A stretch of 64,000 nt of DNA from Vreelandella lionensis (lineage in GTDB: Bacteria; Pseudomonadota; Gammaproteobacteria; Pseudomonadales; Halomonadaceae), in contig NZ_MWVI01000065.1 of assembly GCF_002087295.1 (NCBI RefSeq), forward strand, positions 62,001 through 126,000, written 5' to 3'. A program made the translations under genes and the position numbers. A model generated the notes under the pieces. That model was given only the letters and a program-made list of their open reading frames with translations, searched no databases and was not told the origin of the DNA. Below, in pieces: positions 1 to 64,000 of this stretch (its first letter is position 1; every line of letters starts with the position of its first letter).

Positions 1-1505
1 GCTACCTTTATTGCAACAATAACCCGCGCACCGACTGGCTGTTTCGTACTGAGCCGGACAAGGGGCTTAATGGCCGCTCGCTGATCTACCCCCGAGGTAA
101 AACCCTGGGGGGCTGCTCCAGCATCAACGGCATGATCTACATGCGCGGCCAAGCGCGGGATTACAACCACTGGGCGGAGGTTACCGGTAGCGACGAGTGG
201 CGCTGGGAGAACTGCCTGCCGGACTTTATCAAACACGAAAACCACTACCGGCTGGATGAAGGCAGCGACGGTGATGAGACTCACCGTGCTTTTCATGGCC
301 ACGGCGGCGAGTGGCGGGTTGAGAAGCAGCGCCTGAAATGGGAAGTGCTGGATGACTTTGCCGAAGCAGCGGTTCAGGCCGGTATTCCCCGCACCGACGA
401 CTTCAACCGGGGGAGTAATGAAGGGGTTGCCTATTTTGAGGTAAACCAACGTGACGGCTGGCGTTGGAATACCGCCAAGGCATTTTTGCGTAGCGCGCTA
501 AAGCGGGACAACTTGACGCTTTGGCACTCTACCCAGGTGAATCGGCTCTGCTTTGATGAGGAGCAGCCAACGCTTCGTTGCACTGGGGTAGAAGTGGTGC
601 GCAGCGGTAAGCCCCAGCGTGTTCAGGCGAGAAAAGAAGTGGTGCTGTGTGCGGGGGCCATTGGCTCGCCCCACCTTTTGCAGCTATCGGGTATCGGGCC
701 TGCTGAGCATCTACGCGAGCACGGCATTGAGGTAGTGCACGACCTGCCTGGGGTGGGCGAAAACCTGCAAGATCACCTCCAGATTCGCTCGGTGTATCGT
801 GTCAGTAATGCCAAAACGCTCAATGCTATTGCCAGTACGCTGTGGGGCAAGGCGGGGATTGGCTGGGAGTATGTGACTAAGCGCACCGGGCCGATGAGCA
901 TGGCGCCTTCGCAGCTTGGCGCGTTTACCCGCAGTTCTGACGATCAGCCGTATCCCAATATTCAGTATCACGTGCAGCCGCTCAGCCTAGAGGCCTTTGG
1001 GCAGCCGCTGCATCCGTATCCGGCCATTACCGCGAGCGTATGCAACTTGAACCCAACCAGCCGAGGAACGGTGCGTTTGAAAAGCGCCGACCCGCGTCAA
1101 GCACCGGCGATTTCGCCGAACTATCTCAGCACGCCGGAGGATCGCAAGGTGGCGGCTGATTCGCTACGGGTAACCCGGCGTATCGCCGAACAGCCTGCCT
1201 TCGCTAAATATTCGCCTGAAGAGGTAAAGCCGGGCGTTGAGTATCAAACCGATGACGAGTTAACGCGGCTAGCGGGAGATATTGGCACGACGATTTTTCA
1301 CTCGGTCGGCACCACGCGGATGGGCAAACGTGATGACCCAATGGCGGTGGTGGATGAAAAATTGCGGGTACTTGGGGTGGTGGGATTACGGATCGCGGAC
1401 GCGGGCGTGATGCCTAGCATCACCAGTGGAAACACCAATTCGCCCACGTTAATGATCGCTGAAAAAGCCGCTGGATGGATTTTTAAAGAAAATTCATTGC
1501 ATTGA
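1..1505 (+). CDS. GMC-family FAD oxidoreductase (choline dehydrogenase-like), 5' end cut off
   Basis: Flavoprotein alcohol dehydrogenase/oxidase of the glucose-methanol-choline family. The frame is open from the window edge (position 3), so the start codon and the N-terminal FAD-binding Rossmann motif lie upstream. Visible are the first GMC signature (GGCSSINGMIYMRG) next to the FAD site, the second signature (GAIGSPHLLQLSGIGP), and the C-terminal catalytic block with His in HSVGTTRMG and Asn in SGNTNSPTLM. About 500 residues are present, so only a short N-terminal piece is missing. The family oxidises alcohols such as choline or long-chain alcohols. A BetA role would suit a halophile, but no bet neighbours are visible, so the substrate is left open. 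Confidence 0.93.
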   Translation, partial: YLYCNNNPRTDWLFRTEPDKGLNGRSLIYPRGKTLGGCSSINGMIYMRGQARDYNHWAEVTGSDEWRWENCLPDFIKHENHYRLDEGSDGDETHRAFHGHGGEWRVEKQRLKWEVLDDFAEAAVQAGIPRTDDFNRGSNEGVAYFEVNQRDGWRWNTAKAFLRSALKRDNLTLWHSTQVNRLCFDEEQPTLRCTGVEVVRSGKPQRVQARKEVVLCAGAIGSPHLLQLSGIGPAEHLREHGIEVVHDLPGVGENLQDHLQIRSVYRVSNAKTLNAIASTLWGKAGIGWEYVTKRTGPMSMAPSQLGAFTRSSDDQPYPNIQYHVQPLSLEAFGQPLHPYPAITASVCNLNPTSRGTVRLKSADPRQAPAISPNYLSTPEDRKVAADSLRVTRRIAEQPAFAKYSPEEVKPGVEYQTDDELTRLAGDIGTTIFHSVGTTRMGKRDDPMAVVDEKLRVLGVVGLRIADAGVMPSITSGNTNSPTLMIAEKAAGWIFKENSLH

Positions 1506-1525
1506 CATTTTTTTTCATCATAGTG

Positions 1526-1554
1526 TTGACGTGCGACTTGGTTAAGCGCATGCT
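1526..1554 (+). promoter_or_regulatory. Candidate sigma-70 promoter of the cold-shock gene
   Basis: TTGACG (1526-1531), a 17-base spacer, then CATGCT (1549-1554). This leaves a leader of roughly 130 bases before the cold-shock start codon; long structured leaders are usual for cspA-type genes. A second TTGACA at 1502-1507 overlaps the end of the upstream gene but has no convincing -10 at the right distance. The -10 is weak, so this is tentative. Confidence 0.35.
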
Positions 1555-1695
1555 GAATGCAGTTGGTTAGCAAGTCGAACGTTGTCAGCAGTATCGAAAC
1601 GCTCTAGCGTTGAGTCTGGTGAAAGTTTCTTGTTCTACCCACTGCAACTCGGGTATTACCCGGCTCTACATTAAGCTTTATCGAGGATTTCGATC

Positions 1696-1902
1696 ATGGC
1701 AACTGGTACCGTTAAGTGGTTTAACGACACTAAAGGCTTCGGCTTCATTTCTCCGGACGACAATGGCGACGACCTGTTCGCGCACTTCTCCGAAATTCAA
1801 GCTGACGGCTTCAAAACTCTGCAAGACGGCCAGAAGGTTTCCTTCGACGTCACTCAGGGTAAAAAAGGCCTTCAGGCTTCCAACATTAAAGTTCTGGGTT
1901 AA
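1696..1902 (+). CDS. Cold-shock domain protein (CspA family)
   Basis: A 68-residue single-domain OB-fold protein that binds single-stranded RNA or DNA and melts secondary structure in mRNA. RNP1 (KGFGFI) and RNP2 (DLFAHF) are both intact, the family opening TGTVKWFND is present, and the length is exactly typical. It is preceded by GAGGATTT as ribosome-binding site and followed by a strong terminator, so it is monocistronic. The long leader fits cold- or stress-dependent control at RNA level. Which paralogue (CspA, C, D or E-like) cannot be decided from sequence alone. Confidence 0.96.
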
Positions 1903-1947
1903 TTCCAGCTTGATGTTCGCCGCTAACACTTGATGTTAGTGAGCTAG

Positions 1948-1973
1948 AAAACCCCGCCTTGAGCGGGGTTTTT
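1948..1973 (+). terminator. Rho-independent terminator after cold-shock gene
   Basis: Perfect 10-bp stem AAAACCCCGC / GCGGGGTTTT with loop CTTGA, ending in a T run (1969-1973). It lies 45 bases after the stop codon and is the clearest intrinsic terminator in the window. Confidence 0.93.
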
Positions 1974-2123
1974 GTTCGTGGATTATTATCTGCCCCACGC
2001 CCCACGCCTTTGTTCTTACTGTGTTTCTAAAAATAACTTTTTAGAATATCTGCTGGGCGGCACAATGCCCTTCATATTGTTCGGTTATGTCAGTTGAGTG
2101 GGCTTGAGAAAGGATGTGGGGTT

Positions 2124-3893
2124 ATGTCGCTGGATGCTTGGATTGCAGTAGGAGTCGTGCTGACTATCTTCCCGTTGATGGCGTTGTCACGCCTAGGGCC
2201 AGATATCATTTTAATGGGCGCGGTGGTGGTGCTGATGACGCTTGGCGTGATTGACCCACAGCAGGGGTTGGGTGGATTCTCTAATAGTGGCCTGTTTACT
2301 GTGGCGTTTATGTACGTGCTGGTGGCCAGTATTCGTGAAACGGGCGGTATCGATCTTATTATTCGCTACGTTCTGGGGCGGCCAACCAGCGAGCGCGGCG
2401 CGCTAACACGTCTATTGTTACCTGTGGCATCGCTCAGCGGTTTTCTCAATAACACCCCGGTGGTGGCGACGTATATTCCCGCCGTCATGAGCTGGAGCCG
2501 CCGTGTGCGGCTTTCCCCACAGCGCTTGCTCATGCCGCTGAGCTTTGCCTCTATTTTAGGCGGTACTATCACGCTATTTGGTACCAGCACTAACTTGGTA
2601 GTGCATGGGCTACTGATCGAGCGCTACCCTGATTTGGCCATGGGGCTTTTCGACTTGGCGTGGGTAGGCATTCCGGTCGCGGTAGCGGGCTTGGCTTATC
2701 TTATTTTCCTTGCCCCACGTTTATTACCCGCCCGTGGCGGCACGGCTAAAGCCTTTGCCAATCCTCGCGAGTTCACTATTGAAATGGAAGTAGACCCGGC
2801 AGGGGTACTGGTCGACCGCACGGTCGAAGAGGCGGGGCTGCGCCACTTGCAGGAGCTGTTCCTTGTCGAGATCGAGCGCGTCGGTAACGTGGTCAGCGTA
2901 GTTGGGCCAGGGGAGCAGCTCAAAGGTGGGGATCGTTTGGTGTTCGTGGGCACCTCGGATGCCGCTGTGGAGCTTCAGCAGATTCGTGGGCTGATCCCTT
3001 CTCGGGATGGCGCTTCTAGCCTAGAAAAAGAGTTCAAAGAGCGCCGTTTGGTCGAGGCGGTGGTCTCCAATCAATGCCAGTTTATGGGCCAGCGGATTCG
3101 TGATGGTCGATTTAGAACGCTATACGGCGCCGCCGTGCTGGCGATTTGCCGCGGCGGCGAGCGCGTGACGGGGAACCTCGGCCAAGTGCGCTTGCAGCCT
3201 GCCGATGTATTGCTGTTAGAGGCGCGCCCGCCGTTTATCGAGCGCCATCGGCAGTCGAAAGACTTTTTGCTGATCAGCGAGCTAAACGGCTCGGCGCGGC
3301 CCATCCACGAGAAGGCTCCGCTGGCCTGGGGGATTTTGCTAGGCGCGGTGCTGCTGGCTGCGTTTGGTGTTCTGAGCATGCTCAATGCCGCCATGCTGGG
3401 GGCGGCGATGGCACTGCTGACCGGCTGCTGCACAGTGGGCGCGGCTAAGCGGGGCTTAGATACTCAGGTGTTATTAACCATTGCCGCCTCGTTTGGGGTG
3501 GGGGCAGCGTTACAGTCGTCAGGTGCAGCGGATGCCATGGCAGGCAGCGTGCTGTCGTGGGTGGCGGGCAGCCCGTGGTTGCTGCTGATGGGTACCTACT
3601 GCGTGGTGGCGCTACTCACGGAGCTAGTGACCAACAACGCCGCGGCGGTGATTATTTTTCCGGTGGTCATGGCTGCCGCAGAGAGCCTTGGGGTGAGCCC
3701 CCTGCCATTTGTGGTGGCCGTGATGTTTGCCGCCTCGGCCAGTTTTCTGACCCCGATCGGCTACCAAACCAACTTGATGGTGCATGGTCCTGGTGGCTAT
3801 CGAGTCAGTGATTTTTTACGTGTTGGTGGTGGTTTAAACGTACTGACCGGTGTGATTGCGGTCACGCTGATTCCATTGGTGTGGCCGTTTTAA
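2124..3893 (+). CDS. SLC13/DASS-type transporter with two RCK_C (TrkA-C) domains
   Basis: Integral membrane protein of the citrate/anion permease superfamily, of the sulfate- or dicarboxylate-type group. Two membrane halves each carry the family's Asn motif (NNTPVV near residue 108 and TNNAAAV near residue 502). Between them lie two cytoplasmic RCK_C domains (about residues 212-290 and 302-385), which in related proteins act as regulatory ligand-binding modules. The substrate is not predictable. ATG at 2124 is chosen over the in-frame ATG at 2094 because AGGA sits 9 bases before it and the hydrophobic N-terminus starts there, giving 589 residues. It is probably transcribed alone. Confidence 0.88.
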   Translation: MSLDAWIAVGVVLTIFPLMALSRLGPDIILMGAVVVLMTLGVIDPQQGLGGFSNSGLFTVAFMYVLVASIRETGGIDLIIRYVLGRPTSERGALTRLLLPVASLSGFLNNTPVVATYIPAVMSWSRRVRLSPQRLLMPLSFASILGGTITLFGTSTNLVVHGLLIERYPDLAMGLFDLAWVGIPVAVAGLAYLIFLAPRLLPARGGTAKAFANPREFTIEMEVDPAGVLVDRTVEEAGLRHLQELFLVEIERVGNVVSVVGPGEQLKGGDRLVFVGTSDAAVELQQIRGLIPSRDGASSLEKEFKERRLVEAVVSNQCQFMGQRIRDGRFRTLYGAAVLAICRGGERVTGNLGQVRLQPADVLLLEARPPFIERHRQSKDFLLISELNGSARPIHEKAPLAWGILLGAVLLAAFGVLSMLNAAMLGAAMALLTGCCTVGAAKRGLDTQVLLTIAASFGVGAALQSSGAADAMAGSVLSWVAGSPWLLLMGTYCVVALLTELVTNNAAAVIIFPVVMAAAESLGVSPLPFVVAVMFAASASFLTPIGYQTNLMVHGPGGYRVSDFLRVGGGLNVLTGVIAVTLIPLVWPF

Positions 3894-3965
3894 GCGGTTA
3901 ATGTCTCGCTCCCCGCGCTGCTTTACGCTAGGGTGACGCTTTTAATATCAGTAAGGAAATAACCC

Positions 3966-4630
3966 ATGACAGCCCCAGGCGAACTGATTATTGACCAAAA
4001 AAATGGTCACCCCGCCATGCGTGTGTGTTTATTATTCATGGCCTAGGTGCCGATGGGCATGATTTTGAACCCCTAGTGCCAGCCCTGGCACTGCCGGAAA
4101 ACGCGCATGTGCGTTTTATTATGCCCCATGCTCCGCGCCTGCCGGTCACCATTAACGGCGGCATGGTAATGCCCGCCTGGTACGACATTCTGGCGATGGA
4201 TTTGGGCCGCCGGGTTGATGAAGTTCAGCTGAAAAAATCCGCCGAGCGTATTCAGGCGCTGATTCAAGAGCAGATCGATCAGGGTATCGATAGCCAGCGG
4301 ATCATCGTGGCGGGCTTCTCCCAAGGCGGCGCGGTGGCGTATCAGGCTGCGCTCTCGTTCCCGCAGCCGCTAGGCGGGCTGCTGGCGATGTCGACCTACT
4401 TTGCTACTGCCGATAGCATCGAGCCTGCCGAGGCTAACCGTCAGGTGCCGATTGAAGTTCATCACGGTAACTTCGACCCCATCGTGCCTGAAACCTTGGG
4501 CCGTAGCGGCGTTGAGCGTTTAAAAGCCATGGGTTACAACGTCAACTATCGCCAGTACCCGATGGCCCATGCGCTATGCCCACAGCAGGTCAACGATATC
4601 GGCAAGTGGCTGGGCGAGCGGTTAGGCTAA
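3966..4630 (+). CDS. Alpha/beta-hydrolase esterase (phospholipase/carboxylesterase family), frameshifted near N-terminus
   Basis: Serine hydrolase of the carboxylesterase/acyl-protein thioesterase group (E. coli YpfH-like). The oxyanion-hole region HGLGADGHDF, nucleophile GFSQGGA, acid in HHGNFDPIVP and His in MAHALC are all present. The true start is ATG 3966, with AAGGAAAT before it, and it encodes the usual N-terminal strand, but that frame stops at 4042-4044. Removing one GT from the GTGTGTG run at 4021-4027 joins it cleanly to the catalytic frame (AMRVFIIHGLGADG). As written, only a GTG at 4025 could start the catalytic part. Stop and the next gene's ATG are directly adjacent, suggesting an operon with the YihY-family gene. 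Confidence 0.85.
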
Positions 4631-5626
4631 ATGGATAGCCATCGCCGAGGCCGTGCTGCCGATGTGCCCAGCGATATCCCTCAGCGGGGCTGGCATGATA
4701 TTGCATGGCGAGTGGTGCGCGCGGCCCGCCGGGATAGAATCACTATGTTTGCAGCTGGCGTCGCTTTCTATGCACTGCTGGCGCTGTTTCCAACCATTGC
4801 GGCGGTGATTTCGGTGTGGGGGCTGCTGTTTGATCCAGTGGAGGCCGGGCGGCAGCTCTATACGATTAGTCGCTTTATGCCCCCTGATGCTGCCAACCTG
4901 ATTGATCAGCAGGCGCAAGAGGTGGTGGAGAGCACTGAGTCTGGCAATGTGATGACCGCCTTGGCAGGGTTGTTGATTGCCATGTTTATCGCCTCGAAAG
5001 GGGTGTCGGTGTTGGTGATTGGCTTAAACGCCGTTTACGGCGAGCAGGAGAAGCGTTCGCTGCTGTATAGAGCGCTGGTGCTGGTCTCGCTGACCTTTGG
5101 TCTCATTGTGATGACGCTTGTTTCCCTTGGTTTTATTGCCGTTGTGCCGGTGGTGGTGGATAGGCTAATGATTGATCCGCCGCTGGATCGAGTGCTGCAG
5201 TGGCTACGCTGGCCTGCGCTGTTGGTGTTGATGAGCCTGCTGATTGCGCTGCTCTATCGCTTTGCTCCCTATCGGCGCTCACCGCAGTGGCGCTGGCTGA
5301 GTTACGGCACGCTGTTGGCGACATTAATGTGGCTGCTGGGCTCCGGTGGTCTTTCGCTCTACGTACGCTACTTTTCGACCTTTAGCGAGCTGTACGGCTC
5401 GCTAGGCGCGGTGGTGGCGTTGATGCTTTGGTTTTGGCTCTCGGCGTTTCTGGTGCTGTTTGGGGCTGAGCTTAACAGCGAGATGGAGCGCCAAACCTGT
5501 CATGACACCACCCTCGGTGAGGTACGCCCCTTAGGAGAGCGACAAGCGTTTGCTGCCGATACCATTGGCGTTGAAAACCCTTGGAATAGCGATAAATCCG
5601 AAAGCCAACAACGCCCCTGTGATTGA
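4631..5626 (+). CDS. YihY/BrkB-family inner-membrane protein
   Basis: A 331-residue polytopic membrane protein of the YihY/UPF0761 (formerly BrkB, and sometimes mis-called ribonuclease BN) family, with about six transmembrane segments. Family hallmarks are the early motif GVAFYALLALFPTIAAV and the late segment YGSLGAVVALMLWFWLSAFLVLFGAELN. Function is not established; the old nuclease assignment to the family is known to be wrong. The ATG follows the esterase stop codon without a gap. The C-terminus (about 45 residues) is hydrophilic. A strong hairpin separates it from the convergent phoH gene. Confidence 0.92.
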   Translation: MDSHRRGRAADVPSDIPQRGWHDIAWRVVRAARRDRITMFAAGVAFYALLALFPTIAAVISVWGLLFDPVEAGRQLYTISRFMPPDAANLIDQQAQEVVESTESGNVMTALAGLLIAMFIASKGVSVLVIGLNAVYGEQEKRSLLYRALVLVSLTFGLIVMTLVSLGFIAVVPVVVDRLMIDPPLDRVLQWLRWPALLVLMSLLIALLYRFAPYRRSPQWRWLSYGTLLATLMWLLGSGGLSLYVRYFSTFSELYGSLGAVVALMLWFWLSAFLVLFGAELNSEMERQTCHDTTLGEVRPLGERQAFAADTIGVENPWNSDKSESQQRPCD

Positions 5627-5641
5627 GTGGGTCCAACGTGC

Positions 5642-5666
5642 CACCGCCCAGCAGTGCTGGGCGGTG
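5642..5666. terminator. Strong hairpin between convergent genes (probable bidirectional terminator)
   Basis: Perfect 11-bp stem CACCGCCCAGC / GCTGGGCGGTG with a 3-base loop (AGT), placed in the 74-bp gap between the yihY-family gene (+) and phoH (-). There is no clear T run on either side, so termination efficiency is uncertain. Confidence 0.6.
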
Positions 5667-5700
5667 AAAGTTAAAGCCGTGGGTGTTTCGCTGGGTACTG

Positions 5701-7108
5701 TTAAAGCAGTTCCTCGGCGGCCAGCGCCAAACGTGAGCGTTCAACGCTTTTCAAGGTGATATGCCCAGCATGGGGCCAATCTCGAAACCGTTCTACTACG
5801 GCGGCCATGCCGCAGGTGTTGGCGGTGAGGTAGGGTGTGTCGATCTGCCCTACTTGCCCAAGCAGACAATCTTGGTATTGCGCCCGGCACGGGTGACCAG
5901 CGATTTTAGCTGTTTAGGGGTGAAGTTTTGCGCCTCGTCGATAATCAAAAAAGTGTCGTTTAGCGTGCGCCCGCGCATAAAACTCGGTGAGCGTATTTGC
6001 ACACGTGAGCCAATCAATTGCCGCGTGGCACCGTTATCCCAGCTTGATTCTCCTTCTTCGTTACGCAGCAGGTTATCCATGTTGTCGTGGAATGCCCCCA
6101 TCCACGGAGACATCTTCTCCTCTTCGGTACCTGGTAAGAAACCAATATCCTCCCCCATAGGGATGGGCGCGCGGGTGAAGACGATACGCTCAAAGCGCTT
6201 GGCATCCAGGGTTTGCTGGAAGGCCGCCGCCAGGGTCATAAACGTTTTGCCGGTGCCCGCGTTACCGGCAATGGTGACACGGTCAATCTCGGGGTCCATC
6301 AACAGGTTGAGGGTAAAGTTCTGGCGGCTATCGTGAGCGTGGACGCCCCACACACCAGCATGGTGACGGTAGTTGGTGAGCAGCTGAAGCCGGGCAGAGG
6401 AGGGCGAAAGCTCGCGCACAATAGCCTCAAATTCAGCACCGTTTTCGCTATCAGAAACCAGCATGCCGACATGCCAGTGGCGGGGCATATTTCCGCTGGT
6501 TTGTAGAAGGTATGGTGGCCGACGCGTTCGACGGTCACCTCTACGTTGAGCGCTTCCCATAGCGAGGCGCCATCCTGCCCGGCCGAGGCGTACACCTGGG
6601 CGCCTTCAATCATCGCGTCGCTATCGGAGAAAGCGCGGTCGTTTAGGTAGTCTTCCACCGGCACTTTTAGTGCGGCGGCTTTTACCCTGAGGTTAATGTC
6701 TTTCGTGATCAGAATGACCGAGGCATCCGGGCGTTCGTCACGCAGGCGGCAGGTTTCTGCCAGGATTCGGTTGTCGGGACTATCGTCTAGCGAGTCGAAA
6801 GGCTTTAAGTCGTTGTAGCACAAAAAGTGCAAGCGGCCGGATTCTCCGCTGATGCGGGGAATGGGGATGCCTTTCTGGATTTCATCGAAGGTAACCTGAT
6901 TGGTCAGGTCGGAAAGGGTGCGGCTGATTTGCCTTGCCGTACGGGCGATTTCGCGGATGCCGTTTTTGTGCTTGTCCAGCTCTTCAAGCACGGTCATAGG
7001 GATAACCACATCATGCTCATCAAAATGATAGAGCGCAGTGGGGTCGTGGATCAGGACATTCGTGTCTAGGACATACAGCCTAGTCGCTTTCTTATCGAGT
7101 CGTACCAT
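5701..7108 (-). CDS. PhoH-family ATPase with N-terminal PIN nuclease domain (two apparent frameshifts)
   Basis: About 470-residue two-domain protein. The N-terminus is a PIN domain (YVLDTNVLIHD with the first acidic residues) and the C-terminus a PhoH P-loop ATPase with Walker A GNAGTGKT, the PIPMGEDIGFLPG loop and Walker B FLIIDEAQN. This architecture matches PhoH2/YlaK-like proteins, for which RNA helicase plus RNase activity has been shown in some members. The reading frame changes twice. Near 6489-6492 one A is apparently missing (repair gives KPAENMPRHWHVG). Near 5853-5856 one base is missing (repair gives CLGNVGQIDTPYLT and then the normal C-terminus ending at 5701). It is convergent with the yihY-family gene and stands alone on its strand. 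Confidence 0.88.
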
Positions 7109-7214
7109 CGCGGAAACTACTCCTTGGTTGACGGCAACATCGACACTGGCAGACGCACTTTACGCTTAGATGACACTTGCCTGTGTCGGTTCTCTAGCGT
7201 GTCCTTAGTTCTCC

Positions 7215-8186
7215 TTATATTCCGTTTTTTAGTTCAGCAATTTCTAACAGCGTGGAATGCATTTGGGATTTTCGCCACTCCTTAATTTCAACGTTGCTAT
7301 GGGGGGTAAGTCCTATTAGCGAGTCGTCCCTTAAAAAGCGTGTGACGTTTGTGAGTAATGCAGTGGCGACCACGCCCAGGCTTTCACCTTCGACATAGCG
7401 GTAGTAGTGGCTTTCCAGCAGCAGGTCGTGGTTGAGCGCACACAGCGTGTGATTGGTTAAGGCGTCTTTAACCAGCGGGTAAGGCAGTAGCGCCCAGCCG
7501 GTCCCGTTAATTACCGCATCGCGAATCACTTCAAACATGGTCAGGCCCAAGTAGTTGGTCGAGAACAGAGCCTCGCTCACGAGTTTGTCGCCCTGATCGA
7601 AGGTCAGGCATACCTGAGTGTATTGGGCCAGATCATCCTTAGTGACATTGGGCAGGCGGCTAAGCGGATGGTCCGGGGCTGCCACTAGGCTCATGCTCAC
7701 CGGTGCTAGGTTGCTGGCGTTCACCGCGGCCCCTTCAGCGGTGTAGAGCCCAAAGGCAATATCCACCGTTTGACGCAGCACAAACTGGGCGTGCTCCTGA
7801 GGCGGCAGCAGGTACACCGAAATGGCGGTCAGCGGGTAACGCTGCTTCAAGTCGTGCATGACCTGGCGCCAAAACGCCTCGGGCAGGGCATCGTCCCGAG
7901 CGATGCAGAGCTGGCTCTCAACGCCCTGCAAGTGCTGCTGGCAATGTTTATTAATGCGGCTGGCGCTGGTCAGTAGGCGGTAGCAGTCGGGTAGTACGCT
8001 TTCCCCCACCGCCGTTAGCTGCAAGCTGTTACCCGAGCGCTCAAACAGCGCCACACCCAGGCTATCTTCCAGCGCATTGACGGAGGCACTGAGCGTACTA
8101 CGCTTTATTCCGGTATGCCGGGCAGCAGCGGCAAACGAGCCGTGTTCTGTGACATCAATAAACGCCTGCACCTGTTCTGCGCGCAT
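7215..8186 (-). CDS. LysR-family transcriptional regulator
   Basis: The N-terminal winged helix-turn-helix (QVQAFIDVTEHGSFAAAARHTGIKRSTLSASVNALEDSLGVALFERS shortened here to its key pattern AF.DV.EHGSFAAAA) covers residues 1-60. It is followed by a type-2 periplasmic-binding-like effector domain. The start is set at the ATG at 8186 because AAGGTGG lies five bases upstream; a GTG three codons earlier is also in frame. The gene is divergent from a CDF-like transporter, which is the natural candidate target since LysR regulators often control the divergent neighbour. Effector unknown. Confidence 0.93.
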   Translation of the reverse strand: MRAEQVQAFIDVTEHGSFAAAARHTGIKRSTLSASVNALEDSLGVALFERSGNSLQLTAVGESVLPDCYRLLTSASRINKHCQQHLQGVESQLCIARDDALPEAFWRQVMHDLKQRYPLTAISVYLLPPQEHAQFVLRQTVDIAFGLYTAEGAAVNASNLAPVSMSLVAAPDHPLSRLPNVTKDDLAQYTQVCLTFDQGDKLVSEALFSTNYLGLTMFEVIRDAVINGTGWALLPYPLVKDALTNHTLCALNHDLLLESHYYRYVEGESLGVVATALLTNVTRFLRDDSLIGLTPHSNVEIKEWRKSQMHSTLLEIAELKNGI

Positions 8187-8306
8187 GAGAACCACCTTAT
8201 GAAAACCCTTTGAGCGCCAATATAGTTGGCGCTGAGCGATTGGTGAAGCGCTAGTGTACTCACTATGATGGCCTGCGTTTACTATCCTCTTATTGGAGCA
8301 ACCCGC

Positions 8307-9170
8307 GTGACCCCCTTTGTCGCCGAGCGCCGAGCGCTTAGATTTTCCGCCATTTCTGCCAGCCTATTTGCCTTTACCGGGCTTGCCTTAGGCCTTGCCA
8401 GTGGCTCAATTACGATACTCTTCGATAGTGGCTATTCGCTATTAAGTTTAGTGCTGGCATCGCTGTCGCTGTTTGCACTTCAACAGGCCCGCAAACCCGC
8501 GGATGATCACTACCCCTTTGGGCGGCTAACGGTAGAACCGCTAGCCGTGCTGCTCAAAGGCGTGGTGATTGCGCTAGTGTGTCTGTTTTCGCTGGTCTCA
8601 GCGCTCTGGAGCCTGGCTCAGGGTGGACGTTTGGTCACGCTGGACTTGGCGCTGATGTTTGGCGTGGTCAACGTGACGGGGTGTTTGCTGACTTGGTGGT
8701 GGTTAAACCAGTACGCCAAGGTCGCGCAATCTTCACTACTGGCGGCGGAGCTCCGCCAGTGGCAGATGGATACCTGGCTCAGTGCCGCCGTGATGCTGGG
8801 CTTTGCCCTCACTTGGGGGCTCACGCTCTCGCCATGGGCGCACTTGGCGCGTTTTGCCGACCCGGTGATGGTCCTGATTATTGCCGGTTACTTCCTGCCC
8901 ATGCCGATTCGCATGGTAAAAGGGGCGCTGCGTGAGCTGATGTTTGGCGAACCGGTAGGTAGCGTCCGCCAGGAGGTGGTCCAGGAAGTCGCGGATTTTG
9001 ATATTGCCGATGACGATGTGCGCCTAGCGCAGGTGGGCAGTTTTTTAATGGTCGATGTTCAGCTGGATAAGCAGCAGATGGATGACGCCGAAGAGATTGT
9101 CGAGAGCGTAGAACAGCACTGTAAGCTGCGCAATCTCCGCCCGGTGACGAGTATTACGCTGGTCACGTGA
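8307..9170 (+). CDS. Cation-diffusion-facilitator-like membrane transporter
   Basis: Membrane protein with six predicted segments and a C-terminal cytoplasmic alpha/beta domain (about the last 75 residues), the plan of CDF efflux proteins. TM2 carries FDSGYSLLSL and is followed by DDHYPFGRLTVEP, the equivalent of the family's H-P-F-G-x-x-[KR]-x-E motif. The usual TM5 HxxxD metal site reads QMDTWLSA, so one expected His is absent and metal specificity may differ from zinc. The start is taken as GTG 8307 because GGAG sits eight bases upstream; ATG 8265 is in frame but has no ribosome site. Divergent from the LysR gene. Confidence 0.8.
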   Translation: MTPFVAERRALRFSAISASLFAFTGLALGLASGSITILFDSGYSLLSLVLASLSLFALQQARKPADDHYPFGRLTVEPLAVLLKGVVIALVCLFSLVSALWSLAQGGRLVTLDLALMFGVVNVTGCLLTWWWLNQYAKVAQSSLLAAELRQWQMDTWLSAAVMLGFALTWGLTLSPWAHLARFADPVMVLIIAGYFLPMPIRMVKGALRELMFGEPVGSVRQEVVQEVADFDIADDDVRLAQVGSFLMVDVQLDKQQMDDAEEIVESVEQHCKLRNLRPVTSITLVT

Positions 9171-9189
9171 CACTGGCATTGAAAAAATG

Positions 9190-9217
9190 TTGACGCTATC
9201 GAAGGTGTGGTGATATT
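9190..9217 (+). promoter_or_regulatory. Candidate sigma-70 promoter for the small lipoprotein
   Basis: TTGACG (9190-9195), 16 bases, GATATT (9212-9217), with TG dinucleotides just before the -10. It lies about 55 bases upstream of the lipoprotein start codon. Confidence 0.4.
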
Positions 9218-9274
9218 TAGCGCTACCGACAATTGGTGTCGGCTTAACACTGCACTTTTGAGGGTTGCAAAAAC

Positions 9275-9544
9275 ATGCCATTGCGCCGCTGTTTGCCCGT
9301 GCTGCTGGTCACCGCTTTGGTGGCTGGCTGCGCAAGTTCTACCATTGCCCCAAGCTATACCACTGAAAACCCCGACATTATGCGTATCGGCGGAGAGCGC
9401 CCTGTCAGCGCTGACCCGCGTACCGAAAACGCCGGTTCGTTCTGCCTGGAAACTACCGAGCGCTGGAACGAACATGGCCGCACGCCAGATGGCCAAACGC
9501 TGTGGGCGCAAGATACCCTGCGCCGCGTGGTGCCTTGCCAATAA
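9275..9544 (+). CDS. Small putative outer-membrane lipoprotein
   Basis: An 89-residue protein with a classical lipoprotein signal: basic start (PLRR), hydrophobic core and lipobox LVAGC at residues 15-19, so the mature protein would be lipidated on Cys19. The +2 residue is Ala, which fits outer-membrane sorting. The mature part has two further cysteines (FCLE and VPCQ), able to form a disulfide. No family recognised. It is monocistronic, with its own promoter candidate and a strong hairpin downstream. Confidence 0.85.
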   Translation: MPLRRCLPVLLVTALVAGCASSTIAPSYTTENPDIMRIGGERPVSADPRTENAGSFCLETTERWNEHGRTPDGQTLWAQDTLRRVVPCQ

Positions 9545-9567
9545 TTGGCTGACATAGGCTCACGCAA

Positions 9568-9596
9568 GCTGCGCCAGCGCAACCCGCTGGCGCAGC
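9568..9596. terminator. Bidirectional hairpin terminator between convergent genes
   Basis: Perfect 12-bp stem GCTGCGCCAGCG / CGCTGGCGCAGC with loop CAACC, between the lipoprotein gene (+) and the DUF3008 gene (-). Very stable, but without a pronounced T run. Confidence 0.7.
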
Positions 9597-9601
9597 ATTG
9601 G

Positions 9602-9790
9602 TCAGTCGTCCTCTTTCTTATGCGGTTTGCCCTTACGCTGGGTACCCGCCATCTCTTCCAACTCCTCTTCACTCATCGAGTCATACATCTCTTTCGAGGC
9701 GTCATACAGCTCGCTTGGCTTGGTCTCACCGCGCTTAGCCGAGAGAGCAGCCCCGGCGGCTTTCTGCTGTGCTTTAGAGGTGGCTTTCAT
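9602..9790 (-). CDS. DUF3008-family small protein
   Basis: A 62-residue, highly charged protein opening KATSKAQQKAAGAALSAKRGE and containing KEMYDSMSEEELEEMAGTQRKGKPHKK, which I recognise as the DUF3008 family of small stress-associated bacterial proteins. No membrane segment and no cysteine. Preceded by GTTAAATG-type context with AGGAGTC upstream on the minus strand. Function unknown; it converges on the lipoprotein gene. Confidence 0.85.
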   Translation of the reverse strand: MKATSKAQQKAAGAALSAKRGETKPSELYDASKEMYDSMSEEELEEMAGTQRKGKPHKKEDD

Positions 9791-9897
9791 TTAACGACTC
9801 CTGTCAGTTGACTTCCCTTAGGTGCTCACGCTATTAAGCCTAGCAGTGGGTAGTGTTGTTTCCAGACTGACGAGCGCGTTTAACATAAGAGAGCTCC

Positions 9898-10365
9898 ATG
9901 ACACCAGCGATTAATAGCGCAAGGCACGCAGGTATTGCCTTTCAACTTCACGAGTATCATCACGATGCTGATGCCTCATCCTACGGGCTAGAGGCGGCTG
10001 AAAAGCTGGGTGTAGCCGCTGAGCAGGTGTTTAAAACACTGGTGGTGAGCCTAGATGGCAAGCAATTGGCGGTCGGCATTGTGCCGGTGAATTGTCAGTT
10101 AGGGTTAAAACGCATTGCCAAAGCGGCAGGTGCTAAAAAGGCCACGATGGCTAGCCCAGAGATTGTGGAGCGCACGACGGGCTACGTGCTGGGCGGCGTT
10201 AGCCCATTGGGCCAGAAAAAGCGCTTACCGACCTTCATTGATGTCTCTGCACAGCAGTGGTCGACGCTTTACGTGAGTGCCGGGCGGCGTGGGTTGGAAA
10301 TCGAACTATCGCCGGAGGATTTAGCCGCACTCAGTCAGGGGCAATTTGCAGCGCTCTCTGCGTAG
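9898..10365 (+). CDS. ybaK: Cys-tRNA(Pro)/Cys-tRNA(Cys) deacylase YbaK
   Basis: A 155-residue trans-editing enzyme that hydrolyses Cys mis-loaded onto tRNA-Pro. It is a single INS/YbaK domain with the conserved Lys in VFKTLVV and the GYVLGGVSPLGQKKRLPTFID block near the C-terminus, which is diagnostic for YbaK/EbsC. Length is typical. It is followed about 110 bp later by dbpA in the same direction, possibly but not certainly co-transcribed. Confidence 0.95.
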   Translation: MTPAINSARHAGIAFQLHEYHHDADASSYGLEAAEKLGVAAEQVFKTLVVSLDGKQLAVGIVPVNCQLGLKRIAKAAGAKKATMASPEIVERTTGYVLGGVSPLGQKKRLPTFIDVSAQQWSTLYVSAGRRGLEIELSPEDLAALSQGQFAALSA

Positions 10366-10473
10366 GCGATACAAATCAGAGTCAGCGCATGGCAAAGCAG
10401 GGGGTGGCACTTTCTGGTATGGTGCTCCACATTATCGGTTTGCTGGGCAACACGCCCCCTTCAGGAATTTTTT

Positions 10474-11871
10474 GTGTCTGATACCTCGTTTGCATCCCTT
10501 GCGCTCTCTCCTGCGCTGCTGAGCACCCTAGACTCCCTTGGCTATCACGAAATGACGCCGGTACAGGCGCAGAGCCTGCCGCCTATGTTGGCGGGCCGCG
10601 ATGTCATGGCCCAGGCCAAAACGGGATCGGGCAAAACCGCGGCCTTTGGTTTGGCGCTACTCTCCCAATTACGCGTTGAGGCGTTTAGCGTACAGGCGCT
10701 AGTGCTGTGTCCCACCCGAGAACTGGCGGATCAAGTGGCGGAAGAGCTGCGCCGTCTCGCCCGCGGGATGCCCAACGTGAAAGTGCTCACACTCTGCGGC
10801 GGCGCCCCGTTTGGCCCGCAGCTCGCATCGTTGGAACATGGCGCGCACATCGTGGTGGGCACGCCGGGCCGGGTGGATGAACATCTGCGCAAAGGCTCGC
10901 TCACCCTTGGGTCACTCACCACGCTGGTGTTGGATGAAGCTGACCGCATGCTGGATATGGGCTTTCAGGCCACCATTGACGATATTATTTCTGACACGCC
11001 TGCCGACCGACAAACCCTGCTGTTCAGCGCCACCTTTCCTGATGAGGAAGCCTCAGGTGGGTTGGCGATCATGACGCGTGGCGTAATGCGCGACCCGGTC
11101 AGCGTTAAAGTCGAAGAGACCCACGACGCGACGACCATTGAGCAGCACTTCTACGATGTGGCCAACGACGACGCCCGCTTTGCTGCGCTAAAGCAGCTGT
11201 TGCTCGCGACACGGCCCACCACCAGCGTGGTGTTTTGCAACACCAAGCGAGAAACCCAAGCCGTGGCCGATAGCTTGGTCGACGCGGGCTTCAGCGCGGT
11301 GGCCATCCACGGTGATCTTGAGCAAAAAGATCGTGACCGGCTATTGGTGCTGTTCGCCAACCAAAGCGCGCCCATTTTGGTGGCCACCGATGTTGCCGCC
11401 CGTGGCCTGGATATCGCTCAGCTAGACGCTGTGTTTAACTACCAAATAGCCCGCGAGCTAGAGGTACACGTACACCGCGTTGGGCGTACCGGACGTGCGG
11501 GTGCCAGCGGTATTGCCTGCACGCTGGTGACTCCCCAAGAGAGCTACCGTTTAGAACGGTTAGCGGATCTTTTGGGTGAAACACTGAACACCGAGCCGCT
11601 GCCAAAAGCGACCAACAGTGCCCCGTTTGAGCCACCTATGGCGACCCTGCAACTAGCCGGTGGCAAAAAGGACAAGCTTCGCCCCGGCGATATTCTGGGG
11701 GCTTTAACCAGTGAGGGCGGTCTACGCGGTGATCAGGTGGGCAAAATCAAAGTTCTTGCGCGCAGTGCTTACGTGGCTGTAGAGCGAGAAGCGGTGCAAA
11801 AAGCCCAAGCAAAGCTTGAGCGGGATAAGCTAAAAGGGCGCGCTTTTCGAGTGCGCCGCATTCGGTATTAA
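10474..11871 (+). CDS. dbpA: ATP-dependent RNA helicase DbpA
   Basis: A 465-residue DEAD-box helicase acting in late assembly of the 50S subunit through hairpin 92 of 23S rRNA. Motifs in order: Q-motif (GYHEMTPVQ), I (AKTGSGKT), Ia (PTRELADQ), II (DEAD), III (SAT), IV-V (ATDVAARGLD) and VI (HRVGRTGRAG). The C-terminal DbpA RNA-binding domain (GGKKDKLRPGDILGALT...G.IGKIKV) separates it from other DEAD helicases. The start is GTG 10474, with AGGA seven bases upstream. A RIO kinase gene follows, so two predicted ribosome-maturation genes are neighbours. Confidence 0.95.
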   Translation: MSDTSFASLALSPALLSTLDSLGYHEMTPVQAQSLPPMLAGRDVMAQAKTGSGKTAAFGLALLSQLRVEAFSVQALVLCPTRELADQVAEELRRLARGMPNVKVLTLCGGAPFGPQLASLEHGAHIVVGTPGRVDEHLRKGSLTLGSLTTLVLDEADRMLDMGFQATIDDIISDTPADRQTLLFSATFPDEEASGGLAIMTRGVMRDPVSVKVEETHDATTIEQHFYDVANDDARFAALKQLLLATRPTTSVVFCNTKRETQAVADSLVDAGFSAVAIHGDLEQKDRDRLLVLFANQSAPILVATDVAARGLDIAQLDAVFNYQIARELEVHVHRVGRTGRAGASGIACTLVTPQESYRLERLADLLGETLNTEPLPKATNSAPFEPPMATLQLAGGKKDKLRPGDILGALTSEGGLRGDQVGKIKVLARSAYVAVEREAVQKAQAKLERDKLKGRAFRVRRIRY

Positions 11872-11982
11872 CGACGTATTCAAAACAATGCTGATGTGTA
11901 TCACTTGGTCGTCAGCGTATTCGCGACTCGCGCATTCGCCATGTAGATGTCTGGCATGAGATAGGAGCCTTCGCAGCAAGCT

Positions 11983-12840
11983 ATGAAAACACCCAAACGA
12001 TTACAGCCCTTGGTCGATGACGGCCTGATCGATGAGGTGCTGATGCAGTTGATGAGCGGCAAGGAAGCGCAGGTGTATGTGGTACGCTGCGGCGGAGACA
12101 CACGCTGTGCCAAAGTATTCAAGGAAGCCAAGCAGCGCAGTTTCAAGCAAGCGGTGCAATACCAGGAAGGGCGTAAAGAGCGTAACAGCCGCCGAGCGAG
12201 GGCCATGGCCAAGAAAACCCGCTACGGCCAGAAAGAGCAGGAGCAGGCGTGGCTCACCGCCGAGGTGGATGCGTTGTACCGCTTAGCCGCAGCTGATGTT
12301 CGTGTGCCAAAGCCCTATGGCTTTGTGGATGGCGTGCTGCTGATGGAGATGATCACCGACGCCGAAGGCGATGTAGCACCGCGCTTAGACGATGTTACCC
12401 TGACCGAAGAGCAAGTCTTCCGCTATCACGCCAAAGTGATTCAAGACGTGGTGAAAATGCTCTGCGCGGGTCTGATTCATGGTGACCTATCTGAGTTCAA
12501 CGTGCTTGTTGATGCCGATGGCCCGGTCATTATCGACTTGCCCCAAGCGGTAGACGCGGCCGGTAATAACAGCGCCGCCGCCATGCTGGAGCGCGATGTC
12601 GATAACATGCGCGCTTATTTTGGTCGCTTTGCTCCCGAGCTGCTCACTACTCACTACGGCAAGGAGATGTGGGCGCTTTATGAAGCAGGCGAGCTGCACC
12701 CCGATAGCAAACTCACCGGCCACTTCGAGTTTGATAGCCACATTGCCAACGTGGATGCGCTGATGGAAGTCATCGACGACGCCAAAGAGGAAGAAGCTGA
12801 GCGTCAGGCGCGAATGCGTGATGACGACGACGAGGATTAA
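11983..12840 (+). CDS. RIO1-family atypical serine protein kinase
   Basis: A 285-residue bacterial RIO kinase. The P-loop region SGKEAQVYVV, catalytic loop HGDLSEFNVL (Asp and Asn) and metal-binding IIDLPQ, where RIO kinases have Asp in place of the DFG motif, are all present. The C-terminus is very acidic (DDDDED). Eukaryotic and archaeal members act in small-subunit maturation; the bacterial role is not settled. It lies about 110 bp after dbpA. AGGAG is 15 bases before the ATG, further than usual, and no alternative in-frame start exists downstream of the nearest stop. Confidence 0.92.
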   Translation: MKTPKRLQPLVDDGLIDEVLMQLMSGKEAQVYVVRCGGDTRCAKVFKEAKQRSFKQAVQYQEGRKERNSRRARAMAKKTRYGQKEQEQAWLTAEVDALYRLAAADVRVPKPYGFVDGVLLMEMITDAEGDVAPRLDDVTLTEEQVFRYHAKVIQDVVKMLCAGLIHGDLSEFNVLVDADGPVIIDLPQAVDAAGNNSAAAMLERDVDNMRAYFGRFAPELLTTHYGKEMWALYEAGELHPDSKLTGHFEFDSHIANVDALMEVIDDAKEEEAERQARMRDDDDED

Positions 12841-12938
12841 CCCCAATAGTGATAAACTGAGGCAACGCTTAGCAGAGTAAGTAGTTGGATGAAACGACTC
12901 TGCCATATCGCATAGCCGAAAGATCACCGGAGGGGAGT

Positions 12939-13982
12939 GTGAAGGGCAGCCGTTTCAGTGCAGGGAGAGCCAAGGCGCTTGTCTTATCGCTCAGTGTTGG
13001 TGCAGCAGGCGGTGTGCTGTTTCACATTTCGGGGCTGCCGCTGGCCTGGATGCTTGGCCCCTTGGTGGCGAACCTGCTGGTGTCTGCCAAAGGCGTGAAG
13101 GTTGAAGTGCCTGAATCGCTGCGCAGCGTGTTTCTCGCGGTGATGGGCATGGTGCTCGGCAGCCAAGTCACGCCTGAGCTGGCCCACCGGGTGCTCGACT
13201 GGCCCGTTTCGGCCATGCTGCTGTTGGCGGGGGTCGCGGCGTCAACCGCCGTGGCGTCTGCCTGGTACCGCCGCTGCGGCTTCGACCCTGTCAGCGCCTG
13301 GTTTGGCGCCTCGCCGCGCGCCATGACCGCGATGATCCTCCTGGGTGAACGATGCGGCGGCACCCCGCAGCGCATTGCCATTGCCCAGTCGCTGCGTATC
13401 GTGCTGGTGATCCTCTTTCTACCGCCGCTTTTCTGGGCATTCGAAGGGGGAGAAGGCACGCTGGGCCCGGCAGAGTCAGCACTCACCGATGGCTGGCTGC
13501 TGCTTGCTATTCCGCTGTTGCTGCCGCTGGGCAAATGGCTGCGCCTGCCTAGCCCCGCGCTGCTCGCTCCCTTGTTAGCCACCGCGCTACTCTCCGGGCT
13601 GGATATTGCTAGCCTCGCCTTGCCAAGCTGGGGTATGAACCTGATGCTCTGGGTGCTGGGCAGTGCCATTGGCTCGCGTTTTCAAGGCATGACACGGCGG
13701 TTGTTGGGGCGCTATCTGTGGCAATCGGGCGTGGCAACGCTGCTAGCGCTGGTGGTGCTGGCGCTGTTTGCCGAGCTTATCCACCAAACCGTTGGCGCCG
13801 GACGCGATGTGGCGCTCTTGGCGCTGGCCCCTGGTGGCATTGGTGAAATGGCGATTCTCGCCGTCGCGCTCAACATTGACCCAGTGTTTGTGGCTTTTCA
13901 CCACTTATTGCGGATGGTCACCCTGATGATTGTCGCTCCCTTCTGGGCCCGCTGGCTAATGCGTCATCATCCTGACGCCTGA
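12939..13982 (+). CDS. AbrB-type integral membrane protein (PF05145, often annotated as ammonia monooxygenase)
   Basis: About 347 residues with roughly ten transmembrane segments arranged as two repeats. Each repeat carries the family pattern (first AAGGVLFHISGLPLAWMLGPLVANL; second PLLATALLSGLDI) and there is a conserved SPRAMTAMILLGE in the middle. Despite its database names it is neither an AbrB DNA-binding protein nor a monooxygenase; a transport role is likely but the substrate is unknown. GTG 12939 is preferred because GGAGG lies five bases upstream. An ATG at 12885 is in frame without a clear ribosome site and would add 18 mostly polar residues. Confidence 0.85.
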   Translation: MKGSRFSAGRAKALVLSLSVGAAGGVLFHISGLPLAWMLGPLVANLLVSAKGVKVEVPESLRSVFLAVMGMVLGSQVTPELAHRVLDWPVSAMLLLAGVAASTAVASAWYRRCGFDPVSAWFGASPRAMTAMILLGERCGGTPQRIAIAQSLRIVLVILFLPPLFWAFEGGEGTLGPAESALTDGWLLLAIPLLLPLGKWLRLPSPALLAPLLATALLSGLDIASLALPSWGMNLMLWVLGSAIGSRFQGMTRRLLGRYLWQSGVATLLALVVLALFAELIHQTVGAGRDVALLALAPGGIGEMAILAVALNIDPVFVAFHHLLRMVTLMIVAPFWARWLMRHHPDA

Positions 13983-14049
13983 CGTCGCGATCATTACGCT
14001 AACGTTCCTAAGCCGTACTCCCTTTTATCGCGTCATGTAAGGACTCTTC

Positions 14050-15941
14050 ATGCTGTCACGTCTGCTCTCGCCGCTGTTCCGTTTTTTTGAGGAGCGCGTT
14101 AACCCCTACCCAGAGGGTGAGGTCACCACACCGCCCAAAGGGTTGCTGTCCTTCATTTGGCACTTTTCGCGCCCGGTGTGGCCGTGGCTGCTAGTGATGT
14201 CGCTGATTACGGCAGTGGTATCTGCCGCAGAGGTGGTGTTCTTTAGCTACATGGGAGATTTGGTGGATTGGCTGGGCGGCGTCGGGCGCGCCGATTTTTG
14301 GGCCAACCACGGGCTGTGGTTGGCGGGCCTTGGTTTGTTAGTGGTGGTGGGCCTGCCGCTACTGGTGCTGCTGCAGTCGCTGGTCACCCACCAGAGCATT
14401 TTTGGTAAATACCCGATGATTGGCCGCTGGCTCTCTCATCGCCATATGCTCAGCCAGAGTCTGGCGTTCTATCAAGATGAGTTTGCCGGGCGGGTATCGC
14501 AAAAAGTGATGCAAACTGCGCTGGCCGTGCGGGAAACCGTCACGAAAGTGATGGATCTGATGGTGTACGCCATCGTTTATTTTACCGGGGCGGCCATTCT
14601 GTTGGGACGCGCCGATCCATGGCTGCTGCTGCCGCTAGGCCTTTGGCTGATCGGCTATTTGGGCATCATGCGCTTTTTCGTACCGCGCCTGCGGGATGTT
14701 TCCATGGCCCAGGAGGATGCTCGCGCGCAAATGACTGGCCGCGTGGTGGATAGCTACAGCAATATCCAGACTATCAAGCTGTTTGCCGATACTCAGCGCG
14801 AAGAGCGCTACGCCAAAGATGCTATGGAGGGCTTTATGGTCACCGTGCATCGCCAGATGCGTTTGGTCACGGTGATGAGCGTCTGCTTGACGCTGCTTAA
14901 TACGCTGCTGCTAGTTGGCACGGCAGGCATGGCGATTGCCGCGTGGTACATGGAGGCGATCTCCCTGGGCGTGCTGGCCATCGCCATTGCCCTGGTGATG
15001 CGGATCCGCTTTATGTCCGACTGGATTTTATGGGAAGTCGCCGGGCTGTTTGAAAACATCGGCACGGTGCAGGATGGCATGAACACCATCGCCCAGGAGC
15101 CGACGGTGAAAGACGCGCCCATCGCCAAAGCGCTGACCGTACCCAACGGCGAGATCGTCTTCGATACGCTGCGCTTCCAGTATGCCCAGGCAAAAGGGGA
15201 GAGCAAAAATGTGTTTGATGGGCTGAACCTGACCATCAAGCCCGGTGAAAAGATCGGCCTGATTGGACGCTCTGGGGCGGGGAAATCGACCCTGGCGAAC
15301 CTGCTGCTGCGCTTTTACGACTTGCAGGGCGGGCGCATTTTGATCGACGGACAAAACATTGCTGAGGTGACCCAGACCTCGCTGCGCCATCAGATCGGCA
15401 TGGTGACCCAAGACACCTCGCTGCTGCACCGCTCGCTGCGGGACAACATCCGCTACGGCAGCCCGAATGCCAGCGATGCGGATGTCTGGCAGGCGGCGTG
15501 CCGCGCCCATGCTGATCCTTCATCAACGACCTAGTCGACCCCAAAGGGCGGCGAGGTTTGGATGCTCATGTGGGTGAGCGGGGCGTGAAGCTCTCCGGCG
15601 GCCAGCGCCAGCGTATTGCCATTGCCCGGGTGCTGCTCAAAGTCGCCCCGATTCTGGTGTTGGATGAAGCCACCTCGGCGTTGGATTCCGAAGTCGAAGC
15701 GGCGATTCAAGAGCAGTTGGATGCCTTGATGGAGGGCAAAACCGTGATTGCCATCGCCCATCGGCTCTCCACCATCGCCATGCTGGACCGTTTGATTGTG
15801 GTGGCTGAAGGGCGCATGGTGGAAAGCGGCACCCACCAGGAGTTGCTCGCCCGAAACGGCATTTATGCAGGCCTTTGGCAGCGCCAGTCGGGCGGCTTTT
15901 TGGGCAACGACCTTGATCCTGATGACAACGCCCCCATTTGA
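14050..15941 (+). CDS. ABC transporter, fused permease and ATPase (one apparent frameshift)
   Basis: About 630-residue half-transporter of the exporter type: six-helix membrane domain (residues 1-350), then nucleotide-binding domain with Walker [11 protein letters not shown]-loop, signature [10 protein letters not shown], Walker [13 protein letters not shown] and H-loop IAHRLST. The frame breaks at about 15517, where one base is missing between the Q-loop and the signature motif. Restoring it gives [26 protein letters not shown] and continuous coding. Multidrug- or lipid-exporter-like; substrate unknown. AAGGA lies seven bases before the ATG. The next gene, the oxidoreductase, follows after 45 bases and may be co-transcribed. 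Confidence 0.9.
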
Positions 15942-15986
15942 GACTAGACCGGTCGCCTAGTAAGGGCGCATTAACAGGAGGTAGTG

Positions 15987-16994
15987 ATGCAAGCGATTGA
16001 GCTTCAACAACCCGGCGGTTTAGATAAATTAAATGTTGTCGACGTGGCAGCCCCAGGGGAGCCAGGCCCCGGCGAGATTAAAGTGCGCCTGCACGCCAGC
16101 TCACTGCACTTTCACGACTACGCGGTCGTGGCGGGGATGATTCCCACCGACGATAAGCGCATCCCAATGTCGGATGGCGCGGGCGTGGTGGAATCCGTTG
16201 GCGAAGGTGTGGAAGAGTTTGCCGTGGGCGATGCGGTCGTCTCGACTTTCTTCCCTTACTGGCTGGAAGGCCCGGCGCGCGTAGGCGACTTCACCACCAC
16301 GCCTGGCGATGGCGTCGATGGCTATGCCCGCGAGCAGGTGATTCGCCCGGCTGAGTGGTTTACTCGCCAGCCGCAAGGCTACAGCCATGCAGAATCCGCC
16401 ACGCTGACAACCGCCGGTTTAACTGCTTGGCGCGCGTTAGTCGTCGATGGCGGCCTGAAAGCGGGGGATACCGTGCTAGTGCTGGGCACTGGCGGCGTGT
16501 CTATCTTTGCGCTGCAGTTTGCCAAGATGATGGGCGCTCGCGTCATTGCTACCACTTCCTCCAACGAGAAGTTGGCGCGCCTTCGGGAGCTGGGGGCTGA
16601 GCACACGATTAACTACCGCGAAACGCCGGAGTGGGGCAAAGCGGTCAAAGCTCTCACCAATGGTGAAGGCGTGGATCACGTGGTTGAAATCGGCGGCCCG
16701 GGTACGCTGCCGCAATCCATTGACGCGGTGAAGATTGGCGGGCATATCTCACTGATTGGTGTTCTCACCGGGCGTGAAGGGGAAATTCCCACCGCCAAGC
16801 TCATGGCGAAACAGGCCAAGCTGCAGGGGCTGATTGTCGGTAGCCGTCGCCACCAGGTAGAGATGATTAACGCCATTGAAGCGGCTAACTTGAAACCGAT
16901 TATTGATCGTGAGTTCGCGCTTACTGAGATCTCAGAGGCATTTCGTTACCAGGAGTCTGGCAAGCACTTTGGTAAAATCTGCCTGACCTTCTGA
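15987..16994 (+). CDS. Zinc-independent medium-chain dehydrogenase (quinone oxidoreductase-like)
   Basis: A 335-residue NAD(P)H-dependent MDR-superfamily enzyme. The nucleotide-binding fold is shown by VLVLGTGGVSIFALQFAKMMGARVI. The catalytic zinc ligands of true alcohol dehydrogenases are missing: the usual Cys is replaced in SLHFHDYAV and the GHE motif reads MSDGAGVVE. It therefore belongs with the zinc-independent quinone oxidoreductase-like group. The start is ATG 15987, with AGGAGG five bases upstream; a GTG directly before it is in frame. A hairpin lies about 20 bases after the stop. Confidence 0.9.
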   Translation: MQAIELQQPGGLDKLNVVDVAAPGEPGPGEIKVRLHASSLHFHDYAVVAGMIPTDDKRIPMSDGAGVVESVGEGVEEFAVGDAVVSTFFPYWLEGPARVGDFTTTPGDGVDGYAREQVIRPAEWFTRQPQGYSHAESATLTTAGLTAWRALVVDGGLKAGDTVLVLGTGGVSIFALQFAKMMGARVIATTSSNEKLARLRELGAEHTINYRETPEWGKAVKALTNGEGVDHVVEIGGPGTLPQSIDAVKIGGHISLIGVLTGREGEIPTAKLMAKQAKLQGLIVGSRRHQVEMINAIEAANLKPIIDREFALTEISEAFRYQESGKHFGKICLTF

Positions 16995-17015
16995 TAATCA
17001 AGCGCTAACAATCGT

Positions 17016-17048
17016 ACTACACGTCTGCATGGGAGGCGGGCGTGTAGT
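17016..17048. terminator. Inverted repeat between convergent genes, possible terminator
   Basis: ACTACACG (17016-17023) pairs with CGTGTAGT (17041-17048) across a 17-base loop. It sits in the gap between the oxidoreductase (+) and a small hypothetical gene (-). No T run, so only a candidate. Confidence 0.4.
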
Positions 17049-17067
17049 GCGTATCAACCATGTTGCC

Positions 17068-17334
17068 CTACTCTCCTAATCGGCTAAATACCACGCCTTT
17101 TACCTCAAGCTCCCAGATGTCGTCGTAAGGCACAGTGACGCCATCCATATCGCCAGGGTCGCCGGTACTGTTTTTAATCACGGTTTCGGGAATGACCTTC
17201 ACTCCCATCACCCCGACATGCTGAATTCTTCCGCTGAACCGGTTGCCTTCCTGGTCAACGAGTACTCGCTCGCCAGCAATGCACTTTGCAAGCTTCTCGT
17301 GTAGTTCTGCCATAGTGACGTTAACCACGCTCAT
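17068..17334 (-). CDS. Small hypothetical protein, 88 residues
   Basis: Not recognised. It has an excellent ribosome site (AGGAGG, five bases before ATG) and ordinary codon use, so it is very likely real. It contains VVNVTMAELHEKLAKCIAGERVLVDQEGNRFSG followed by beta-rich segments (HVGVMGVKVIPET), resembling a small beta-barrel fold; no signal peptide or membrane segment. The single Cys lies in AKCIAGE. It is divergent from the 399-residue gene at 17472. Confidence 0.75.
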   Translation of the reverse strand: MSVVNVTMAELHEKLAKCIAGERVLVDQEGNRFSGRIQHVGVMGVKVIPETVIKNSTGDPGDMDGVTVPYDDIWELEVKGVVFSRLGE

Positions 17335-17471
17335 CGTTGCCTCCTGCGCATCGCTTGAAGTGTGAGTTACTTGGGTATAACGACTTTATTTTAGACGATA
17401 AGTTCGGCTAGCCCCGGGGGTATGGCCTAAGGCATGCTAACCTTAATCTAGTTTACTGAATCGAGGCGGAT

Positions 17472-18671
17472 ATGGCGCAAGGCTCAACGAACGCGGCTTT
17501 ATCGCCATGGAACGTGGTGGCATTAGACACCTTTCAAACCCCTGAGCGCACTCAGGCGAGCCAGTGGCGGCGTAGCTGGCGAGCGGCCACCACCTGGATG
17601 ATAGGCAAGGAAGCTTCCGAGCGCCAAGCGAAGCAGGAGAGTGAACTGCGCGCGCTGCCTGAAGTGAAGCTGGCGCATGTTGCGCCCCCCATTGACTGGA
17701 TGCCCGCCACCGAACGCTTGAAACAGGCGCTGAACGACTACGAAGATGCGCCGGCTGTGCTGTTTATTTCACCGCCTTACGGCGGGCACAGCACCGTGGT
17801 GAGCCAATGGGCTGCGCAACAGGATATTCCTTGCCTCACCGTACCCACGCTGAAAGAGCTAGTGGACGGCAGCCTAGCCTGGGTAGAAGACGCTACCCAG
17901 CTAAAGCGCTGGGCAATTCCTGCCTTGGAGTACCACTTTTTACGCCATACCAATGGCTTGCAAGGCGTTCGTGAGTTGCTTGAGCGTGCCTTGAGTGGGC
18001 GCCTGGGGCAGAGCGTGATGGGGTGCGACAGCTGGACCTACGCCTACTTACAGCATGCGGTGGGGCTGGAGGGCGTGCCGGTATTGACCCTCCAAGGGCT
18101 CGAAGGTGAACAGTTGGCCCACTATTTTTCCCAAGCAGCGGGGGAGTGCCCGACGGTGTACAGTACACGTCCGGGCAAATCGATTCTCACCAGCGACAGT
18201 GATCAAAAAGTGGTCTTTAAAGAGCTGCAACGCCTAACGGCACACTGCCGGGGGCACCTGGGAATTGCCTGGCACTACTGGCGCGAGCGGCTGCGTGAGC
18301 CAGCAGAAGATTCGGATAGCAGTGATAACAATGGCCATAAACGTAGCGATAAAAGTAGCGATAAAGAGGATAGCGACACTTCTCAAGAACTGTGGCTACT
18401 GGACGCGCTGGCTGAAGCCGAACTACCCACAGATACCGGCGATCTAGCTACTTTACTGCTGCATACCCTGCTGATTCACGGCGGGCTAGAAGACCAAGCC
18501 TTAAAGCACGTGCTGCCCTTTTCTGACCACGAAGCGTTAAATGCACGCTTTGCCCTGGCGCGGCGCGGCATTCTTAGCAGCCAGCAGGGGCGCTGGCAGG
18601 TGGCTCCGCTTAGCTATGCCAGTGTGCGGCAGTTGCTTGAGTCGCGTAACTATCTCGTTGACCCGCTTTAG
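17472..18671 (+). CDS. Hypothetical protein with possible P-loop-like segment, paired with MscS-type channel gene
   Basis: A 399-residue soluble protein of no family I can name. Residues near 97-110 (VLFISPPYGGHSTVVSQW) resemble a degenerate P-loop, and the C-terminal third (LATLLLHTLLIHGGLEDQALKHVLPFSDHEALNARFALARRGIL...GRWQVAPLSY) looks like a winged-helix-type module. The two halves are joined by a Ser/Asp/Lys-rich linker (about residues 278-302). In DNA the linker contains two copies of a 12-base repeat (18343-18366), so its length may vary between strains. Its stop overlaps the ribosome site of the mechanosensitive channel gene eight bases on, arguing for one transcript and a shared role, possibly sensing coupled to osmotic release. 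Confidence 0.75.
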   Translation: MAQGSTNAALSPWNVVALDTFQTPERTQASQWRRSWRAATTWMIGKEASERQAKQESELRALPEVKLAHVAPPIDWMPATERLKQALNDYEDAPAVLFISPPYGGHSTVVSQWAAQQDIPCLTVPTLKELVDGSLAWVEDATQLKRWAIPALEYHFLRHTNGLQGVRELLERALSGRLGQSVMGCDSWTYAYLQHAVGLEGVPVLTLQGLEGEQLAHYFSQAAGECPTVYSTRPGKSILTSDSDQKVVFKELQRLTAHCRGHLGIAWHYWRERLREPAEDSDSSDNNGHKRSDKSSDKEDSDTSQELWLLDALAEAELPTDTGDLATLLLHTLLIHGGLEDQALKHVLPFSDHEALNARFALARRGILSSQQGRWQVAPLSYASVRQLLESRNYLVDPL

Positions 18672-18679
18672 GAGCACTG

Positions 18680-19508
18680 ATGGAAGACCAAGGGCAGTAC
18701 GCCAAGCTGTTTAACGATATAGATAGCCAAACGCTGATCACGCTCGGCATTATCTTGGTCAGCACGATTCTGCTGATTGTTGTCAGCCAGCGAGGGCTCA
18801 ACTGGGTGGCGAATCGGCTGCACGGCCAAGTGCGCTTTCGGGTCTTTGCCCTGGTGCCGCTCACCAGGCTGATCAATTTTGATTGCCGCGCTCGCCATTG
18901 CCGTACCGATCATTATCGAGCCGTCGCTGCGCAATATGGTGACGCTGCTGGGGGCCATTGGGTTAGCCATAGGTTTTGCGCTGAAAGATTATGTCAGCAG
19001 CTTGATTGCCGGGGTGGTGTCTGCCGTCGAGCTGCCATACCGCCCTGGCGATTGGGTGAAGATTGAAGGCACCTACGGTGAGGTAAAGCACGTGGGGATG
19101 CGCACGGTGAAAGTTCAAACGCCGGACGATGACTTGGTGGCCGTGCCGCATTTAAAGCTGTGGGACACCGCCATCTACAACGCCAACAACGGCGGCACCA
19201 GCCTACAGTGCGTGGCGAGTTTTTACCTACACCCTGAGCATGAAGCCGGTTGGGTACGTAAGGCGCTGCGGGATGTAGCGCTGACCAGCGCGTACTTAAA
19301 GTTTGACGAGCCGATTATCGTGGTGGCGGAGGAGAAGCCCTGGGGCACCCATTACCGTATCCGTGCTTATCCCGTCGACCCCCGACAGCAGTTTCTGTTT
19401 ATCACTGACTTAACGGTGCGCGGCAAAGCAGTGCTAAGCACTGCTGGCATTCAACCAGCGCTGCTACCACCGGATGCCGCCCTAGATGCACGAGGTGCCG
19501 CTAGCTGA
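18680..19508 (+). CDS. MscS-family mechanosensitive ion channel (one apparent frameshift)
   Basis: About 275-residue small-conductance channel that opens under membrane tension to relieve hypo-osmotic shock. TM segments at the N-terminus, the pore-lining TM3 (GAIGLAIGFALKDYVSSLIAGV), then the beta domain (RPGDWVKIEGTYGEVKHVGMRTVKVQTPDDDLVAVPH) and the C-terminal alpha/beta domain. Near 18875 the frame shifts. Removing one A from ATCAATTTTG gives RLIILIAALAIAV and an intact protein, so this is probably a sequencing insertion. The start has AGGAG upstream. Its TGA overlaps the ATG of the next gene by one base. Confidence 0.87.
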
Positions 19509-20266
19509 TGACAACACCAACCACACTCTATATCGGATGGGACGTGGGTGGCTGGAACTGCGACAACAACTCTGCCAGCCGCGATGCGCTGGTGCTGCTG
19601 GATGACGCGCTCAATGTGATAGGCACGCCGTGGCGGGGAAACCTGCGCGTAACGCTAAATGACGCTACCTCTAGCCGTGATTTGCTCAACCCGCTGCTGG
19701 CGCTGTGCCAATATGTGCCCAGTGGCAATGAGCGAGTGGCGATGGCGATTGATACGCCGTTAGCGCTTCCTCAGGCGCTTCTGGCACTTGCCCGTGGCGA
19801 GGCGGTGGATTCATTGGGCCGCTCCCAGGATAACCCTTATCTATACCGGGAGACTGAGCGCTGGCTATTCGCCCGAGGGGTCACGCCGCTTTCGCCGATT
19901 AAAGACATGATTGGCAGCCAAGCCACCAAAGGCATGCACTTTCTAGCACGGTTTGCTCCGCATATAACGGCCTGCGGGCAGTGGCAGTCGGTAGCGGGGG
20001 AGCTGTGTGCGGTCGAGGGTTATCCGTCGCCCGCTAAACGGTCGGCTGGGTTTGCGGCGCTGCGTCAGCGCGTGTACATGCCTGAAACATTGCACGCCAT
20101 GCTCCATCAACCAACGCCAAAGCAGCAGGATATTCACGATGCTTGGCACTGTGCGCTACTGGCGTGGAGCTTGGAGCATGCAAAAGAGAGCGTGGCTTGG
20201 CCGCCAGCAGAGATGCCAGCGGCCGAAGGGTGGATCTTTGTACCGAGGGATGCGTTAAGCGAATAG
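19508..20266 (+). CDS. DUF429-like protein (predicted RNase H-fold nuclease)
   Basis: A 252-residue protein whose start IGWDVGGW, middle AIDTPLALP and late DAWHCALLAW place acidic residues as in DUF429 proteins. These are predicted RNase H-fold enzymes; the activity of the family is not established. Length is typical. The ATG overlaps the MscS stop (TGATG), so the two are translationally coupled and probably the third member of the 17472-20266 operon. Assignment to DUF429 is by motif resemblance only. Confidence 0.72.
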   Translation: MTTPTTLYIGWDVGGWNCDNNSASRDALVLLDDALNVIGTPWRGNLRVTLNDATSSRDLLNPLLALCQYVPSGNERVAMAIDTPLALPQALLALARGEAVDSLGRSQDNPYLYRETERWLFARGVTPLSPIKDMIGSQATKGMHFLARFAPHITACGQWQSVAGELCAVEGYPSPAKRSAGFAALRQRVYMPETLHAMLHQPTPKQQDIHDAWHCALLAWSLEHAKESVAWPPAEMPAAEGWIFVPRDALSE

Positions 20267-20270
20267 CCGT

Positions 20271-21002
20271 TTAAGCGTTCTCTTCCGGCAGCTCCGCGCT
20301 GTGGAAGACGTTTTGCACATCGTCTAGCTCTTCCAGCATGCCAAGGAATTTTTCAAACATCGCCACATCATCGCCTTCAATTGGCGTGGTGGTTTGCGGC
20401 AGGAACTGGATCTCATCCGTTTCAAAGTCGATTTCGCCGAAGGCATCCAGCAGTGCCTGCTTGGCTTTGGCGTAGTCGGTATGCGGGGCAAACACCGTGA
20501 TGCGGCCCTCTTCCTGCTCAATGTCAGTAACATCCACGTCGGCTTCCATCAGCGCTTCCAGTACGGCTTCTTCATCGCTGCCGTTAAAGGAGAAAATTGC
20601 GCAGTGGTCGAACATGTGGCTGACGCTGCCCGGCGTGCCGATCTTGCTCTTGGTTTTGGTGAAGCAGCCGCGTACATCGCCAAAGGTGCGATTGGGGTTG
20701 TCGGTCAAGCAGTCGACAATCACCATGGCGTTGCCGGGGCCAAAGCCCTCGTAGCGCGCCGGGGAGAAGTCTTCGCCGCCTGCGCCGCTGGCTTTATCCA
20801 GGGCTTTATCAATAACGTGAGATGGAACTTGGTCTTTCTTGGCACGCTCCATCAAACCGCGCAGCGCGAGGTTACCGTTGGGGTCCGTGCCGCCCGCTTT
20901 GGCACAGACGTAAATTTCACGCCCATACTTGCTGTAAACCTTGGTTTTCGCAGCGGCCGTTTTGGCCATGGATTCCTTACGGTTTTGAAACGCCCTACCC
21001 AT
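20271..21002 (-). CDS. YebC/PmpR-family protein (TACO1-like translation factor or regulator)
   Basis: A 243-residue protein opening [12 protein letters not shown] and followed by [18 protein letters not shown], with the family blocks [44 protein letters not shown], and [16 protein letters not shown]. The short-insert form is the YeeN-like branch of the YebC family. YebC proteins were long annotated as DNA-binding regulators; recent work in several bacteria supports a ribosome-associated role in translating proline-rich stretches. AAGGA lies before the ATG. A 7-bp perfect hairpin occupies its 5' leader. It ends four bases from the convergent DUF429-like gene. Confidence 0.93.
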
Positions 21003-21028
21003 ATTGAAGTCCTTTATTAGCCATGAAC

Positions 21029-21045
21029 CGCCTGCATGGCAGGCG
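21029..21045 (-). promoter_or_regulatory. Perfect hairpin in the yebC-family 5' leader
   Basis: CGCCTGC (21029-21035), loop ATG, GCAGGCG (21039-21045), located 27-43 bases upstream of the minus-strand start codon. It could be an RNA leader element or a protein-binding palindrome; not assigned to a known class. Confidence 0.4.
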
Positions 21046-21235
21046 TCATCGTTTTCAAAAAGGGGAAAATTTTACCCAACAGCGTACCATGCTAACAGCG
21101 TTATTTAAGCGCCTGGGTGGTTTCCCCTACGGTTAAAAGACATGCTACAGGCAACAACACAAGAATTGGCCTTAGCTTAGGCAAGCGCTGTCGTATACTG
21201 GCCAGCTCATAACGATGCTATCCATGGAGGAGAAA

Positions 21236-21853
21236 ATGCCGCTGACACTCTGGCTTTCGCTGGCTGCCATTTGTGCGATGGGGGCCATGTCGCCTGGGCC
21301 AAGCTTAGCATTGGTGCTACGCCACACTTTGGGGGGTGGCCGTGTGCCAGGAATGACCGCCGCGATCTTTCATGCCTTAGGCGTAGGGTTTTACGCGTTG
21401 CTCACCGTGCTGGGCTTGGGCGCTGTAATGGTACGCTTTCCCGAGCTTTTTCAGCTGATTACATGGTTTGGTGCTGCCTACCTGGCGTGGCTGGGGATAA
21501 AAGCGTTGCGGGCGGGCCGGGGTGGCGCGCTTACGCCGGGCGCCGTGGCCACCACACCGCGTCAGGCGGCCAAAGAGGCGGTGCTGGTGGCACTGGGCAA
21601 CCCTAAGCTGATCATCTTTTTTGTGGCGCTATTAAGCCAGTTTGTCACCCCCGAGATGAGCCTACTCGCCAAGGCGATTATCGTGGCCACGGCTATTATT
21701 ATTGATGGTGGCTGGTACGTGCTGGTGGCCGTAGGGCTTTCTCACTCTCGGGTGCTGCCGTGGCTGCAGCGCCACGCCCACTGGATTAACCGCATTACCG
21801 GCGTACTGTTGATTGCGCTGGCGCTGCGTGTGGTGGCGGGGCCCATCCTTTAA
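21236..21853 (+). CDS. LysE/RhtB-family amino acid exporter
   Basis: A 205-residue inner-membrane exporter with about six transmembrane segments. The N-terminal motif GAMSPGPSLALVLRHTLGGGR is the LysE-family signature (AMSPGP followed by a Gly-rich turn), and LGNPKLIIFFVALLSQFV is the conserved second-half block. Likely exports amino acids or homoserine/threonine-like compounds. ATG 21236 is chosen because GGAGGAG is directly upstream; an earlier in-frame ATG at 21215 lacks a ribosome site. A TATACT -10-like box lies at 21194-21199. Confidence 0.93.
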   Translation: MPLTLWLSLAAICAMGAMSPGPSLALVLRHTLGGGRVPGMTAAIFHALGVGFYALLTVLGLGAVMVRFPELFQLITWFGAAYLAWLGIKALRAGRGGALTPGAVATTPRQAAKEAVLVALGNPKLIIFFVALLSQFVTPEMSLLAKAIIVATAIIIDGGWYVLVAVGLSHSRVLPWLQRHAHWINRITGVLLIALALRVVAGPIL

Positions 21854-21928
21854 TTTCCACCCTGGTGTCACTACCGTTGCCATGGCAAGGTAAGGCGCAT
21901 GCTGGTAAAGGCATTTAGAGGCCTGGCG

Positions 21929-22414
21929 ATGACGATTTACGAGCAGGATTGTTATACCCACCAGGGTGAGCCTTTTAACCTGCGCGCACTGCGCGGGCAG
22001 GTACTGCTGGTGGTGAATGTGGCCAGCCAGTGCGGCTTCACTCCTCAGTTAAAAGAGCTTGAGGGGCTTTATCAGCGCTATCGGGATCGCGGCTTTATGG
22101 TGTTGGGCTTTCCCTGCAACCAGTTTGGGCGCCAGTCGCCCGAGAGTGCCGAGGCGTTCTGCGCCTTTGGCGAGCAGCAGTTCGGGGTGAGCTTTCCGCT
22201 GCTGGAAAAGGTGAAAGTCAACGGCTCCGATGCTCACCCGCTATTTGTACAGCTCAAGCGGGAGGCGCCGGGGTTTTTGGGCACCAAAGCTGTAAAGTGG
22301 AATTTCACCAAGTTTCTGGTAGGCCGAGATGGCAAGGTCATCGCCCGCTTTGGCCCCAAGGATCATGGGTTAACGCTGCGCTTAGCCCTTGAAGCCGCAC
22401 TGGATAAAGAGTGA
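21929..22414 (+). CDS. Glutathione peroxidase (Cys type)
   Basis: About 161 residues, thioredoxin fold. The peroxidatic Cys is in NVASQCGFTPQ, where animal enzymes carry selenocysteine; the catalytic partners Gln (in GFPCNQFGRQ) and Trp (KWNFTKFLV) are both present. It reduces H2O2 and organic hydroperoxides in the cytoplasm, in bacteria usually with thioredoxin as reductant. The start at 21929 (MTIYEQDC) matches the family; an upstream in-frame ATG at 21899 would add ten residues. A perfect palindrome TTGCCATGGCAA (21877-21888) precedes it. Confidence 0.94.
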   Translation: MTIYEQDCYTHQGEPFNLRALRGQVLLVVNVASQCGFTPQLKELEGLYQRYRDRGFMVLGFPCNQFGRQSPESAEAFCAFGEQQFGVSFPLLEKVKVNGSDAHPLFVQLKREAPGFLGTKAVKWNFTKFLVGRDGKVIARFGPKDHGLTLRLALEAALDKE

Positions 22415-22426
22415 ATCAGCCAGCCG

Positions 22427-22810
22427 CTAAACCTCCCCGCGCGCGACCATCAAGCGTTGCATTAGCTCGGTCCAGCGATGGCGAACCATCATGGTCGTCA
22501 ATCCCGAAAAGAGTGCCCAGCTTTTGCGCCGCCAGCCTTTCAGTTTCAGATTGTGGTTCACCAGCTGCTTCATCAGTTTGTAGTCATCGAACTTGCGCCA
22601 CTCGCTGGCGACTGACAGCTGGTGGCGTGACATCACCGGCGCTAGCTCTAAGCGCAGCATCCACTCAAGCTCTTTGAGCGACATCTTGTGCTGCTCAATC
22701 ACCTCAATCATATGGGCGTAGTCGCGCTCGCTGGGTTCGCGGTCAAGCCAGAGAGGGGCGAGTGCGAGCCACAAATCGCCCCGCTCATCGACTAGCTGCT
22801 GTGCATTCAT
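22427..22810 (-). CDS. DUF7079-like small protein
   Basis: About 127 residues. The pattern LWLALAPLWLDRE ... MSLKELEWMLRLELAPVMSRHQLSVASEWRKFDDYKLMKQL resembles the DUF7079 family (W.ALS.LFLD.E, then EL..IL..E..PV...NL..VAGEW..F). Soluble, alpha-helical, function unknown. ATG 22810 is preferred; an upstream TTG would add six residues. It converges on the glutathione peroxidase with a 12-base gap. Confidence 0.72.
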   Translation of the reverse strand: MNAQQLVDERGDLWLALAPLWLDREPSERDYAHMIEVIEQHKMSLKELEWMLRLELAPVMSRHQLSVASEWRKFDDYKLMKQLVNHNLKLKGWRRKSWALFSGLTTMMVRHRWTELMQRLMVARGEV

Positions 22811-22921
22811 TAAAGATCCCGTCGGCAAGTGGTGGGCAGGCCGCTATCCTGCCGCGAATGGCGGATAAGCTCAAGAGCGGACAGGGCGCGCCGAGACCGC
22901 TAGAATACCCTCATTGATAAC

Positions 22922-22939
22922 TCGGCACTGCCGTGCCGA
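22922..22939 (+). promoter_or_regulatory. Perfect inverted repeat upstream of fabV
   Basis: TCGGCAC (22922-22928), TGCC, GTGCCGA (22933-22939), ending 31 bases before the fabV start. It could be an operator or an RNA hairpin in the leader. Palindromic operators are common near fatty-acid genes (FabR/FabT/DesT types), but the sequence does not match one I can name. Confidence 0.4.
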
Positions 22940-22970
22940 ACGCAATACTCATCTGATGAAGGGGTCGAAT

Positions 22971-24176
22971 GTGATCATTAAACCGAAAGTGCGTGGCTTT
23001 ATCTGCACCACCACCCACCCGAAAGGCTGCGAGCAGAACGTTCTCGAGCAGATCGAAGCGACCCGCGCCCGTGGTTTGGATAAAAGCCAAGGCCCGAAGA
23101 AAGTGCTGGTGATCGGTGCCTCTAGCGGTTACGGCCTAGCGGCGCGTATTACCGCCGCCTTTGGTTACGGCGCCGACACTCTGGGGGTGTTTTTTGAAAA
23201 GCCGGGCACCGAGAAGAAGCCGGGCACCGCTGGCTGGTACAACAGCGCCGCGTTCGATAAGTTTGCCAAGCAGGAAGGTCTGTACAGCAAATCCATTAAT
23301 GGCGATGCGTTCTCCCACGAAGCGCGGGAAAAAGCCATTGAGCTGATCAAGCAGGACATGGGCGAGATTGATCTCGTGGTCTACTCGCTGGCGTCTCCCG
23401 TGCGCAAACTGCCTGACAGCGGTGAGCTAAAGCGCTCCAGCTTGAAGCCGATTGGTGAGACCTACCGCGCCACGGCGATCGATACCAATAAAGACGCCAT
23501 CATCGAAGCCGAAGTGGAACCGGCCACCCAGCAAGAGATCGACGACACCATCACCGTGATGGGCGGCGAAGATTGGGAACTGTGGATGAGCGCGCTGGAT
23601 GACGCAGGCGTGCTTGCCAAAGGTGCACGCAGCGTAGCGTTTAGCTACATCGGCACCGAAATTACCTGGCCGATCTACTGGCATGGTGCCCTGGGTAAAG
23701 CCAAAGAGGACCTGGACCGCGCAGCGTCCGCCATCGATGCCAAGCTCAAAGAGAGCGGTGGCGGTGCCAACGTGGCCGTGCTGAAATCCGTCGTTACCCA
23801 AGCCAGCGCCGCGATCCCCGTGATGCCGCTGTATATCGCCATGGTCTACCGCATCATGAAAGAGCAGGGCCTGCACGAAGGCACCATTGACCAGCTGAAC
23901 CGCCTGTTCGGCGAGCGTCTTTACTCCGGCCAGACTGGCGAAATGGTCACCGACGACCACGGTCGCCTGCGTTTGGACGACTGGGAACTGCGCGACGACG
24001 TTCAAAAAGCCTGCCAAGACCTCTGGCCGGAAGTCACCACCGAGAACTTATTCGACATTACCGACTATGCTGGTTACAAGCATGAGTTTTTGAAGCTGTT
24101 TGGCTTCGAGCGTAACGACGTTGATTACGACGCCGATGTGAACCCGGAAGTCGAGTTTGATGTCGTGACACTATAG
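22971..24176 (+). CDS. fabV: Enoyl-ACP/trans-2-enoyl-CoA reductase FabV
   Basis: About 401 residues, the long-chain SDR-type enoyl reductase that completes each cycle of fatty acid synthesis and is naturally less sensitive to triclosan than FabI. Start [23 protein letters not shown]-binding [16 protein letters not shown], and catalytic Tyr/Lys in the Y-x8-K spacing (family) within [25 protein letters not shown] are all present. The start is GTG 22971, matching the family N-terminus, with AAGGGG upstream; the ATG further upstream (22956) has no homologous sequence. Stands alone. Confidence 0.96.
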
Positions 24177-24245
24177 GGCAACGCGCGACGGGTAACGCTT
24201 GCCGCCGCGCTGTTGATCATCTAACCGGATAGGATGAGGTGCTGT

Positions 24246-24461
24246 ATGGATACCAGAGAGAGCAAGACCCGGGAAGAAGAGAAAGAGCATATGCTGAGCG
24301 AGCGCTTACCCGAAGATTTCGAGACCTCGCAGCCTCAGCAGCAACCAGAAGCGAAAAAGCCTGCTAATGGGCTGCATAAAATGCTGCCGTTAATCATCGT
24401 GATTATGGGCATCATCGTCGCTGGCATTGTGATGCTGGGGCTAGGCAATAGCGGCGGCTAA
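24246..24461 (+). CDS. Small tail-anchored membrane protein, function unknown
   Basis: A 71-residue protein: hydrophilic and charged N-terminal two thirds (TREEEKEHMLSERLPEDFE, then a Gln/Pro-rich stretch QPQQQPEAKKP), followed by one hydrophobic segment LPLIIVIMGIIVAGIVMLGLG at the C-terminus, leaving only a few residues after it. This is the layout of a C-tail-anchored inner-membrane protein. AGGATGAGG precedes the ATG. No family recognised. A hairpin 25 bases after the stop probably ends the transcript. Confidence 0.7.
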   Translation: MDTRESKTREEEKEHMLSERLPEDFETSQPQQQPEAKKPANGLHKMLPLIIVIMGIIVAGIVMLGLGNSGG

Positions 24462-24485
24462 ATCTTGCGCTTTTGCGGTACACAT

Positions 24486-24506
24486 TGCCGGGCCTATGGT
24501 CCGGCA
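24486..24506 (+). terminator. Hairpin downstream of the small membrane protein gene
   Basis: TGCCGGGCC, loop TAT, GGTCCGGCA: nine pairs including one G-T. No T run immediately after (it is followed by GGTATGCG), so it is a probable rather than certain terminator. Confidence 0.5.
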
Positions 24507-24729
24507 GGTATGCGTTTAAGCCCCCCTGTTTTTGCATTCTGGGCGATGACACGCCAAGTGATGATTTTAATGTTTGTAAGCTTTTGCACCTATCTCCTGC
24601 TAAAAGTCCGTTAACCTAAGTACAACGTTACTGTTTCTTGCCGTTTTACGTTGCGTTCAAGCGCTGTGGTTAACTAGCTTGCAAAGTGTACTTCAGGAAA
24701 AAGTGCACTTCAGCAAAAGGAGAAAGGGT

Positions 24730-25572
24730 ATGAAACGGACAGCACTCGCAGTAGCCATTGGTACAGTATGTGCCGGATTGTCAGGCATCGCTTTTGCCCA
24801 AAATGATGATCAGACTGACGCATCGACCACACGGGACATGTCGCAACAGCGACAGAACGAAGTGGCCGAACAGCAGCTCCAAAATGGCCAAAACCAAGAT
24901 GGCAACGAGACAATGGATGTCACTGTTGACCAAGCGCCTGCGGATGTTCAGGTTCAGCAGGAGTCGCCCAATATTACGGTGGAGCAGTCCCAGCCCGATG
25001 TCACTATTGAGCAGCCCAAACCTGAAGTGACTATTGAGCAGCCTGAGCCAGAAGTCACGGTGGAAGAGGCGGAGCCGAACGTCACCGTTGAGCAGCGCGG
25101 CGAGCCAGAGGTCACCATTGAGCAGGCCGACAATGCTGAGGTAGAGGTTAACCGGGGTAACGAAGAGCGTGACCAAGAACAGCAGTCAGAGCAGCAGAAT
25201 CAGCAAGTTGTAAAGGAAGACGTTCAGCAGAACGACCAGGGCAATTCGCTGATGGCGGAGCGCGCACGGGACCTGGAAGGCATGAGCGTCGCTAACCAAC
25301 AGGGTGATGAAGTGGGTGAAATCCAGCACATCGCCCGTCATCAAGAGAGTGGCGAGCTGTTTGCGATTGTCTCGATTGGCGGCATCTGGGGCTTCGGCGC
25401 TAGTGATGTAGCGCTCCCCGTGAAAGAGATGCAGCGCGAAGGAGACCAGTTGGTCGTCAACACCGACTACGGTAGCGAAGAGATCGAAGCGTCCGCCGAC
25501 GAATACCGCGAGAGTGACTACCAGATTATTGATAACCAAACGACGCTTTCAGACGCGGAAGAGAACAGGTAA
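24730..25572 (+). CDS. Exported PRC-barrel protein with VTIEQ-type tandem repeats
   Basis: A 280-residue protein. It has a signal peptide (KRTALAVAIGTVCAGLSGIAFA, cut before QNDDQ), then a Gln/Asn/Asp/Glu-rich stretch. About eight tandem copies of an eight-to-ten-residue unit follow (for example QPDVTIEQ, KPEVTIEQ, PEPEVTVEE, EPNVTVEQ), roughly residues 70-140, and a PRC-barrel domain ends the protein (MAERARDLEGMSVANQQGDEVGEIQHI ... LPVKEMQREGDQLVV). PRC barrels occur in photosynthetic reaction centres, RimM and many stress or envelope proteins. The acidic repeat region suits a periplasmic protein of a halophile. ATG 24730 has AAGGAGAAAGG upstream. Confidence 0.82.
   Translation: MKRTALAVAIGTVCAGLSGIAFAQNDDQTDASTTRDMSQQRQNEVAEQQLQNGQNQDGNETMDVTVDQAPADVQVQQESPNITVEQSQPDVTIEQPKPEVTIEQPEPEVTVEEAEPNVTVEQRGEPEVTIEQADNAEVEVNRGNEERDQEQQSEQQNQQVVKEDVQQNDQGNSLMAERARDLEGMSVANQQGDEVGEIQHIARHQESGELFAIVSIGGIWGFGASDVALPVKEMQREGDQLVVNTDYGSEEIEASADEYRESDYQIIDNQTTLSDAEENR
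24913..25150 (+). repeat. Degenerate in-frame tandem repeat coding for xPxVTIEQ units
   Basis: The coding stretch repeats the pattern (C/G)AG-CCx-(G)A(A/T)-GT-x-AC-x-(A/G)TTGAGCAG about eight times, most clearly at 24994-25034 and 25060-25125, giving Val-Thr-Ile/Val-Glu-Gln every 8-10 codons. The copies differ at silent sites, so selection on the peptide seems more likely than a recent expansion. Confidence 0.75.
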
Positions 25573-25727
25573 CACTCACTCGCTATAGCCCTGCGACGTC
25601 TTTTTTGAGATAGCGACAGCAGGCGCTGCCTTCAGTGGCACAATTGGGTAAGATGTTGGTACCACAAATGACCCAGTTAGCCAGCGGCGGTTTTCATGCA
25701 GCGCAATAGGCAGTACAGCGAACCCAC

Positions 25728-26702
25728 ATGCACTCCAGTACGTTAACGCCACCCCCTAGCAACCGCAGGCGGGTGGCGTTTGTGCTGCTGCCGGGGTTTT
25801 CGCTGTTGGCTCACGCCAGCGCTATTGAGCCGCTGCAAATGGCCAACCAACTGAGCGGCCAGATGCTGTATCACACCGTGACCCTCAGCCTAGATGAAGA
25901 GCCCGTGCGCAGCGGCGCGCAGCTTTCGCTCATCGCGCAGCATGCGTTAGGAGCCCCCCTTGGCCCGCTGGATTTACTGCTGGTGTGTGCGCCTACGCCG
26001 CTACCCTACGTATTGCCCGCGAAGCTCAATGAGTGGCTGCGTAGCCATCATGGCCGTGGCGTTGCTATCGGCGGTTTGGCCGGAGGCACCGAGGTGCTCG
26101 CTCGCTGTGGTTTGCTGGAAGGCTACCGCGCTACCTTGCCTTGGCAGCGCTTCGATGCGTTTGCCCAAGCCTATCCCCAGGTGACGCTCTCCCAACAGCT
26201 GTTTGAAATTGATCGCGACCGCCTGACCTGCGCGGGCGGCACCGCCGCTATGGATATGATGCTCACGCTAATTGGCAAGCATCACGGCCCGCGCCTAGCC
26301 GAGCAGGTCTCCGAACAGTTCGTCTGCGACCGTATTCGCTTGGCCGATGAACGCCAGCATGTGCCGCTGCGTAACCGTTTGGGCCACGCGCCCCAGAGCT
26401 TGGTAGATGCGGTGACTCTCATGGAAGCAAATATTGAAGAGCCGCTCTCGACGTTGGAACTGGCCGAGCATTTGGGGATCTCCCGGCGTCAGCTGGAGCG
26501 ATTATTCAAGAAGTACTTGCAGGCGGTGCCCAGCCGCTACTACCTCGACCTGCGTTTGCAGGAGGCACGCAAACAGCTGCGTGAGAGTGACCGGGCCGTC
26601 GGTGATATTGCCTTTGCCACTGGGTTTTCTTCAGGGGCTCACTTCGAAACCGCCTATCGCCACCATTTCGGTATGACGCCGAGAGAGGAACGGCTCGGAT
26701 AA
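25728..26702 (+). CDS. GlxA/ArgR-type AraC-family regulator with DJ-1/PfpI-like sensor domain
   Basis: A 324-residue activator. The N-terminal 200 residues form a class-I glutamine amidotransferase-like fold (VAFVLLPGFSLLAHASAIEPLQMANQLSG; nucleophile-elbow region AIGGLAGGTEVLARCGLL; CAGGTAAMDMMLTLI). The C-terminal AraC HTH pair includes AEHLGISRRQLERLFKKYLQAVPSRYYLDLRL and IAFATGFSSGAHFETAYRHHFGMTPRE. The layout matches Pseudomonas ArgR, which activates the aru/ast arginine-catabolism genes, and an ast operon begins 1 kb downstream. Regulation of that operon is therefore a reasonable inference, not shown by the sequence. Convergent with the SDR gene, four bases apart. Confidence 0.9.
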   Translation: MHSSTLTPPPSNRRRVAFVLLPGFSLLAHASAIEPLQMANQLSGQMLYHTVTLSLDEEPVRSGAQLSLIAQHALGAPLGPLDLLLVCAPTPLPYVLPAKLNEWLRSHHGRGVAIGGLAGGTEVLARCGLLEGYRATLPWQRFDAFAQAYPQVTLSQQLFEIDRDRLTCAGGTAAMDMMLTLIGKHHGPRLAEQVSEQFVCDRIRLADERQHVPLRNRLGHAPQSLVDAVTLMEANIEEPLSTLELAEHLGISRRQLERLFKKYLQAVPSRYYLDLRLQEARKQLRESDRAVGDIAFATGFSSGAHFETAYRHHFGMTPREERLG

Positions 26703-26706
26703 CGCT

Positions 26707-27501
26707 TTACGTCAGCGTATCCACAATGCCGCCCTCTACGCGAAGCGCGGCACCGGTAGTGGCACTGGCCTGTGGCGAGGCTGCATAGACGCTCATGTGG
26801 GCGACTTCTTCGGGCGTCGCCAAGCGCTGAATGATCGACGACGGACGGTTCTCTTTGACGAAACGCGCTTCTATTTCCTGCTGCGAGATACCCTCTTTCT
26901 GAGCGATGTCGCTGAGCATGTTCAACACGCCCTCTGAGCGCGTGGGTCCTGGAAGAATAGCGTTGACCGTGACTTGGGTGCCACTCAATACTTTTGCCAA
27001 TCCTCGTGAAATAGACAGTAGCGCAGACTTTGTCATGCCATAGTGAACCATTTCGCTGGGAATGTTGATCCCGGATTCGCTGGACACGAACTGGATGCGG
27101 CCCCAATCGCGCTCACGCATGCCCTTGGCGTAATGACGCGACAAACGAACCGCACTCATGATGTTAACATCGAAGAATTGTTGCCAAGTGGCGTCGTCTA
27201 CGTCGAAGAAGTCTTGCGGGCCAAAGATGCCTACGTTGTTGATAAGGATGTCGGTCTCGGGCTGCTGGTCAATCAGAGCCTGACACCCTTCTGGAGTGCC
27301 TAGGTCGGCGGCTACCCCGGTCGCGCGGGCCTCTGGAAGGCGCTTTTTTAGGGCAGCGATGGCATCATCCACCCGCTGCTGCGTGCGCCCGGTAACGACT
27401 ATTTCTGCGCCCGCGTTGGCCAGTCCTTCTGCGATGGCATAGCCGATACCGGCGGTAGATCCGGTGATAATGGCATGCTTGCCGCGTAGATCGATCTTCA
27501 T
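26707..27501 (-). CDS. Short-chain dehydrogenase/reductase (SDR)
   Basis: A 264-residue classical SDR: cofactor motif TGSTAGIGYAIA, NNVG (the NNAG position), catalytic Ser in FVSSESG, and YxxxK as YGMTKSA. The Ala/Arg after the glycine motif (VVTGRTQQR) suggests NADP(H). The substrate is unknown. It is divergent from astC; the 229-bp region between them holds a pair of direct repeats 46-68 bases upstream of this gene's start. AAGGAGC precedes the ATG. Confidence 0.93.
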   Translation of the reverse strand: MKIDLRGKHAIITGSTAGIGYAIAEGLANAGAEIVVTGRTQQRVDDAIAALKKRLPEARATGVAADLGTPEGCQALIDQQPETDILINNVGIFGPQDFFDVDDATWQQFFDVNIMSAVRLSRHYAKGMRERDWGRIQFVSSESGINIPSEMVHYGMTKSALLSISRGLAKVLSGTQVTVNAILPGPTRSEGVLNMLSDIAQKEGISQQEIEARFVKENRPSSIIQRLATPEEVAHMSVYAASPQASATTGAALRVEGGIVDTLT

Positions 27502-27546
27502 GGTTCAGCTCCTTGGGTCAAAAATGTCCGTGCCGCTCCACAAGGC

Positions 27547-27569
27547 ACTAGTGAATGCCCTACTAGTGA
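27547..27569. promoter_or_regulatory. Direct repeats ACTAGTGA in the SDR-astC divergent region
   Basis: Two identical 8-base boxes ACTAGTGA at 27547-27554 and 27562-27569, 15 bases apart start to start, each containing the palindrome ACTAGT. They lie close to the SDR start, about 160 bp from astC, and may be an operator for a divergent regulator. An additional inverted repeat GGGCG-TCCTA-CGCCC (27671-27685) and a TATACT box (27690-27695) lie just upstream of astC and could be its promoter region. Confidence 0.4.
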
Positions 27570-27730
27570 CAATGGGGCGCTTTAGACATTCTTCAAGGTG
27601 ATGCGAGCCAGTACTTAGATGTAAATGCACACGTCTCTATTCATAATTTACCGTCCCAATACTGAAAGCAGGGCGTCCTACGCCCCCCGTATACTGATTC
27701 AATCGCTTACTCCACTGGAGGTACTGTCCC

Positions 27731-28945
27731 ATGAGCCACACCCCGAACCGTCAAGACTTCGACCACTACATGACGCCTAACTACGCGCCGCAGCAGATTA
27801 TTCCGGTACGTGGTGAAGGCAGCCGCTTGTGGGCCCAAGATGGCCGCGAGTACATCGATTTCGCTGGCGGTATTGCGGTGAACTCCCTGGGTCACTGCCA
27901 TCCGGTGCTGGTCAATGCGCTGAAAGAGCAGGGCGAAAAGCTTTGGCATCTCTCCAACGTATTCACCAACGAACCGGCGCTCAAACTGGCCAAAACCCTT
28001 ACCGAGCGCACCTTCGCCGATAAGGTCTTTTTATGCTCCTCCGGCGGTGAAGCCAACGAAGCTGCGCTGAAGCTGGCACGCCGCTGGGCGGTCGACCACT
28101 ACGGCGAGCATAAAGACAAAATCATTTCGTTCTACCAGTCGTTCCACGGCCGCACCTTCTTTACCGTCAGCGTAGGCGGCCAGCCCAAGTACTCCCAGGG
28201 CTTTGGCCCGGTGCCGGGCGGTATTCTCCACGCCGACTTCAACGACCTGGAGAGCGTTCGCAAGTTCGTGGGCGACGACACCTGCGCCATTATGGTCGAA
28301 CCGATGCAGGGTGAGGGCGGCATCGTCCCCGCGACCCAAGAGTTCCTGCAGGGCCTGCGCGACCTGTGTGACCAGCACAACGCGCTGCTGATTTTCGATG
28401 AAGTGCAAACCGGCGTTGGACGCAGCGGCGAGCTGTATGCCTATAAAAACTTCGGCATTACCCCGGATATTCTCACCAGCGCCAAATCGCTGGGCGGCGG
28501 TTTCCCCGTTGGTGCTATGCTGACCACCGACGCCATCGCCACATCGCTAGCCATCGGCACCCACGGCTCCACCTACGGCGGTAACGCATTGGCCTCTGCG
28601 GTAGCGCTGGCGGCGGTCGAGTTCATCGATACGCCGGAGGTACTGCAAGGTGTCAAACATCGCCACGATCTGTTCCGCGAGCACCTGGAAACCATCAACC
28701 GCAAGCACGGCGTTTTCAAAGAGATCCGTGGTATGGGCATGTTGATGGGGGCCCAGATGTCGGACGCCTTCGAAGGCCGCGCCAAAGATATTTTGCCGTT
28801 GGCGATTGAAGAGGGCGTGATGGCGCTCATTGCTGGCCCCAACGTGCTGCGTATGGCGCCGTCATTGGTGATTCCCGAGGAAGACATTGCTGAAGGCATG
28901 GCGCGCCTTGAACGTGCCATCGAGCGACTTGTTGCCAGCGCATGA
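27731..28945 (+). CDS. astC: Succinylornithine/acetylornithine aminotransferase (AstC/AruC)
   Basis: A 404-residue class-III PLP aminotransferase converting N2-succinylornithine to succinylglutamate semialdehyde, the third step of the arginine succinyltransferase (AST) pathway. The PLP Lys is in [28 protein letters not shown] carries the Asp that binds the pyridine nitrogen, and [12 protein letters not shown] is the family N-terminal block. Sequence alone does not separate AstC from biosynthetic ArgD, but position at the head of astC-astA-astA-astD-astB makes the catabolic role clear. GGAGG precedes the ATG. Its TGA overlaps an ATG, but the next gene's real start is 36 bases on. Confidence 0.95.
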
Positions 28946-28980
28946 GTAGAGCGCAAGTCACACAAGAGGGGGCGTTAAAC

Positions 28981-30045
28981 ATGTTGGTAATCCGACCGGT
29001 CACCCTGGCTGACCTTTCCGCCTTAGAGCAACTGGCAGAACATGCGGTGCCACGGCTTACCAACCTGCCTGCCAATCGTGAACGCCTTGAGGAGCGCATC
29101 CTGCGCTCCCAGGAAGCATTCGCCAGCGAGATCGAGTTTCCCGGTAACGAGCACTATATGTTCGTACTGGCGGACGATAGCCGCAACGACGTGCTGGGCA
29201 CGGCCACCATCCGTGCCCAGGCGGGTGCCGCCGAGGCTTACTACACCTACCGCCAAGGACGCTGATTCACGCCTCTCAGCAGCTTAACGTTCGCCGTGAA
29301 GTGCAAACGCTGGCGCTTTCTCATGAGGCCTCGGATGCCACGCTACTTTGTGCGCTGTCGCTCAACCCACGCTACAAAGGCACCAGCGCAGAGAGCCTGC
29401 TGCGCCGGGCGCGGCTGATGTTCATCGCCCAATACCCGGAGCGCTTCTCGCGGATTTTGGCGGTGGCCTTTCCCGGCTATTTGGAATAGCCAGAATGAAT
29501 CCCCCTTTTGGGAGAGTGTGGGCCGCCACTTCTTTGCCCGCAGCTTCCAAGAGATGAACCACATGGCGGGCGTGCGTTCGAAGAGCTTTATTGCTGAAGT
29601 GATGCCGCAGTTTCCGCTCTACTTACCGCTACTCACGCCCCAGGCCCGCGCTGCGATTGGCCGCGAGCACCCGGCCCATGAAGAGGCGCTGGCGGAAATG
29701 TTGGCTGAAGGCTTCGTGCGCTCCCGGCATGTGGATATTTTCGACGCGGGCCCCATCGTCAAAGCCGAGCGCGAACGCTTAGAAACGTTCCGCCGCGCGG
29801 CCTGGCACCCGGTTCGGATACGCCCCGAGCACGCGCTGCCGGATGCCGAACCGGCGATGATCGCCAATCAAACGCTGAGCGATTTCCGCTGCATCGTTGC
29901 GCGCTATGCGCTCTCGCCCACGGGGCAGCTGATGCTCTCCCCGCAGCACGCGGAGCGTTTGGGTGTAGAAGAGGGGCGGGCGGTGCTGGCGGCACCGTTA
30001 ACCCTGCCCAGCGCCATCGATGCGCTTGATGAAGGAGCGATGTAA
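28981..30045 (+). CDS. Arginine N-succinyltransferase, alpha subunit (AruF-type), two apparent frameshifts
   Basis: First of two AstA paralogues; in Pseudomonas the AruF/AruG pair forms a heteromeric arginine/ornithine N-succinyltransferase, the entry step of the AST pathway. Opening MLVIRPVTLADLSALEQLA, later SPFWESVGRHFF, RSKSFIAEVMPQFPLY and VDIFDAGPIV match the family. The frame breaks at about 29259 (one C missing; repair gives TYRQGTLIHASQQLNV) and returns at 29480-29482 (one extra T; repair gives GYWNSQNESPFW). The two cancel, so start and end share one frame. ATG 28981 is preferred over 28942 because homology begins there and AGAGGGGG is upstream. It overlaps the next gene by one base. 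Confidence 0.9.
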
Positions 30046-31076
30046 TGCGCATTCGACCCATTGCCCGTAATGATCTGGATGGGCTCCAGGCGCTTGCGCA
30101 GCAGGCCGGTGTTGGCTTTACCTCGCTGCCGGATAACCGCGAGTTTTTGGCCGGTAAGATCGAGTCCGCCGCCCGCGCGTTCGAAGAGCGTACGCCGGTG
30201 GATGACCGTCTCTACTTCTTCGTGCTGGAAGATGAAACCAACGGCGAGCTAGCAGGCTGCTGCGCCATCGAAGGCCAGGTAGGGCGTGAAGTGCCGTTCT
30301 ACAACTACCGGCTTGGCACGCTGGCGCACTCGTCGGTACAGCTCGATCTGCATCGCACCATCGACACGCTGTTCTTAAGCTCCGACCACACCGGCGATGC
30401 CGAAGTGTGTTCGCTGTTTCTGCGTCCGGAGTATCGCGGCGAGGCCAACAAGCACCTGCGTAACGGGGCGCTGCTTTCCAAAGCGCGCTGGCTGTTCATT
30501 GCCCAGTTCCGCGACCGCTTTCCGCAGAAAGTGCTGGCCGAGATGCGCGGCGTGTTCGATGACAACAACGTTAGCCCCTTCTGGGAAAGCCTGGGGAAAC
30601 ACTTCTTCCCCATGGATTTCAACGAAGCCGACCGCTTGACCGGCCTGGGCCAGAAGAGCTTCATCGGCGAGCTGATGCCCAAGTTCCCGATCTACACCAC
30701 CTTCATGTCGGAAGAGGCGCGGGCTTGTATCGGGCAGGTGCACCGGCACACCCGGCCAGCGCTGGAGATGCTCAAAAAAGAGGGGCTGCGCTGGGAAGGC
30801 TACATCGACATCTTCGATGGTGGCCCCACGGTGGAGGCCTACATCGATGACGTGCGGGCGATTCGCAACTCGCAGCTTTATCAGGTGGAAGTCTCCTCTA
30901 ACGCGCCACAAGAGAGCGTTAGCCGCTGGCTGGCGGCATCTACCCAGATGCTGAACTTTACCGCGAGCTGGATCGGCCGCGGCCCGGCAGATAGCAGCAC
31001 GATTGTGCTCACCCCCGACGAGGCCGAGCGGCTAGGCGTTTCCACCGGCGACGCCGTTCGCCTGCTGGAAACCTAA
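30045..31076 (+). CDS. astA: Arginine N-succinyltransferase, beta subunit (AstA/AruG)
   Basis: A 343-residue acyltransferase transferring succinyl from succinyl-CoA to arginine. Closest in motif content to E. coli AstA: MRIRPIARNDLDGLQALA, YNYRLGTLAHSSVQLDL, LSSDHTGDAEVCSLFLRPEYR, RGVFDDNNVSPFWESLGKHFF and YIDIFDGGPTVEAYIDDVRAIR. It is intact here, unlike its upstream paralogue. The start ATG overlaps the previous stop (TAATG), indicating translational coupling of the two subunits. Confidence 0.96.
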   Translation: MRIRPIARNDLDGLQALAQQAGVGFTSLPDNREFLAGKIESAARAFEERTPVDDRLYFFVLEDETNGELAGCCAIEGQVGREVPFYNYRLGTLAHSSVQLDLHRTIDTLFLSSDHTGDAEVCSLFLRPEYRGEANKHLRNGALLSKARWLFIAQFRDRFPQKVLAEMRGVFDDNNVSPFWESLGKHFFPMDFNEADRLTGLGQKSFIGELMPKFPIYTTFMSEEARACIGQVHRHTRPALEMLKKEGLRWEGYIDIFDGGPTVEAYIDDVRAIRNSQLYQVEVSSNAPQESVSRWLAASTQMLNFTASWIGRGPADSSTIVLTPDEAERLGVSTGDAVRLLET

Positions 31077-31142
31077 TATTGGCAATCTAAGCGCCCCCTC
31101 GACCCGCGCCAAGACGACAAAAACTCAGTGAAGGAGAGCACG

Positions 31143-32629
31143 ATGCACCCCCAGAACATGCACGCCCAGCAGCAGCAACTGATCAACGGCGCCTGGGTCG
31201 TCGGCGACGCCGAGCCCTTTACCAAGCACGACCCCGTTGCGGGAACGCTGCTATGGCAAGGGGCGGCTGCCTCTAGCCGTCAGGTAAGCACGGCGGTGGA
31301 AGCAGCCCGTGCGGCGTTTCCTGCCTGGGCGCGCACGCCCTTTGCTGAGCGTCAGGCGCTGGTCGAGCGCTTTGTAGACGTATTGACCGCACGTAGCGAA
31401 GACTTGGCCATTGCATCGCCTCGGAAACCGGCAAGCCATTGTGGGAAGCACGCACCGAAGCAGGCGCGATGATTGGTAAGGTCGCGCTCTCCATCAAGGC
31501 GTACCACGAGCGCACTGGGGAGCGCGAAAAAGAAGTGGGCAGCGCCAAAGCGGTACTGCGCCACCGCCCCCACGGCGTCATGGCGGTGTTTGGCCCCTAT
31601 AACTTCCCCGGCCACCTGCCCAACGGCCATATGGTGCCTGCCCTGTTGGCGGGGAACACCGTGGTGTTCAAGCCCAGTGACCAAACCCCGCTCACTGCGG
31701 ATTTCACCCTGCAGTGCTGGTTAGAAGCCGGATTGCCTGCCGGAGTGATCAACCTCGTGCAGGGCGGTGTCCCGGTCGGGCAGGCGCTCTCCGCCCATCC
31801 CGGTATCGATGGCCTGCTGTTTACCGGCAGCGCCAAAGTGGGTGGAATGCTGCAGCAGCAGTTCGCCGGGCAGCTGGATAAAATCCTCGCGCTGGAATTA
31901 GGCGGCAATAACCCGCTGGTGGTGAAGGACGTGGATGACGAGCGTGCGGCGGTACTGACGATTCTACAGTCGGCGTTTCTCTCCGGCGGCCAGCGCTGCA
32001 CCTGCGCCCGCCGCTTGATGGTGCCTCAAGGCGAGGTGGGAGACCGTCTCATCGATGCGCTTTCTGATGCTATCGCCAAGCTGCACGTGGCGGGGCAGTT
32101 CGACGAGGAGCCTGCGCCGTTCTATGGCGGCTTGGTAAGCGTTGCTGCAGCCGATGGCCTCCTCAACGCCCAGGATGAACTGGAAGCCATGGGCGGTACG
32201 GTTATTAACCGTATGCAGCGCCTCAAAGAGAACACCAGCCTGCTCAGCCCTGCGCTGATCGACGTGACGGGCCTGGACGTGCCCGACGAGGAGCATTTCG
32301 GCCCGCTGCTGAAAATACACCGCTACGCGGATTGGGATGAGGCGCTGGCCCTTGCCAACGACACCCGTTACGGCCTGTCTGCCGGGTTGATCGGTGGCGA
32401 GCAGGCGGATTGGGACGACTTCCTGCTGCGTATTCGCGCAGGCATTGTGAACTGGAACCGCCAGACCACAGGAGCCTCTGGCGATGCGCCCTTCGGCGGC
32501 GTAGGCGACAGCGGCAACCACCGCCCCAGCGCCTACTACGCGGCGGATTACTGCGCCTACCCGGTCGCTTCCATGGAAGCCGAAAGCCTGGAAATGCCCG
32601 AAACCCTGCCGCCGGGAGTCAATTTATGA
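31143..32629 (+). CDS. astD: Succinylglutamate-semialdehyde dehydrogenase AstD (one apparent frameshift)
   Basis: About 495-residue NAD-dependent aldehyde dehydrogenase forming N-succinylglutamate, the fourth AST step. [14 protein letters not shown], the general-base Glu in [11 protein letters not shown] and the nucleophile in [11 protein letters not shown] identify the subfamily; the double-Asn GGNNPL and the [21 protein letters not shown] pattern are typical of AstD. The first 90 codons are in another frame; one base is missing near 31415, and restoring it gives [17 protein letters not shown]. The ATG has AAGGAG six bases upstream. Its TGA overlaps the astB ATG. Confidence 0.93.
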
Positions 32630-33984
32630 GCGTCAACAGCATTCACGAAGTCAACTTCGATGGCTTGGTAGGGCTTACCCACAACTACTCGGGGCTTGCC
32701 CACGGCAACGTGGCCTCCATGAGTCACGGCGGCTTGGTCTCCAACCCCAAAGAGGGGGCGCTGCAGGGGCTGGCCAAAATGAAGTCGCTGATGGACGCAG
32801 GCTATGCCCAGGGCGTGCTGCCTCCCCAGCAGCGCCCGGATTTGGGCGCACTGCGAGCGTTAGGCTTTAGCGGCAGCAACAGCGAGATCCTCGCTCAAGC
32901 CGCGAAGCAAGCGCCGCAGCTGCTGCGGGCGGTATGTTCAGCCTCCAGCATGTGGACGGCTAACGCAGGCACAATTACCCCCAGCGTCGATGCGCCGGAT
33001 GGTCGGGTGCACTTTACCCCCGCCAACCTGCAATCCAGCTTCCACCGTTACCTGGAGCCGAAAACCACTGGCCGCGTGCTACAGGCGATTTTCCGCGATG
33101 AGCAGCGTTTTGCTCATCACCCGGTGCTGCCCGCTACGCCCGCGTTTTCCGATGAAGGGGCGGCCAACCATACCCGTCTGTGCGGCGAATACGGTGAGCC
33201 TGGCGTTCATCTCTTCGTTTACGGCCGTCAAGCGTTTGGTGACGCGCGTAGCAGTGAGCGCGAACCCAAGCGCTACCCCGCCCGCCAAACCCTGGAAGCC
33301 AGCCAAGCGGTGGCCCGCCAGCACGGGCTGAGCGAGGCGCAAACCGTCTTCGCCCAGCAGCACCCGGAGGCCATCGATGCCGGGGTGTTCCACAATGATG
33401 TGATTGCCGTGGGTAACGGCCCAGTGCTGCTCTACCACGAAATGGCGTTTCTCGATGAAGAGCGCACGCTGGACGAGCTGCGCGCCAAGATGAGCACGCC
33501 GCTGATTCCCGTTCGGGTGCCGGTGGAAGCGGTGAGCATGGAAGACGCGGTGGCATCGTACCTGTTCAACTCCCAACTACTCTCCAACACGGATGGCACC
33601 ATGACCCTGGTGGTGCCCAGCGAGTGCCAAGAGCGGGAAGCCGTTTGGAACACGATTCAAAACTTCATCCTGGCGGGCAATAACCCTATTGGCGAAGTGA
33701 TCGTTAAAGACGTGAAGCAAAGCATGCGCAATGGCGGCGGCCCCGCCTGCCTGCGCCTGCGCGTGGTGCTAACGGAAGCCGAGCGCGCTGCGCTTACCGG
33801 CCGCGTACTGCTCAACGATGCACTTTATAGCGACCTCACCGCCTGGGTGAACCGCCACTACCGCGACCGCCTGACGAGTGAAGACCTCGCCGACCCCCAG
33901 CTCGCCACAGAAGTGCTCACCGCGCTGGACGAGCTGACTCAGCTCTTGCAGATAGGGTCGGTGTATCCGTTCCAGTTGGGGTAG
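32626..33984 (+). CDS. astB: N-succinylarginine dihydrolase AstB
   Basis: A 452-residue amidinotransferase-fold hydrolase that releases two NH3 and CO2 from succinylarginine, the second AST step and the one that actually liberates nitrogen. Start [25 protein letters not shown], the block [18 protein letters not shown] and the Cys in [12 protein letters not shown] match the family. The start is ATG 32626, overlapping the astD stop (ATGA). It is the last ast gene here; astE (succinylglutamate desuccinylase) is not in the window, as in Pseudomonas, where it lies further on. Confidence 0.96.
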
Positions 33985-33987
33985 GTA

Positions 33988-34044
33988 ATGAACGGCCAAG
34001 TTCGTGTTTGCCAACGGCCGGATGGTGCAGGTGTTGAACGATGA
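33988..34044 (+). CDS. Possible 18-codon coupling ORF between astB and a GNAT gene
   Basis: ATG at 33988 begins three bases after the astB stop; the ORF is short and Arg/Gln-rich and ends in a TGA that overlaps the ATG of the GNAT gene (ATGA). It could be a translational-coupling leader or chance. No homology claimed. Confidence 0.25.
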   Translation: MNGQVRVCQRPDGAGVER

Positions 34045-34466
34045 CGCCTGTGATCCAGCCGACGGGCGATAAGGCGTTTGCCGAAACGCTGATTCGTCAC
34101 AACATGGCGGCTTACCACCAGCAGCTAGGATGGCACTGGGACTCCGCCCTGTTTGATCAGCAGTGGCGCGAGTTAGAGAGCTTTGAGTTAGTCATCAATG
34201 CAACCCCTGTGGGCGTGCTATGCCTCCATCAGGAGGATGACGCCTACCATATCCGGGAGCTGCAAATTGCCCCGCCGTGGCAGCGCCAAGGCTTGGGAAC
34301 GGCGGCGCTCCACTTCGCCGAAGCGCATGCCCGGCAAGCGGGTGTTCACCGATTGCGGCTGCGGGTATTTAGTATCAACCCCGCCATGGATTTATACGAG
34401 CGCATGGGGTTTCGAGTGCTGAACACTGAAGACGCAGTGCATGCTATGGAGCGGCGTATTGTGTGA
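34041..34466 (+). CDS. GNAT-family N-acetyltransferase
   Basis: A 141-residue acyl-CoA-dependent acetyltransferase. The core is YHIRELQIAPPWQRQGLGTAALHFAEAHA, with the acetyl-CoA pyrophosphate-binding pattern Q-R-Q-G-L-G-T, followed by RLRVFSINPAMDLYERMGFR, the usual beta5-alpha4 segment. Substrate unknown. It follows astB closely and may be co-transcribed with the ast operon, so a small amine or amino acid substrate would be possible, but nothing in the sequence shows it. Confidence 0.9.
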   Translation: MTPVIQPTGDKAFAETLIRHNMAAYHQQLGWHWDSALFDQQWRELESFELVINATPVGVLCLHQEDDAYHIRELQIAPPWQRQGLGTAALHFAEAHARQAGVHRLRLRVFSINPAMDLYERMGFRVLNTEDAVHAMERRIV

Positions 34467-34474
34467 TCCTCGCT

Positions 34475-34510
34475 ATCGACAACTATATCGACAGCTATAT
34501 CGACAACTAA
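34475..34510. repeat. Three 12-bp tandem repeats in a convergent gap
   Basis: ATCGACAACTAT (34475-34486), ATCGACAGCTAT (34487-34498) and ATCGACAACTAA (34499-34510). They fill the 40-bp space between the GNAT gene and the convergent glycosyltransferase and include the latter's stop codon. Confidence 0.8.
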
Positions 34511-35682
34511 GCAGGCGATGAAGCAAACGCTTTAGGGCATTGGCTCTCATACAGTGCTGCCAGTGCTTCGGCTTTGGTATCTTCATTCCAGCGTTGGGCG
34601 TAGGCTTGGCCGCGGTGGGCGAGGGTGGTGCGAAGAGCGTCATCAGAGAGCAGTCGGCTGACGTGTTCTGCAAAGCGGGCAGGGTGCTCTTCCGCGATCA
34701 GGCAGCCCTCATCCTGTTGCAATACATCTTGAGTGCCCATGATGGCGGTCGAGACGACTGGAGTGCCCAGCGCCATGGCTTCCAGCAGTACCAAGCCTTG
34801 GGTTTCGGTGCGGGAGGCAAACACAAAGGCATCGGCTGCTCGGTAGGCATCTTGCAGTGCGCCATCTCTGGGAAGGTAGCCTAAAAAGTGAACCGCATCG
34901 GAGAGGCCTGCTTGCTGGGCCTGCTGTTTCAGTGAGGCGAGTGCCGGGCCTTCTCCGACGATGACTAGGTGAGTCTCCGGGTGCTGGTGGCGCACCTTGG
35001 GCAGCATATCGATCAGAAAACCGATGTTTTTCTCATACGCGGCGCGCCCTACAAACAGCAGCAGTCGACCTTGCGTTGGAAGGCCATGACTTTTGCGGAA
35101 CTCTCCGCCAGCGGTTTGTGCGACGAAATGAGTGAGCGACAAGCCCGTTGCGATGGTCGCGATCGGGGAGCGAACGCCATAGACCGATAGGGCAGTGGTC
35201 ATGGCGGACGAAGGAGCGACGACGGCGGAGAGCTGATGGCACTGGTGCACCGAAAATCGCCGGGCGGCAAAGCGCAGGCTGCGGCGAGGCAGCCACGGCA
35301 CGTAGTGGTGCAGATACTCTTCAAACAGCGTGTGGTAGGTGCCCACCACGGGTACGCCGAGCCGTTTACTTAATGCCACGCCCGCGTAGTGCGCCACAAA
35401 GGGGGTGTGAATGTGGATCAGATCGAACTCGATGGCGTGCAGCGACGGAGCCAGCGCCATGATGGCCTGGTAGCGCATCATGCGGTCTTCCGGGTCACCT
35501 AATACGCCTCGTGAATCGATACGCCAAAGGCGCGGGTCTTCGTTGGCGTGATCCATATAGCGAGGGCAAATCAGATGTACTTCGTGGCCCAAGCGCTCCA
35601 GCGCCCCACGAAAGCTTTCAAGCGACGTGGAAACGCCGTTCACCCGGGGGAAGTAGACGTCGGAAAGCATTAAAATCTTCAT
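34507..35682 (-). CDS. Group 4 glycosyltransferase (GT-B fold)
   Basis: About 391 residues. The N-terminal domain opens MKILMLSDVYFPRVNGVSTSLESFRGALERLGHEVHLICP. The C-terminal donor-binding domain has VGRAAYEKNIGFLIDMLPKV, LVIVGEGPALASLK, VHFLGYLP and the E-x7-E motif SRTETQGLVLLEAMALGTPVV. This N-terminus (NGVSTS, HTPF, GTYHTLFEEY) resembles the group that glycosylates diacylglycerol or makes mannosyl-glycolipids; the exact acceptor is unknown. ATG 35682 is chosen by family N-terminus; an in-frame ATG at 35706 lies eight codons earlier and neither has a strong ribosome site. Confidence 0.9.
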   Translation of the reverse strand: MKILMLSDVYFPRVNGVSTSLESFRGALERLGHEVHLICPRYMDHANEDPRLWRIDSRGVLGDPEDRMMRYQAIMALAPSLHAIEFDLIHIHTPFVAHYAGVALSKRLGVPVVGTYHTLFEEYLHHYVPWLPRRSLRFAARRFSVHQCHQLSAVVAPSSAMTTALSVYGVRSPIATIATGLSLTHFVAQTAGGEFRKSHGLPTQGRLLLFVGRAAYEKNIGFLIDMLPKVRHQHPETHLVIVGEGPALASLKQQAQQAGLSDAVHFLGYLPRDGALQDAYRAADAFVFASRTETQGLVLLEAMALGTPVVSTAIMGTQDVLQQDEGCLIAEEHPARFAEHVSRLLSDDALRTTLAHRGQAYAQRWNEDTKAEALAALYESQCPKAFASSPA

Positions 35683-35791
35683 CATAAGCGGCTTAACGGC
35701 TGGCATTGCGGCCTAGTGTGGCAATGTGCCGTGACACCGCCATGACAGCCGCTGAGGCTACCACTTCTTTTCATCATCTTATGGATATGAC

Positions 35792-36019
35792 ATGCGACGT
35801 TTTTTAGTGCTGCCCACGTCCCGGGCGGGCTGGGGGCTTTTCATTGCCTTTGTGGCGCTGGTATTGGCCGGTATTTGGCCAGTGATTGGTTGGGTGAACC
35901 GGGCCACGCTGGTGATGGGACTGCCGCTGCTGGTGGTGTGGAGCTACGTGATCATGTTTGCCTGCGTGGCAGTCATGCTAGTGGGCAACCGCATTGTAGA
36001 GCGAGACGACCATGAGTAG
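35792..36019 (+). CDS. Small two-TM protein, partner of sodium/solute symporter (DUF3311/YhdT-like)
   Basis: A 75-residue membrane protein with two transmembrane helices (LFIAFVALVLAGIWPVIGW and MGLPLLVVWSYVIMFACVAVMLVG). Small proteins of this kind (DUF3311, or DUF997/YhdT next to panF) regularly sit in front of SSS-family transporters. The stop codon lies inside the following symporter gene (eight-base overlap), so the two are translationally coupled, which supports a joint complex. Exact family assignment is tentative. Confidence 0.8.
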   Translation: MRRFLVLPTSRAGWGLFIAFVALVLAGIWPVIGWVNRATLVMGLPLLVVWSYVIMFACVAVMLVGNRIVERDDHE

Positions 36020-37503
36020 TGCCTGGCCGCTGGTCATTACGCTTTTATACGTGGCCACCGCGATGCTGATCGGCCTTCGCGCACGGGCAGGCCGCTCCAT
36101 GAACAGTCTTGAAGAGTGGGGCGTGGCGGGGCGCAGCATGGGGCCAGTGACGCTTTACCTTCTAATCGCGGCGGGCAGTGTGAGTGCTTACACCTTCATG
36201 GGCGCGCCGGGCTGGGCTTATTCCAAAGGAGTGGCCGTATTTTATGTAGCGATTTATCTGGCGTACTTGGCGCTGGTAGCGTGGTATTTCGGGCCGAAGG
36301 TATGGCAGTTCGGCGAGCAGTTTGGCCATGTGACGCAGGCAAGCGCCATTGCCGACCGCTACCAAAGCCCTGCATTGGGGGCGCTGTCCGCGCTGGTCAT
36401 GGCGGTAGGCTCCGTGGCCTACGCGGTGCTACAAACGATTGGCTCTGCTTATATTCTATTCGTGATGAGCGGCGGGCAGATTCCTGTTTGGCTGGGCGTA
36501 CTGTTGGTGCTGGCCTGCATTGCGGTTTATCTCTACGCCAGCGGGCAGCGGGCAATTGGCCGCACCAACGCTTTCCAGGGCGTGCTGATGCTGGTGGTGG
36601 CCTGGGCAGTAGGCCTGTGGGCCATACACAGTGCCACCGGCGGGCTGAGTTTTGCGGGCGTATTTGAACGCATCGCCGCCGAGCACCCCGAGTTTCTGAC
36701 CCTCCCCGGTGCGGGGGGCGATATGAGTTTTAGCTTCTGGACCACGTCGATCATTGTCTCCATGTTCTCGTTTATGCCCCCCGTTTGGACGCAGTGGATG
36801 AGCGCCTCTTCAGCGCGCACCATCCGCCGCAGCGCGACGTGGCTACCCACCTACTACGTGGTGATTCTGCCTATGGTGGTGGTGGGCTTTATCGGTATTT
36901 TCTCGCTGCCGGAGCTGGCCCGGGCAGATACCGTGGTGCTGGAGTACGCCATGCAGCACTTGCCCGTGGTGTTAGTTGGACTGCTGGGCGCGGGCACCTT
37001 GGCCGCCTCTATGTCCTCCAGCGAGCCGTTTATTCATTCGGTGTCCCTTTCCGTGAGTAAAGACGTGCTGCAGCCGTTGCTCAAGCTCTCGGAGGGCACT
37101 ACCGCCAAGCTGGCGCGTCTTTTGATTCTGCCCATTATGTTTCTGGTGATTGCGCCGCTGGCGATTGCTGAGCCGGGGAGCCTGGTGATGATTTTGCTGG
37201 TGGGGCTTGGCTTTGCCTCGCAGGTTTTGCCCGCCTTTATCGGCATGTTCTTGTGGCCTCGCGCCTCAAGGCTGGGCGTCATGGCGGGCATATTTTAGGC
37301 GGTTTTGTGGTTACCGTGGCGTTCACCGCTTATGGCGGCATCCGCTCGGCATTCATGCAGGGTTTTGGGGGCTGATGGTCAATTTGCCGCTGTTTGTGCT
37401 GGTGTCGCTAGCAACCCCAGCTACGTGTGAAGAGGTGGTCGAGCGCTTCTTTCGCATTTCAGCGCCCCGTGGCCTGACGCGTTTGGGCAAGCGAGTGTCT
37501 TAA
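36012..37503 (+). CDS. Sodium:solute symporter (SSS family), two apparent frameshifts near C-terminus
   Basis: About 497-residue, 12-13-helix LeuT-fold transporter. Typical features are EEWGVAGRSMGPVTLYLLIAAGSVSAYTFMGAPGWAYSKG at the N-terminus and the sodium-site helix LLGAGTLAASMSSSEPFIHSVSLSVSKDV. Coding stops in-frame at 37296, but the following sequence encodes the remaining helices. Adding one base near 37290 gives AGIILGGFVVTVAFTAYGGI, and one near 37346 gives RSGIHAGFWGLMVNLPLFVLVSL, running to 37503. Substrate unknown; pairing with a small membrane partner is similar to pantothenate- and other organic-acid carriers. Confidence 0.88.
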
Positions 37504-37567
37504 TCTGTTAACGTGCATCGTCTACGCTTACAGCAGAGCGTTTTAATGTACCCACAAAGGCATTGCA

Positions 37568-38897
37568 ATGAGCCACGCATTGACTGGACACAACCGCCCT
37601 CAACAGGTCATTGAGGCCATTCAACAGGCGAATGCGTCGCTAAGCGCGGCGCATCGGCAGGCGAAGTACGCCAAAATGGCGGCCTCTCCCTATCGATTCT
37701 TTCGCGGCTCCAACCATCTCTATTGGCAAGATGTTTGGCACGACTGGCGCTTTGCGCTATTCGGCGGCTGGCCCAATACCCAAACCTGGCTTCAGGGCGA
37801 TGCCCATGCCTACAACTTTGGCGCATACGGCCACCACGATGACCAAGTGCGCTACGGCATGGATGACTTCGACGATGCGTTGATTGGGGATTACCAGTAC
37901 GACGTGTGGCGGCTGGCGATTAGCCTAGTGCTGGATGCCCGCGAGAACGCCGAGCTGAGCCCCAAAGCCATTGATAAAGCGCTGAACAAGCTGCTGGAAG
38001 GGTATATGGACACCCTTAGCGTTCATCGTGAGGATGACGTGGCGATCCACGCGATCACGCTGGACAACGCCAAGGATCCGCTTAAATCGTTTATGGGCAA
38101 GGTGGCCGATAAGCAGAGCCGTGCCCGCATGCTGGAGAAGTGGACGACGCTAGACCCAGATAAAGGGCGTCAGTTTGCCGAGCGCCCCGGTAAGCTCGCC
38201 AATCTGCCTGCCGATGTGGCAAGCCAGCTACGGCGCATCATTGAGCAGGAGTACCAGCAAACGCTGCAGCACCCCATCAAGGAGAGCGACCCGCAGCACT
38301 TCTTCGTCAAAGACACCGCGCGGCGCTTGGATGCAGGCACTGGGTCGCTGGGCGTCGAGCGGTACTACGTGCTGATCGAAGGCGGGGCGGATCACGAGCA
38401 CGACGATGTGATTCTGGATATCAAAGAGCAGGTCACGCCAGAAGCCTACCGCCTGATGGACAAAGCGCAGCAGCAGGCGTGGCGCAAGCTGTTTCCCAAT
38501 GAAGGTATTCGCCATGCCGCGGCGTTCCATGCTATTGCGGAGCACCCGGATGCCTACCTTGGCTGGTTGACCATGAACGGCAAGGTGTTTTCGGTACGCG
38601 AACGCTCACCGTTCAAAAAGGATTACCCCACCCATAAGCTCTCTGGCGGTAAGGCCTACCGCAAGCTGGCGCGCCCAGTGGGGTGAAATTCTAGCGCGTG
38701 AACACCTGCGCGGTGCGCAGGCACTTAACCGAGGCAAAGCCGCACCGTTTGCCGACGCGGTATGCCAGCGGTTAGAAGGGCGTGAGGAGCAGTTTATCGG
38801 CGTGGTCTCAACGCTTGCTAAAGCCTACGCCGACTGTGTGGGTCAAGACTACCAGGTGTTTATGGAGCATTTTCTAGCCACCGACGCAGAGTCCTAG
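37568..38897 (+). CDS. DUF2252-family protein (kinase-like fold), one apparent frameshift
   Basis: About 443 residues. DUF2252 hallmarks are AASPYRFFRGSNHLYWQDV, WLQGDAHAYNFG, YGMDDFDDALIGDYQYDVWRLAISLVL and FFVKDTARRLDAGTGSLGVERYYVLIEG, in the order expected of a phosphotransferase-like fold (GDAHxxNF as the catalytic loop, FDDA as the metal motif). Biochemical function is unknown. The frame breaks at 38674-38676, where one extra C follows KLAR; removing it gives LARQWGEILAREHLRGAQALN and 70 more residues ending at 38897. Confidence 0.87.
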
Positions 38898-38936
38898 TAG
38901 GGGCTGTACCGTGCCGGTGGCTAAAAACTTAACGAG

Positions 38937-39987
38937 TTAGCTGCTACTGGCACCACCGACAATGCCACTTCTTAAGCCGTTTTCCTGACCGGAGCGGCTT
39001 TTTAGATGATGGGATACGGTGTCTTCTGGGGAGCCTGCCATTTCACGGAACATCCCCATGGAACCCAGCAGAGCAGAAGACTCGTAAGGCACGAACACTC
39101 GCTCGCCGTCTTTCGCCATGGTGGGCAGCACTTTGATATAACTTTGGCCAAGCAGGTAACCCACCACCGTGCGCTTGTTCTCCTCGCTATCGCCGATAGC
39201 GCTAAGCACCAGCTTGATGGATTCTTGCTCACCTTGGGCGCGTAGAATGGCGGACTCTTTATCGCCCTGAGCGTTTAAGATGGAGGATTCACGCTGGCCT
39301 TGGGCCATGGCAATGGCGGCCGATTTTTCACCCTCGGCTTCGGTCACCGTGGCGCGCCGTTTCCGCTCGGCGGCCATTTGCAGGCGCATGGCCGACTCGA
39401 CCTCTTCCGGCATGGCGATATCCTGCACTTCCACCCGGGAGATTTTCACACCCCATTTAGAAGCTGGCTCTTCCATCGCCGCCTGAATCTCGTTGTTGAC
39501 CTCTGCACGAGACTCAAACAGTTTATCCAGCTCCATTTTACCCACCACCGAGCGCAGCGTGGTTTTCGCTAATACCTCAACGGCTTGGCTCATGTTCTCG
39601 ACTTCATAGACCGCCCGCTTGGGGTCGATGATCTGGTAATACAGCGCGCCGTTGATGCGCACCGTGACGTTATCCGTGGTCACCACGGGCTGGCCGGGGA
39701 AATCCATCACCGTTTCGCGGCGGTCGATGCGGGTCTCATCGGTGGTGATGGCCGTGTACTCCTCGCCCATTTTGCGATAGCGCAGCATGGTGATGGCGCG
39801 GGGCTGTTCGATAAACGGAATGATGATGTTAAATACCGCTCTCTAACACGCGGTGAAAAGAGCCGAGGCGTTCAATCACCATCACTTCCGACTGGCGAAC
39901 GATAACCAAGCCTTTCGAGATAATCAAAATGCCAATGATGACAATAATCAGGCTAATCAATAGGCCGGGGCTAATCGGTAAATCCAT
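38937..39987 (-). CDS. SPFH/stomatin-like membrane protease subunit (one apparent frameshift)
   Basis: About 350-residue protein: N-terminal membrane anchor (PGLLISLIIVIIGILIISKGLVIV), SPFH/band-7 domain (VRQSEVMVIERLGSFHRVLESG ... VTTDNVTVRINGALYYQIIDP) and a long coiled coil rich in Ala/Glu with QGDKESAILRAQGEQESI repeats. It forms ring- or cage-like oligomers with NfeD-type partners in membrane quality control. One extra base in the run at 39831-39833 breaks the frame; removing it gives LESGINIIIPFIEQPRAITML. The start has AAGGAG upstream. It follows the NfeD gene by one base on the minus strand, the standard pairing. Confidence 0.92.
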
Positions 39988-39988
39988 T

Positions 39989-40483
39989 TTAAAACTCCTT
40001 GGTGTTGGGCGTATTGCGTTCACTATCGAGTGTTTCAGGTGATGATACATTCACCAAAGCGGTCGTACCTTCAAAGTGTTTGAACACGACCTGAGTGCCT
40101 TCGGGCAGCTCTGTTTGGCCACTTTCAAGCACACGCAAACGGTAGAAATCGCCGTTCACTTTAATCCCTGTGGCATTGTCGTAATCTCTCAGCAGCGTGG
40201 TATAGCGGTTGCCTTTTTCTACGCCGGTACCAGTGGTGCCGTAGGCAACCCCTTTGGGAGAGAAGCGTGGCCGAATCACCATCACGCCTAACGGCACCAG
40301 CACTCCCGCAAAGATGCCCATGCTGAGCAACTGCCAGGGTAGCGATAGCCCCAATGCCGTGACGGCAGCGGTGAGCGCCGCCGCGATGCCGAGCGCCAAC
40401 AGCACCATCGCGCCAGAGGTCAGTTCGGCTAGGCTCAACAGCAAGGCGAGCACCAGCCAGCTGTAAGCAGGGTTCCAATCCAT
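39989..40483 (-). CDS. NfeD-family membrane protein
   Basis: A 164-residue short-form NfeD protein: three to four transmembrane segments (WLVLALLLSLAELTSGAMVLLALGIAAALTAAV..., then LLSMGIFAGVLVPLGVMVI) followed by a C-terminal OB-fold domain (GNRYTTLLRDYDNATGIKVNGDFYRLRVLESGQTELPEGTQVVFKHFEGTTALV). Encoded directly upstream of the SPFH gene as one operon. The short form lacks the ClpP-like serine protease domain of long NfeD proteins, so it probably acts as a partner or scaffold rather than a protease. Confidence 0.93.
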   Translation of the reverse strand: MDWNPAYSWLVLALLLSLAELTSGAMVLLALGIAAALTAAVTALGLSLPWQLLSMGIFAGVLVPLGVMVIRPRFSPKGVAYGTTGTGVEKGNRYTTLLRDYDNATGIKVNGDFYRLRVLESGQTELPEGTQVVFKHFEGTTALVNVSSPETLDSERNTPNTKEF

Positions 40484-40605
40484 ATGTACTCCATGGCTAG
40501 CGACGAAGGATGTTTACCAGAGTAACGCACTTAGCCCACCTTGACCTGCGGGCAGCCTGTAGGTTTTAAACTTTAATTACCTATCTCGCCGATAAGAGTG
40601 CTGCC

Positions 40606-40807
40606 ATGCCGACCTACATTGGCGTCCCTGATGTGGATTTCGCGCAAGGCATGATTCCCCATCACGAAGGTGCCATCGCCATGGCAGGAAATTGTGCTGG
40701 AGCACGGCGAAGATGACGAGATTCGTCAACTGACCAAGAGCATTATCGCCGCTCAAGAGAGTGAAATTGCTTTTTTGAAAGCGTGGTTGCAGCGTCACGG
40801 CTATTAA
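40606..40807 (+). CDS. Short DUF305-family protein, frameshifted
   Basis: DUF305 hallmark VDFAQGMIPHHEGAIAMAEIVLEHGEDDEIRQLTKSIIAAQESEIAFLKAWL, with the histidine pair that in related proteins may bind metal. One extra G at 40687-40688 breaks the frame; without it the protein is 66 residues. There is no signal peptide: the frame upstream of ATG 40606 is closed by TAA within 40 bases and has no other start, so this copy is shorter than the usual exported DUF305 protein. It may be a remnant. No convincing ribosome site. Confidence 0.65.
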
Positions 40808-40892
40808 GCCTGTCTGGCTCTCTGATCACTACACCCTTCCCGAATGAGTGATATTCTGCCCGCTTAAACAGCAGGTGATGAGGGAGAGCCGC

Positions 40893-41607
40893 GTGTCGGG
40901 TGTGATTTATTGGTTGGATATGGCGGGGTGATTGTGTTTGCCCTGTCGGGCGTGATTTTGGCCTGCCGCTCGCGGATGGACCCGTTCGGTATGCTGGTGC
41001 TGGCGGCGGTGACGGGCATTGGGGGCGGTACGCTGCGCGATTTGGTGCTGGGCGTTAGGCCGGTGTTCTGGGTGACCGACCCGACCTATCTCTGGGTGAT
41101 CTTGGCCACGGTGGGCGTGTCGCTGGTGGGGTTTCACTACATCACCGGCTGTCTCGGGGCTTTTTGCCGGTGGCGGATGCCTTTGGGCTGGCGCTCTTTA
41201 CCGTGATCGGCACGCATAAAGCGCTGCTGCTGGGTACCTCTGGCGTGGTGGCGGTACTCATGGGCATGATGACCGGCGTGGCGGGCGGCATGATTCGTGA
41301 TGTTCTAGCCCGGCGGGTGCCGATGGTGCTGCGCGAAGAGATTTATGCCACTGCTGCCATGGCGGGCGGGATTGTATATGTCGCGCTGCACGGGCTCGAG
41401 GTGCCGCTGACATTCGCCATTGCCGCCTCATTGAGCGTGACGCTAGGCCTGCGCTTAGCGGCGATTCATTGGCACTTAGCATTGCCTGTGTTTGCCTGGG
41501 TAACGGTACCGCCTAAAACCCAGGATGAAGCCGCCGCACCCCTGTCCACTCCGCAAAAAGCCAAAGAGCGCGTGCGTATGATTCGTCGAGAGCGCACGCG
41601 CCGCTAA
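40893..41607 (+). CDS. TRIC-type trimeric cation channel family protein (YicG/UPF0126), two apparent frameshifts
   Basis: About 238-residue membrane protein of two repeated three-helix units plus one, each with the family's GGG-x-x-RD motif: [14 protein letters not shown] and [13 protein letters not shown]. Related bacterial proteins are homologues of the TRIC K+ channels. Starts at GTG 40893 with AGGGAG upstream. One G is missing from the run at 40925-40928 (repair gives [14 protein letters not shown]), and one base is missing near 41150 (repair gives [19 protein letters not shown]). The stop overlaps the end of the convergent AsmA-like gene by two or three bases. Confidence 0.87.
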
Positions 41608-44555
41608 GGCCTTGGAAAACGCTGGGCTTCTCGCCAGCGGTCAAACCAGCGCTTGGGCTGGAGTACTCGCAGGGCCGGTTCGCTGTCATTCAGCTCCCCG
41701 CGCCGAGGCCCACGGCACCCAGCCGCGCATAACGCGCGCCGTTGGCTTTGCCGTCGGCTAGGGTCATATCGGAAAGCAGTAGCAGCGGCCCGCCTGTGAG
41801 CGTGAGGTCATGCAGGCGTATTTGCTCGTCGCTCACTGTGAGTAGGGCATGACCGTTGATGTTAGGCACGTTAAAAAGCCTCCCCAGCCAGTCACTCTCC
41901 CGGGCACGGGCGAGAAATAGCCGAGCCAGTAGCCCAGTATCGCTCATGCCTAACCGTAGCTGGCTGGTGAGCTGTATCGGATCATCCCAGTTGAGTTGGG
42001 CTTCTTCCATGGTGAGCTGCACCCACCAGCCCGCATCCTGAGTGCCGTCGTCGCTTCGGCGAAAGACGTTTTCCAGGCGCAGGTAGGAGTCATTGGCGAC
42101 AAAACGGCGCGTTTCGATATCGACCTCGGTGAGCTGTAGGTGCAGTGTCACGTCTCCCCTCAGGCGCTGCTCCAGTAGCGCCATCTCGGTTTCGAAAGCG
42201 CGCAGCGTGATATCACCTTGGGCGCGCAGCCCCTCTAGCAGCCATTCGCTGGTTAGGCTGGCACTGCCGGAGAGTAGCTCAACCCCTGCATCTTCTGGTA
42301 AATAGCGGTTGTAGCGGGCAATGTCCGGCACCTCGGTAATTGGCAGCGCAACTCGGGTGGTGAAGTGTTCTGGAACGGGTGAGTCCAGCACGTCACTAAA
42401 GCGGTCGGTTTGGGTGGTGAGCGCAAAGTGGCGGCCTTCCAAATGCGGGCGGTCATCATCTTGCCGCCGTAGGGCAAATTGTGGAATCCCCAGCGAAAGC
42501 TGTGCCTGCTCGGGGCTATCTAACTGGGCGGTCAGCTCGCCGCGCCCGGTGGCCAAGTAGTCGAGAAACGTCACTTCCAACTGGTTAGCATTGACCCGCA
42601 GCCGCGTAGGGGCTTGCAGCGTGTCATCAATAAACGCGCCTTGCAGAAAGAGCTGGCCGTTGCCGGAAAGCGATACGCCGTGAGCATCCGGTAAAAACGT
42701 GTTGAGAAACCCCAGCCGCTGCACGCTGCCCTCTATCGTGAACTGCCCGCTTGGGGTGCCGTTTTGGCGCTGAAACCGACCGTCACGCAGCACCAGCGTG
42801 CTCTCCAGCGCTTCGCCGGGATGCTGCGGGTCGGCCACCTGCCAGCTTAACCCCGAGCCGCTGATGTCCAGCGCTGTGCCATCCAGCGCCGCTTGGTTGA
42901 TGGCCAGCGCAAGCTGCGTATCGCTCACCAACGTGCCGCTTTGCTCGCTTCGTTGCCAGTCGGTGGTCAGCGCGTTGCCAGCCAGATAAAGCTCCCCGCT
43001 CAGTTGCTCGGTCGTAAAGCGTAGCTGCCCGTGGCTGGTGGCCGAGCCGCTGTTTAACGTTAGCGGAGAAGGGCGGGGCAACACCGCTGCAAGGTAGGGT
43101 TGTAGCGCTTGGATATTGGGCAGCGTTGCTTCTTTCCAGCTCAGTTGCGCCGTGGCGCTTTGTTGTGCCTGTTCGCGGTCGAGGGGGCTTTGTGCGGCTA
43201 GCGTTAGCGCTGCGTTCGCCAGTAAGGCTCGCTCCTGATGGCGCAGCGTGGCGTCTGAGAAGGCCAGCGTTGCCGCTACTTGCTCATCGGGGGAGAGCGT
43301 CGCGTCGAGCGTACCGCTGCCTTGCGCGGTGAATTCAAGCAGCTCTGCGCCTAGCGTGGGGGCTTGAACGGTTAGCGATGCTTCATAAGGACGCGCATCC
43401 CGAAGCGTCGCGCTGGCGGCGATACTCCCCTGGCCGGATAGCCGAATCCCTTGGCCATCGAAGGCCGTTGCGAGATAGCGGTCGAACATGTCGAGTCGCG
43501 TCACCTCGCCCGATAGCTCAAGTGAGGCGCTAGTGGGCAAGTCGAGCTGATCCAGCCGCTGGTTGGGGATGTGTGTAGAAAGAGCGAGCCGTGTGTTTGT
43601 AGCGTAGGGGTACGTGTCGGCTAGCGTGACGTCCTCCAACTGAGTAGCGAAGCGCAGTTGCCCGTCCTCCACGGCGAGCCTGACGCGCCCCTGGCCCGTG
43701 GCGGTATGCGGCGGCGGTGTGTCATCTGCTACCAGCCAGCGGCGCGTGTTGTCGGTTCCTTTCAAGCGCTGCTCATCGAGAGAGAGCGCAAGCACTGGGG
43801 CTGCTAATGTGAGCTCGCTGTCCGGCTGTAGTTGGCCCTCGGCAAGCGCAAGCTCACCTTCCAATACGCCGCTGCCTGCTAGGCTCAACCAGGGCAGCGC
43901 TTCTAGGTAGGGCATGAACACATCCCAAGCGTCGGCTTGAGCCGTGATGGCAAGCTGGGCGGTGAGGGCGTCGAGCAGCGCCTCCGTCAGCGCATCGTTA
44001 CTTTGCTGGGTGGAAAGTGAGTCCAGTGACGCCGTACTGCGTAGCTGAATATCCTGCACCAGCGTGGTTTGATCGCTCAAGCGAACGAGGCGGCCTTGGG
44101 TAATGTCCAAACCTACATAAGGCACGCTGAGGGTCTCTTGGCTGAATTGGGTATCCTCGACCTTCAGCTGGCCCTCTGCTTCCAGCGCAACATCCCCTAC
44201 GGTGAAACGACGAATACCGTTGGCATCCAGCGCTTTTATATGTAACTCGCCGCGCAACAGGGCGAGCAGCGACAGCGAGAGCGTGGCTTGCCGGGCTTCT
44301 ACGGTGATGGGCAGAGCATCGTCTTCCCGGGCAAGGTAGAGATTTTCCACCTCCCAACGTCCTGGGTGGAGGCTCTGGGCGCTTGGACCAGCGCACTTCG
44401 ACGCCCTCAATGGACGATAGCTGTTGGGGAAGCCACTGGCTGTTGAGTAGCCAGTAGCTGCCCAGCAGCCAAATAAAGGCCAGTGCTAGCCCGCCAAACA
44501 GCAGGGCGGCTAGCGGTCGAAAACGGCGGTTAGTAGAGGGCGTGTCACTCGTCAT
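41604..44555 (-). CDS. AsmA-superfamily envelope protein (two apparent frameshifts)
   Basis: About 980-residue protein with one N-terminal transmembrane anchor ([24 protein letters not shown]) and a very long periplasmic, beta-strand-rich body with many repeated L-x-L segments, the look of AsmA/TamB/YdbH-type bridge proteins thought to move phospholipids between membranes. The frame is broken near 44383 (one extra base; repair gives [24 protein letters not shown]). It is broken again in the C run at 41696-41699, where one base is missing; restoring it extends the protein by 30 residues (ending [20 protein letters not shown]) to a stop at 41604. Which AsmA-family branch it belongs to cannot be decided here. 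Confidence 0.82.
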
Positions 44556-44662
44556 ACGGGCTTCCTAGCAGATGACTCCTGTTGGCGCGTGTTTTATGGC
44601 ATTATGCGCGTCGTGGAGCAGTTATGGGTTTTCGATTTCAACGCTAGGCAGGCAGCAAAGCC

Positions 44663-45305
44663 ATGTTCAAGGATTTTTACGCGCAGCGCGGAGAGTATTC
44701 ACAATCCGGATGCGCGGCGTTTTTGTGTGCCCGGCGACCTGCTATTTACGCTGGTACTAGTGAAATTCGGGCTGTCGCGGCAAATGGAATTTCGCTTCAC
44801 CAATATGGTGGGTGCTGATACACCGCTCAAGTTTAGTGAAGCCGATAATGGCGAGATCCATGTCAGTGATGATAGTGGAAAGTGCTATTTACAGGTGGTG
44901 CGCAGCGGCGACATGACGCGTGATAAGACGGTGGTAGAGGGGTTTGCCCGCTGCTATGTAGCATTTTCAGGTAAGAATTTTCCCCACTACCTCAAGCCGC
45001 TGATGGAGCAGCATGGGGTGATGTTTAACCCTAAACGCCCGCTGGTGATCTACGATAGCATGGGCTTTTGCCTGGAGCGTTTAGACGGCTTCTCACCTAA
45101 TCTGGCGCTGACGGAATCTTCACTGGACGTGCAGGGTAAACGTGCAGATGCGCTGCTGGAATTTTCCATTGAGTCAGCCGGTGAAGCGGTTGGGTGTAGG
45201 CTCTAAGAACTCGTCGTCAGCGGGCTATGCGACTACGACGCTACCGAAATGGCGGCCATTGTCGACGAATTTTACCGTTTGAAAGCCGCCTACGAAGCCG
45301 CCTAG
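44663..45305 (+). CDS. Hypothetical protein, about 213 residues (three apparent indels)
   Basis: No family recognised. The main open frame (about 44680-45203) encodes RRFCVPGDLLFTLVLVKFGLSRQMEFRFTNM followed by a beta-rich region, CYLQVVRSGDM, FARCYVAFSGKNFPHYLKPLM and FNPKRPLVIYDSMGFCLERLDGF. Removing one T from the run 44674-44678 connects it to an ATG at 44663 (MFKDFTRSAE). An extra G (45192-45194) and a missing G (45205-45207) hide a C-terminal tail ELVVSGLCDYDATEMAAIVDEFYRLKAAYEAA ending at 45305. The reconstruction is my inference; the middle part is the only secure coding region. Confidence 0.6.
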
Positions 45306-45400
45306 GGGAGCGGATCGCTCTGCGCTGCGTTAGCGCAATGGCGGGTGCCCTTAACGCAACCGCTAGGGGATTCTCAAAGCCGACTAATTAAAAAACACCC

Positions 45401-45420
45401 AAAGCGCCGCACGGCGCTTT
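45401..45420. terminator. Perfect hairpin in the TRAP operon leader
   Basis: AAAGCGCCG / CGGCGCTTT with two central bases, 22 bases before the dctP-type start. The T run (TGTTTTTTAATT) follows it only when read on the minus strand, so as an intrinsic terminator it points leftwards. On the plus strand it may instead be a leader hairpin, or the end of the upstream transcript. Confidence 0.55.
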
Positions 45421-45441
45421 GGCTGGACAACGAGGCTTTGC

Positions 45442-46428
45442 ATGAACCGAATGAAAACGCTGACGCTTGCCTGCGCCGCAGCCGCCTTGGCGGTCTCCTC
45501 CGTTAGCGCCCAGGCGCGTGACTTCCGTTTAGGGCTGATTACCCCCGCCCAGCATCTGTGGTCCACCGAAGCCGAAGCGTTTGCGCAGACGCTAAATGAG
45601 CGCTCAGGCGGCGAGCATAGCGTGAGCGTGTTTCCTGCTCAGCAACTAGGTAACGAAGCGCAAATGGTGCAGCAGCTGCAAACCGGCGCGCTGGACATGG
45701 CCTTTCTAACCATTGCCGAAATCTCCAATCGCATTCCTGATTTTGGCGCGCTCTACGCCCCGTATCTGGTGGACGACGTCAACCACGCGGCGCGCCTGTT
45801 GCGCTCAGATGCGGCCGGTGAACTACTCGACTTGATGCCGGAAGGCGTTGGTCTCGTTGGGGCAGGTTATGGCATGGTGGGTATGCGCCAAGTATTGAGC
45901 CGTAGCCCCATTGAAAGCGCTGAAGATTTGCAGGGCCAGCGGCTGCGTATTACGCCCTTCGAGCCGATCCGCGACTTCTACACCGCCACCGGCGCTGCCC
46001 CTGCACCCATGCCTTTGTTGGAAGTGTACGATGCCCTCGCCAATGGGCAGGTTGATGCCATTGATATGGATTTCGACTCGATTCTGATTTTGAAATTCTA
46101 CGAGCAGGCGAACAACCTGCTGATCTCCAACCATATGATGTTCCCGATGGTGGGGGTGGTGTCTGGGCGCGTCTGGCGCGAGCTCTCTGAAGAAGACCGC
46201 GAGCTGATTGATACCGCCATGTCCGAACACCTGGAGAATGTATTGACAGGTTTTGAGGAGATGGATGCCGCTCAGGAAGAGGAAATTCGCGGGTTGGACA
46301 TCAATATTGTCGAAGCCGATGCCGAGTTCTTCTCTGAGGCGATTGCCGAGTGGGAAAGTATTTGGGCACCGAAAGCCCCTATGTTGGAAACCCTGCGCGC
46401 CGAGGCTGACCGCCTGCGCGACGAGTAA
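45442..46428 (+). CDS. TRAP transporter solute-binding protein (DctP family)
   Basis: A 328-residue periplasmic binding protein. Signal peptide KTLTLACAAAALAVSSVSAQA, then the DctP fold: AEAFAQTLNERSGGEHSVSVFPAQQLGNEAQMVQQLQTGALDMAF, and the substrate Arg region QGQRLRI, with EVYDALANGQVDAIDMD typical of the family. Ligands are usually carboxylates or related acids; this one is not assigned. First gene of a three-gene TRAP operon. GAGG lies seven bases before the ATG. Confidence 0.94.
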   Translation: MNRMKTLTLACAAAALAVSSVSAQARDFRLGLITPAQHLWSTEAEAFAQTLNERSGGEHSVSVFPAQQLGNEAQMVQQLQTGALDMAFLTIAEISNRIPDFGALYAPYLVDDVNHAARLLRSDAAGELLDLMPEGVGLVGAGYGMVGMRQVLSRSPIESAEDLQGQRLRITPFEPIRDFYTATGAAPAPMPLLEVYDALANGQVDAIDMDFDSILILKFYEQANNLLISNHMMFPMVGVVSGRVWRELSEEDRELIDTAMSEHLENVLTGFEEMDAAQEEEIRGLDINIVEADAEFFSEAIAEWESIWAPKAPMLETLRAEADRLRDE

Positions 46429-46471
46429 TCCTTAACGTAAAAAAAGCCGTTGATAAAGGCCTTTAATCATC

Positions 46472-47007
46472 ATGTTGCAACGCCTTTCCAAAGGGCTTGC
46501 CCGTTGTGAAGAGATCACCGCCGCTGCCTTGGCAGCGGCGGTGACGTGTTTAATTCTCACAAATATCGCCTTTCGCGCGCTGGGCAGCCCGCTTTACTGG
46601 GTCATGAACTGGCGATTTACGCCATGATCTGGATGACGTTCTTGATTGCTGGGGCGGTGTTGAAACGCCGCCCGGGCATCGCGGTGACACTGGTGAGCGA
46701 CCTGCTGCCGCCAACGGGTAGAAAGCTGGTCGGCGTGGCGGTGGATGCCATGGTGCTTCTGTTTGCCCTGCTGCTGGTATGGCTCTGCTGGCGTTGGTAC
46801 CAGCCGCTGACGCTGGCCCAAACCGGCTTCGATACCCGGGCGTTTCAGGGGCAAACGTTCAATTTTATCTATGCGGAAAGCACCTCCACCCTGGGCATTA
46901 AAAAGTTCTGGGCGTGGCTGATTGTGCCCTGGTTTGCGCTCTCGCTGAGCCTGCACAGCGTGGCGAACCTGACGCAATCGCTAATGGCATTAAGGGGGCG
47001 GGTATGA
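46472..47007 (+). CDS. TRAP transporter small permease (DctQ family), one apparent frameshift
   Basis: About 178 residues, four transmembrane helices. The first 43 codons (MLQRLSKGLARCEEITAAALAAAVTCLILTNIAFRALGSPLYWV) are in another frame. One A is missing near 46603, and restoring it gives YWVNELAIYAMIWMTFLIAGAVLKRR, the family block with the conserved W-x-E-E/N-E helix end and later LPPTGRKLVGVAVDAMVLLFAL. It forms the membrane complex with DctM. The TGA overlaps the DctM ATG. Confidence 0.9.
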
Positions 47008-48269
47008 CGGTCGCGGTGTTCTTGCTGCTGCTACTGGGAGCGGTGCCTATTGCGCTAGTGCTGGCGCTTACGGCGATGTGGTATATCCAGGCCTCTGGCA
47101 ATACGGTGCTGTTTGATTCCTACCCGCAGCAGCTGTTTAGCGCCATTGAAAGCTACGGCCTACTGGCGATTCCGCTATTTATGCTGGCCGGGGAGTTGAT
47201 GAACGAGGGCGGGCTGACCAAGCGCTTGATTGCCCTGGCGCGGATTCTGGTGGGAGGCTTTCGCGGTGGCTTGGCTTATATCAACCTAGTCGCCAATATG
47301 ATGATGGCGGCGATTATTGGCTCGGCGGCCTCGCAAATCGCCATTATGTCCCGCGCTATGGTGCCTGCGATGGAGGAGGAGGGGTACGACACGCCCTACA
47401 GCGCGGCGATTACGGCGGCGGGTGGGCTGCTGTCGCCGATTATTCCGCCCTCCATGCTATTTGTACTGTTTGGGGTGATGGCCCAAGTACCCATTGCGGA
47501 GATGTTTATCGCTGGGCTACTGCCGGGGCTGTTGCTGGGCGCGAGTTTCTTCGTGGTCATCGCCCTGGTGGGGCTGGTGCAACAATACCCGAAAGGGCAG
47601 TGGCCCAGCCGTCAACAGGCGCTGCACGATGCGCTATGGGGCATGCCCGCGCTGCTGATTCCGGTGATTATTATCGGCGGCATTTTGCTTGGCATTGCGA
47701 CGCCCACGGAGTCGGCGGCGCTGGCCTCGCTGGCGGCGCTGTTAATGGGACGCTTTGTGTACGGCGATCTGCGTTTGAGTCAGCTTCCTCAGGTGCTCAC
47801 GCGCACGGCGATTAATGCTGGGCTGGTGATTATGCTGATTGCGGCGGCAGGCGTGTTTGGCTGGGGAGTGATTTACGAGCAGCTACCGCAAATGGCCGCT
47901 GCGTGGATTGCCGCGCTGACCAGCAGCCCGTTTCTGTTTCTGCTGCTGGTGATTGGGGCGCTGCTGCTAGTGGGAATGGTGATTGATGGGATTGCCGCAC
48001 TGATTCTGGTGGTGCCTATTTTAATGCCCATCGCTCAAAGCCAGTTTGCGATTAGCCCTTACCAGTTTGGCGTGGTGGTCTGCCTGACCCTGGTGATGGG
48101 GTTACTCACCCCGCCAGTGGGCGCGGGGCTGTTTATCGCTTCCTCCATGACCGGTGCGCCGCCGCTAAAAATCTTCCGAGCGCTGCTGCCCTTTTTATTG
48201 GCGACCCTCGTCACGCTGGTGCTGCTGGCGTGGTTGCCCTGGCTAACCGACGGGTTGGTTCGGCGTTAG
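47004..48269 (+). CDS. TRAP transporter large permease (DctM family)
   Basis: A 421-residue, about 12-helix Na+-coupled permease of the ion-transporter superfamily. Recognisable are MLAGELMNEGGLTKRLIALARILVGGFRGGLAYINLVANMMMAAIIGSAASQIAIMSRAMVPAMEEEGYD, AAGGLLSPIIPPSM (the first hairpin loop) and GLLTPPVGAGLFIAS (the second). The true start is ATG 47004 overlapping the DctQ stop; the longer open frame to 46914 lies inside dctQ. Last gene of the operon. Confidence 0.95.
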   Translation: MTVAVFLLLLLGAVPIALVLALTAMWYIQASGNTVLFDSYPQQLFSAIESYGLLAIPLFMLAGELMNEGGLTKRLIALARILVGGFRGGLAYINLVANMMMAAIIGSAASQIAIMSRAMVPAMEEEGYDTPYSAAITAAGGLLSPIIPPSMLFVLFGVMAQVPIAEMFIAGLLPGLLLGASFFVVIALVGLVQQYPKGQWPSRQQALHDALWGMPALLIPVIIIGGILLGIATPTESAALASLAALLMGRFVYGDLRLSQLPQVLTRTAINAGLVIMLIAAAGVFGWGVIYEQLPQMAAAWIAALTSSPFLFLLLVIGALLLVGMVIDGIAALILVVPILMPIAQSQFAISPYQFGVVVCLTLVMGLLTPPVGAGLFIASSMTGAPPLKIFRALLPFLLATLVTLVLLAWLPWLTDGLVRR

Positions 48270-48293
48270 AAGCCTAGCGGGCAACAGCGTGGC

Positions 48294-49172
48294 CTAGGCC
48301 GCGCTGTTGTCTGTCAGCGGCATGACATCTACTTCCACTTCTAGCTGGTGTTCGCCGCCTCCATTCATTACGCCTTTGAGCGGTGCTACGTCGGCGTAAT
48401 CTCGGCCCCAGGCCAGCACCGGGTGCTGTTCACCGGCCACTGTGCCGTTGGTCGGGTCTAGCGCTAGCCAGCCCCACTCTGGAATCCAAGTGGCGAGCCA
48501 TGCGTGGGACGCATCCGCCCCTATCAACCGTGGCTGTCCGGGCGGTGGCTGAGTTTCTAGGTAGCCGCTCACATAGCGCGCCGCTAATCCCACCGAGCGC
48601 AGGGAGCCAATTGCAAGGTGGGCAAAGTCTTGGCAGACACCACGGCGATTGGCCAGCACTTCGCTGAGCGGTGTGGCCAGCGTGGTAAAGCTAGGGTCGT
48701 ACTCAAAGGTGTCGTAAATCAGTTGATTAAGCGCCAGCGCGGCATCAACCAGCGGGCGGCCGGGCGTGAAACAGCTGTGGGCGAACTCAGCCAACTCGTC
48801 GTTGCGACGAATAAAGGGTGAGTCGAGCCGGTAGAGCTGCATATCGAAGCGGCTATCGTGACGCAGCTGTTCCGCGACACTTTCCCAAGCGGGGGAGCTG
48901 CTAGGTAGCGGCCCCAGCGGATGGGTATTGAGGGGGGTGACCACGGTCACATCCAGGGTCTGGTGCACCTCTTCCATGGCAAAATAGAGCACCCGGTTGC
49001 CGAAAACATCTCGGCGCTCTGCCTGCACCTGGGGCATCGGACTAATGGTGAGCGTTGATGCGCCGCACTGCTGGTGCTGTGTCCTGCGTGGCAGCACCCT
49101 GGCCTCGCTATGACATAGCGTCACCGGGGCGCTGTAGTGGTAGCGCGTGGGGTGTCGCAGGGTGTAGTTCAT
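48294..49172 (-). CDS. Transglutaminase-fold peptidase/amidase, short form
   Basis: A 292-residue protein with an N-terminal Bact_transglu_N domain (LRHPTRYHYSAPVTLCHSEARVLPR) and a transglutaminase-like core with the full triad: Cys in RRGVCQDFAHLAIG, His in DASHAWLATW and Asp in LALDPTNG. No signal peptide, so cytoplasmic. In bacteria such proteins accompany circularly permuted ATP-grasp and alpha-E genes and are thought to act as peptidases or amide-bond-forming/cleaving enzymes on a peptide product. The ATG overlaps the alpha-E stop (ATGA). Last gene of the minus-strand unit beginning at 55018. Confidence 0.92.
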   Translation of the reverse strand: MNYTLRHPTRYHYSAPVTLCHSEARVLPRRTQHQQCGASTLTISPMPQVQAERRDVFGNRVLYFAMEEVHQTLDVTVVTPLNTHPLGPLPSSSPAWESVAEQLRHDSRFDMQLYRLDSPFIRRNDELAEFAHSCFTPGRPLVDAALALNQLIYDTFEYDPSFTTLATPLSEVLANRRGVCQDFAHLAIGSLRSVGLAARYVSGYLETQPPPGQPRLIGADASHAWLATWIPEWGWLALDPTNGTVAGEQHPVLAWGRDYADVAPLKGVMNGGGEHQLEVEVDVMPLTDNSAA

Positions 49173-50077
49173 TCGTCGGGCTCCATGCTGACAAGTTGGC
49201 GCGGCCGCTCCACGTGACTAAAGTGGCTGTGGCTAATGGCATCCGAAAGCGCGTTTAGCGGGGTAATCAGTTCATCCAGTAGCTGCTCCAGCGCTGCTTG
49301 GGCATCGGGGGTGTCGGCTAAATGGCTCAAGCGATCAATGTCGGCGAGGTGCAGCGCGGCATTGGCTTGAATGAGCAAGCGGCGTTCGGCATTGCGGTAG
49401 GGCGATGAGCTGCCGGGCAGCCTGTCCATTTGCCGCTCAAGGCGCTTGAGCATATAGCCCACCGAGCGTGGGTTGGTCTCATCGAATAGCAGTAGATCCA
49501 AAATCGCTTCTGGGTGCAGCTCGCTGCGGTAGCGCCGCCGGTAAGCGGTAAAGTTATCTGAGGTGGCGAGCACTACTTCCCACAACGCCAGCCCCGGCGA
49601 GTGGGGGGCTTTCAATGTGAGCTTGAGCAGCGAAAGCAGCCCTATTACTCGGTCCAGGAAGCGCCCGATATCCATAAACCGCCAGCCGTAATGGTGGGGC
49701 ATCGTTTCGTTACATAGGCCAAAGAAGGCGGCAGTCTGCGCTGAGAGCCCTTCGCAGGCGCGGCGTGCAGCGCTGGCACCTAGGCTTGGGTTAAAGGTAT
49801 CCACCCGCTGGCGCAACTGGTTAATTACTCCCAAGGAGTCATCGCCTAGATGGTCGCGCACGCTGCGGGCGTTGCGCTGCATTTGGGCAAATAGCGGCTG
49901 CAGCGCCTGGGGGTCATGCTCATCAAACTGGGCTAGCAGCGCTGTGCGTTTTTGTGCAAAGCCCTCGAGCGGCGGCTTTGCACCTTCCTCGTCATGGCTG
50001 AGCGTGGTGATTTCCAGGGCCAGCAGCAGCTCATCCAGCAGCTGGTCGGCGATTTCGTCCTGGTCGTACTCCATCAT
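49169..50077 (-). CDS. Alpha-E domain, C-terminal part of an ATP-grasp/alpha-E fusion or separate protein
   Basis: A 302-residue all-helical protein. NETMPHHYGWRFMDIGRFLDRV and SVGYMLKRLERQMDRLP mark it as alpha-E (DUF403). It lacks the family's first-helix signature; that piece (LPSRVAESLFWLGRYGERLDARARLL) is at the end of the preceding ORF. Most likely both ORFs are one fusion protein split by a one-base change at about 50077-50083. The alternative is genuine translational coupling, since stop and start overlap as ATGATG/TGA. Alpha-E proteins have no known catalytic activity and probably bind the ATP-grasp or its peptide substrate. Confidence 0.85.
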   Translation of the reverse strand: MMEYDQDEIADQLLDELLLALEITTLSHDEEGAKPPLEGFAQKRTALLAQFDEHDPQALQPLFAQMQRNARSVRDHLGDDSLGVINQLRQRVDTFNPSLGASAARRACEGLSAQTAAFFGLCNETMPHHYGWRFMDIGRFLDRVIGLLSLLKLTLKAPHSPGLALWEVVLATSDNFTAYRRRYRSELHPEAILDLLLFDETNPRSVGYMLKRLERQMDRLPGSSSPYRNAERRLLIQANAALHLADIDRLSHLADTPDAQAALEQLLDELITPLNALSDAISHSHFSHVERPRQLVSMEPDE

Positions 50078-51576
50078 CGCATCAGCGCTTCACGCAGCAA
50101 GCGGGCGCGGGCATCCAGGCGCTCGCCGTAGCGCCCTAGCCAGAATAGGCTTTCTGCCACTCGGCTGGGGAGGTCGGTGCCATCGCGGGTAGCCACCACT
50201 GGACCGCGGGCTTGGCGTAGTTGGCTGACGTGGGGCTGAGGGGTACTTGCCGTGACCCAGACATCTTTAACGATGGGGCTACTCAGCGAAGGCGAACCAG
50301 GGTCGCCTACCCAGGCTAAGCCGCCAGGCATTACATGGTAGTCGCTGGGCTGCTGGCGTTGGTTGGTGACGCTGCGAGGTAGCCGAGAAACAAAACAGCG
50401 CAGATTCAGGCTGGCCGGTGAGAGCCGTTGCATCTGTGGGTCGAATACCGGTGCCGAGGCTGGCCGTGTGCTGGCATCTGCGTTGGGTAGCAGTAACTCC
50501 TCACCAAGTAAGTGTTGGCACAGCGCAGGAAGGTAAGCGGCCAGTTCGGGAATTTCTAACACGCCAACGCCCAGGGTGTTAGACATCGCCACGCCGCTGG
50601 TGCGCGTCGCTTGCAGTAGCCCAGGTACGCCGAGCTGTGAATCGCCGCGCAGCTCTAATGGGTCGCAGTAGGCATCATCACAGTGGCGTAGCACCACATC
50701 TACTGGTTGCAAGCCGCCCAGCGTGCGCAGCCACAGCTGGCTATCACGCACGACCATGTCCTGGCCTTCTGCTAAGTCGATATTCAGGTAGTTGGCGAGG
50801 TAGGCGTGCTCAAAGTAGCGCGGGGTACCTGGGCCGGGTGTCAGCAGAACAACATTAGGGTTGTCCCGGTGCTGATACGCCATGGATATCAGGGTGCGGT
50901 GGTATTTTTCTAAAAAACCCGCGAGCCGTTTCAGCGGCGCATTGCGGTACATTTCAGGCAGGGCACGGGCCATTAAAATACGGTTTTCCAGCGCAAATCC
51001 GGTGCCTGAAGGTGCTTGCAAGCGGTCGCCAATCACGCGCCACTGGCCTTCGGTATCTTGAATAACGTCAATGCCATGAAAGCTAATCGCCGGGCGATCG
51101 CTGGGCTGCGAGCTGTGGCAAGGTAGTAAAAAGTGGTGAGAGGCCAGGATAGCTTGAGTAGGCAGCAGGCCCGTATCAAACAGCGTATGGGCGCCGTAAA
51201 TGTCGTCGTAAAGGGCGTTAAACAGGCGGCTGCGCTGGGTTAAGCCTACTTCCAGTGCTTGCCATTGCGCTTGGTTGATCACCCAGGGAAGTGGGTCGAG
51301 CCGCCACGAGCGCCCTTGGGTGTCTTCATGCATATTGAAGATCACGCCATTTTCCGCCAGCAAGCGCTGAATCTCTTCATGGCGTTGGTGACGGCCATCC
51401 GCTCCGAGTGCTTCCAGGGCGCCTAGCAGGCTTTGCCAGCCAGGGCGTAGCTGCCCTTGCTGGTCAAGCATTGCATCAAATGTGCCGGGCTGTCCCTTGC
51501 CTAGCTGGTTCAAGTAATCCTCAACGAGCCCAGCGGCACCGAGCTCAAGCAGTGAGGGAGAGACAGGGGCAGTCAT
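50074..51576 (-). CDS. Circularly permuted type-2 ATP-grasp protein, first copy
   Basis: A 500-residue predicted peptide ligase. The ATP-grasp order is permuted: an N-terminal region with DPLPWVINQAQWQALEVGLTQRSRLFNALYDDIYG, then IDVIQDTEGQWRVIGDRLQAPSGTGFALENRILMARALPE. This is followed by [23 protein letters not shown] (second ATP-grasp lobe region) and VKDVWV-type strands. The last 30 residues are the first helix of an alpha-E domain. It is more diverged than the second copy at 55453: the usual [11 protein letters not shown] segment is not recognisable here and the equivalent loop reads LLPNADASTRPASAPVFD, so catalytic competence is uncertain. Follows the DUF2126 gene by 88 bases on the minus strand. 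Confidence 0.88.
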   Translation of the reverse strand: MTAPVSPSLLELGAAGLVEDYLNQLGKGQPGTFDAMLDQQGQLRPGWQSLLGALEALGADGRHQRHEEIQRLLAENGVIFNMHEDTQGRSWRLDPLPWVINQAQWQALEVGLTQRSRLFNALYDDIYGAHTLFDTGLLPTQAILASHHFLLPCHSSQPSDRPAISFHGIDVIQDTEGQWRVIGDRLQAPSGTGFALENRILMARALPEMYRNAPLKRLAGFLEKYHRTLISMAYQHRDNPNVVLLTPGPGTPRYFEHAYLANYLNIDLAEGQDMVVRDSQLWLRTLGGLQPVDVVLRHCDDAYCDPLELRGDSQLGVPGLLQATRTSGVAMSNTLGVGVLEIPELAAYLPALCQHLLGEELLLPNADASTRPASAPVFDPQMQRLSPASLNLRCFVSRLPRSVTNQRQQPSDYHVMPGGLAWVGDPGSPSLSSPIVKDVWVTASTPQPHVSQLRQARGPVVATRDGTDLPSRVAESLFWLGRYGERLDARARLLREALMR

Positions 51577-51664
51577 GTTCCTGGTTGTCCTAAGCGAGTA
51601 GGGGACGGATTATCCTGCAGCTAACGCTGATAAGAAAGTATTAGGCTTAACATTAGAAGTCGCA

Positions 51665-54600
51665 TTAGCGTGGACTCCAGCGCAGGTCCAGCGTGCATGG
51701 CAGTTCCTGACTGGGCATTTCCGGAGTAGATGACTGATAGCCATGGCTGTGGCCACTGTCGCTAAACCGGCCCAGGCGTCTTGCTTCTGCTTCAAACGCA
51801 TTGACGGGGAAGGTTTCAAAGCTGCGTCCTGTGGGGTGTACCACATGGTAAGTACAGCCTGCGACAGCACGTTGGTTCCAAGTGTCGATGATGTCAAATA
51901 CTAGCGGCGCGTGAATAGGAATTTGTGGGTGCAGCGCAGAGGGCGGCTGCCATGCGCGGTAACGCACACCCGCTACTGCCTCGCCGTTGCGTCCGGTCGG
52001 TGCTAGCGGTACTTGGCGGCCGTTACAAGTCACCTCATAACGGTCACCGCTCATACCATTCACTTTTACCTCTAAGCGTTCTACCGAGGAGTCGACGTAG
52101 CGCGCAGTGCCGCCTGCGGTGGCTTCTTCGCCCACTACGTGCCACGGCTCAATGGCCTGGCGCAGCTCAATGGAGAGCATAGGCGTATGCAGCCGACCGT
52201 GAACGGGGAAGCGAAACTCCAAGAAGGGCGCAAACCAGGCGAGCTCAAAATCAAACCCATGATGGCGCAGGTCACTCAGCACATCGCTCAAGTCCTCCCA
52301 TAAATAGTGGGGCAGCATCCAGCGGTCTTGCAGGGCGCTGCCCCAGCGCACGGGCTTGGCGCGGTACGGCGTTTTCCAGCAGCGGGCGACCAGCGCACGA
52401 ATCAGCAGCATCTGCATGAGTCCCATACGCGCATGGGGAGGCATCTCAAAACCGCGCAGCTCTAACAGCCCGAGGCGACCGCTATCGCTATCTGGGGAGT
52501 AGAGTTTATCAATACAGAATTCAGCGCGGTGCGTATTACCGGTTAAGTCGGTCAGCAGGTGGCGCAGCAAGCGGTCGACTAGCCAGGGCTGAACCACCTC
52601 TCCTTCGGGCATTTGCTGCAGGGCAATCTCCAGCTCATACAGGCGCTTCATGGCGCGCTTCGTCTACGCGGGGTGCCTGGCTGGTAGGGCCAATAAATAG
52701 CCCAGAAAACAGGTACGAGAGGCTGGGGTGATGCTGCCAGTAGGTGACGAGGCTAGCGAGTAAATCCGGGCGACGCAGAAATGGTGAGTCATCTGGGGTC
52801 AAGCCGCCCAGCGTGACATGGTTACCGCCACCGGTGCCGGTGTGGCGGCCATCCAGCATAAACTTTTCGGTGCCCAGGCGGGCTTGGCGCGCTTCGTCGT
52901 AAAGCCGCTCGGTTTGCACGACCAGAGTTTGCCAGCTTGCCGCTGGCATAATGTTGACCTCAATGACACCCGGGTCGGGAGTGATCTGGAAGCTCTCCAG
53001 GCGCGGGTCACGTGGCGGAGCGTAGCCTTCGATCATGACCGGGCAAGCCAGCGTATGGGCGCACTCTTCGATGCTACTCAGCAGGTCAAGGTAGTGCTCA
53101 AGCTGCGTCAGCGGTGGCAGGAAAATATGTAAGCGCCCTTCCCGTGGCTCGATACACAGGCTGGTGTGAATAATCTTGTGCTCGCGGTCATCTTCGGCAC
53201 TGGGCTGCTGCTGAACCGCTTCGCCTTCAGGGTGGCTTTGGCTTGGGTGTAGGCTCTGGCCTATACGCTCCGCGCTGGTAAAACGGTGCTGCTCGGCATG
53301 ACGGCGGGCCACTTCGCCGTGAATGTCACCCAGCGCGGGGCGCGGGGCAAACAGCGACTGCGGCTGGGGCTGGTCTTCCGGGTCGGCCCAAGGCAGAGCG
53401 GAAAGCGGCAGGCGAAGGCCCATGGGCGAGTCGCCGGGCACTAGAAAAAGGTGGTCGCGTTTCAAAGGCCAGCGCCCGCTCTCCCAACGATGCGATTGCG
53501 CGAGGGAGTGGCGCAGCGGCAGGGCATAGCCGACGACTGCACTCAGGTCCTGTTCCAGCAGGCGTGCCAGGCGGCGGCGCTCGGCGTCATCTTTTAAATC
53601 AACTGTGCGTGGGTCACCGGTCACCGGCAGGGTTTGTTCTTTCCATAGGTAGTAGTAGGCATCTTCAAAGGCGGGAATCCAGAAGTGCTCTGCGACTCCT
53701 AGGCGTTCGCTTAGAGCACGGGTGAAGCGCTGGGCCATGGCGTCATCGGCCACTACGGCAGGCGCGCCTTCCCTGCAGGCCAGCCAGCTTGGGTCGCGCC
53801 ACAGCGGCACGCCATCTTTGCGCCAGTAGCAGGCCAGTGCCCAGCGGGGTAGCGGCTCGCCGGGGTACCACTTACCTTGCTGCTGTTGATTCACACTGCC
53901 GGGGCCGTAGGCGGCCTGCAGCCGTGGTTAACAGCGCTTCGGCACGCTCGCGTTTGTGCTCACCCAAGGCGTCGGTGTTCCACTGGGGGCTTTCCATATC
54001 ATCAATGGAGACAAAGGTAGGCTCGCCGCCCATGGTCAGGCGCACATCCTGCTGGTTGAGTTCGTGGTCAACTTGGTCGCCTAGTGCAAGAATCTGCTGC
54101 CACTGTGGGTCACTATAGGGCTTGGTGACCCGAGGATCTTCATGAATGCGCTCGACGCGCATCTCTACGTCAAATTTCACCTCGCACTTATCTGAAAATC
54201 CGGTAATGGCGGCGGCGCTTCCCGTGGTAGGCGTGGCGGCTAGCGGAATATGGCCTTCGCCAGCAAATAGGCCAGAGGTGGGGTCAAGCCCTACCCAGCC
54301 CGCACCGGGCAGGAACACTTCGGTCCATGCGTGAAGGTCGGTGAAATCCACCTCGGTACCACTGGGGCCATCCAGCGCTTTGACATCCCGCGTTAGCTGA
54401 ATCAGGTAGCCCGAAACAAAACGCGCCGCTAGGCCCAAGTGGCGCAGAATCTGCACCAGCAGCCAAGCACTATCACGGCAGGAGCCGCTGGCTAGGGCTA
54501 AGGTTTCCTCGCAGCTTTGAAACCCCAGGCTCCATGCGTACTAGGTAGCTGATGTCTTTCTGCAAGCGCTGGTTGAGCGCCACGAGAAAATCGACGCTGG

Positions 54601-55018
54601 TGGTCGGTTCAAGGGAGACGTCTTTTAACCACTCCAGTAAGCGCGGCCCTGCCTCGGTGACTTCCAGGTAAGGTCCTAACTCCTTGGTGAGCTCATCTGG
54701 ATAAGTGAAGGGGATTTGCTGGGCCACATCATCCAAGAAGAAATCAAACGGGTTGATCACCGTCATCGGGGCGACGAGTTCGACGGCGATGGTGAGCTCT
54801 TTACGTGGCTCGGGAAATACCACGCGAGCATTAAAGTTGCCGAAGGGGTCCTGCTGCCAGTTTAAAAAGTGATCGTCGCCTGAAATATGCAGTGAATAGG
54901 CATCAATATGCGTACGGCAGTGGGGCGCCGGTCGTAAACGGATAACGTGGGGTGAGAGCCTAACGGGACGGTCGAAACGATAAGTCGTGCGGTGATGCAA
55001 GGCAACGCGAATGGTCAT
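51665..55018 (-). CDS. Large transglutaminase-DUF2126 protein (three apparent frameshifts)
   Basis: About 1,117-residue multidomain protein. It has Bact_transglu_N at the start (VALHHRTTYRFDRPVRLSPHVIRLRPAPHC) and a transglutaminase core with Cys in ASGSCRDSAWLLVQ, His in DLHAWTEVFLPG and Asp in GLDPTSGLFAGEGHIPLAA. A DUF2126 region of about 750 residues follows (LTMGGEPTFVSIDDMESPQWN, PGVIEVNIMPAASW, DGRHTGTGGGNHVTLGG, EFCIDKLYSPDSDSGRLGLLELRGFEMPPHARM). DUF2126 contains glutamine-synthetase-like ligase motifs (EVN.MP; GGGNH), suggesting an amide ligase. Extra bases at 54520-54522, about 53926 and about 52645 break it into four open frames; removing them restores the continuous family sequence. 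Head of the minus-strand unit. Confidence 0.9.
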
Positions 55019-55190
55019 GAGCCACCCTCAAAAAAAGCCAGAAGTAACCGCGCAGATAAACAAGGCATCGGTTAAGAAAGATAAGTAAGCAGAAGTATCG
55101 TTGGAGTTGGCGCTTTTTGCAGCTGCAATATGCGTAAAGTCGTTTAAGAAGTGTGAAAAATGGTGGCTATATCATGTGGTGCGCGCTGGC

Positions 55191-55206
55191 TGCACTAACT
55201 TGGTGC
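55191..55206. promoter_or_regulatory. NtrC-like binding site
   Basis: TGCACT-AACTT-GGTGC(T), compared with the NtrC consensus TGCACC-N5-GGTGCA: 10 of 12 consensus bases match with the correct 5-base spacer. A weaker half-site TGCACTAATAAG lies 43 bases on (55234). The distance to the predicted transcription start (about 55365) is roughly 165 bp, a normal enhancer position. Confidence 0.5.
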
Positions 55207-55338
55207 TTTTTGATGCATGGCGCTTTATGAAAATGCACTAATAAGACTCAGTGGCGCACAAAAAGTGTTCTTTTTAAGGAGGAGTAAGGTTAACTTTGAA
55301 CGTCATGGTTGGTTTAAGCGTTGAAACAATGGGCAAAG

Positions 55339-55353
55339 TGGTATGGCTTTTGC
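55339..55353 (+). promoter_or_regulatory. Sigma-54 (-24/-12) promoter candidate for the plus-strand unit
   Basis: TGGTATG-N4-TTGC: GG at 55340-55341 and GC at 55352-55353, exactly 12 bases apart as required. It matches the consensus TGGCACG-N4-TTGC at 9 of 11 fixed positions, with C-to-T at the other two. It would give a start near 55365 and a leader of about 88 bases. No comparable -24/-12 pair was found facing the minus-strand unit. Confidence 0.55.
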
Positions 55354-55452
55354 GTGCTTATATAGTCAGACCGCTACGTAGATTGTCTGCGTCAGGCCTA
55401 CACTACTGATTGAGGAAGTTGCCGATTCAACCCTTGCGCCAGGAGAGCGCCC

Positions 55453-56936
55453 ATGAGCCAAGTAGACTGGAACAACTATACGTGCCGTGATTTTTACGAT
55501 GAGCTATTAGCGGCACCGGGAAAACCACGCGCCTCCGCGGATGAGCTATGTAATATGCTGGCGCGCTTTAGCGCTGAAGAGTTGGCAGAGCGTAAAACCG
55601 CCGCTGAAATTGCCATCCGAACAATGGGGATTACTTTTACCGTCTATTCCGAAGGGGCCATGATTGATCGTGCATGGCCCTTTGATATTGTGCCAAGGAT
55701 TATACCGGCGAATGAGTGGCGTAAAACGGAAGCTGGTTTAAAGCAACGTGTTCAAGCGCTTAACTTGTTTATTGATGATATTTATCACAAACAAAACGTT
55801 GTTAAAGATAAAGTGTTACCTGCCGAAGTGCTTGCTCAATCAGCAAATTTCCGCCCTCAGTGTGTAGGCATCAATCCGCCCCATGGCGTCTGGGCGCATA
55901 TCTGTGGTTCCGACCTGGTACGCGGCGGCGATGGCACGCTTTATGTGTTAGAGGACAATCTACGTATTCCTTCCGGTGTTTCCTATATGCTGGAAAACCG
56001 CAACGTGACCAAGCGCGTGCTGCCGGAGCTGTTTGCGTCGGGCAAGATTTTGCCGGTGGATGATTACGTTGCCCAGCTTTACGACATGCTGGCGGCGATG
56101 TCGCCACGCCCTGGGGACGACCCTCAAGTAGTGGTATTAACGCCCGGTATTTATAACTCCGCCTATTTTGAGCACGCTTATCTTGCTCAGCAAATGGGCG
56201 TTGAGCTGGTGCAAGGCAGCGACCTGCTAGTGGATGAGGACGATTTGGTCTTCATGCGCACGGTAGAGGGGTTGCGCCGGGTCGATGTGATTTATCGCCG
56301 TGTGGATGATGAGTTTCTTGACCCGGAAGCCTTCAATCCAGACTCCATGCTGGGTGTGCCGGGCCTAATGCGCGCTTGGCGGGCGGGCAAAGTAGCATTG
56401 GCCAATGCCCCCGGTGCCGGTGTGGCTGATGATAAAGTGGTGTATGCCTTTGTGCCGGAGCTGATTCGCTACTATCTGGATCAAGAACCCCTGCTGCCCA
56501 ACGTGCCCAGCTACCTGTGTATGTTTGAGGATGACCGCAAGTATGTACTCGATCATTTAGATGAGCTGGTGGTGAAGCCCGCCAACGAGTCTGGTGGCTA
56601 CGGCATGTTGATCGGCCCGCGCTCTACCAAAGAGACCCGCGACGAGTTTGCGCGTTTGATCAAGGAGAACCCGCGTAACTACATGGCCCAGCCTACCCTA
56701 GCGCTTTCCACCAGCCTACGCTTGCCAATGGATTACCCCAGCCCCGCCATGTGGATCTACGCCCGTTTATTCTCTCTGGCCCTGAAACCCACGTTACTAC
56801 CGGGGGGTTAACCCGTGTGGCACTGGTGGAGGGATCGCTGGTGGTGAACTCTTCCCAAGGGGGCGGCAGTAAAGACACCTGGATCGTCGAGACCGATGAG
56901 AACGCGGCGGGTGCCGCTGAGCAGAAAGGAGCCTAG
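55453..56936 (+). CDS. Circularly permuted type-2 ATP-grasp protein, second copy (one apparent frameshift)
   Basis: About 494-residue predicted peptide-bond-forming enzyme with the full family motif set: [90 protein letters not shown] (ATP-binding Lys and Gly loop), then [13 protein letters not shown] and [30 protein letters not shown]. An extra C near 56742-56745 breaks the frame 30 residues before the end of the catalytic core; without it the gene reads to 56936. CAGGAGAG precedes the ATG. It starts the plus-strand unit; alpha-E follows four bases after the stop. Confidence 0.93.
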
Positions 56937-56940
56937 CGCC

Positions 56941-57939
56941 ATGCTGTCACGCGTAGCTGAAAACCTCTACTGGATGGCGCGTTACATTGAACGGGCCGAA
57001 GATACCGCGCGGCTGTTGAGCGTCAATAGTCACCTGATGCTGGATTTACCGCGCCATTTACCGCTGGGCTGGGCACCGCTGATTGAAATGACCGGCACGC
57101 TTGAAACCTTTAATGAACGCCATAGCAGCTTTGATGAGCGCAACGTGGTGCACTTTTTGTGTGCCGACGCCCAGAACGGTAGCTCGATTCTTTCAGCGCT
57201 GGCGAGTGCCCGGGAAAACCTGCGTACCACCCGCGATGTGGTACCCAGAGAAATCTGGGAAGAGGTCAACCAGCTTTACCTTAACGTGGCCGACCACGCG
57301 GAAAGCGGCGTCAGCCCGCGGCGCCGAGATGCATTTTTGAAAAACGTGATTCGCGGTTGCCAAACGTTGACTGGCTTGATTGAGGGCACGCTCAGCCATG
57401 GTCCAGCGCGCACCTTTATCAAGTTAGGCCGCCAGTTGGAGCGGGCAGACATGACCACACGTATCGTTGACGTGCGCTCAGCCAGCCTGCTGCCGCAAAA
57501 CCCTGAAGAGCTATTGCCGTTTGAAAACCTGCAGTGGATGAGCGGGCTGAAATCGTTAACGGCTTATCAGATGTATCGTCAGCAGGTGCGTTTACGAGTA
57601 CGTGGGCCAGATGTGCTGCGCTTTTTACTGCAAGATCCGCACCTGCCACGTTCCATTGCCTGCAGTCTGGAAACCTTAGGTCAGGAGCTCCAGCTACTGC
57701 CGCGTCAGGACCGTGTAGCGGCCACGGTGTCGCTGGTGCGGGCAGATGTGGTAGATGCAGATATCCAAGCGCTTGCGCAATCCCCCAGCAAGCTGCACGC
57801 CTTTGTCGATGATCTACAGATTGGCATTGCCGCTATTCACGATACGCTCAGCGCCACCTACTTTGTAAGCGGCGACAGCGTTCCACGGGTGGCCCAACGG
57901 CAAAGCCAAAGCCACGCAGGAGACCACGATAACGACTAA
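56941..57939 (+). CDS. Alpha-E domain protein (DUF403), second copy
   Basis: A 332-residue all-helical protein with the canonical start MLSRVAENLYWMARYIERAEDTARLL and later HGPARTFIKLGRQLERADMTTRIVDVR and MSGLKSLTAYQMYRQQ. It nearly always follows the permuted ATP-grasp gene, and the four-base gap plus AAAGGAGCC before the ATG shows co-translation. Predicted to form a complex with the ATP-grasp, with no known enzymatic activity. Its stop abuts the convergent metallopeptidase gene with no gap, so the transcripts overlap. Confidence 0.94.
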   Translation: MLSRVAENLYWMARYIERAEDTARLLSVNSHLMLDLPRHLPLGWAPLIEMTGTLETFNERHSSFDERNVVHFLCADAQNGSSILSALASARENLRTTRDVVPREIWEEVNQLYLNVADHAESGVSPRRRDAFLKNVIRGCQTLTGLIEGTLSHGPARTFIKLGRQLERADMTTRIVDVRSASLLPQNPEELLPFENLQWMSGLKSLTAYQMYRQQVRLRVRGPDVLRFLLQDPHLPRSIACSLETLGQELQLLPRQDRVAATVSLVRADVVDADIQALAQSPSKLHAFVDDLQIGIAAIHDTLSATYFVSGDSVPRVAQRQSQSHAGDHDND

Positions 57940-59000
57940 TTAAGGGGCTTGAGAGCTGGCGTTTGCGTTCTGAATGAGTTCATGCAGGTACGCCAGTTTC
58001 TCCCTGACGGCGGGGGCAATGACCCCCCGTGCTAAATCCAGCGGACCCATTTCCCGGTTTAGCTCATTCACCGCCATACCTACCTGATGAAACGCCCGCA
58101 GCATGCTGTCCAGCGTGCCGTCATACTCGGCGCGAGAAAGTCCCATGTGGAGTGCAGTATCCAGCACGGCTACCATATCCAGGTAAAACGCGAATGTTTC
58201 AGCGAAGTCTTCCCAAGGGTGCATGGAGGCGTAGGCGGAAATAAAGCGTGTCGGCCAGTCAGTGGGTGCTCCTTGCTGGTAGTACTGTTCTAGCGCATCA
58301 CTATAAGTGGGGTTGTTGTGATCGCCAAAGACACGGCAACTGGTGCTCTCATCTTGGCCTTTTACGAGAAGATCCCAGTAGTAGTGGCCAATCTCATGGC
58401 GAAAGTGACCGATCAGCGTACGGTGAGATTCATTCATATCCACGCGTAGCCGCTCCCGCTCAACGTCATCGGCTTCTTTGACATTGATAGTGATATGCCC
58501 ATTAGCATGGCCCGTATACACCTTTTCTTGGCTTGCTGTAGAGCGCCATAGCCCTTGGTCGGGTAGCGCATCGGCCATAAACGAGAAGCTCAGCGGCACA
58601 CGGATATTTTCCCCTTCGGTACCGTGGGGCAGCTTGAGCAGATCCAAGGTATGGAAGAGCCGCCGCTTGGCCGCTTCCAGCGCCGCCCAGCGCTCGCGGT
58701 TACCGGGAGTACCCAGGTCAGGAATCACATCGTTGTAGCGGCAGCAGTCGCAGAGTGAGTCTGCATGACCTTCAGCCATGACCACCATGCGGTTACACAC
58801 GTTTTCCGCCAGTAGTTGTGACATTGCATGAGCGCTGTGCCGCAGCCTTCATGGGTACAACGGTAGCCGCCGTTGTCTAGCGGTTCCAGCGCGACAATAT
58901 TGCTACAAGTAGGGCACCAGCCAACATCAGACTCGCAGGCCAGGCAGTGAGTGTTTTCAAAAAACAGTGGGTTGCCGCAGCGGCAGCTAAATGTCTGCAT
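57940..59000 (-). CDS. Putative zinc-binding metallopeptidase with N-terminal zinc ribbon (one apparent frameshift)
   Basis: About 353 residues. The N-terminus has several Cys pairs (FSCRCGNPLFFENTHCLACESDVGWCPTC, then YRCTHEGCGTAL) consistent with zinc ribbons. The C-terminal domain carries HEIGH (in GHFRHEIGHYYWDLLV), the HExxH metalloprotease motif, and MHPWEDFAETFAFYLDMV, whose Glu/Asp may be the further ligand. One base is missing near 58810, separating the two parts; restoring it gives CHNYLAENVCNRMV. The family is listed as putative zinc-binding metallo-peptidases. Its position beside the ATP-grasp/transglutaminase locus suggests it may process the product. Confidence 0.88.
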
Positions 59001-59191
59001 GGATGCCTCCTGGTGTTAAGCCGCGTAGTTGGATGAAACCGTCTTCTTGTCTGAAGCCCTTGGTGCATCTATAGGAAAGCTATGCTCTCTACTTTGCGGG
59101 TATGTCTTAGAAACAGCATAGCGAGGGCGCTGCCGAGAGGGAAAGGCGAATTGCATTTGGCTAAACGTTTTTGTCTTTATCGAGTGGCTAA

Positions 59192-59221
59192 TTGACGTTT
59201 ACGTTAACTTGCTGATATACC
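59192..59221 (+). promoter_or_regulatory. Candidate sigma-70 promoter of mmsA
   Basis: TTGACG (59192-59197) followed after 18 bases by TATACC (59216-59221), or after 16 by GATATA. It lies about 55 bases before the mmsA start. The remaining 190 bases back to the metallopeptidase start show no other feature. Confidence 0.45.
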
Positions 59222-59274
59222 CTACAGGCTCCCTATTAGAATCCATAACAAACACAACCACGAGGATCAGTGTT

Positions 59275-60769
59275 ATGTCCGTTCGCGAAATACCCATGTA
59301 TATCGATGGTCAGCCAGTGATGTCGCAAAGCCAGGAGTGGCGCGACGTTGTTAACCCGGCCACCCAAGAGGTAGTGGCTCGCGTTCCATTCTGCACCTCA
59401 GAAGAGGTCGAGCGGGCCGTTGCCAGTGCCAAAACGGCGTTTAAAGAGTGGCGCAAGGTGCCGCTGGGTAAACGCATGCGCATTATGCTCAAGCTTCAGG
59501 CCCTTATTCGCGAGAATACGGCAGAGCTTGCCGCGTTAATTACCGAAGAGCATGGCAAAACACTGCCCGATGCCGAGGGTGAAGTAGGCCGCGGTCTTGA
59601 GGTGGTGGAACATGCTTGCTCCATTACCTCGCTGCAGCTAGGCGAGTTGGCGGAAAACGCAGCGAACGAGGTAGATGTTTATACCATGCACCAGCCGTTA
59701 GGCGTGGGCGCGGTATTACGGCATTTAACTTCCCGATTATGCTGCCCTGCTTTATGTTCCCGCTGGCTATTGCCACGGGTAACACCTTTGTATTGAAACC
59801 CTCCGAGCAGGACCCGAGCTCTACCATGCGGCTAGTCGAGCTAGCCCATGAAGCGGGCATTCCCGCTGGCGTGTTAAACGTGGTGCACGGTGGTCCGGAT
59901 GTAGCGAATCAAATTGCTGACCACCAGGATATCAAGGCGCTGTCGTTTATCGGCTCGACTCATGTCGGCTCGCTGCTATACAACCGTGCCGCGGCGGCAG
60001 GCAAACGGATGCAGGCGATGATGGGGGCCAAAAACCACTGCGTCGTTATGCCTGACGCTAACCGCAGCCAAGCGATTGACAGCCTGTTAGGGTCTGCCTT
60101 TGGCGCGGCCGGGCAGCGCTGCATGGCGAACTCGGTAGTGGTGCTGGTGGGGGAAGCCCGGGAGTGGATAAAAGATATCGAAGCCGGTGCCCGTGGCATG
60201 AAAGTAGGGCCAGGCTCCCAGCGCGATGCAGACCTGGGGCCTTTGGTATCGCCCCAGGCGAAAGAGCGGGTTGAGCGCTTAATCAGCGCCGGTGAAAAAG
60301 AGGGCGCCACACTTCTGGTAGATGGCCGTGGCTATACGGTGGACGGCTACCCGGATGGCAACTTTGTAGGACCGACGCTATTTGCCGATGTAACGGCGGA
60401 TATGACCATTTATCGGGAAGAGATTTTCGGCCCTGTGCTGTGGTGGTTAGCGTAGAAACGCTGGATGGCGCCATCAACTTTATTAATGCCAACCCCAATG
60501 GCAACGGCACGTCAATTTTTACCAACTCTGGCTGGGTGGCTCGCCGGTTTGAAACGGATATCGACGTTGGCCAAATTGGTATCAATGTGCCGATTCCTGT
60601 TCCCGTTGCTTACTTCAGCTTTACCGGATCTCGGGCATCCAAGCTGGGTGACTTAGGCCCCAACGGCAAACAGGCGATTGCTTTCTGGACGCAAACTAAG
60701 ACCGTCACGGCCCGTTGGTTCGAACCTGAAAACGTCTCTAGTGGGATTAACAGCACCATTTCGTTGTAA
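59275..60769 (+). CDS. mmsA: CoA-acylating methylmalonate-semialdehyde dehydrogenase (two apparent frameshifts)
   Basis: About 498-residue aldehyde dehydrogenase converting methylmalonate or malonate semialdehyde plus CoA and NAD to propionyl- or acetyl-CoA, in valine, inositol and beta-alanine breakdown. MmsA-type features are ITAFNFPIMLPCFMFPLAIA, LSFIGSTHVG, the GAKNHCVVMPDA block (instead of LGG) and the nucleophile in GAAGQRCMANS, with INVPIPVPVAYFSFTGSRASKLGD near the end. One G is missing at 59712-59713 (repair GVGAGITAFNF) and one near 60439 (repair GPVLVVVSVETLDG). No mmsB or regulator gene is adjacent in the window. Confidence 0.95.
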
Positions 60770-60796
60770 AAGATTCGTTGTTATACGTTGGGCGAT

Positions 60797-60826
60797 GCGC
60801 CTCTTCCACGCTAGCGGAGGAGGCGC
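60797..60826. terminator. Hairpin between convergent genes mmsA and the 229-residue hypothetical
   Basis: GCGCCTC (60797-60803) pairs with GAGGCGC (60820-60826); the inner bases can pair further (TTCC with GGAG, imperfectly). No clear T run. Probable bidirectional terminator. Confidence 0.5.
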
Positions 60827-60833
60827 AAGCGCG

Positions 60834-61523
60834 TTAAAAACGATCAAATAGTGGCAGGCTGTCGTTGAGCAGTTGCTCAATGGGGGCAAGCTGGCTTTCA
60901 TGGAGCACTAGCAGGTAAGGGGCGTCGTGCTGCTCGCTTATGGGTGCCAGCAGTGCAAACTCACCCACTTCCAGGTGGAATTCATGGATTTCACGGGGGC
61001 CATGTGGGGTATCGCACTGAGAGCAACGATAACTGTCATCTTCGCCGTAAACCAGGCGGTGATACATCTTAAATAGCGTATAGAGGGCTAACCCACCATC
61101 AAACGCAGGCCAACGTGCAGGCGTCTCGACAATATCGTCTGTCAGCGTTTGGCCTTCTGCCTCGGCATCTGCGATGGCATCGGCAAGAGGGGCAGCTAAA
61201 ATGGCCGTGTTATCGGCAGGTAGAGGCGCATTTTGCCGGGCGGCGGTGGGAAAGCGCTCCACGGCAGTGTGGTAGTCATCTAAGCTATGTAGCGCATAAT
61301 CGGCGTGCTGCAGGTCAGATGGATCAAAGCCTCCGTTCTCCCAGCCATGAATGACACGTAGAGTGACTTGCCCGCGCTGCATCGGGCGCGCTAGCAGCGT
61401 ATGAAGCATAACGCGGATATGTAGCTGACGCTCATCCGTATCGTTTTCGAACGCACGGTAAGGGTCGGCAAAAAGCTCATGCAAACGCCCTGGCGTGTGC
61501 TCTTTAGCTTCAGAGTATGTCAT
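60834..61523 (-). CDS. Hypothetical protein, 229 residues
   Basis: Not recognised. Soluble and acidic, with a possible metal-binding segment YRCSQCDTPHGPREIHEFHLEVG (Cys-x2-Cys followed by His residues) around residues 165-187. Other features are the central GGLALYTLFKMYHRLVYGEDD and an Ala/Asp-rich stretch (ADAIADAEAEGQTLTDD). No signal peptide or membrane helix. Codon use and length argue that it is real. It is divergent from the AhpD-like gene (174-bp gap) and convergent with mmsA. Confidence 0.7.
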   Translation of the reverse strand: MTYSEAKEHTPGRLHELFADPYRAFENDTDERQLHIRVMLHTLLARPMQRGQVTLRVIHGWENGGFDPSDLQHADYALHSLDDYHTAVERFPTAARQNAPLPADNTAILAAPLADAIADAEAEGQTLTDDIVETPARWPAFDGGLALYTLFKMYHRLVYGEDDSYRCSQCDTPHGPREIHEFHLEVGEFALLAPISEQHDAPYLLVLHESQLAPIEQLLNDSLPLFDRF

Positions 61524-61697
61524 GGTGGTTTCCCTGTTAGTACGCCGCTTTGCTGATAACGTACGGCTTTTATGACATGGACTTAATAAGAGTATGGTGA
61601 GCGCGAACGCGAAATGAAAGGTGCTTTAGTTAGCAATTTGTTACCAGTTAATTTAATCGCGCTATTTATATCATGAACATAACAAGAAGGTGTCAAT

Positions 61698-62309
61698 ATG
61701 TCTGCTGCTATTAGCCGTTTTAAACTTCCCGAAACGCTGGATGATGTGCCAAGCGATATTCGTGATGCGATGTTAGCTGTGCAGGAAAAAGCGGGGTTCG
61801 TGCCTAATGTGTTTCTGATGCTGGCGCATCGCCCTGAGGAGTTTCGCGCTTTTTTTGCCTATCACGATGCCCTGATGGAGCGCGACTCCGATACGCTGAC
61901 CAAAGCTGAAAAGGAGATGATTGTGGTGGCTACCAGTGCCCGCAATCGCTGCTTGTACTGTGTGGTTGCCCATGGCGCGCTGGTACGCATTTACAGTAAA
62001 GACCCGTTATTGGCCGATAATATCGCCATTAACCATACCGTCGCGGGGCTAAGCGAGCGTCATCGTCTAATGCTCGATTTTGCGCTGCATAGCGCTATCG
62101 AACTAGGGGAATTTTCTCCGCACTGGCAAACCCGTTTAGAAAAAGTGGGGTTTACCTTAGATGACTGCTGGGATATTGGCGCCATTGCGGCGTTTTTTGG
62201 TATGTCGAATCGCTTGGTGACCCTAGCGGGCACGCCGCCTAATTCCGAGTTCTATCTCATGGGGCGCGTGCCGAAAAAGCCTGACGAATCGGTTCGCGAA
62301 ACGCCGTAA
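61698..62309 (+). CDS. Peroxidase-related AhpD/carboxymuconolactone decarboxylase-like protein
   Basis: A 203-residue all-helical protein of the uncharacterised peroxidase-related group in the AhpD/CMD superfamily. The redox motif is Cys-x2-Cys in ARNRCLYCVVAHGAL followed by His at the AhpD-type spacing. The N-terminus PSDIRDAMLAVQEKAGFVPNVF and the C-terminus NRLVTLAGTPPNSEFYLMGR are group hallmarks. Likely reduces peroxides or serves as a thiol-dependent antioxidant in the cytoplasm. AAGAAGGTG precedes the ATG. A TPP riboswitch begins about 50 bases after the stop. Confidence 0.92.
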   Translation: MSAAISRFKLPETLDDVPSDIRDAMLAVQEKAGFVPNVFLMLAHRPEEFRAFFAYHDALMERDSDTLTKAEKEMIVVATSARNRCLYCVVAHGALVRIYSKDPLLADNIAINHTVAGLSERHRLMLDFALHSAIELGEFSPHWQTRLEKVGFTLDDCWDIGAIAAFFGMSNRLVTLAGTPPNSEFYLMGRVPKKPDESVRETP

Positions 62310-62356
62310 GACTTTACTACGGCGCTGCTTTGATTGAGGATAGCGCCTTCATTCAC

Positions 62357-62446
62357 TGTCGCCAGGGGAGCCCAAAACGGGCTGAGAATGCGCGTAACGC
62401 AGACCCTGGAACCTGATCCGGTTCGTACCGGCGGAGGAAGCGCGAC
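62357..62446 (+). ncRNA. TPP (thi-box) riboswitch
   Basis: All conserved parts of the thiamine pyrophosphate aptamer are present in order. P1 strand TGTCGC (62357-62362), GGGGAGCCC..GGGCTGAGA (62365-62387, the CTGAGA core), a variable P3 helix TGCGCGTAACGCA, then ACCCTGGAACCTGATCCGG with the CCTGATCTGG-like core, TACCGGCGGAGGAAGCG and the closing strand GCGACA overlapping the start codon. The ribosome site GGAGG (62433-62437) lies inside the aptamer, so control is most likely at translation: TPP binding hides it and switches the transporter gene off. Confidence 0.95.
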
Positions 62447-63826
62447 ATGCCATACCTAACGTATGCTGTGTTAGGCGCAGCCCTGTGCTGCTTTGCATTT
62501 CTGGGTCTTCGGGCACGCTTTGGCGGCGGCTCGCTGGATGATTATGTCACCGCCCGCAACTCGCAAACTGCGTCCACTCTGGGGCTGTCTTTTTTAGCCT
62601 CTGGAATGGGTGCCTGGATTCTGTTTGCTCCACCTGAAATTGGTGCCTTTGTTGGCCCCGTGGTGCTGCTGGGCTATGCCTTTGGCTCGGCGCTTCCGTT
62701 TATTGTATTGGGCCTTTATGGGCCAAAAATACGCCAAGCGCTGCCAGAAGGGCGCAGCATCGCGGAGTTTGCTGAGGCGTGCTATGGCAAAAACGTTCGT
62801 CGCTTTGTGGCGATGGTATCTGTTGCTTATATGGGCTGCTTTTTAGCCGCTGAGTTAACTGCCATTGGGGCCATTACCGCGCTGCTCTCTGATGTGCCGC
62901 CTGCCGTGGTGATCATTGGCGTTGCTCTAACGACGCTGGTGTACACCGTGATGGGCGGCCTTCGCGCCAGCCTTGCGACCGACCGTTGGCAGGCATGGCT
63001 GCTGTTGGCCCTACTACTGGCGGTGGCGAGCGTAACGCTTTGGCGGCTACCGAGCATGCCCAGCGACGCCGCTTTACCCTCATTGCCAATCGGTAGCTCG
63101 CTCAGCGTGGCATTGACGCTGGTGATTGCTGTGACGGCTGCCAATTTATTCCACCAGGGCTATTGGCAGCGGGTGTGGGCGGCACAAGATGACCAAAGCC
63201 TTGGGCGTGGCGCCTGGCTAGGCGGTAGTATGACGCTTCTCGTGGTGATGGTAATTGGTGGCGTGGGCATGATGGCCGCCATGAGCGGTGTCAGCTTAGG
63301 TGAGCCGCCCATGCCGTTTTTTGCGCTGTTAAGCGATGCGCCGATATGGATCACTCTGCCGTCACTGGTACTTGCCGTTACCCTGGTCACGTCTAGCGTC
63401 GACACGTTACAAAACGGGATTGCCTCGCTATGGGCCAGCGGCGACCGCCCAGATGCTTTAACCAAGGCCCGCTGGCTCACTGTCGCGATCATGGTGCCGG
63501 TGATTGTGATTGCTCTGCAGGGGCTCTCGGTGCTTCGCCTGTTCCTGATTGCCGATCTGCTGTGTGCCGCCATCGTGGTACCGGTACTGCTTGGCTTATG
63601 GCAACGCATGACGCCTATGGCTGCGATAGGCGGCGGGCTTGCTGGGCTAGTGGGCGCTGTGCTGCCGGGTTGGTTGAGCCAAGGCAGTGTTAGTGCGGGC
63701 GTGATAGCAGCCACCTTCCCCGGCAGCGTACCAACCCTTGGCCCGTTTGTTGGGGCGCTGCTGCTCTCAACTGCAGTGAGTATGATCATTGCTGGAGCCA
63801 ACAAGCGCCGCGTCCTTGCCCGTTAA
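62447..63826 (+). CDS. Sodium/solute symporter under TPP riboswitch control (probable thiamine or precursor importer)
   Basis: A 459-residue SSS-family membrane transporter with about 13 helices: SLDDYVTARNSQTASTLGLSFLASGMGAWILFAPPEIGAFVG at the N-terminus and the sodium-site helix LVLAVTLVTSSVDTLQNGIASLWAS. Substrate is inferred from regulation: a TPP riboswitch lies directly before it, and SSS carriers in that position are commonly assigned to thiamine or to its pyrimidine/thiazole precursors. Sequence alone would not show it. Probably transcribed alone; the next gene begins 75 bases later. Confidence 0.88.
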   Translation: MPYLTYAVLGAALCCFAFLGLRARFGGGSLDDYVTARNSQTASTLGLSFLASGMGAWILFAPPEIGAFVGPVVLLGYAFGSALPFIVLGLYGPKIRQALPEGRSIAEFAEACYGKNVRRFVAMVSVAYMGCFLAAELTAIGAITALLSDVPPAVVIIGVALTTLVYTVMGGLRASLATDRWQAWLLLALLLAVASVTLWRLPSMPSDAALPSLPIGSSLSVALTLVIAVTAANLFHQGYWQRVWAAQDDQSLGRGAWLGGSMTLLVVMVIGGVGMMAAMSGVSLGEPPMPFFALLSDAPIWITLPSLVLAVTLVTSSVDTLQNGIASLWASGDRPDALTKARWLTVAIMVPVIVIALQGLSVLRLFLIADLLCAAIVVPVLLGLWQRMTPMAAIGGGLAGLVGAVLPGWLSQGSVSAGVIAATFPGSVPTLGPFVGALLLSTAVSMIIAGANKRRVLAR

Positions 63827-63901
63827 TCAAGGCGTTAAGCAGGAAATTTCGTTTCGCGTTAGGCTGGCAGGGGTCTGACTACTACTGTAGGTGCGATCGC
63901 C

Positions 63902-64000
63902 ATGAGCCACCTGTTACCTCCTAACGAAAATGCCCGTTTGGCTGCGCTTAACGAGCTAGCACTGTTGGATACGCCGAACGAGCCTGTTTTTGATCGCATT
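63902..64000 (+). CDS. Start of a GAF-domain sensor protein (cut by window end)
   Basis: Only 33 codons visible: MSHLLPPNENARLAALNELALLDTPNEPVFDRI. The pattern RLAAL..L.LLDTP.EP.FDRI is the standard opening of a GAF domain found at the N-terminus of many diguanylate cyclases and histidine kinases. The output domain is outside the window. Confidence 0.75.
   Translation, partial: MSHLLPPNENARLAALNELALLDTPNEPVFDRI

Follow-up and report, generated by a model that had tools for sequence, protein, structure and literature searches.

Clusters in which circularly permuted (CP) ATP-grasp, alpha-E and transglutaminase (TGase) genes lie together, with or without the peptidase Anbu, were predicted to form a system by Iyer et al. 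2009, as cited in the accessible portions of PMC6376114 and PMC5666114. The Anbu operon of Yersinia bercovieri, as described in excerpts of PMC6376114, comprises four genes including Anbu and shares ATP-grasp, alpha-E and TGase with the locus described here; pull-downs in the same excerpts gave no specific interactions among the operon's proteins. Nitrogen-limitation control has been published for genes with the same domain annotations in Pseudomonas and Burkholderia (excerpts of PMC5491218, PMC8050072 and PMC3325844), the expression of the Burkholderia genes depending on NtrC and RpoN (PMC5491218); the relationship of our locus to these genes, B. cenocepacia BCAM1233-1236 and P. putida PP_2685-2688, is one of homology by annotation, not by alignment. 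In P. putida KT2440, the genes for Anbu and the CP ATP-grasp respond to the nitrogen source (PMC8050072). Under various other conditions expression of the Anbu operon was unchanged, and the operon was not essential (excerpts of PMC5666114). The excerpts surveyed named no product of the system.

We analysed a 64,000-nucleotide stretch of the Vreelandella lionensis genome (contig NZ_MWVI01000065.1, positions 62,001 to 126,000; hereafter the window). The gene set that an initial annotation had read from it, i.e., pairs of CP ATP-grasp regions, alpha-E regions and TGases (one TGase fused to DUF2126) plus a metallopeptidase (here Peptidase_Mx), was borne out by a Pfam profile search, in which all named domains were present at the expected places with E-values, for matches above the curated cut-offs, of 1e-8 to 8e-171; an NCBIfam scan of ten pieces of the locus gave no match. 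The features are:

48294..49172, minus strand: TGase 2, stand-alone transglutaminase-fold protein (Pfam Bact_transglu_N and Transglut_core)
49169..50077, minus strand: alpha-E part of the copy-2 fusion (Pfam Alpha-E; a frame break here separates the ATP-grasp part)
50074..51576, minus strand: copy-2 CP ATP-grasp part, pseudo-ATP-grasp (Pfam CP_ATPgrasp, motif alignments, fold of a relative's model)
51665..53894, minus strand: DUF2126, predicted circularly permuted glutamine-synthetase-like amidoligase (Pfam; two frames here)
53872..55018, minus strand: TGase 1, N-terminal part of the TGase-DUF2126 fusion (Pfam; two frames here)
55192..55206, no strand: NtrC-type dyad GCAC-N7-GTGC (8/8 match)
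55339..55353, plus strand: sigma54-type -24/-12 promoter upstream of the copy-1 ATP-grasp (score 4/6)
55453..56940, plus strand: copy-1 CP ATP-grasp (Pfam CP_ATPgrasp at 55453-56811; last part in another frame here)
56941..57939, plus strand: alpha-E 1, stand-alone helical partner (Pfam Alpha-E at 56896-57939, E-value 2.8e-88)
57940..59000, minus strand: Peptidase_Mx, zinc-ribbon and HExxH metallopeptidase (Pfam peptidase domain at 57940-58824; two frames here)

The two divergent units proposed at the outset are correct for the minus-strand unit (unit B) and the plus-strand unit (unit A), but there are three directions of transcription in all, as the metallopeptidase is convergent to unit A. 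By its CP ATP-grasp with an intact ATP site (copy 1) and its adjacent alpha-E and TGase genes (Pfam, synteny), the locus is a member of the system predicted in 2009 and not a new kind; Anbu, a frequent but non-universal member, is absent. The term "uncharacterised", applied to it initially, is too sweeping, the system having been predicted in 2009 and its nitrogen control published in Pseudomonas and Burkholderia. It has ATP-grasp, alpha-E and TGase genes together, as in the system of Iyer et al. 2009, and differs in that no Anbu was found in the genus, Peptidase_Mx lies beside unit A, and the second ATP-grasp is a pseudoenzyme that has lost its ATP segment. The Yersinia operon, by contrast, has Anbu and is without unit B, so that copy 2 is not part of it (excerpts of PMC6376114).

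ATP sites of the two ATP-grasp copies

Copy 1 matches 3n6x in a PDB sequence search, and its piece in the window includes EDNLR and a further ten-residue stretch; its E-D-N, Lys and GG residues are kept in 54 of 54 and 79 of 79 aligned homologues. In copy 2 the E-x-N metal motif is missing from every aligned row (167/167 and 33/33), with its Glu or Asn kept in none (0/167 and 0/33). The first motif alignment (54 copy-1 and 167 copy-2 rows) excludes protein P0012 (460 aa), the second count (79 and 33 rows) excludes the long merged copy-1 frame of locus L113, eight of the 120 homologues listed for alignment A2 were not entered, and the window's own broken pieces are outside all motif counts. The claim of two CP ATP-grasps holds insofar as Pfam finds both regions; the copy-2 match is partial, covering only positions 1-271 of 374 of the CP_ATPgrasp_2 profile, with the ATP-binding part absent. 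As this part is equally absent in intact relatives, its absence does not stem from the frame break. In the window's genus a 59-residue ATP-binding segment is absent, and the segment-less sequences form one clade (742 columns, exact split support 1.0; the same split at 0.993 with a 117-column mask). The model of a close relative matches 3n6x over the remaining part, i.e., copy 2 resembles the glutathione synthetase / glutathionylspermidine synthetase fold (3n6x, 2hgs, 2io9) by model, as copy 1 does by sequence to 3n6x, and differs from it in lacking the ATP site.

In the window assembly TGase-DUF2126, the copy-1 ATP-grasp, the copy-2 fusion and the metallopeptidase each carry at least one single-base frame break, and about six such breaks are probably sequence errors. 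These breaks, together with the progressive loss of ATP-site residues in copy 2, might suggest that copy 2 and the other broken genes are decaying pseudogenes, a reading to which we give almost no weight. The breaks are restricted to the window and to G046, a genome frame-broken throughout and additional to the 38 intact genus genomes (the break positions of the two were not compared), and breaks also occur in a neighbouring aldehyde dehydrogenase frame. Copy 1 and the copy-2 fusion, the latter mostly 800-823 aa, are single open frames in all 38 intact genus genomes; TGase-DUF2126 is one frame, mostly of 1116-1117 aa, in 35 of them, the other three having TGase 1 alone, and the peptidase is a single frame in 37, being absent in G068. 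Fragmentary genomes G032 and G042 were left out of these intactness counts, and the frame-broken L058 was dropped from the dN/dS, promoter and triad or motif counts. The ATP-grasp part of copy 2 has a dN/dS of 0.075 (447 of 703 pairs of intact genus genomes, those with dS outside 0.05-2 being excluded).

On these alignments and rates, only copy 1 of the two ATP-grasps has an intact ATP site, and copy 2 is a pseudo-ATP-grasp kept under purifying selection; its missing motifs show that canonical ATP use is gone, with other activity still possible. The initial annotation had named the lack of ATP-binding residues in both ATP-grasps as evidence against its view, and this applies to one of them: copy 1 keeps these residues in all aligned relatives. 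It had also offered two meanings for the doubled set, two related products or a hetero-complex. That both copies are active ligases making two related products draws on the presence of two copies with a recognisable fold, but it is very improbable, since only copy 1 keeps the ATP-binding residues, E-x-N is missing from all 200 copy-2 rows (167 + 33) and in the genus the whole ATP-binding segment is gone. The hetero-complex is favoured, and one ligase with a retained non-catalytic partner fits better than two ligases with two products. In a literature search covering partial texts and few subscription papers, copy 2 was nowhere described as inactive.

Promoters and nitrogen control

Sigma54 sites are enriched between the two divergent units in the genus: 35 of 38 divergent regions have a site scoring at least 4 (4.3 expected) and 27 of 38 one scoring at least 5 (0.6 expected). 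An aligned sigma54 block is found in 34 of the 38 (it is missing in L047, L053, L065 and L066), and perfect NtrC dyads occur in 13 of 38 regions versus 0.5 expected. The window's own sigma54 site, at 4/6, has a score reached by 18% of control windows. Beyond the genus, too, sigma54 sites are enriched, in several phyla; in free upstream regions there, sites scoring at least 5 were found before copy 2 in 0 of 12 cases, before Anbu in 0 of 6 and before Peptidase_Mx in 0 of 4. These conserved predicted sigma54/NtrC sites agree with the published nitrogen-limitation data, and the locus is probably induced by nitrogen starvation, although control is experimental in Burkholderia and P. putida (as far as the excerpts go) and inferred from promoter sequence in the window. 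Two further sources were set aside: a Caulobacter NtrC preprint, which deals with another transglutaminase homologue, hvyA, and PMC3710099, where an apparent DUF403 match is probably DUF4037.

Partner enzymes, co-occurrence and proposed function

The TGases and Peptidase_Mx keep their expected catalytic residues. The Cys-His-Asp triad is present in TGase 1 in 38/38 genus and 10/10 outside sequences and in TGase 2 in 38/38 and 13/13, TGase 1 matching the fold of 3isr; the ER motif of alpha-E 1 is invariant in 54 sequences. Peptidase_Mx (PF15887 domain) carries the HExxH motif in every sequence compared, 37 from the genus and 3 from outside; its zinc ribbon has a Pfam match in the intact relative L050, and it lies next to unit A in all but one of the 42 genus genomes that have alpha-E. 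DUF2126, predicted to be glutamine synthetase (GS)-like, is reportedly an additional member of the system predicted in 2009. Its Pfam match in an intact relative has an E-value of 0, its model (pLDDT 72) matched GS chains at E-values of 0.41 and worse, and its larger piece in the window had no match among PDB sequences at E-values up to 1. Three of 42 genus genomes lack DUF2126 while retaining both ATP-grasp/alpha-E copies, so the core reaction does not require it.

Co-conservation of the two halves, which the initial annotation took as critical, is seen within the genus but is incomplete beyond it. Of the 42 genus genomes carrying any alpha-E, all but one, which is 66% complete, contain both copies; elsewhere in the order unit A stands alone in 5 of 17 alpha-E genomes, and in a class-wide draw the fused copy 2 was not seen in 50 of 72 other alpha-E genomes. 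No case of copy 2 without copy 1 was seen. The halves are therefore separable, with unit B dependent on unit A and not the reverse.

The early remark that no Anbu-type peptidase lies nearby proved right for the locus and for the genus as a whole (0 of 73 genomes at E 1e-10), compared with 11 of 44 other genomes of the order at the same threshold. Among 80 wider loci, picked by copy 1 (two from the window's own genus, several ending at contig ends), Anbu occurs in 23 and was not within the examined stretch of 57, while Peptidase_Mx occurs in 18. We considered that the two peptidases might be mutually exclusive alternatives and rejected this, as both occur in 5 of the 80 against 5.2 expected if independent. 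The recurrence of peptidases of two unrelated folds near unit A, together with nitrogen-limitation control (published data and sites) and the deubiquitinase-like and tagging proposals in excerpts of PMC6376114, is consistent with a pupylation-like tagging of proteins for turnover, in which the ligases would modify proteins with a peptide or an amino acid in nitrogen starvation, and Anbu or Peptidase_Mx, with the TGases, would strip this tag off or break down the tagged protein. We regard this as possible, at well under even odds, as no tag gene was found among small ORFs of the divergent region, partner families other than these recur in at most 6 of up to 95 loci, Anbu cleaved no substrate tested (excerpts of PMC6376114) and it has no linked AAA ATPase partner (excerpts of PMC5666114). 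The search for a precursor peptide took in small ORFs (276, each 20 aa or longer) from 38 divergent regions and gave no evidence of one; the most recurrent, in 16-18 of the 38, lie where the DNA itself is similar and promoter-bearing.

Alternatively, the ligase might attach amines or amino acids to a carrier (for example, glutamate or a peptide) for breakdown, the TGases and peptidase then freeing the nitrogen, cf. glutamylation pathways for amine use. Several hydrolase-fold enzymes next to one ATP-competent ATP-grasp would suit such scavenging, as would co-regulation with urea, nitrate and amine uptake genes and a marine metagenome correlation with urea metabolism domains, both from published work seen as excerpts; it is nonetheless doubtful, as no catabolic partner recurs. 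When 600 flanking ORFs (at least 100 aa, within 5 kb) were clustered and the best 22 clusters judged by eye, the most widespread family was present in just 6 of the loci, which numbered up to 95.

We favour, at a probability of about 0.6, the view that the locus is the Vreelandella/Halomonas Anbu-less form of a widespread CP-ATP-grasp/alpha-E/transglutaminase amide-ligase system, NtrC/sigma54-induced, with one ATP-using ATP-grasp and a pseudoenzyme partner. It builds on the gene set, the ATP-site loss and purifying selection of copy 2, the finding that unit B depends on unit A, and the conserved predicted sigma54/NtrC sites. Nitrogen limitation would switch the locus on here through NtrC and sigma54. 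We infer that in the organism copy 1, a glutathione synthetase relative, would act together with alpha-E 1 to activate a carboxylate as an acyl phosphate and join it to an amine. Copy 2 appears to retain the fold of a ligase and some of the conserved surface, with the metal and phosphate sites gone. Joined to an alpha-E of its own, it would most likely bind or dock the same substrate without any catalytic part, delivering it to TGase-DUF2126 and TGase 2. The Cys-His-Asp TGases and Peptidase_Mx may then trim, transfer or reverse the amide linkage, and the product may be a small peptide or a tag of peptide nature that serves the nitrogen economy.

More tentatively, and with a chance of being right well below even, the copies may form a writer/reader pair in several phyla: copy 1 would write an amide-linked peptide mark or metabolite in nitrogen starvation, and copy 2 would read or hold the product via its fused alpha-E and hand it on to TGase-DUF2126, TGase 2 and a peptidase whose identity varies (Anbu, Peptidase_Mx or both). 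Copy 2 would then have kept part of the substrate face and dropped the ATP chemistry, completely so in Vreelandella with its 59-residue segment loss.

What this analysis adds is the reading of copy 2 as a pseudo-ATP-grasp, its never being found without copy 1, the conserved predicted sigma54/NtrC sites, and the absence of Anbu with Peptidase_Mx beside unit A. A conserved pseudoenzyme removes half of the candidate ATP-grasp chemistry, and a dead twin under selection leaves fewer ways for a peptide-making or tagging system to work. The sigma54 sites in several phyla, with the published nitrogen data, point to nitrogen-starved cells as the place to seek the product, and Vreelandella offers a simple Anbu-free version for testing copy 1, copy 2 and the peptidase separately.

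Copy 1 and its neighbours occur, by record titles, in Proteobacteria, Planctomycetes, Verrucomicrobia, Cyanobacteria and others. In the flanks of these loci, a 417-aa protein with no Pfam match is present in 4, and the largest flanking cluster (6 loci) resembles, by eye, a generic ABC ATPase.

Composition of the locus and integrity of its reading frames

Every domain claimed for this region by the initial annotation was borne out by Pfam, in the following arrangement:

55018 to 51665, minus strand: transglutaminase (TGase 1) fused to DUF2126, a predicted GS-like amidoligase
51576 to 49169, minus strand: copy-2 ATP-grasp with alpha-E
49172 to 48294, minus strand: TGase 2
from 55453, plus strand, divergent to the minus-strand genes: copy-1 ATP-grasp
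to 57939, plus strand, after copy 1: alpha-E 1
59000 to 57940, minus strand, convergent to alpha-E 1: Peptidase_Mx (Mx), a HExxH metallopeptidase

Copy 1 and alpha-E 1 form unit A, and the two TGase genes and copy 2 form unit B. The locus is of a known predicted kind, reportedly that described by Iyer et al. 2009, and the difference lies in composition: the version here has a single ATP-grasp competent for ATP, a pseudo-ATP-grasp fused to alpha-E that has been retained, a pair of intact TGases, in most cases DUF2126, and Mx, with no Anbu (an NTN-hydrolase), and nitrogen control is probable.

Set against the nearest relative (locus L050), the window has frame breaks from about six single-base differences that are not compensated; they fall in the copy-2 fusion, TGase-DUF2126 (three breaks), copy 1 and the peptidase. 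Sequence error is the likely cause, since among the intact genus genomes fetched the copy-2 fusion and copy 1 are open in 38/38, TGase-DUF2126 in 35/38 and the peptidase in 37/38; the neighbouring aldehyde dehydrogenase (59209-60769; by eye, methylmalonate-semialdehyde dehydrogenase-like) is likewise spread over three overlapping frames, the pattern that an assembly rich in errors would give, and one genome besides the window, G046, is broken throughout the locus. The source genome is incomplete (80% complete, 3.65 Mb, 100 contigs), and the close homologues bearing names come from Vreelandella and Halomonas. Adjoining TGase 2, at 45442-48269, are frames that by eye are TRAP-type transporter-like, with a large membrane protein at 46914-48269.

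Distribution of the two units and a candidate mechanism

Among 117 genomes (73 of the genus, the window's own included, and 44 others of the order), alpha-E was present in 59, Peptidase_Mx in 71 and DUF2126 in 51 (50 over the cut-off). Within the genus, 42/73 genomes carry alpha-E. Both copies are present in 41/42, the remaining genome being 66% complete, and DUF2126 is over the cut-off in 39/42. The 17 alpha-E genomes of the order outside the genus have unit A alone (5) or both units (12). In a class-wide draw of 232 genomes at least 95% complete, alpha-E was found in 73, counting the window's own, and a fused copy 2, judged by frame length and score, in 22 of the other 72; each of these 22 has a copy-1-type alpha-E as well, and in two of them with both frames long (G319 and G323) copy 1 was checked and its motifs are intact. 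Unit B was therefore never seen without unit A among the 117 genomes or the class draw of 232.

The Cys-His-Asp triad is complete in both TGases in 38/38 genus sequences, and in a structure model comparison the TGase 1 fold resembles 3isr. The model of the DUF2126 part is middling (whole-protein pLDDT 72), with weak glutamine synthetase matches (E 0.41 and worse). Three genomes (G011, G045, G068) have lost the DUF2126 part and kept TGase 1 with its triad; TGase-1-only genes stand in the same place in L057 (8406-9293), L067 (9294-10196) and L071 (9721-10722), with 70–75% identity to the window's TGase-1 pieces, as against 73–95% for the fused versions of intact genus loci. DUF2126 and copy 1 occur with no copy 2 nearby in L175 and several of 80 wider loci; the L175 stretch (genome G181, 6490-14075) holds DUF2126, a copy-1 ATP-grasp, alpha-E and two Anbu-like frames, with no copy 2 within it, and DUF2126 there can apparently do without the pseudo-ATP-grasp.

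The best-supported mechanism, judged from these sequences, would be one ligase (copy 1) with a non-catalytic partner that would present the hydrolase-like enzymes with substrate or product. The product may be a tag on proteins, a free peptide or an intermediate of nitrogen scavenging, candidates that sequence does not distinguish.

Peptidases and other neighbours

Peptidase_Mx adjoins alpha-E 1 in 41/42 genus genomes with alpha-E (the exception is G068), and HExxH is kept in 37/37 genus Mx proteins. Where alpha-E is absent (31 genus genomes), Mx is single-copy in 22 and missing from nine, and no genome has two; a second Mx gene, away from the locus, lies at G000:C30:4696-5397, as compared with at most one in those genomes. 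At E up to 1e-10, Anbu was found in 0/73 genus genomes and in 11/44 other order genomes, all 11 with alpha-E. Because the fetched stretches of the 80 wider loci contain Mx in 18, Anbu in 23 and both in five, Mx is a recurrent neighbour and no strict substitute for Anbu. Downstream of Anbu in L085 (12130-14076), repetitive reading frames by eye resemble a translated CRISPR-type repeat array. A 410–417 aa protein without a Pfam match occurs near unit A in L106 (9059-10312), L117 (12532-13785), L114 (15320-16561) and L098 (2898-4136).

Probable nitrogen control

Nitrogen control of the locus is probable, as judged from predicted promoter sites. Divergent regions from the window and 37 genus loci, 38 in all, were scanned for sigma54 sites (GG-N10-GC, scored by further consensus bases out of 6), with expected counts from first-order Markov sequences. 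Sites towards copy 1 scored at least 4 in 35/38 regions (4.3 expected) and at least 5 in 27/38 (0.6 expected); the genus loci are related, so that neither these counts nor the genus counts below are independent events. An aligned sigma54 block is present in 34/38, the L066 site, one of the 35, lying outside it. Score 5 was reached in 2.6% and score 4 in 18% of 2898 windows placed at random in these loci, and in 2.6% and 12.5%, per strand, of 152 other intergenic regions. Towards TGase-DUF2126, 23/38 regions have a site scoring at least 5 (0.8 expected), the window being without one. NtrC dyads were perfect in 13/38 regions (0.5 expected) and at least 7/8 in 28/38 (10.3 expected). In the window itself, the sigma54 site falls inside the aligned block but scores only 4, and the NtrC dyad is a perfect one.

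Outside the genus (78 loci, counting genes with a free upstream region), sites scoring at least 5 precede copy 1 in 14/48 cases (four of them 6/6) versus 7/243 control genes, DUF2126 in 3/12 and TGase 2 in 2/6, and free upstream regions of copy 2 (0/12), Anbu (0/6) and Mx (0/4) have none of their own; all system genes together give 19/88 (Fisher p 3e-7). The copy-1 matches include records titled Pedosphaera (Verrucomicrobia), Planctomycetaceae, Poribacteria and Magnetococcales.

In published data, expression of BCAM1233-1236 is reduced in an ntrC mutant of B. cenocepacia (PMC5491218); PP_2685 (Anbu) and PP_2688 (CP ATP-grasp) of P. putida rise by 4.4 and 4.0 log2 units, respectively, on nitrate versus ammonium (PMC8050072); PP2685-2687 are up 11.1-, 6.6- and 7.1-fold in a column that we read as nitrogen-limited versus carbon-limited (PMC3325844); and an RpoN-type site is given for a CP_ATPgrasp gene of Bradyrhizobium (PMC13207237). 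Counter to nitrogen control, however, PMC5666114 gives Anbu-operon expression as unchanged under various other conditions. The divergent regions of L054, L057, L067 and L071 have a further minus-strand sigma54-like site (AGGCACGTGG[CT]TTGC) near the copy-1 start.
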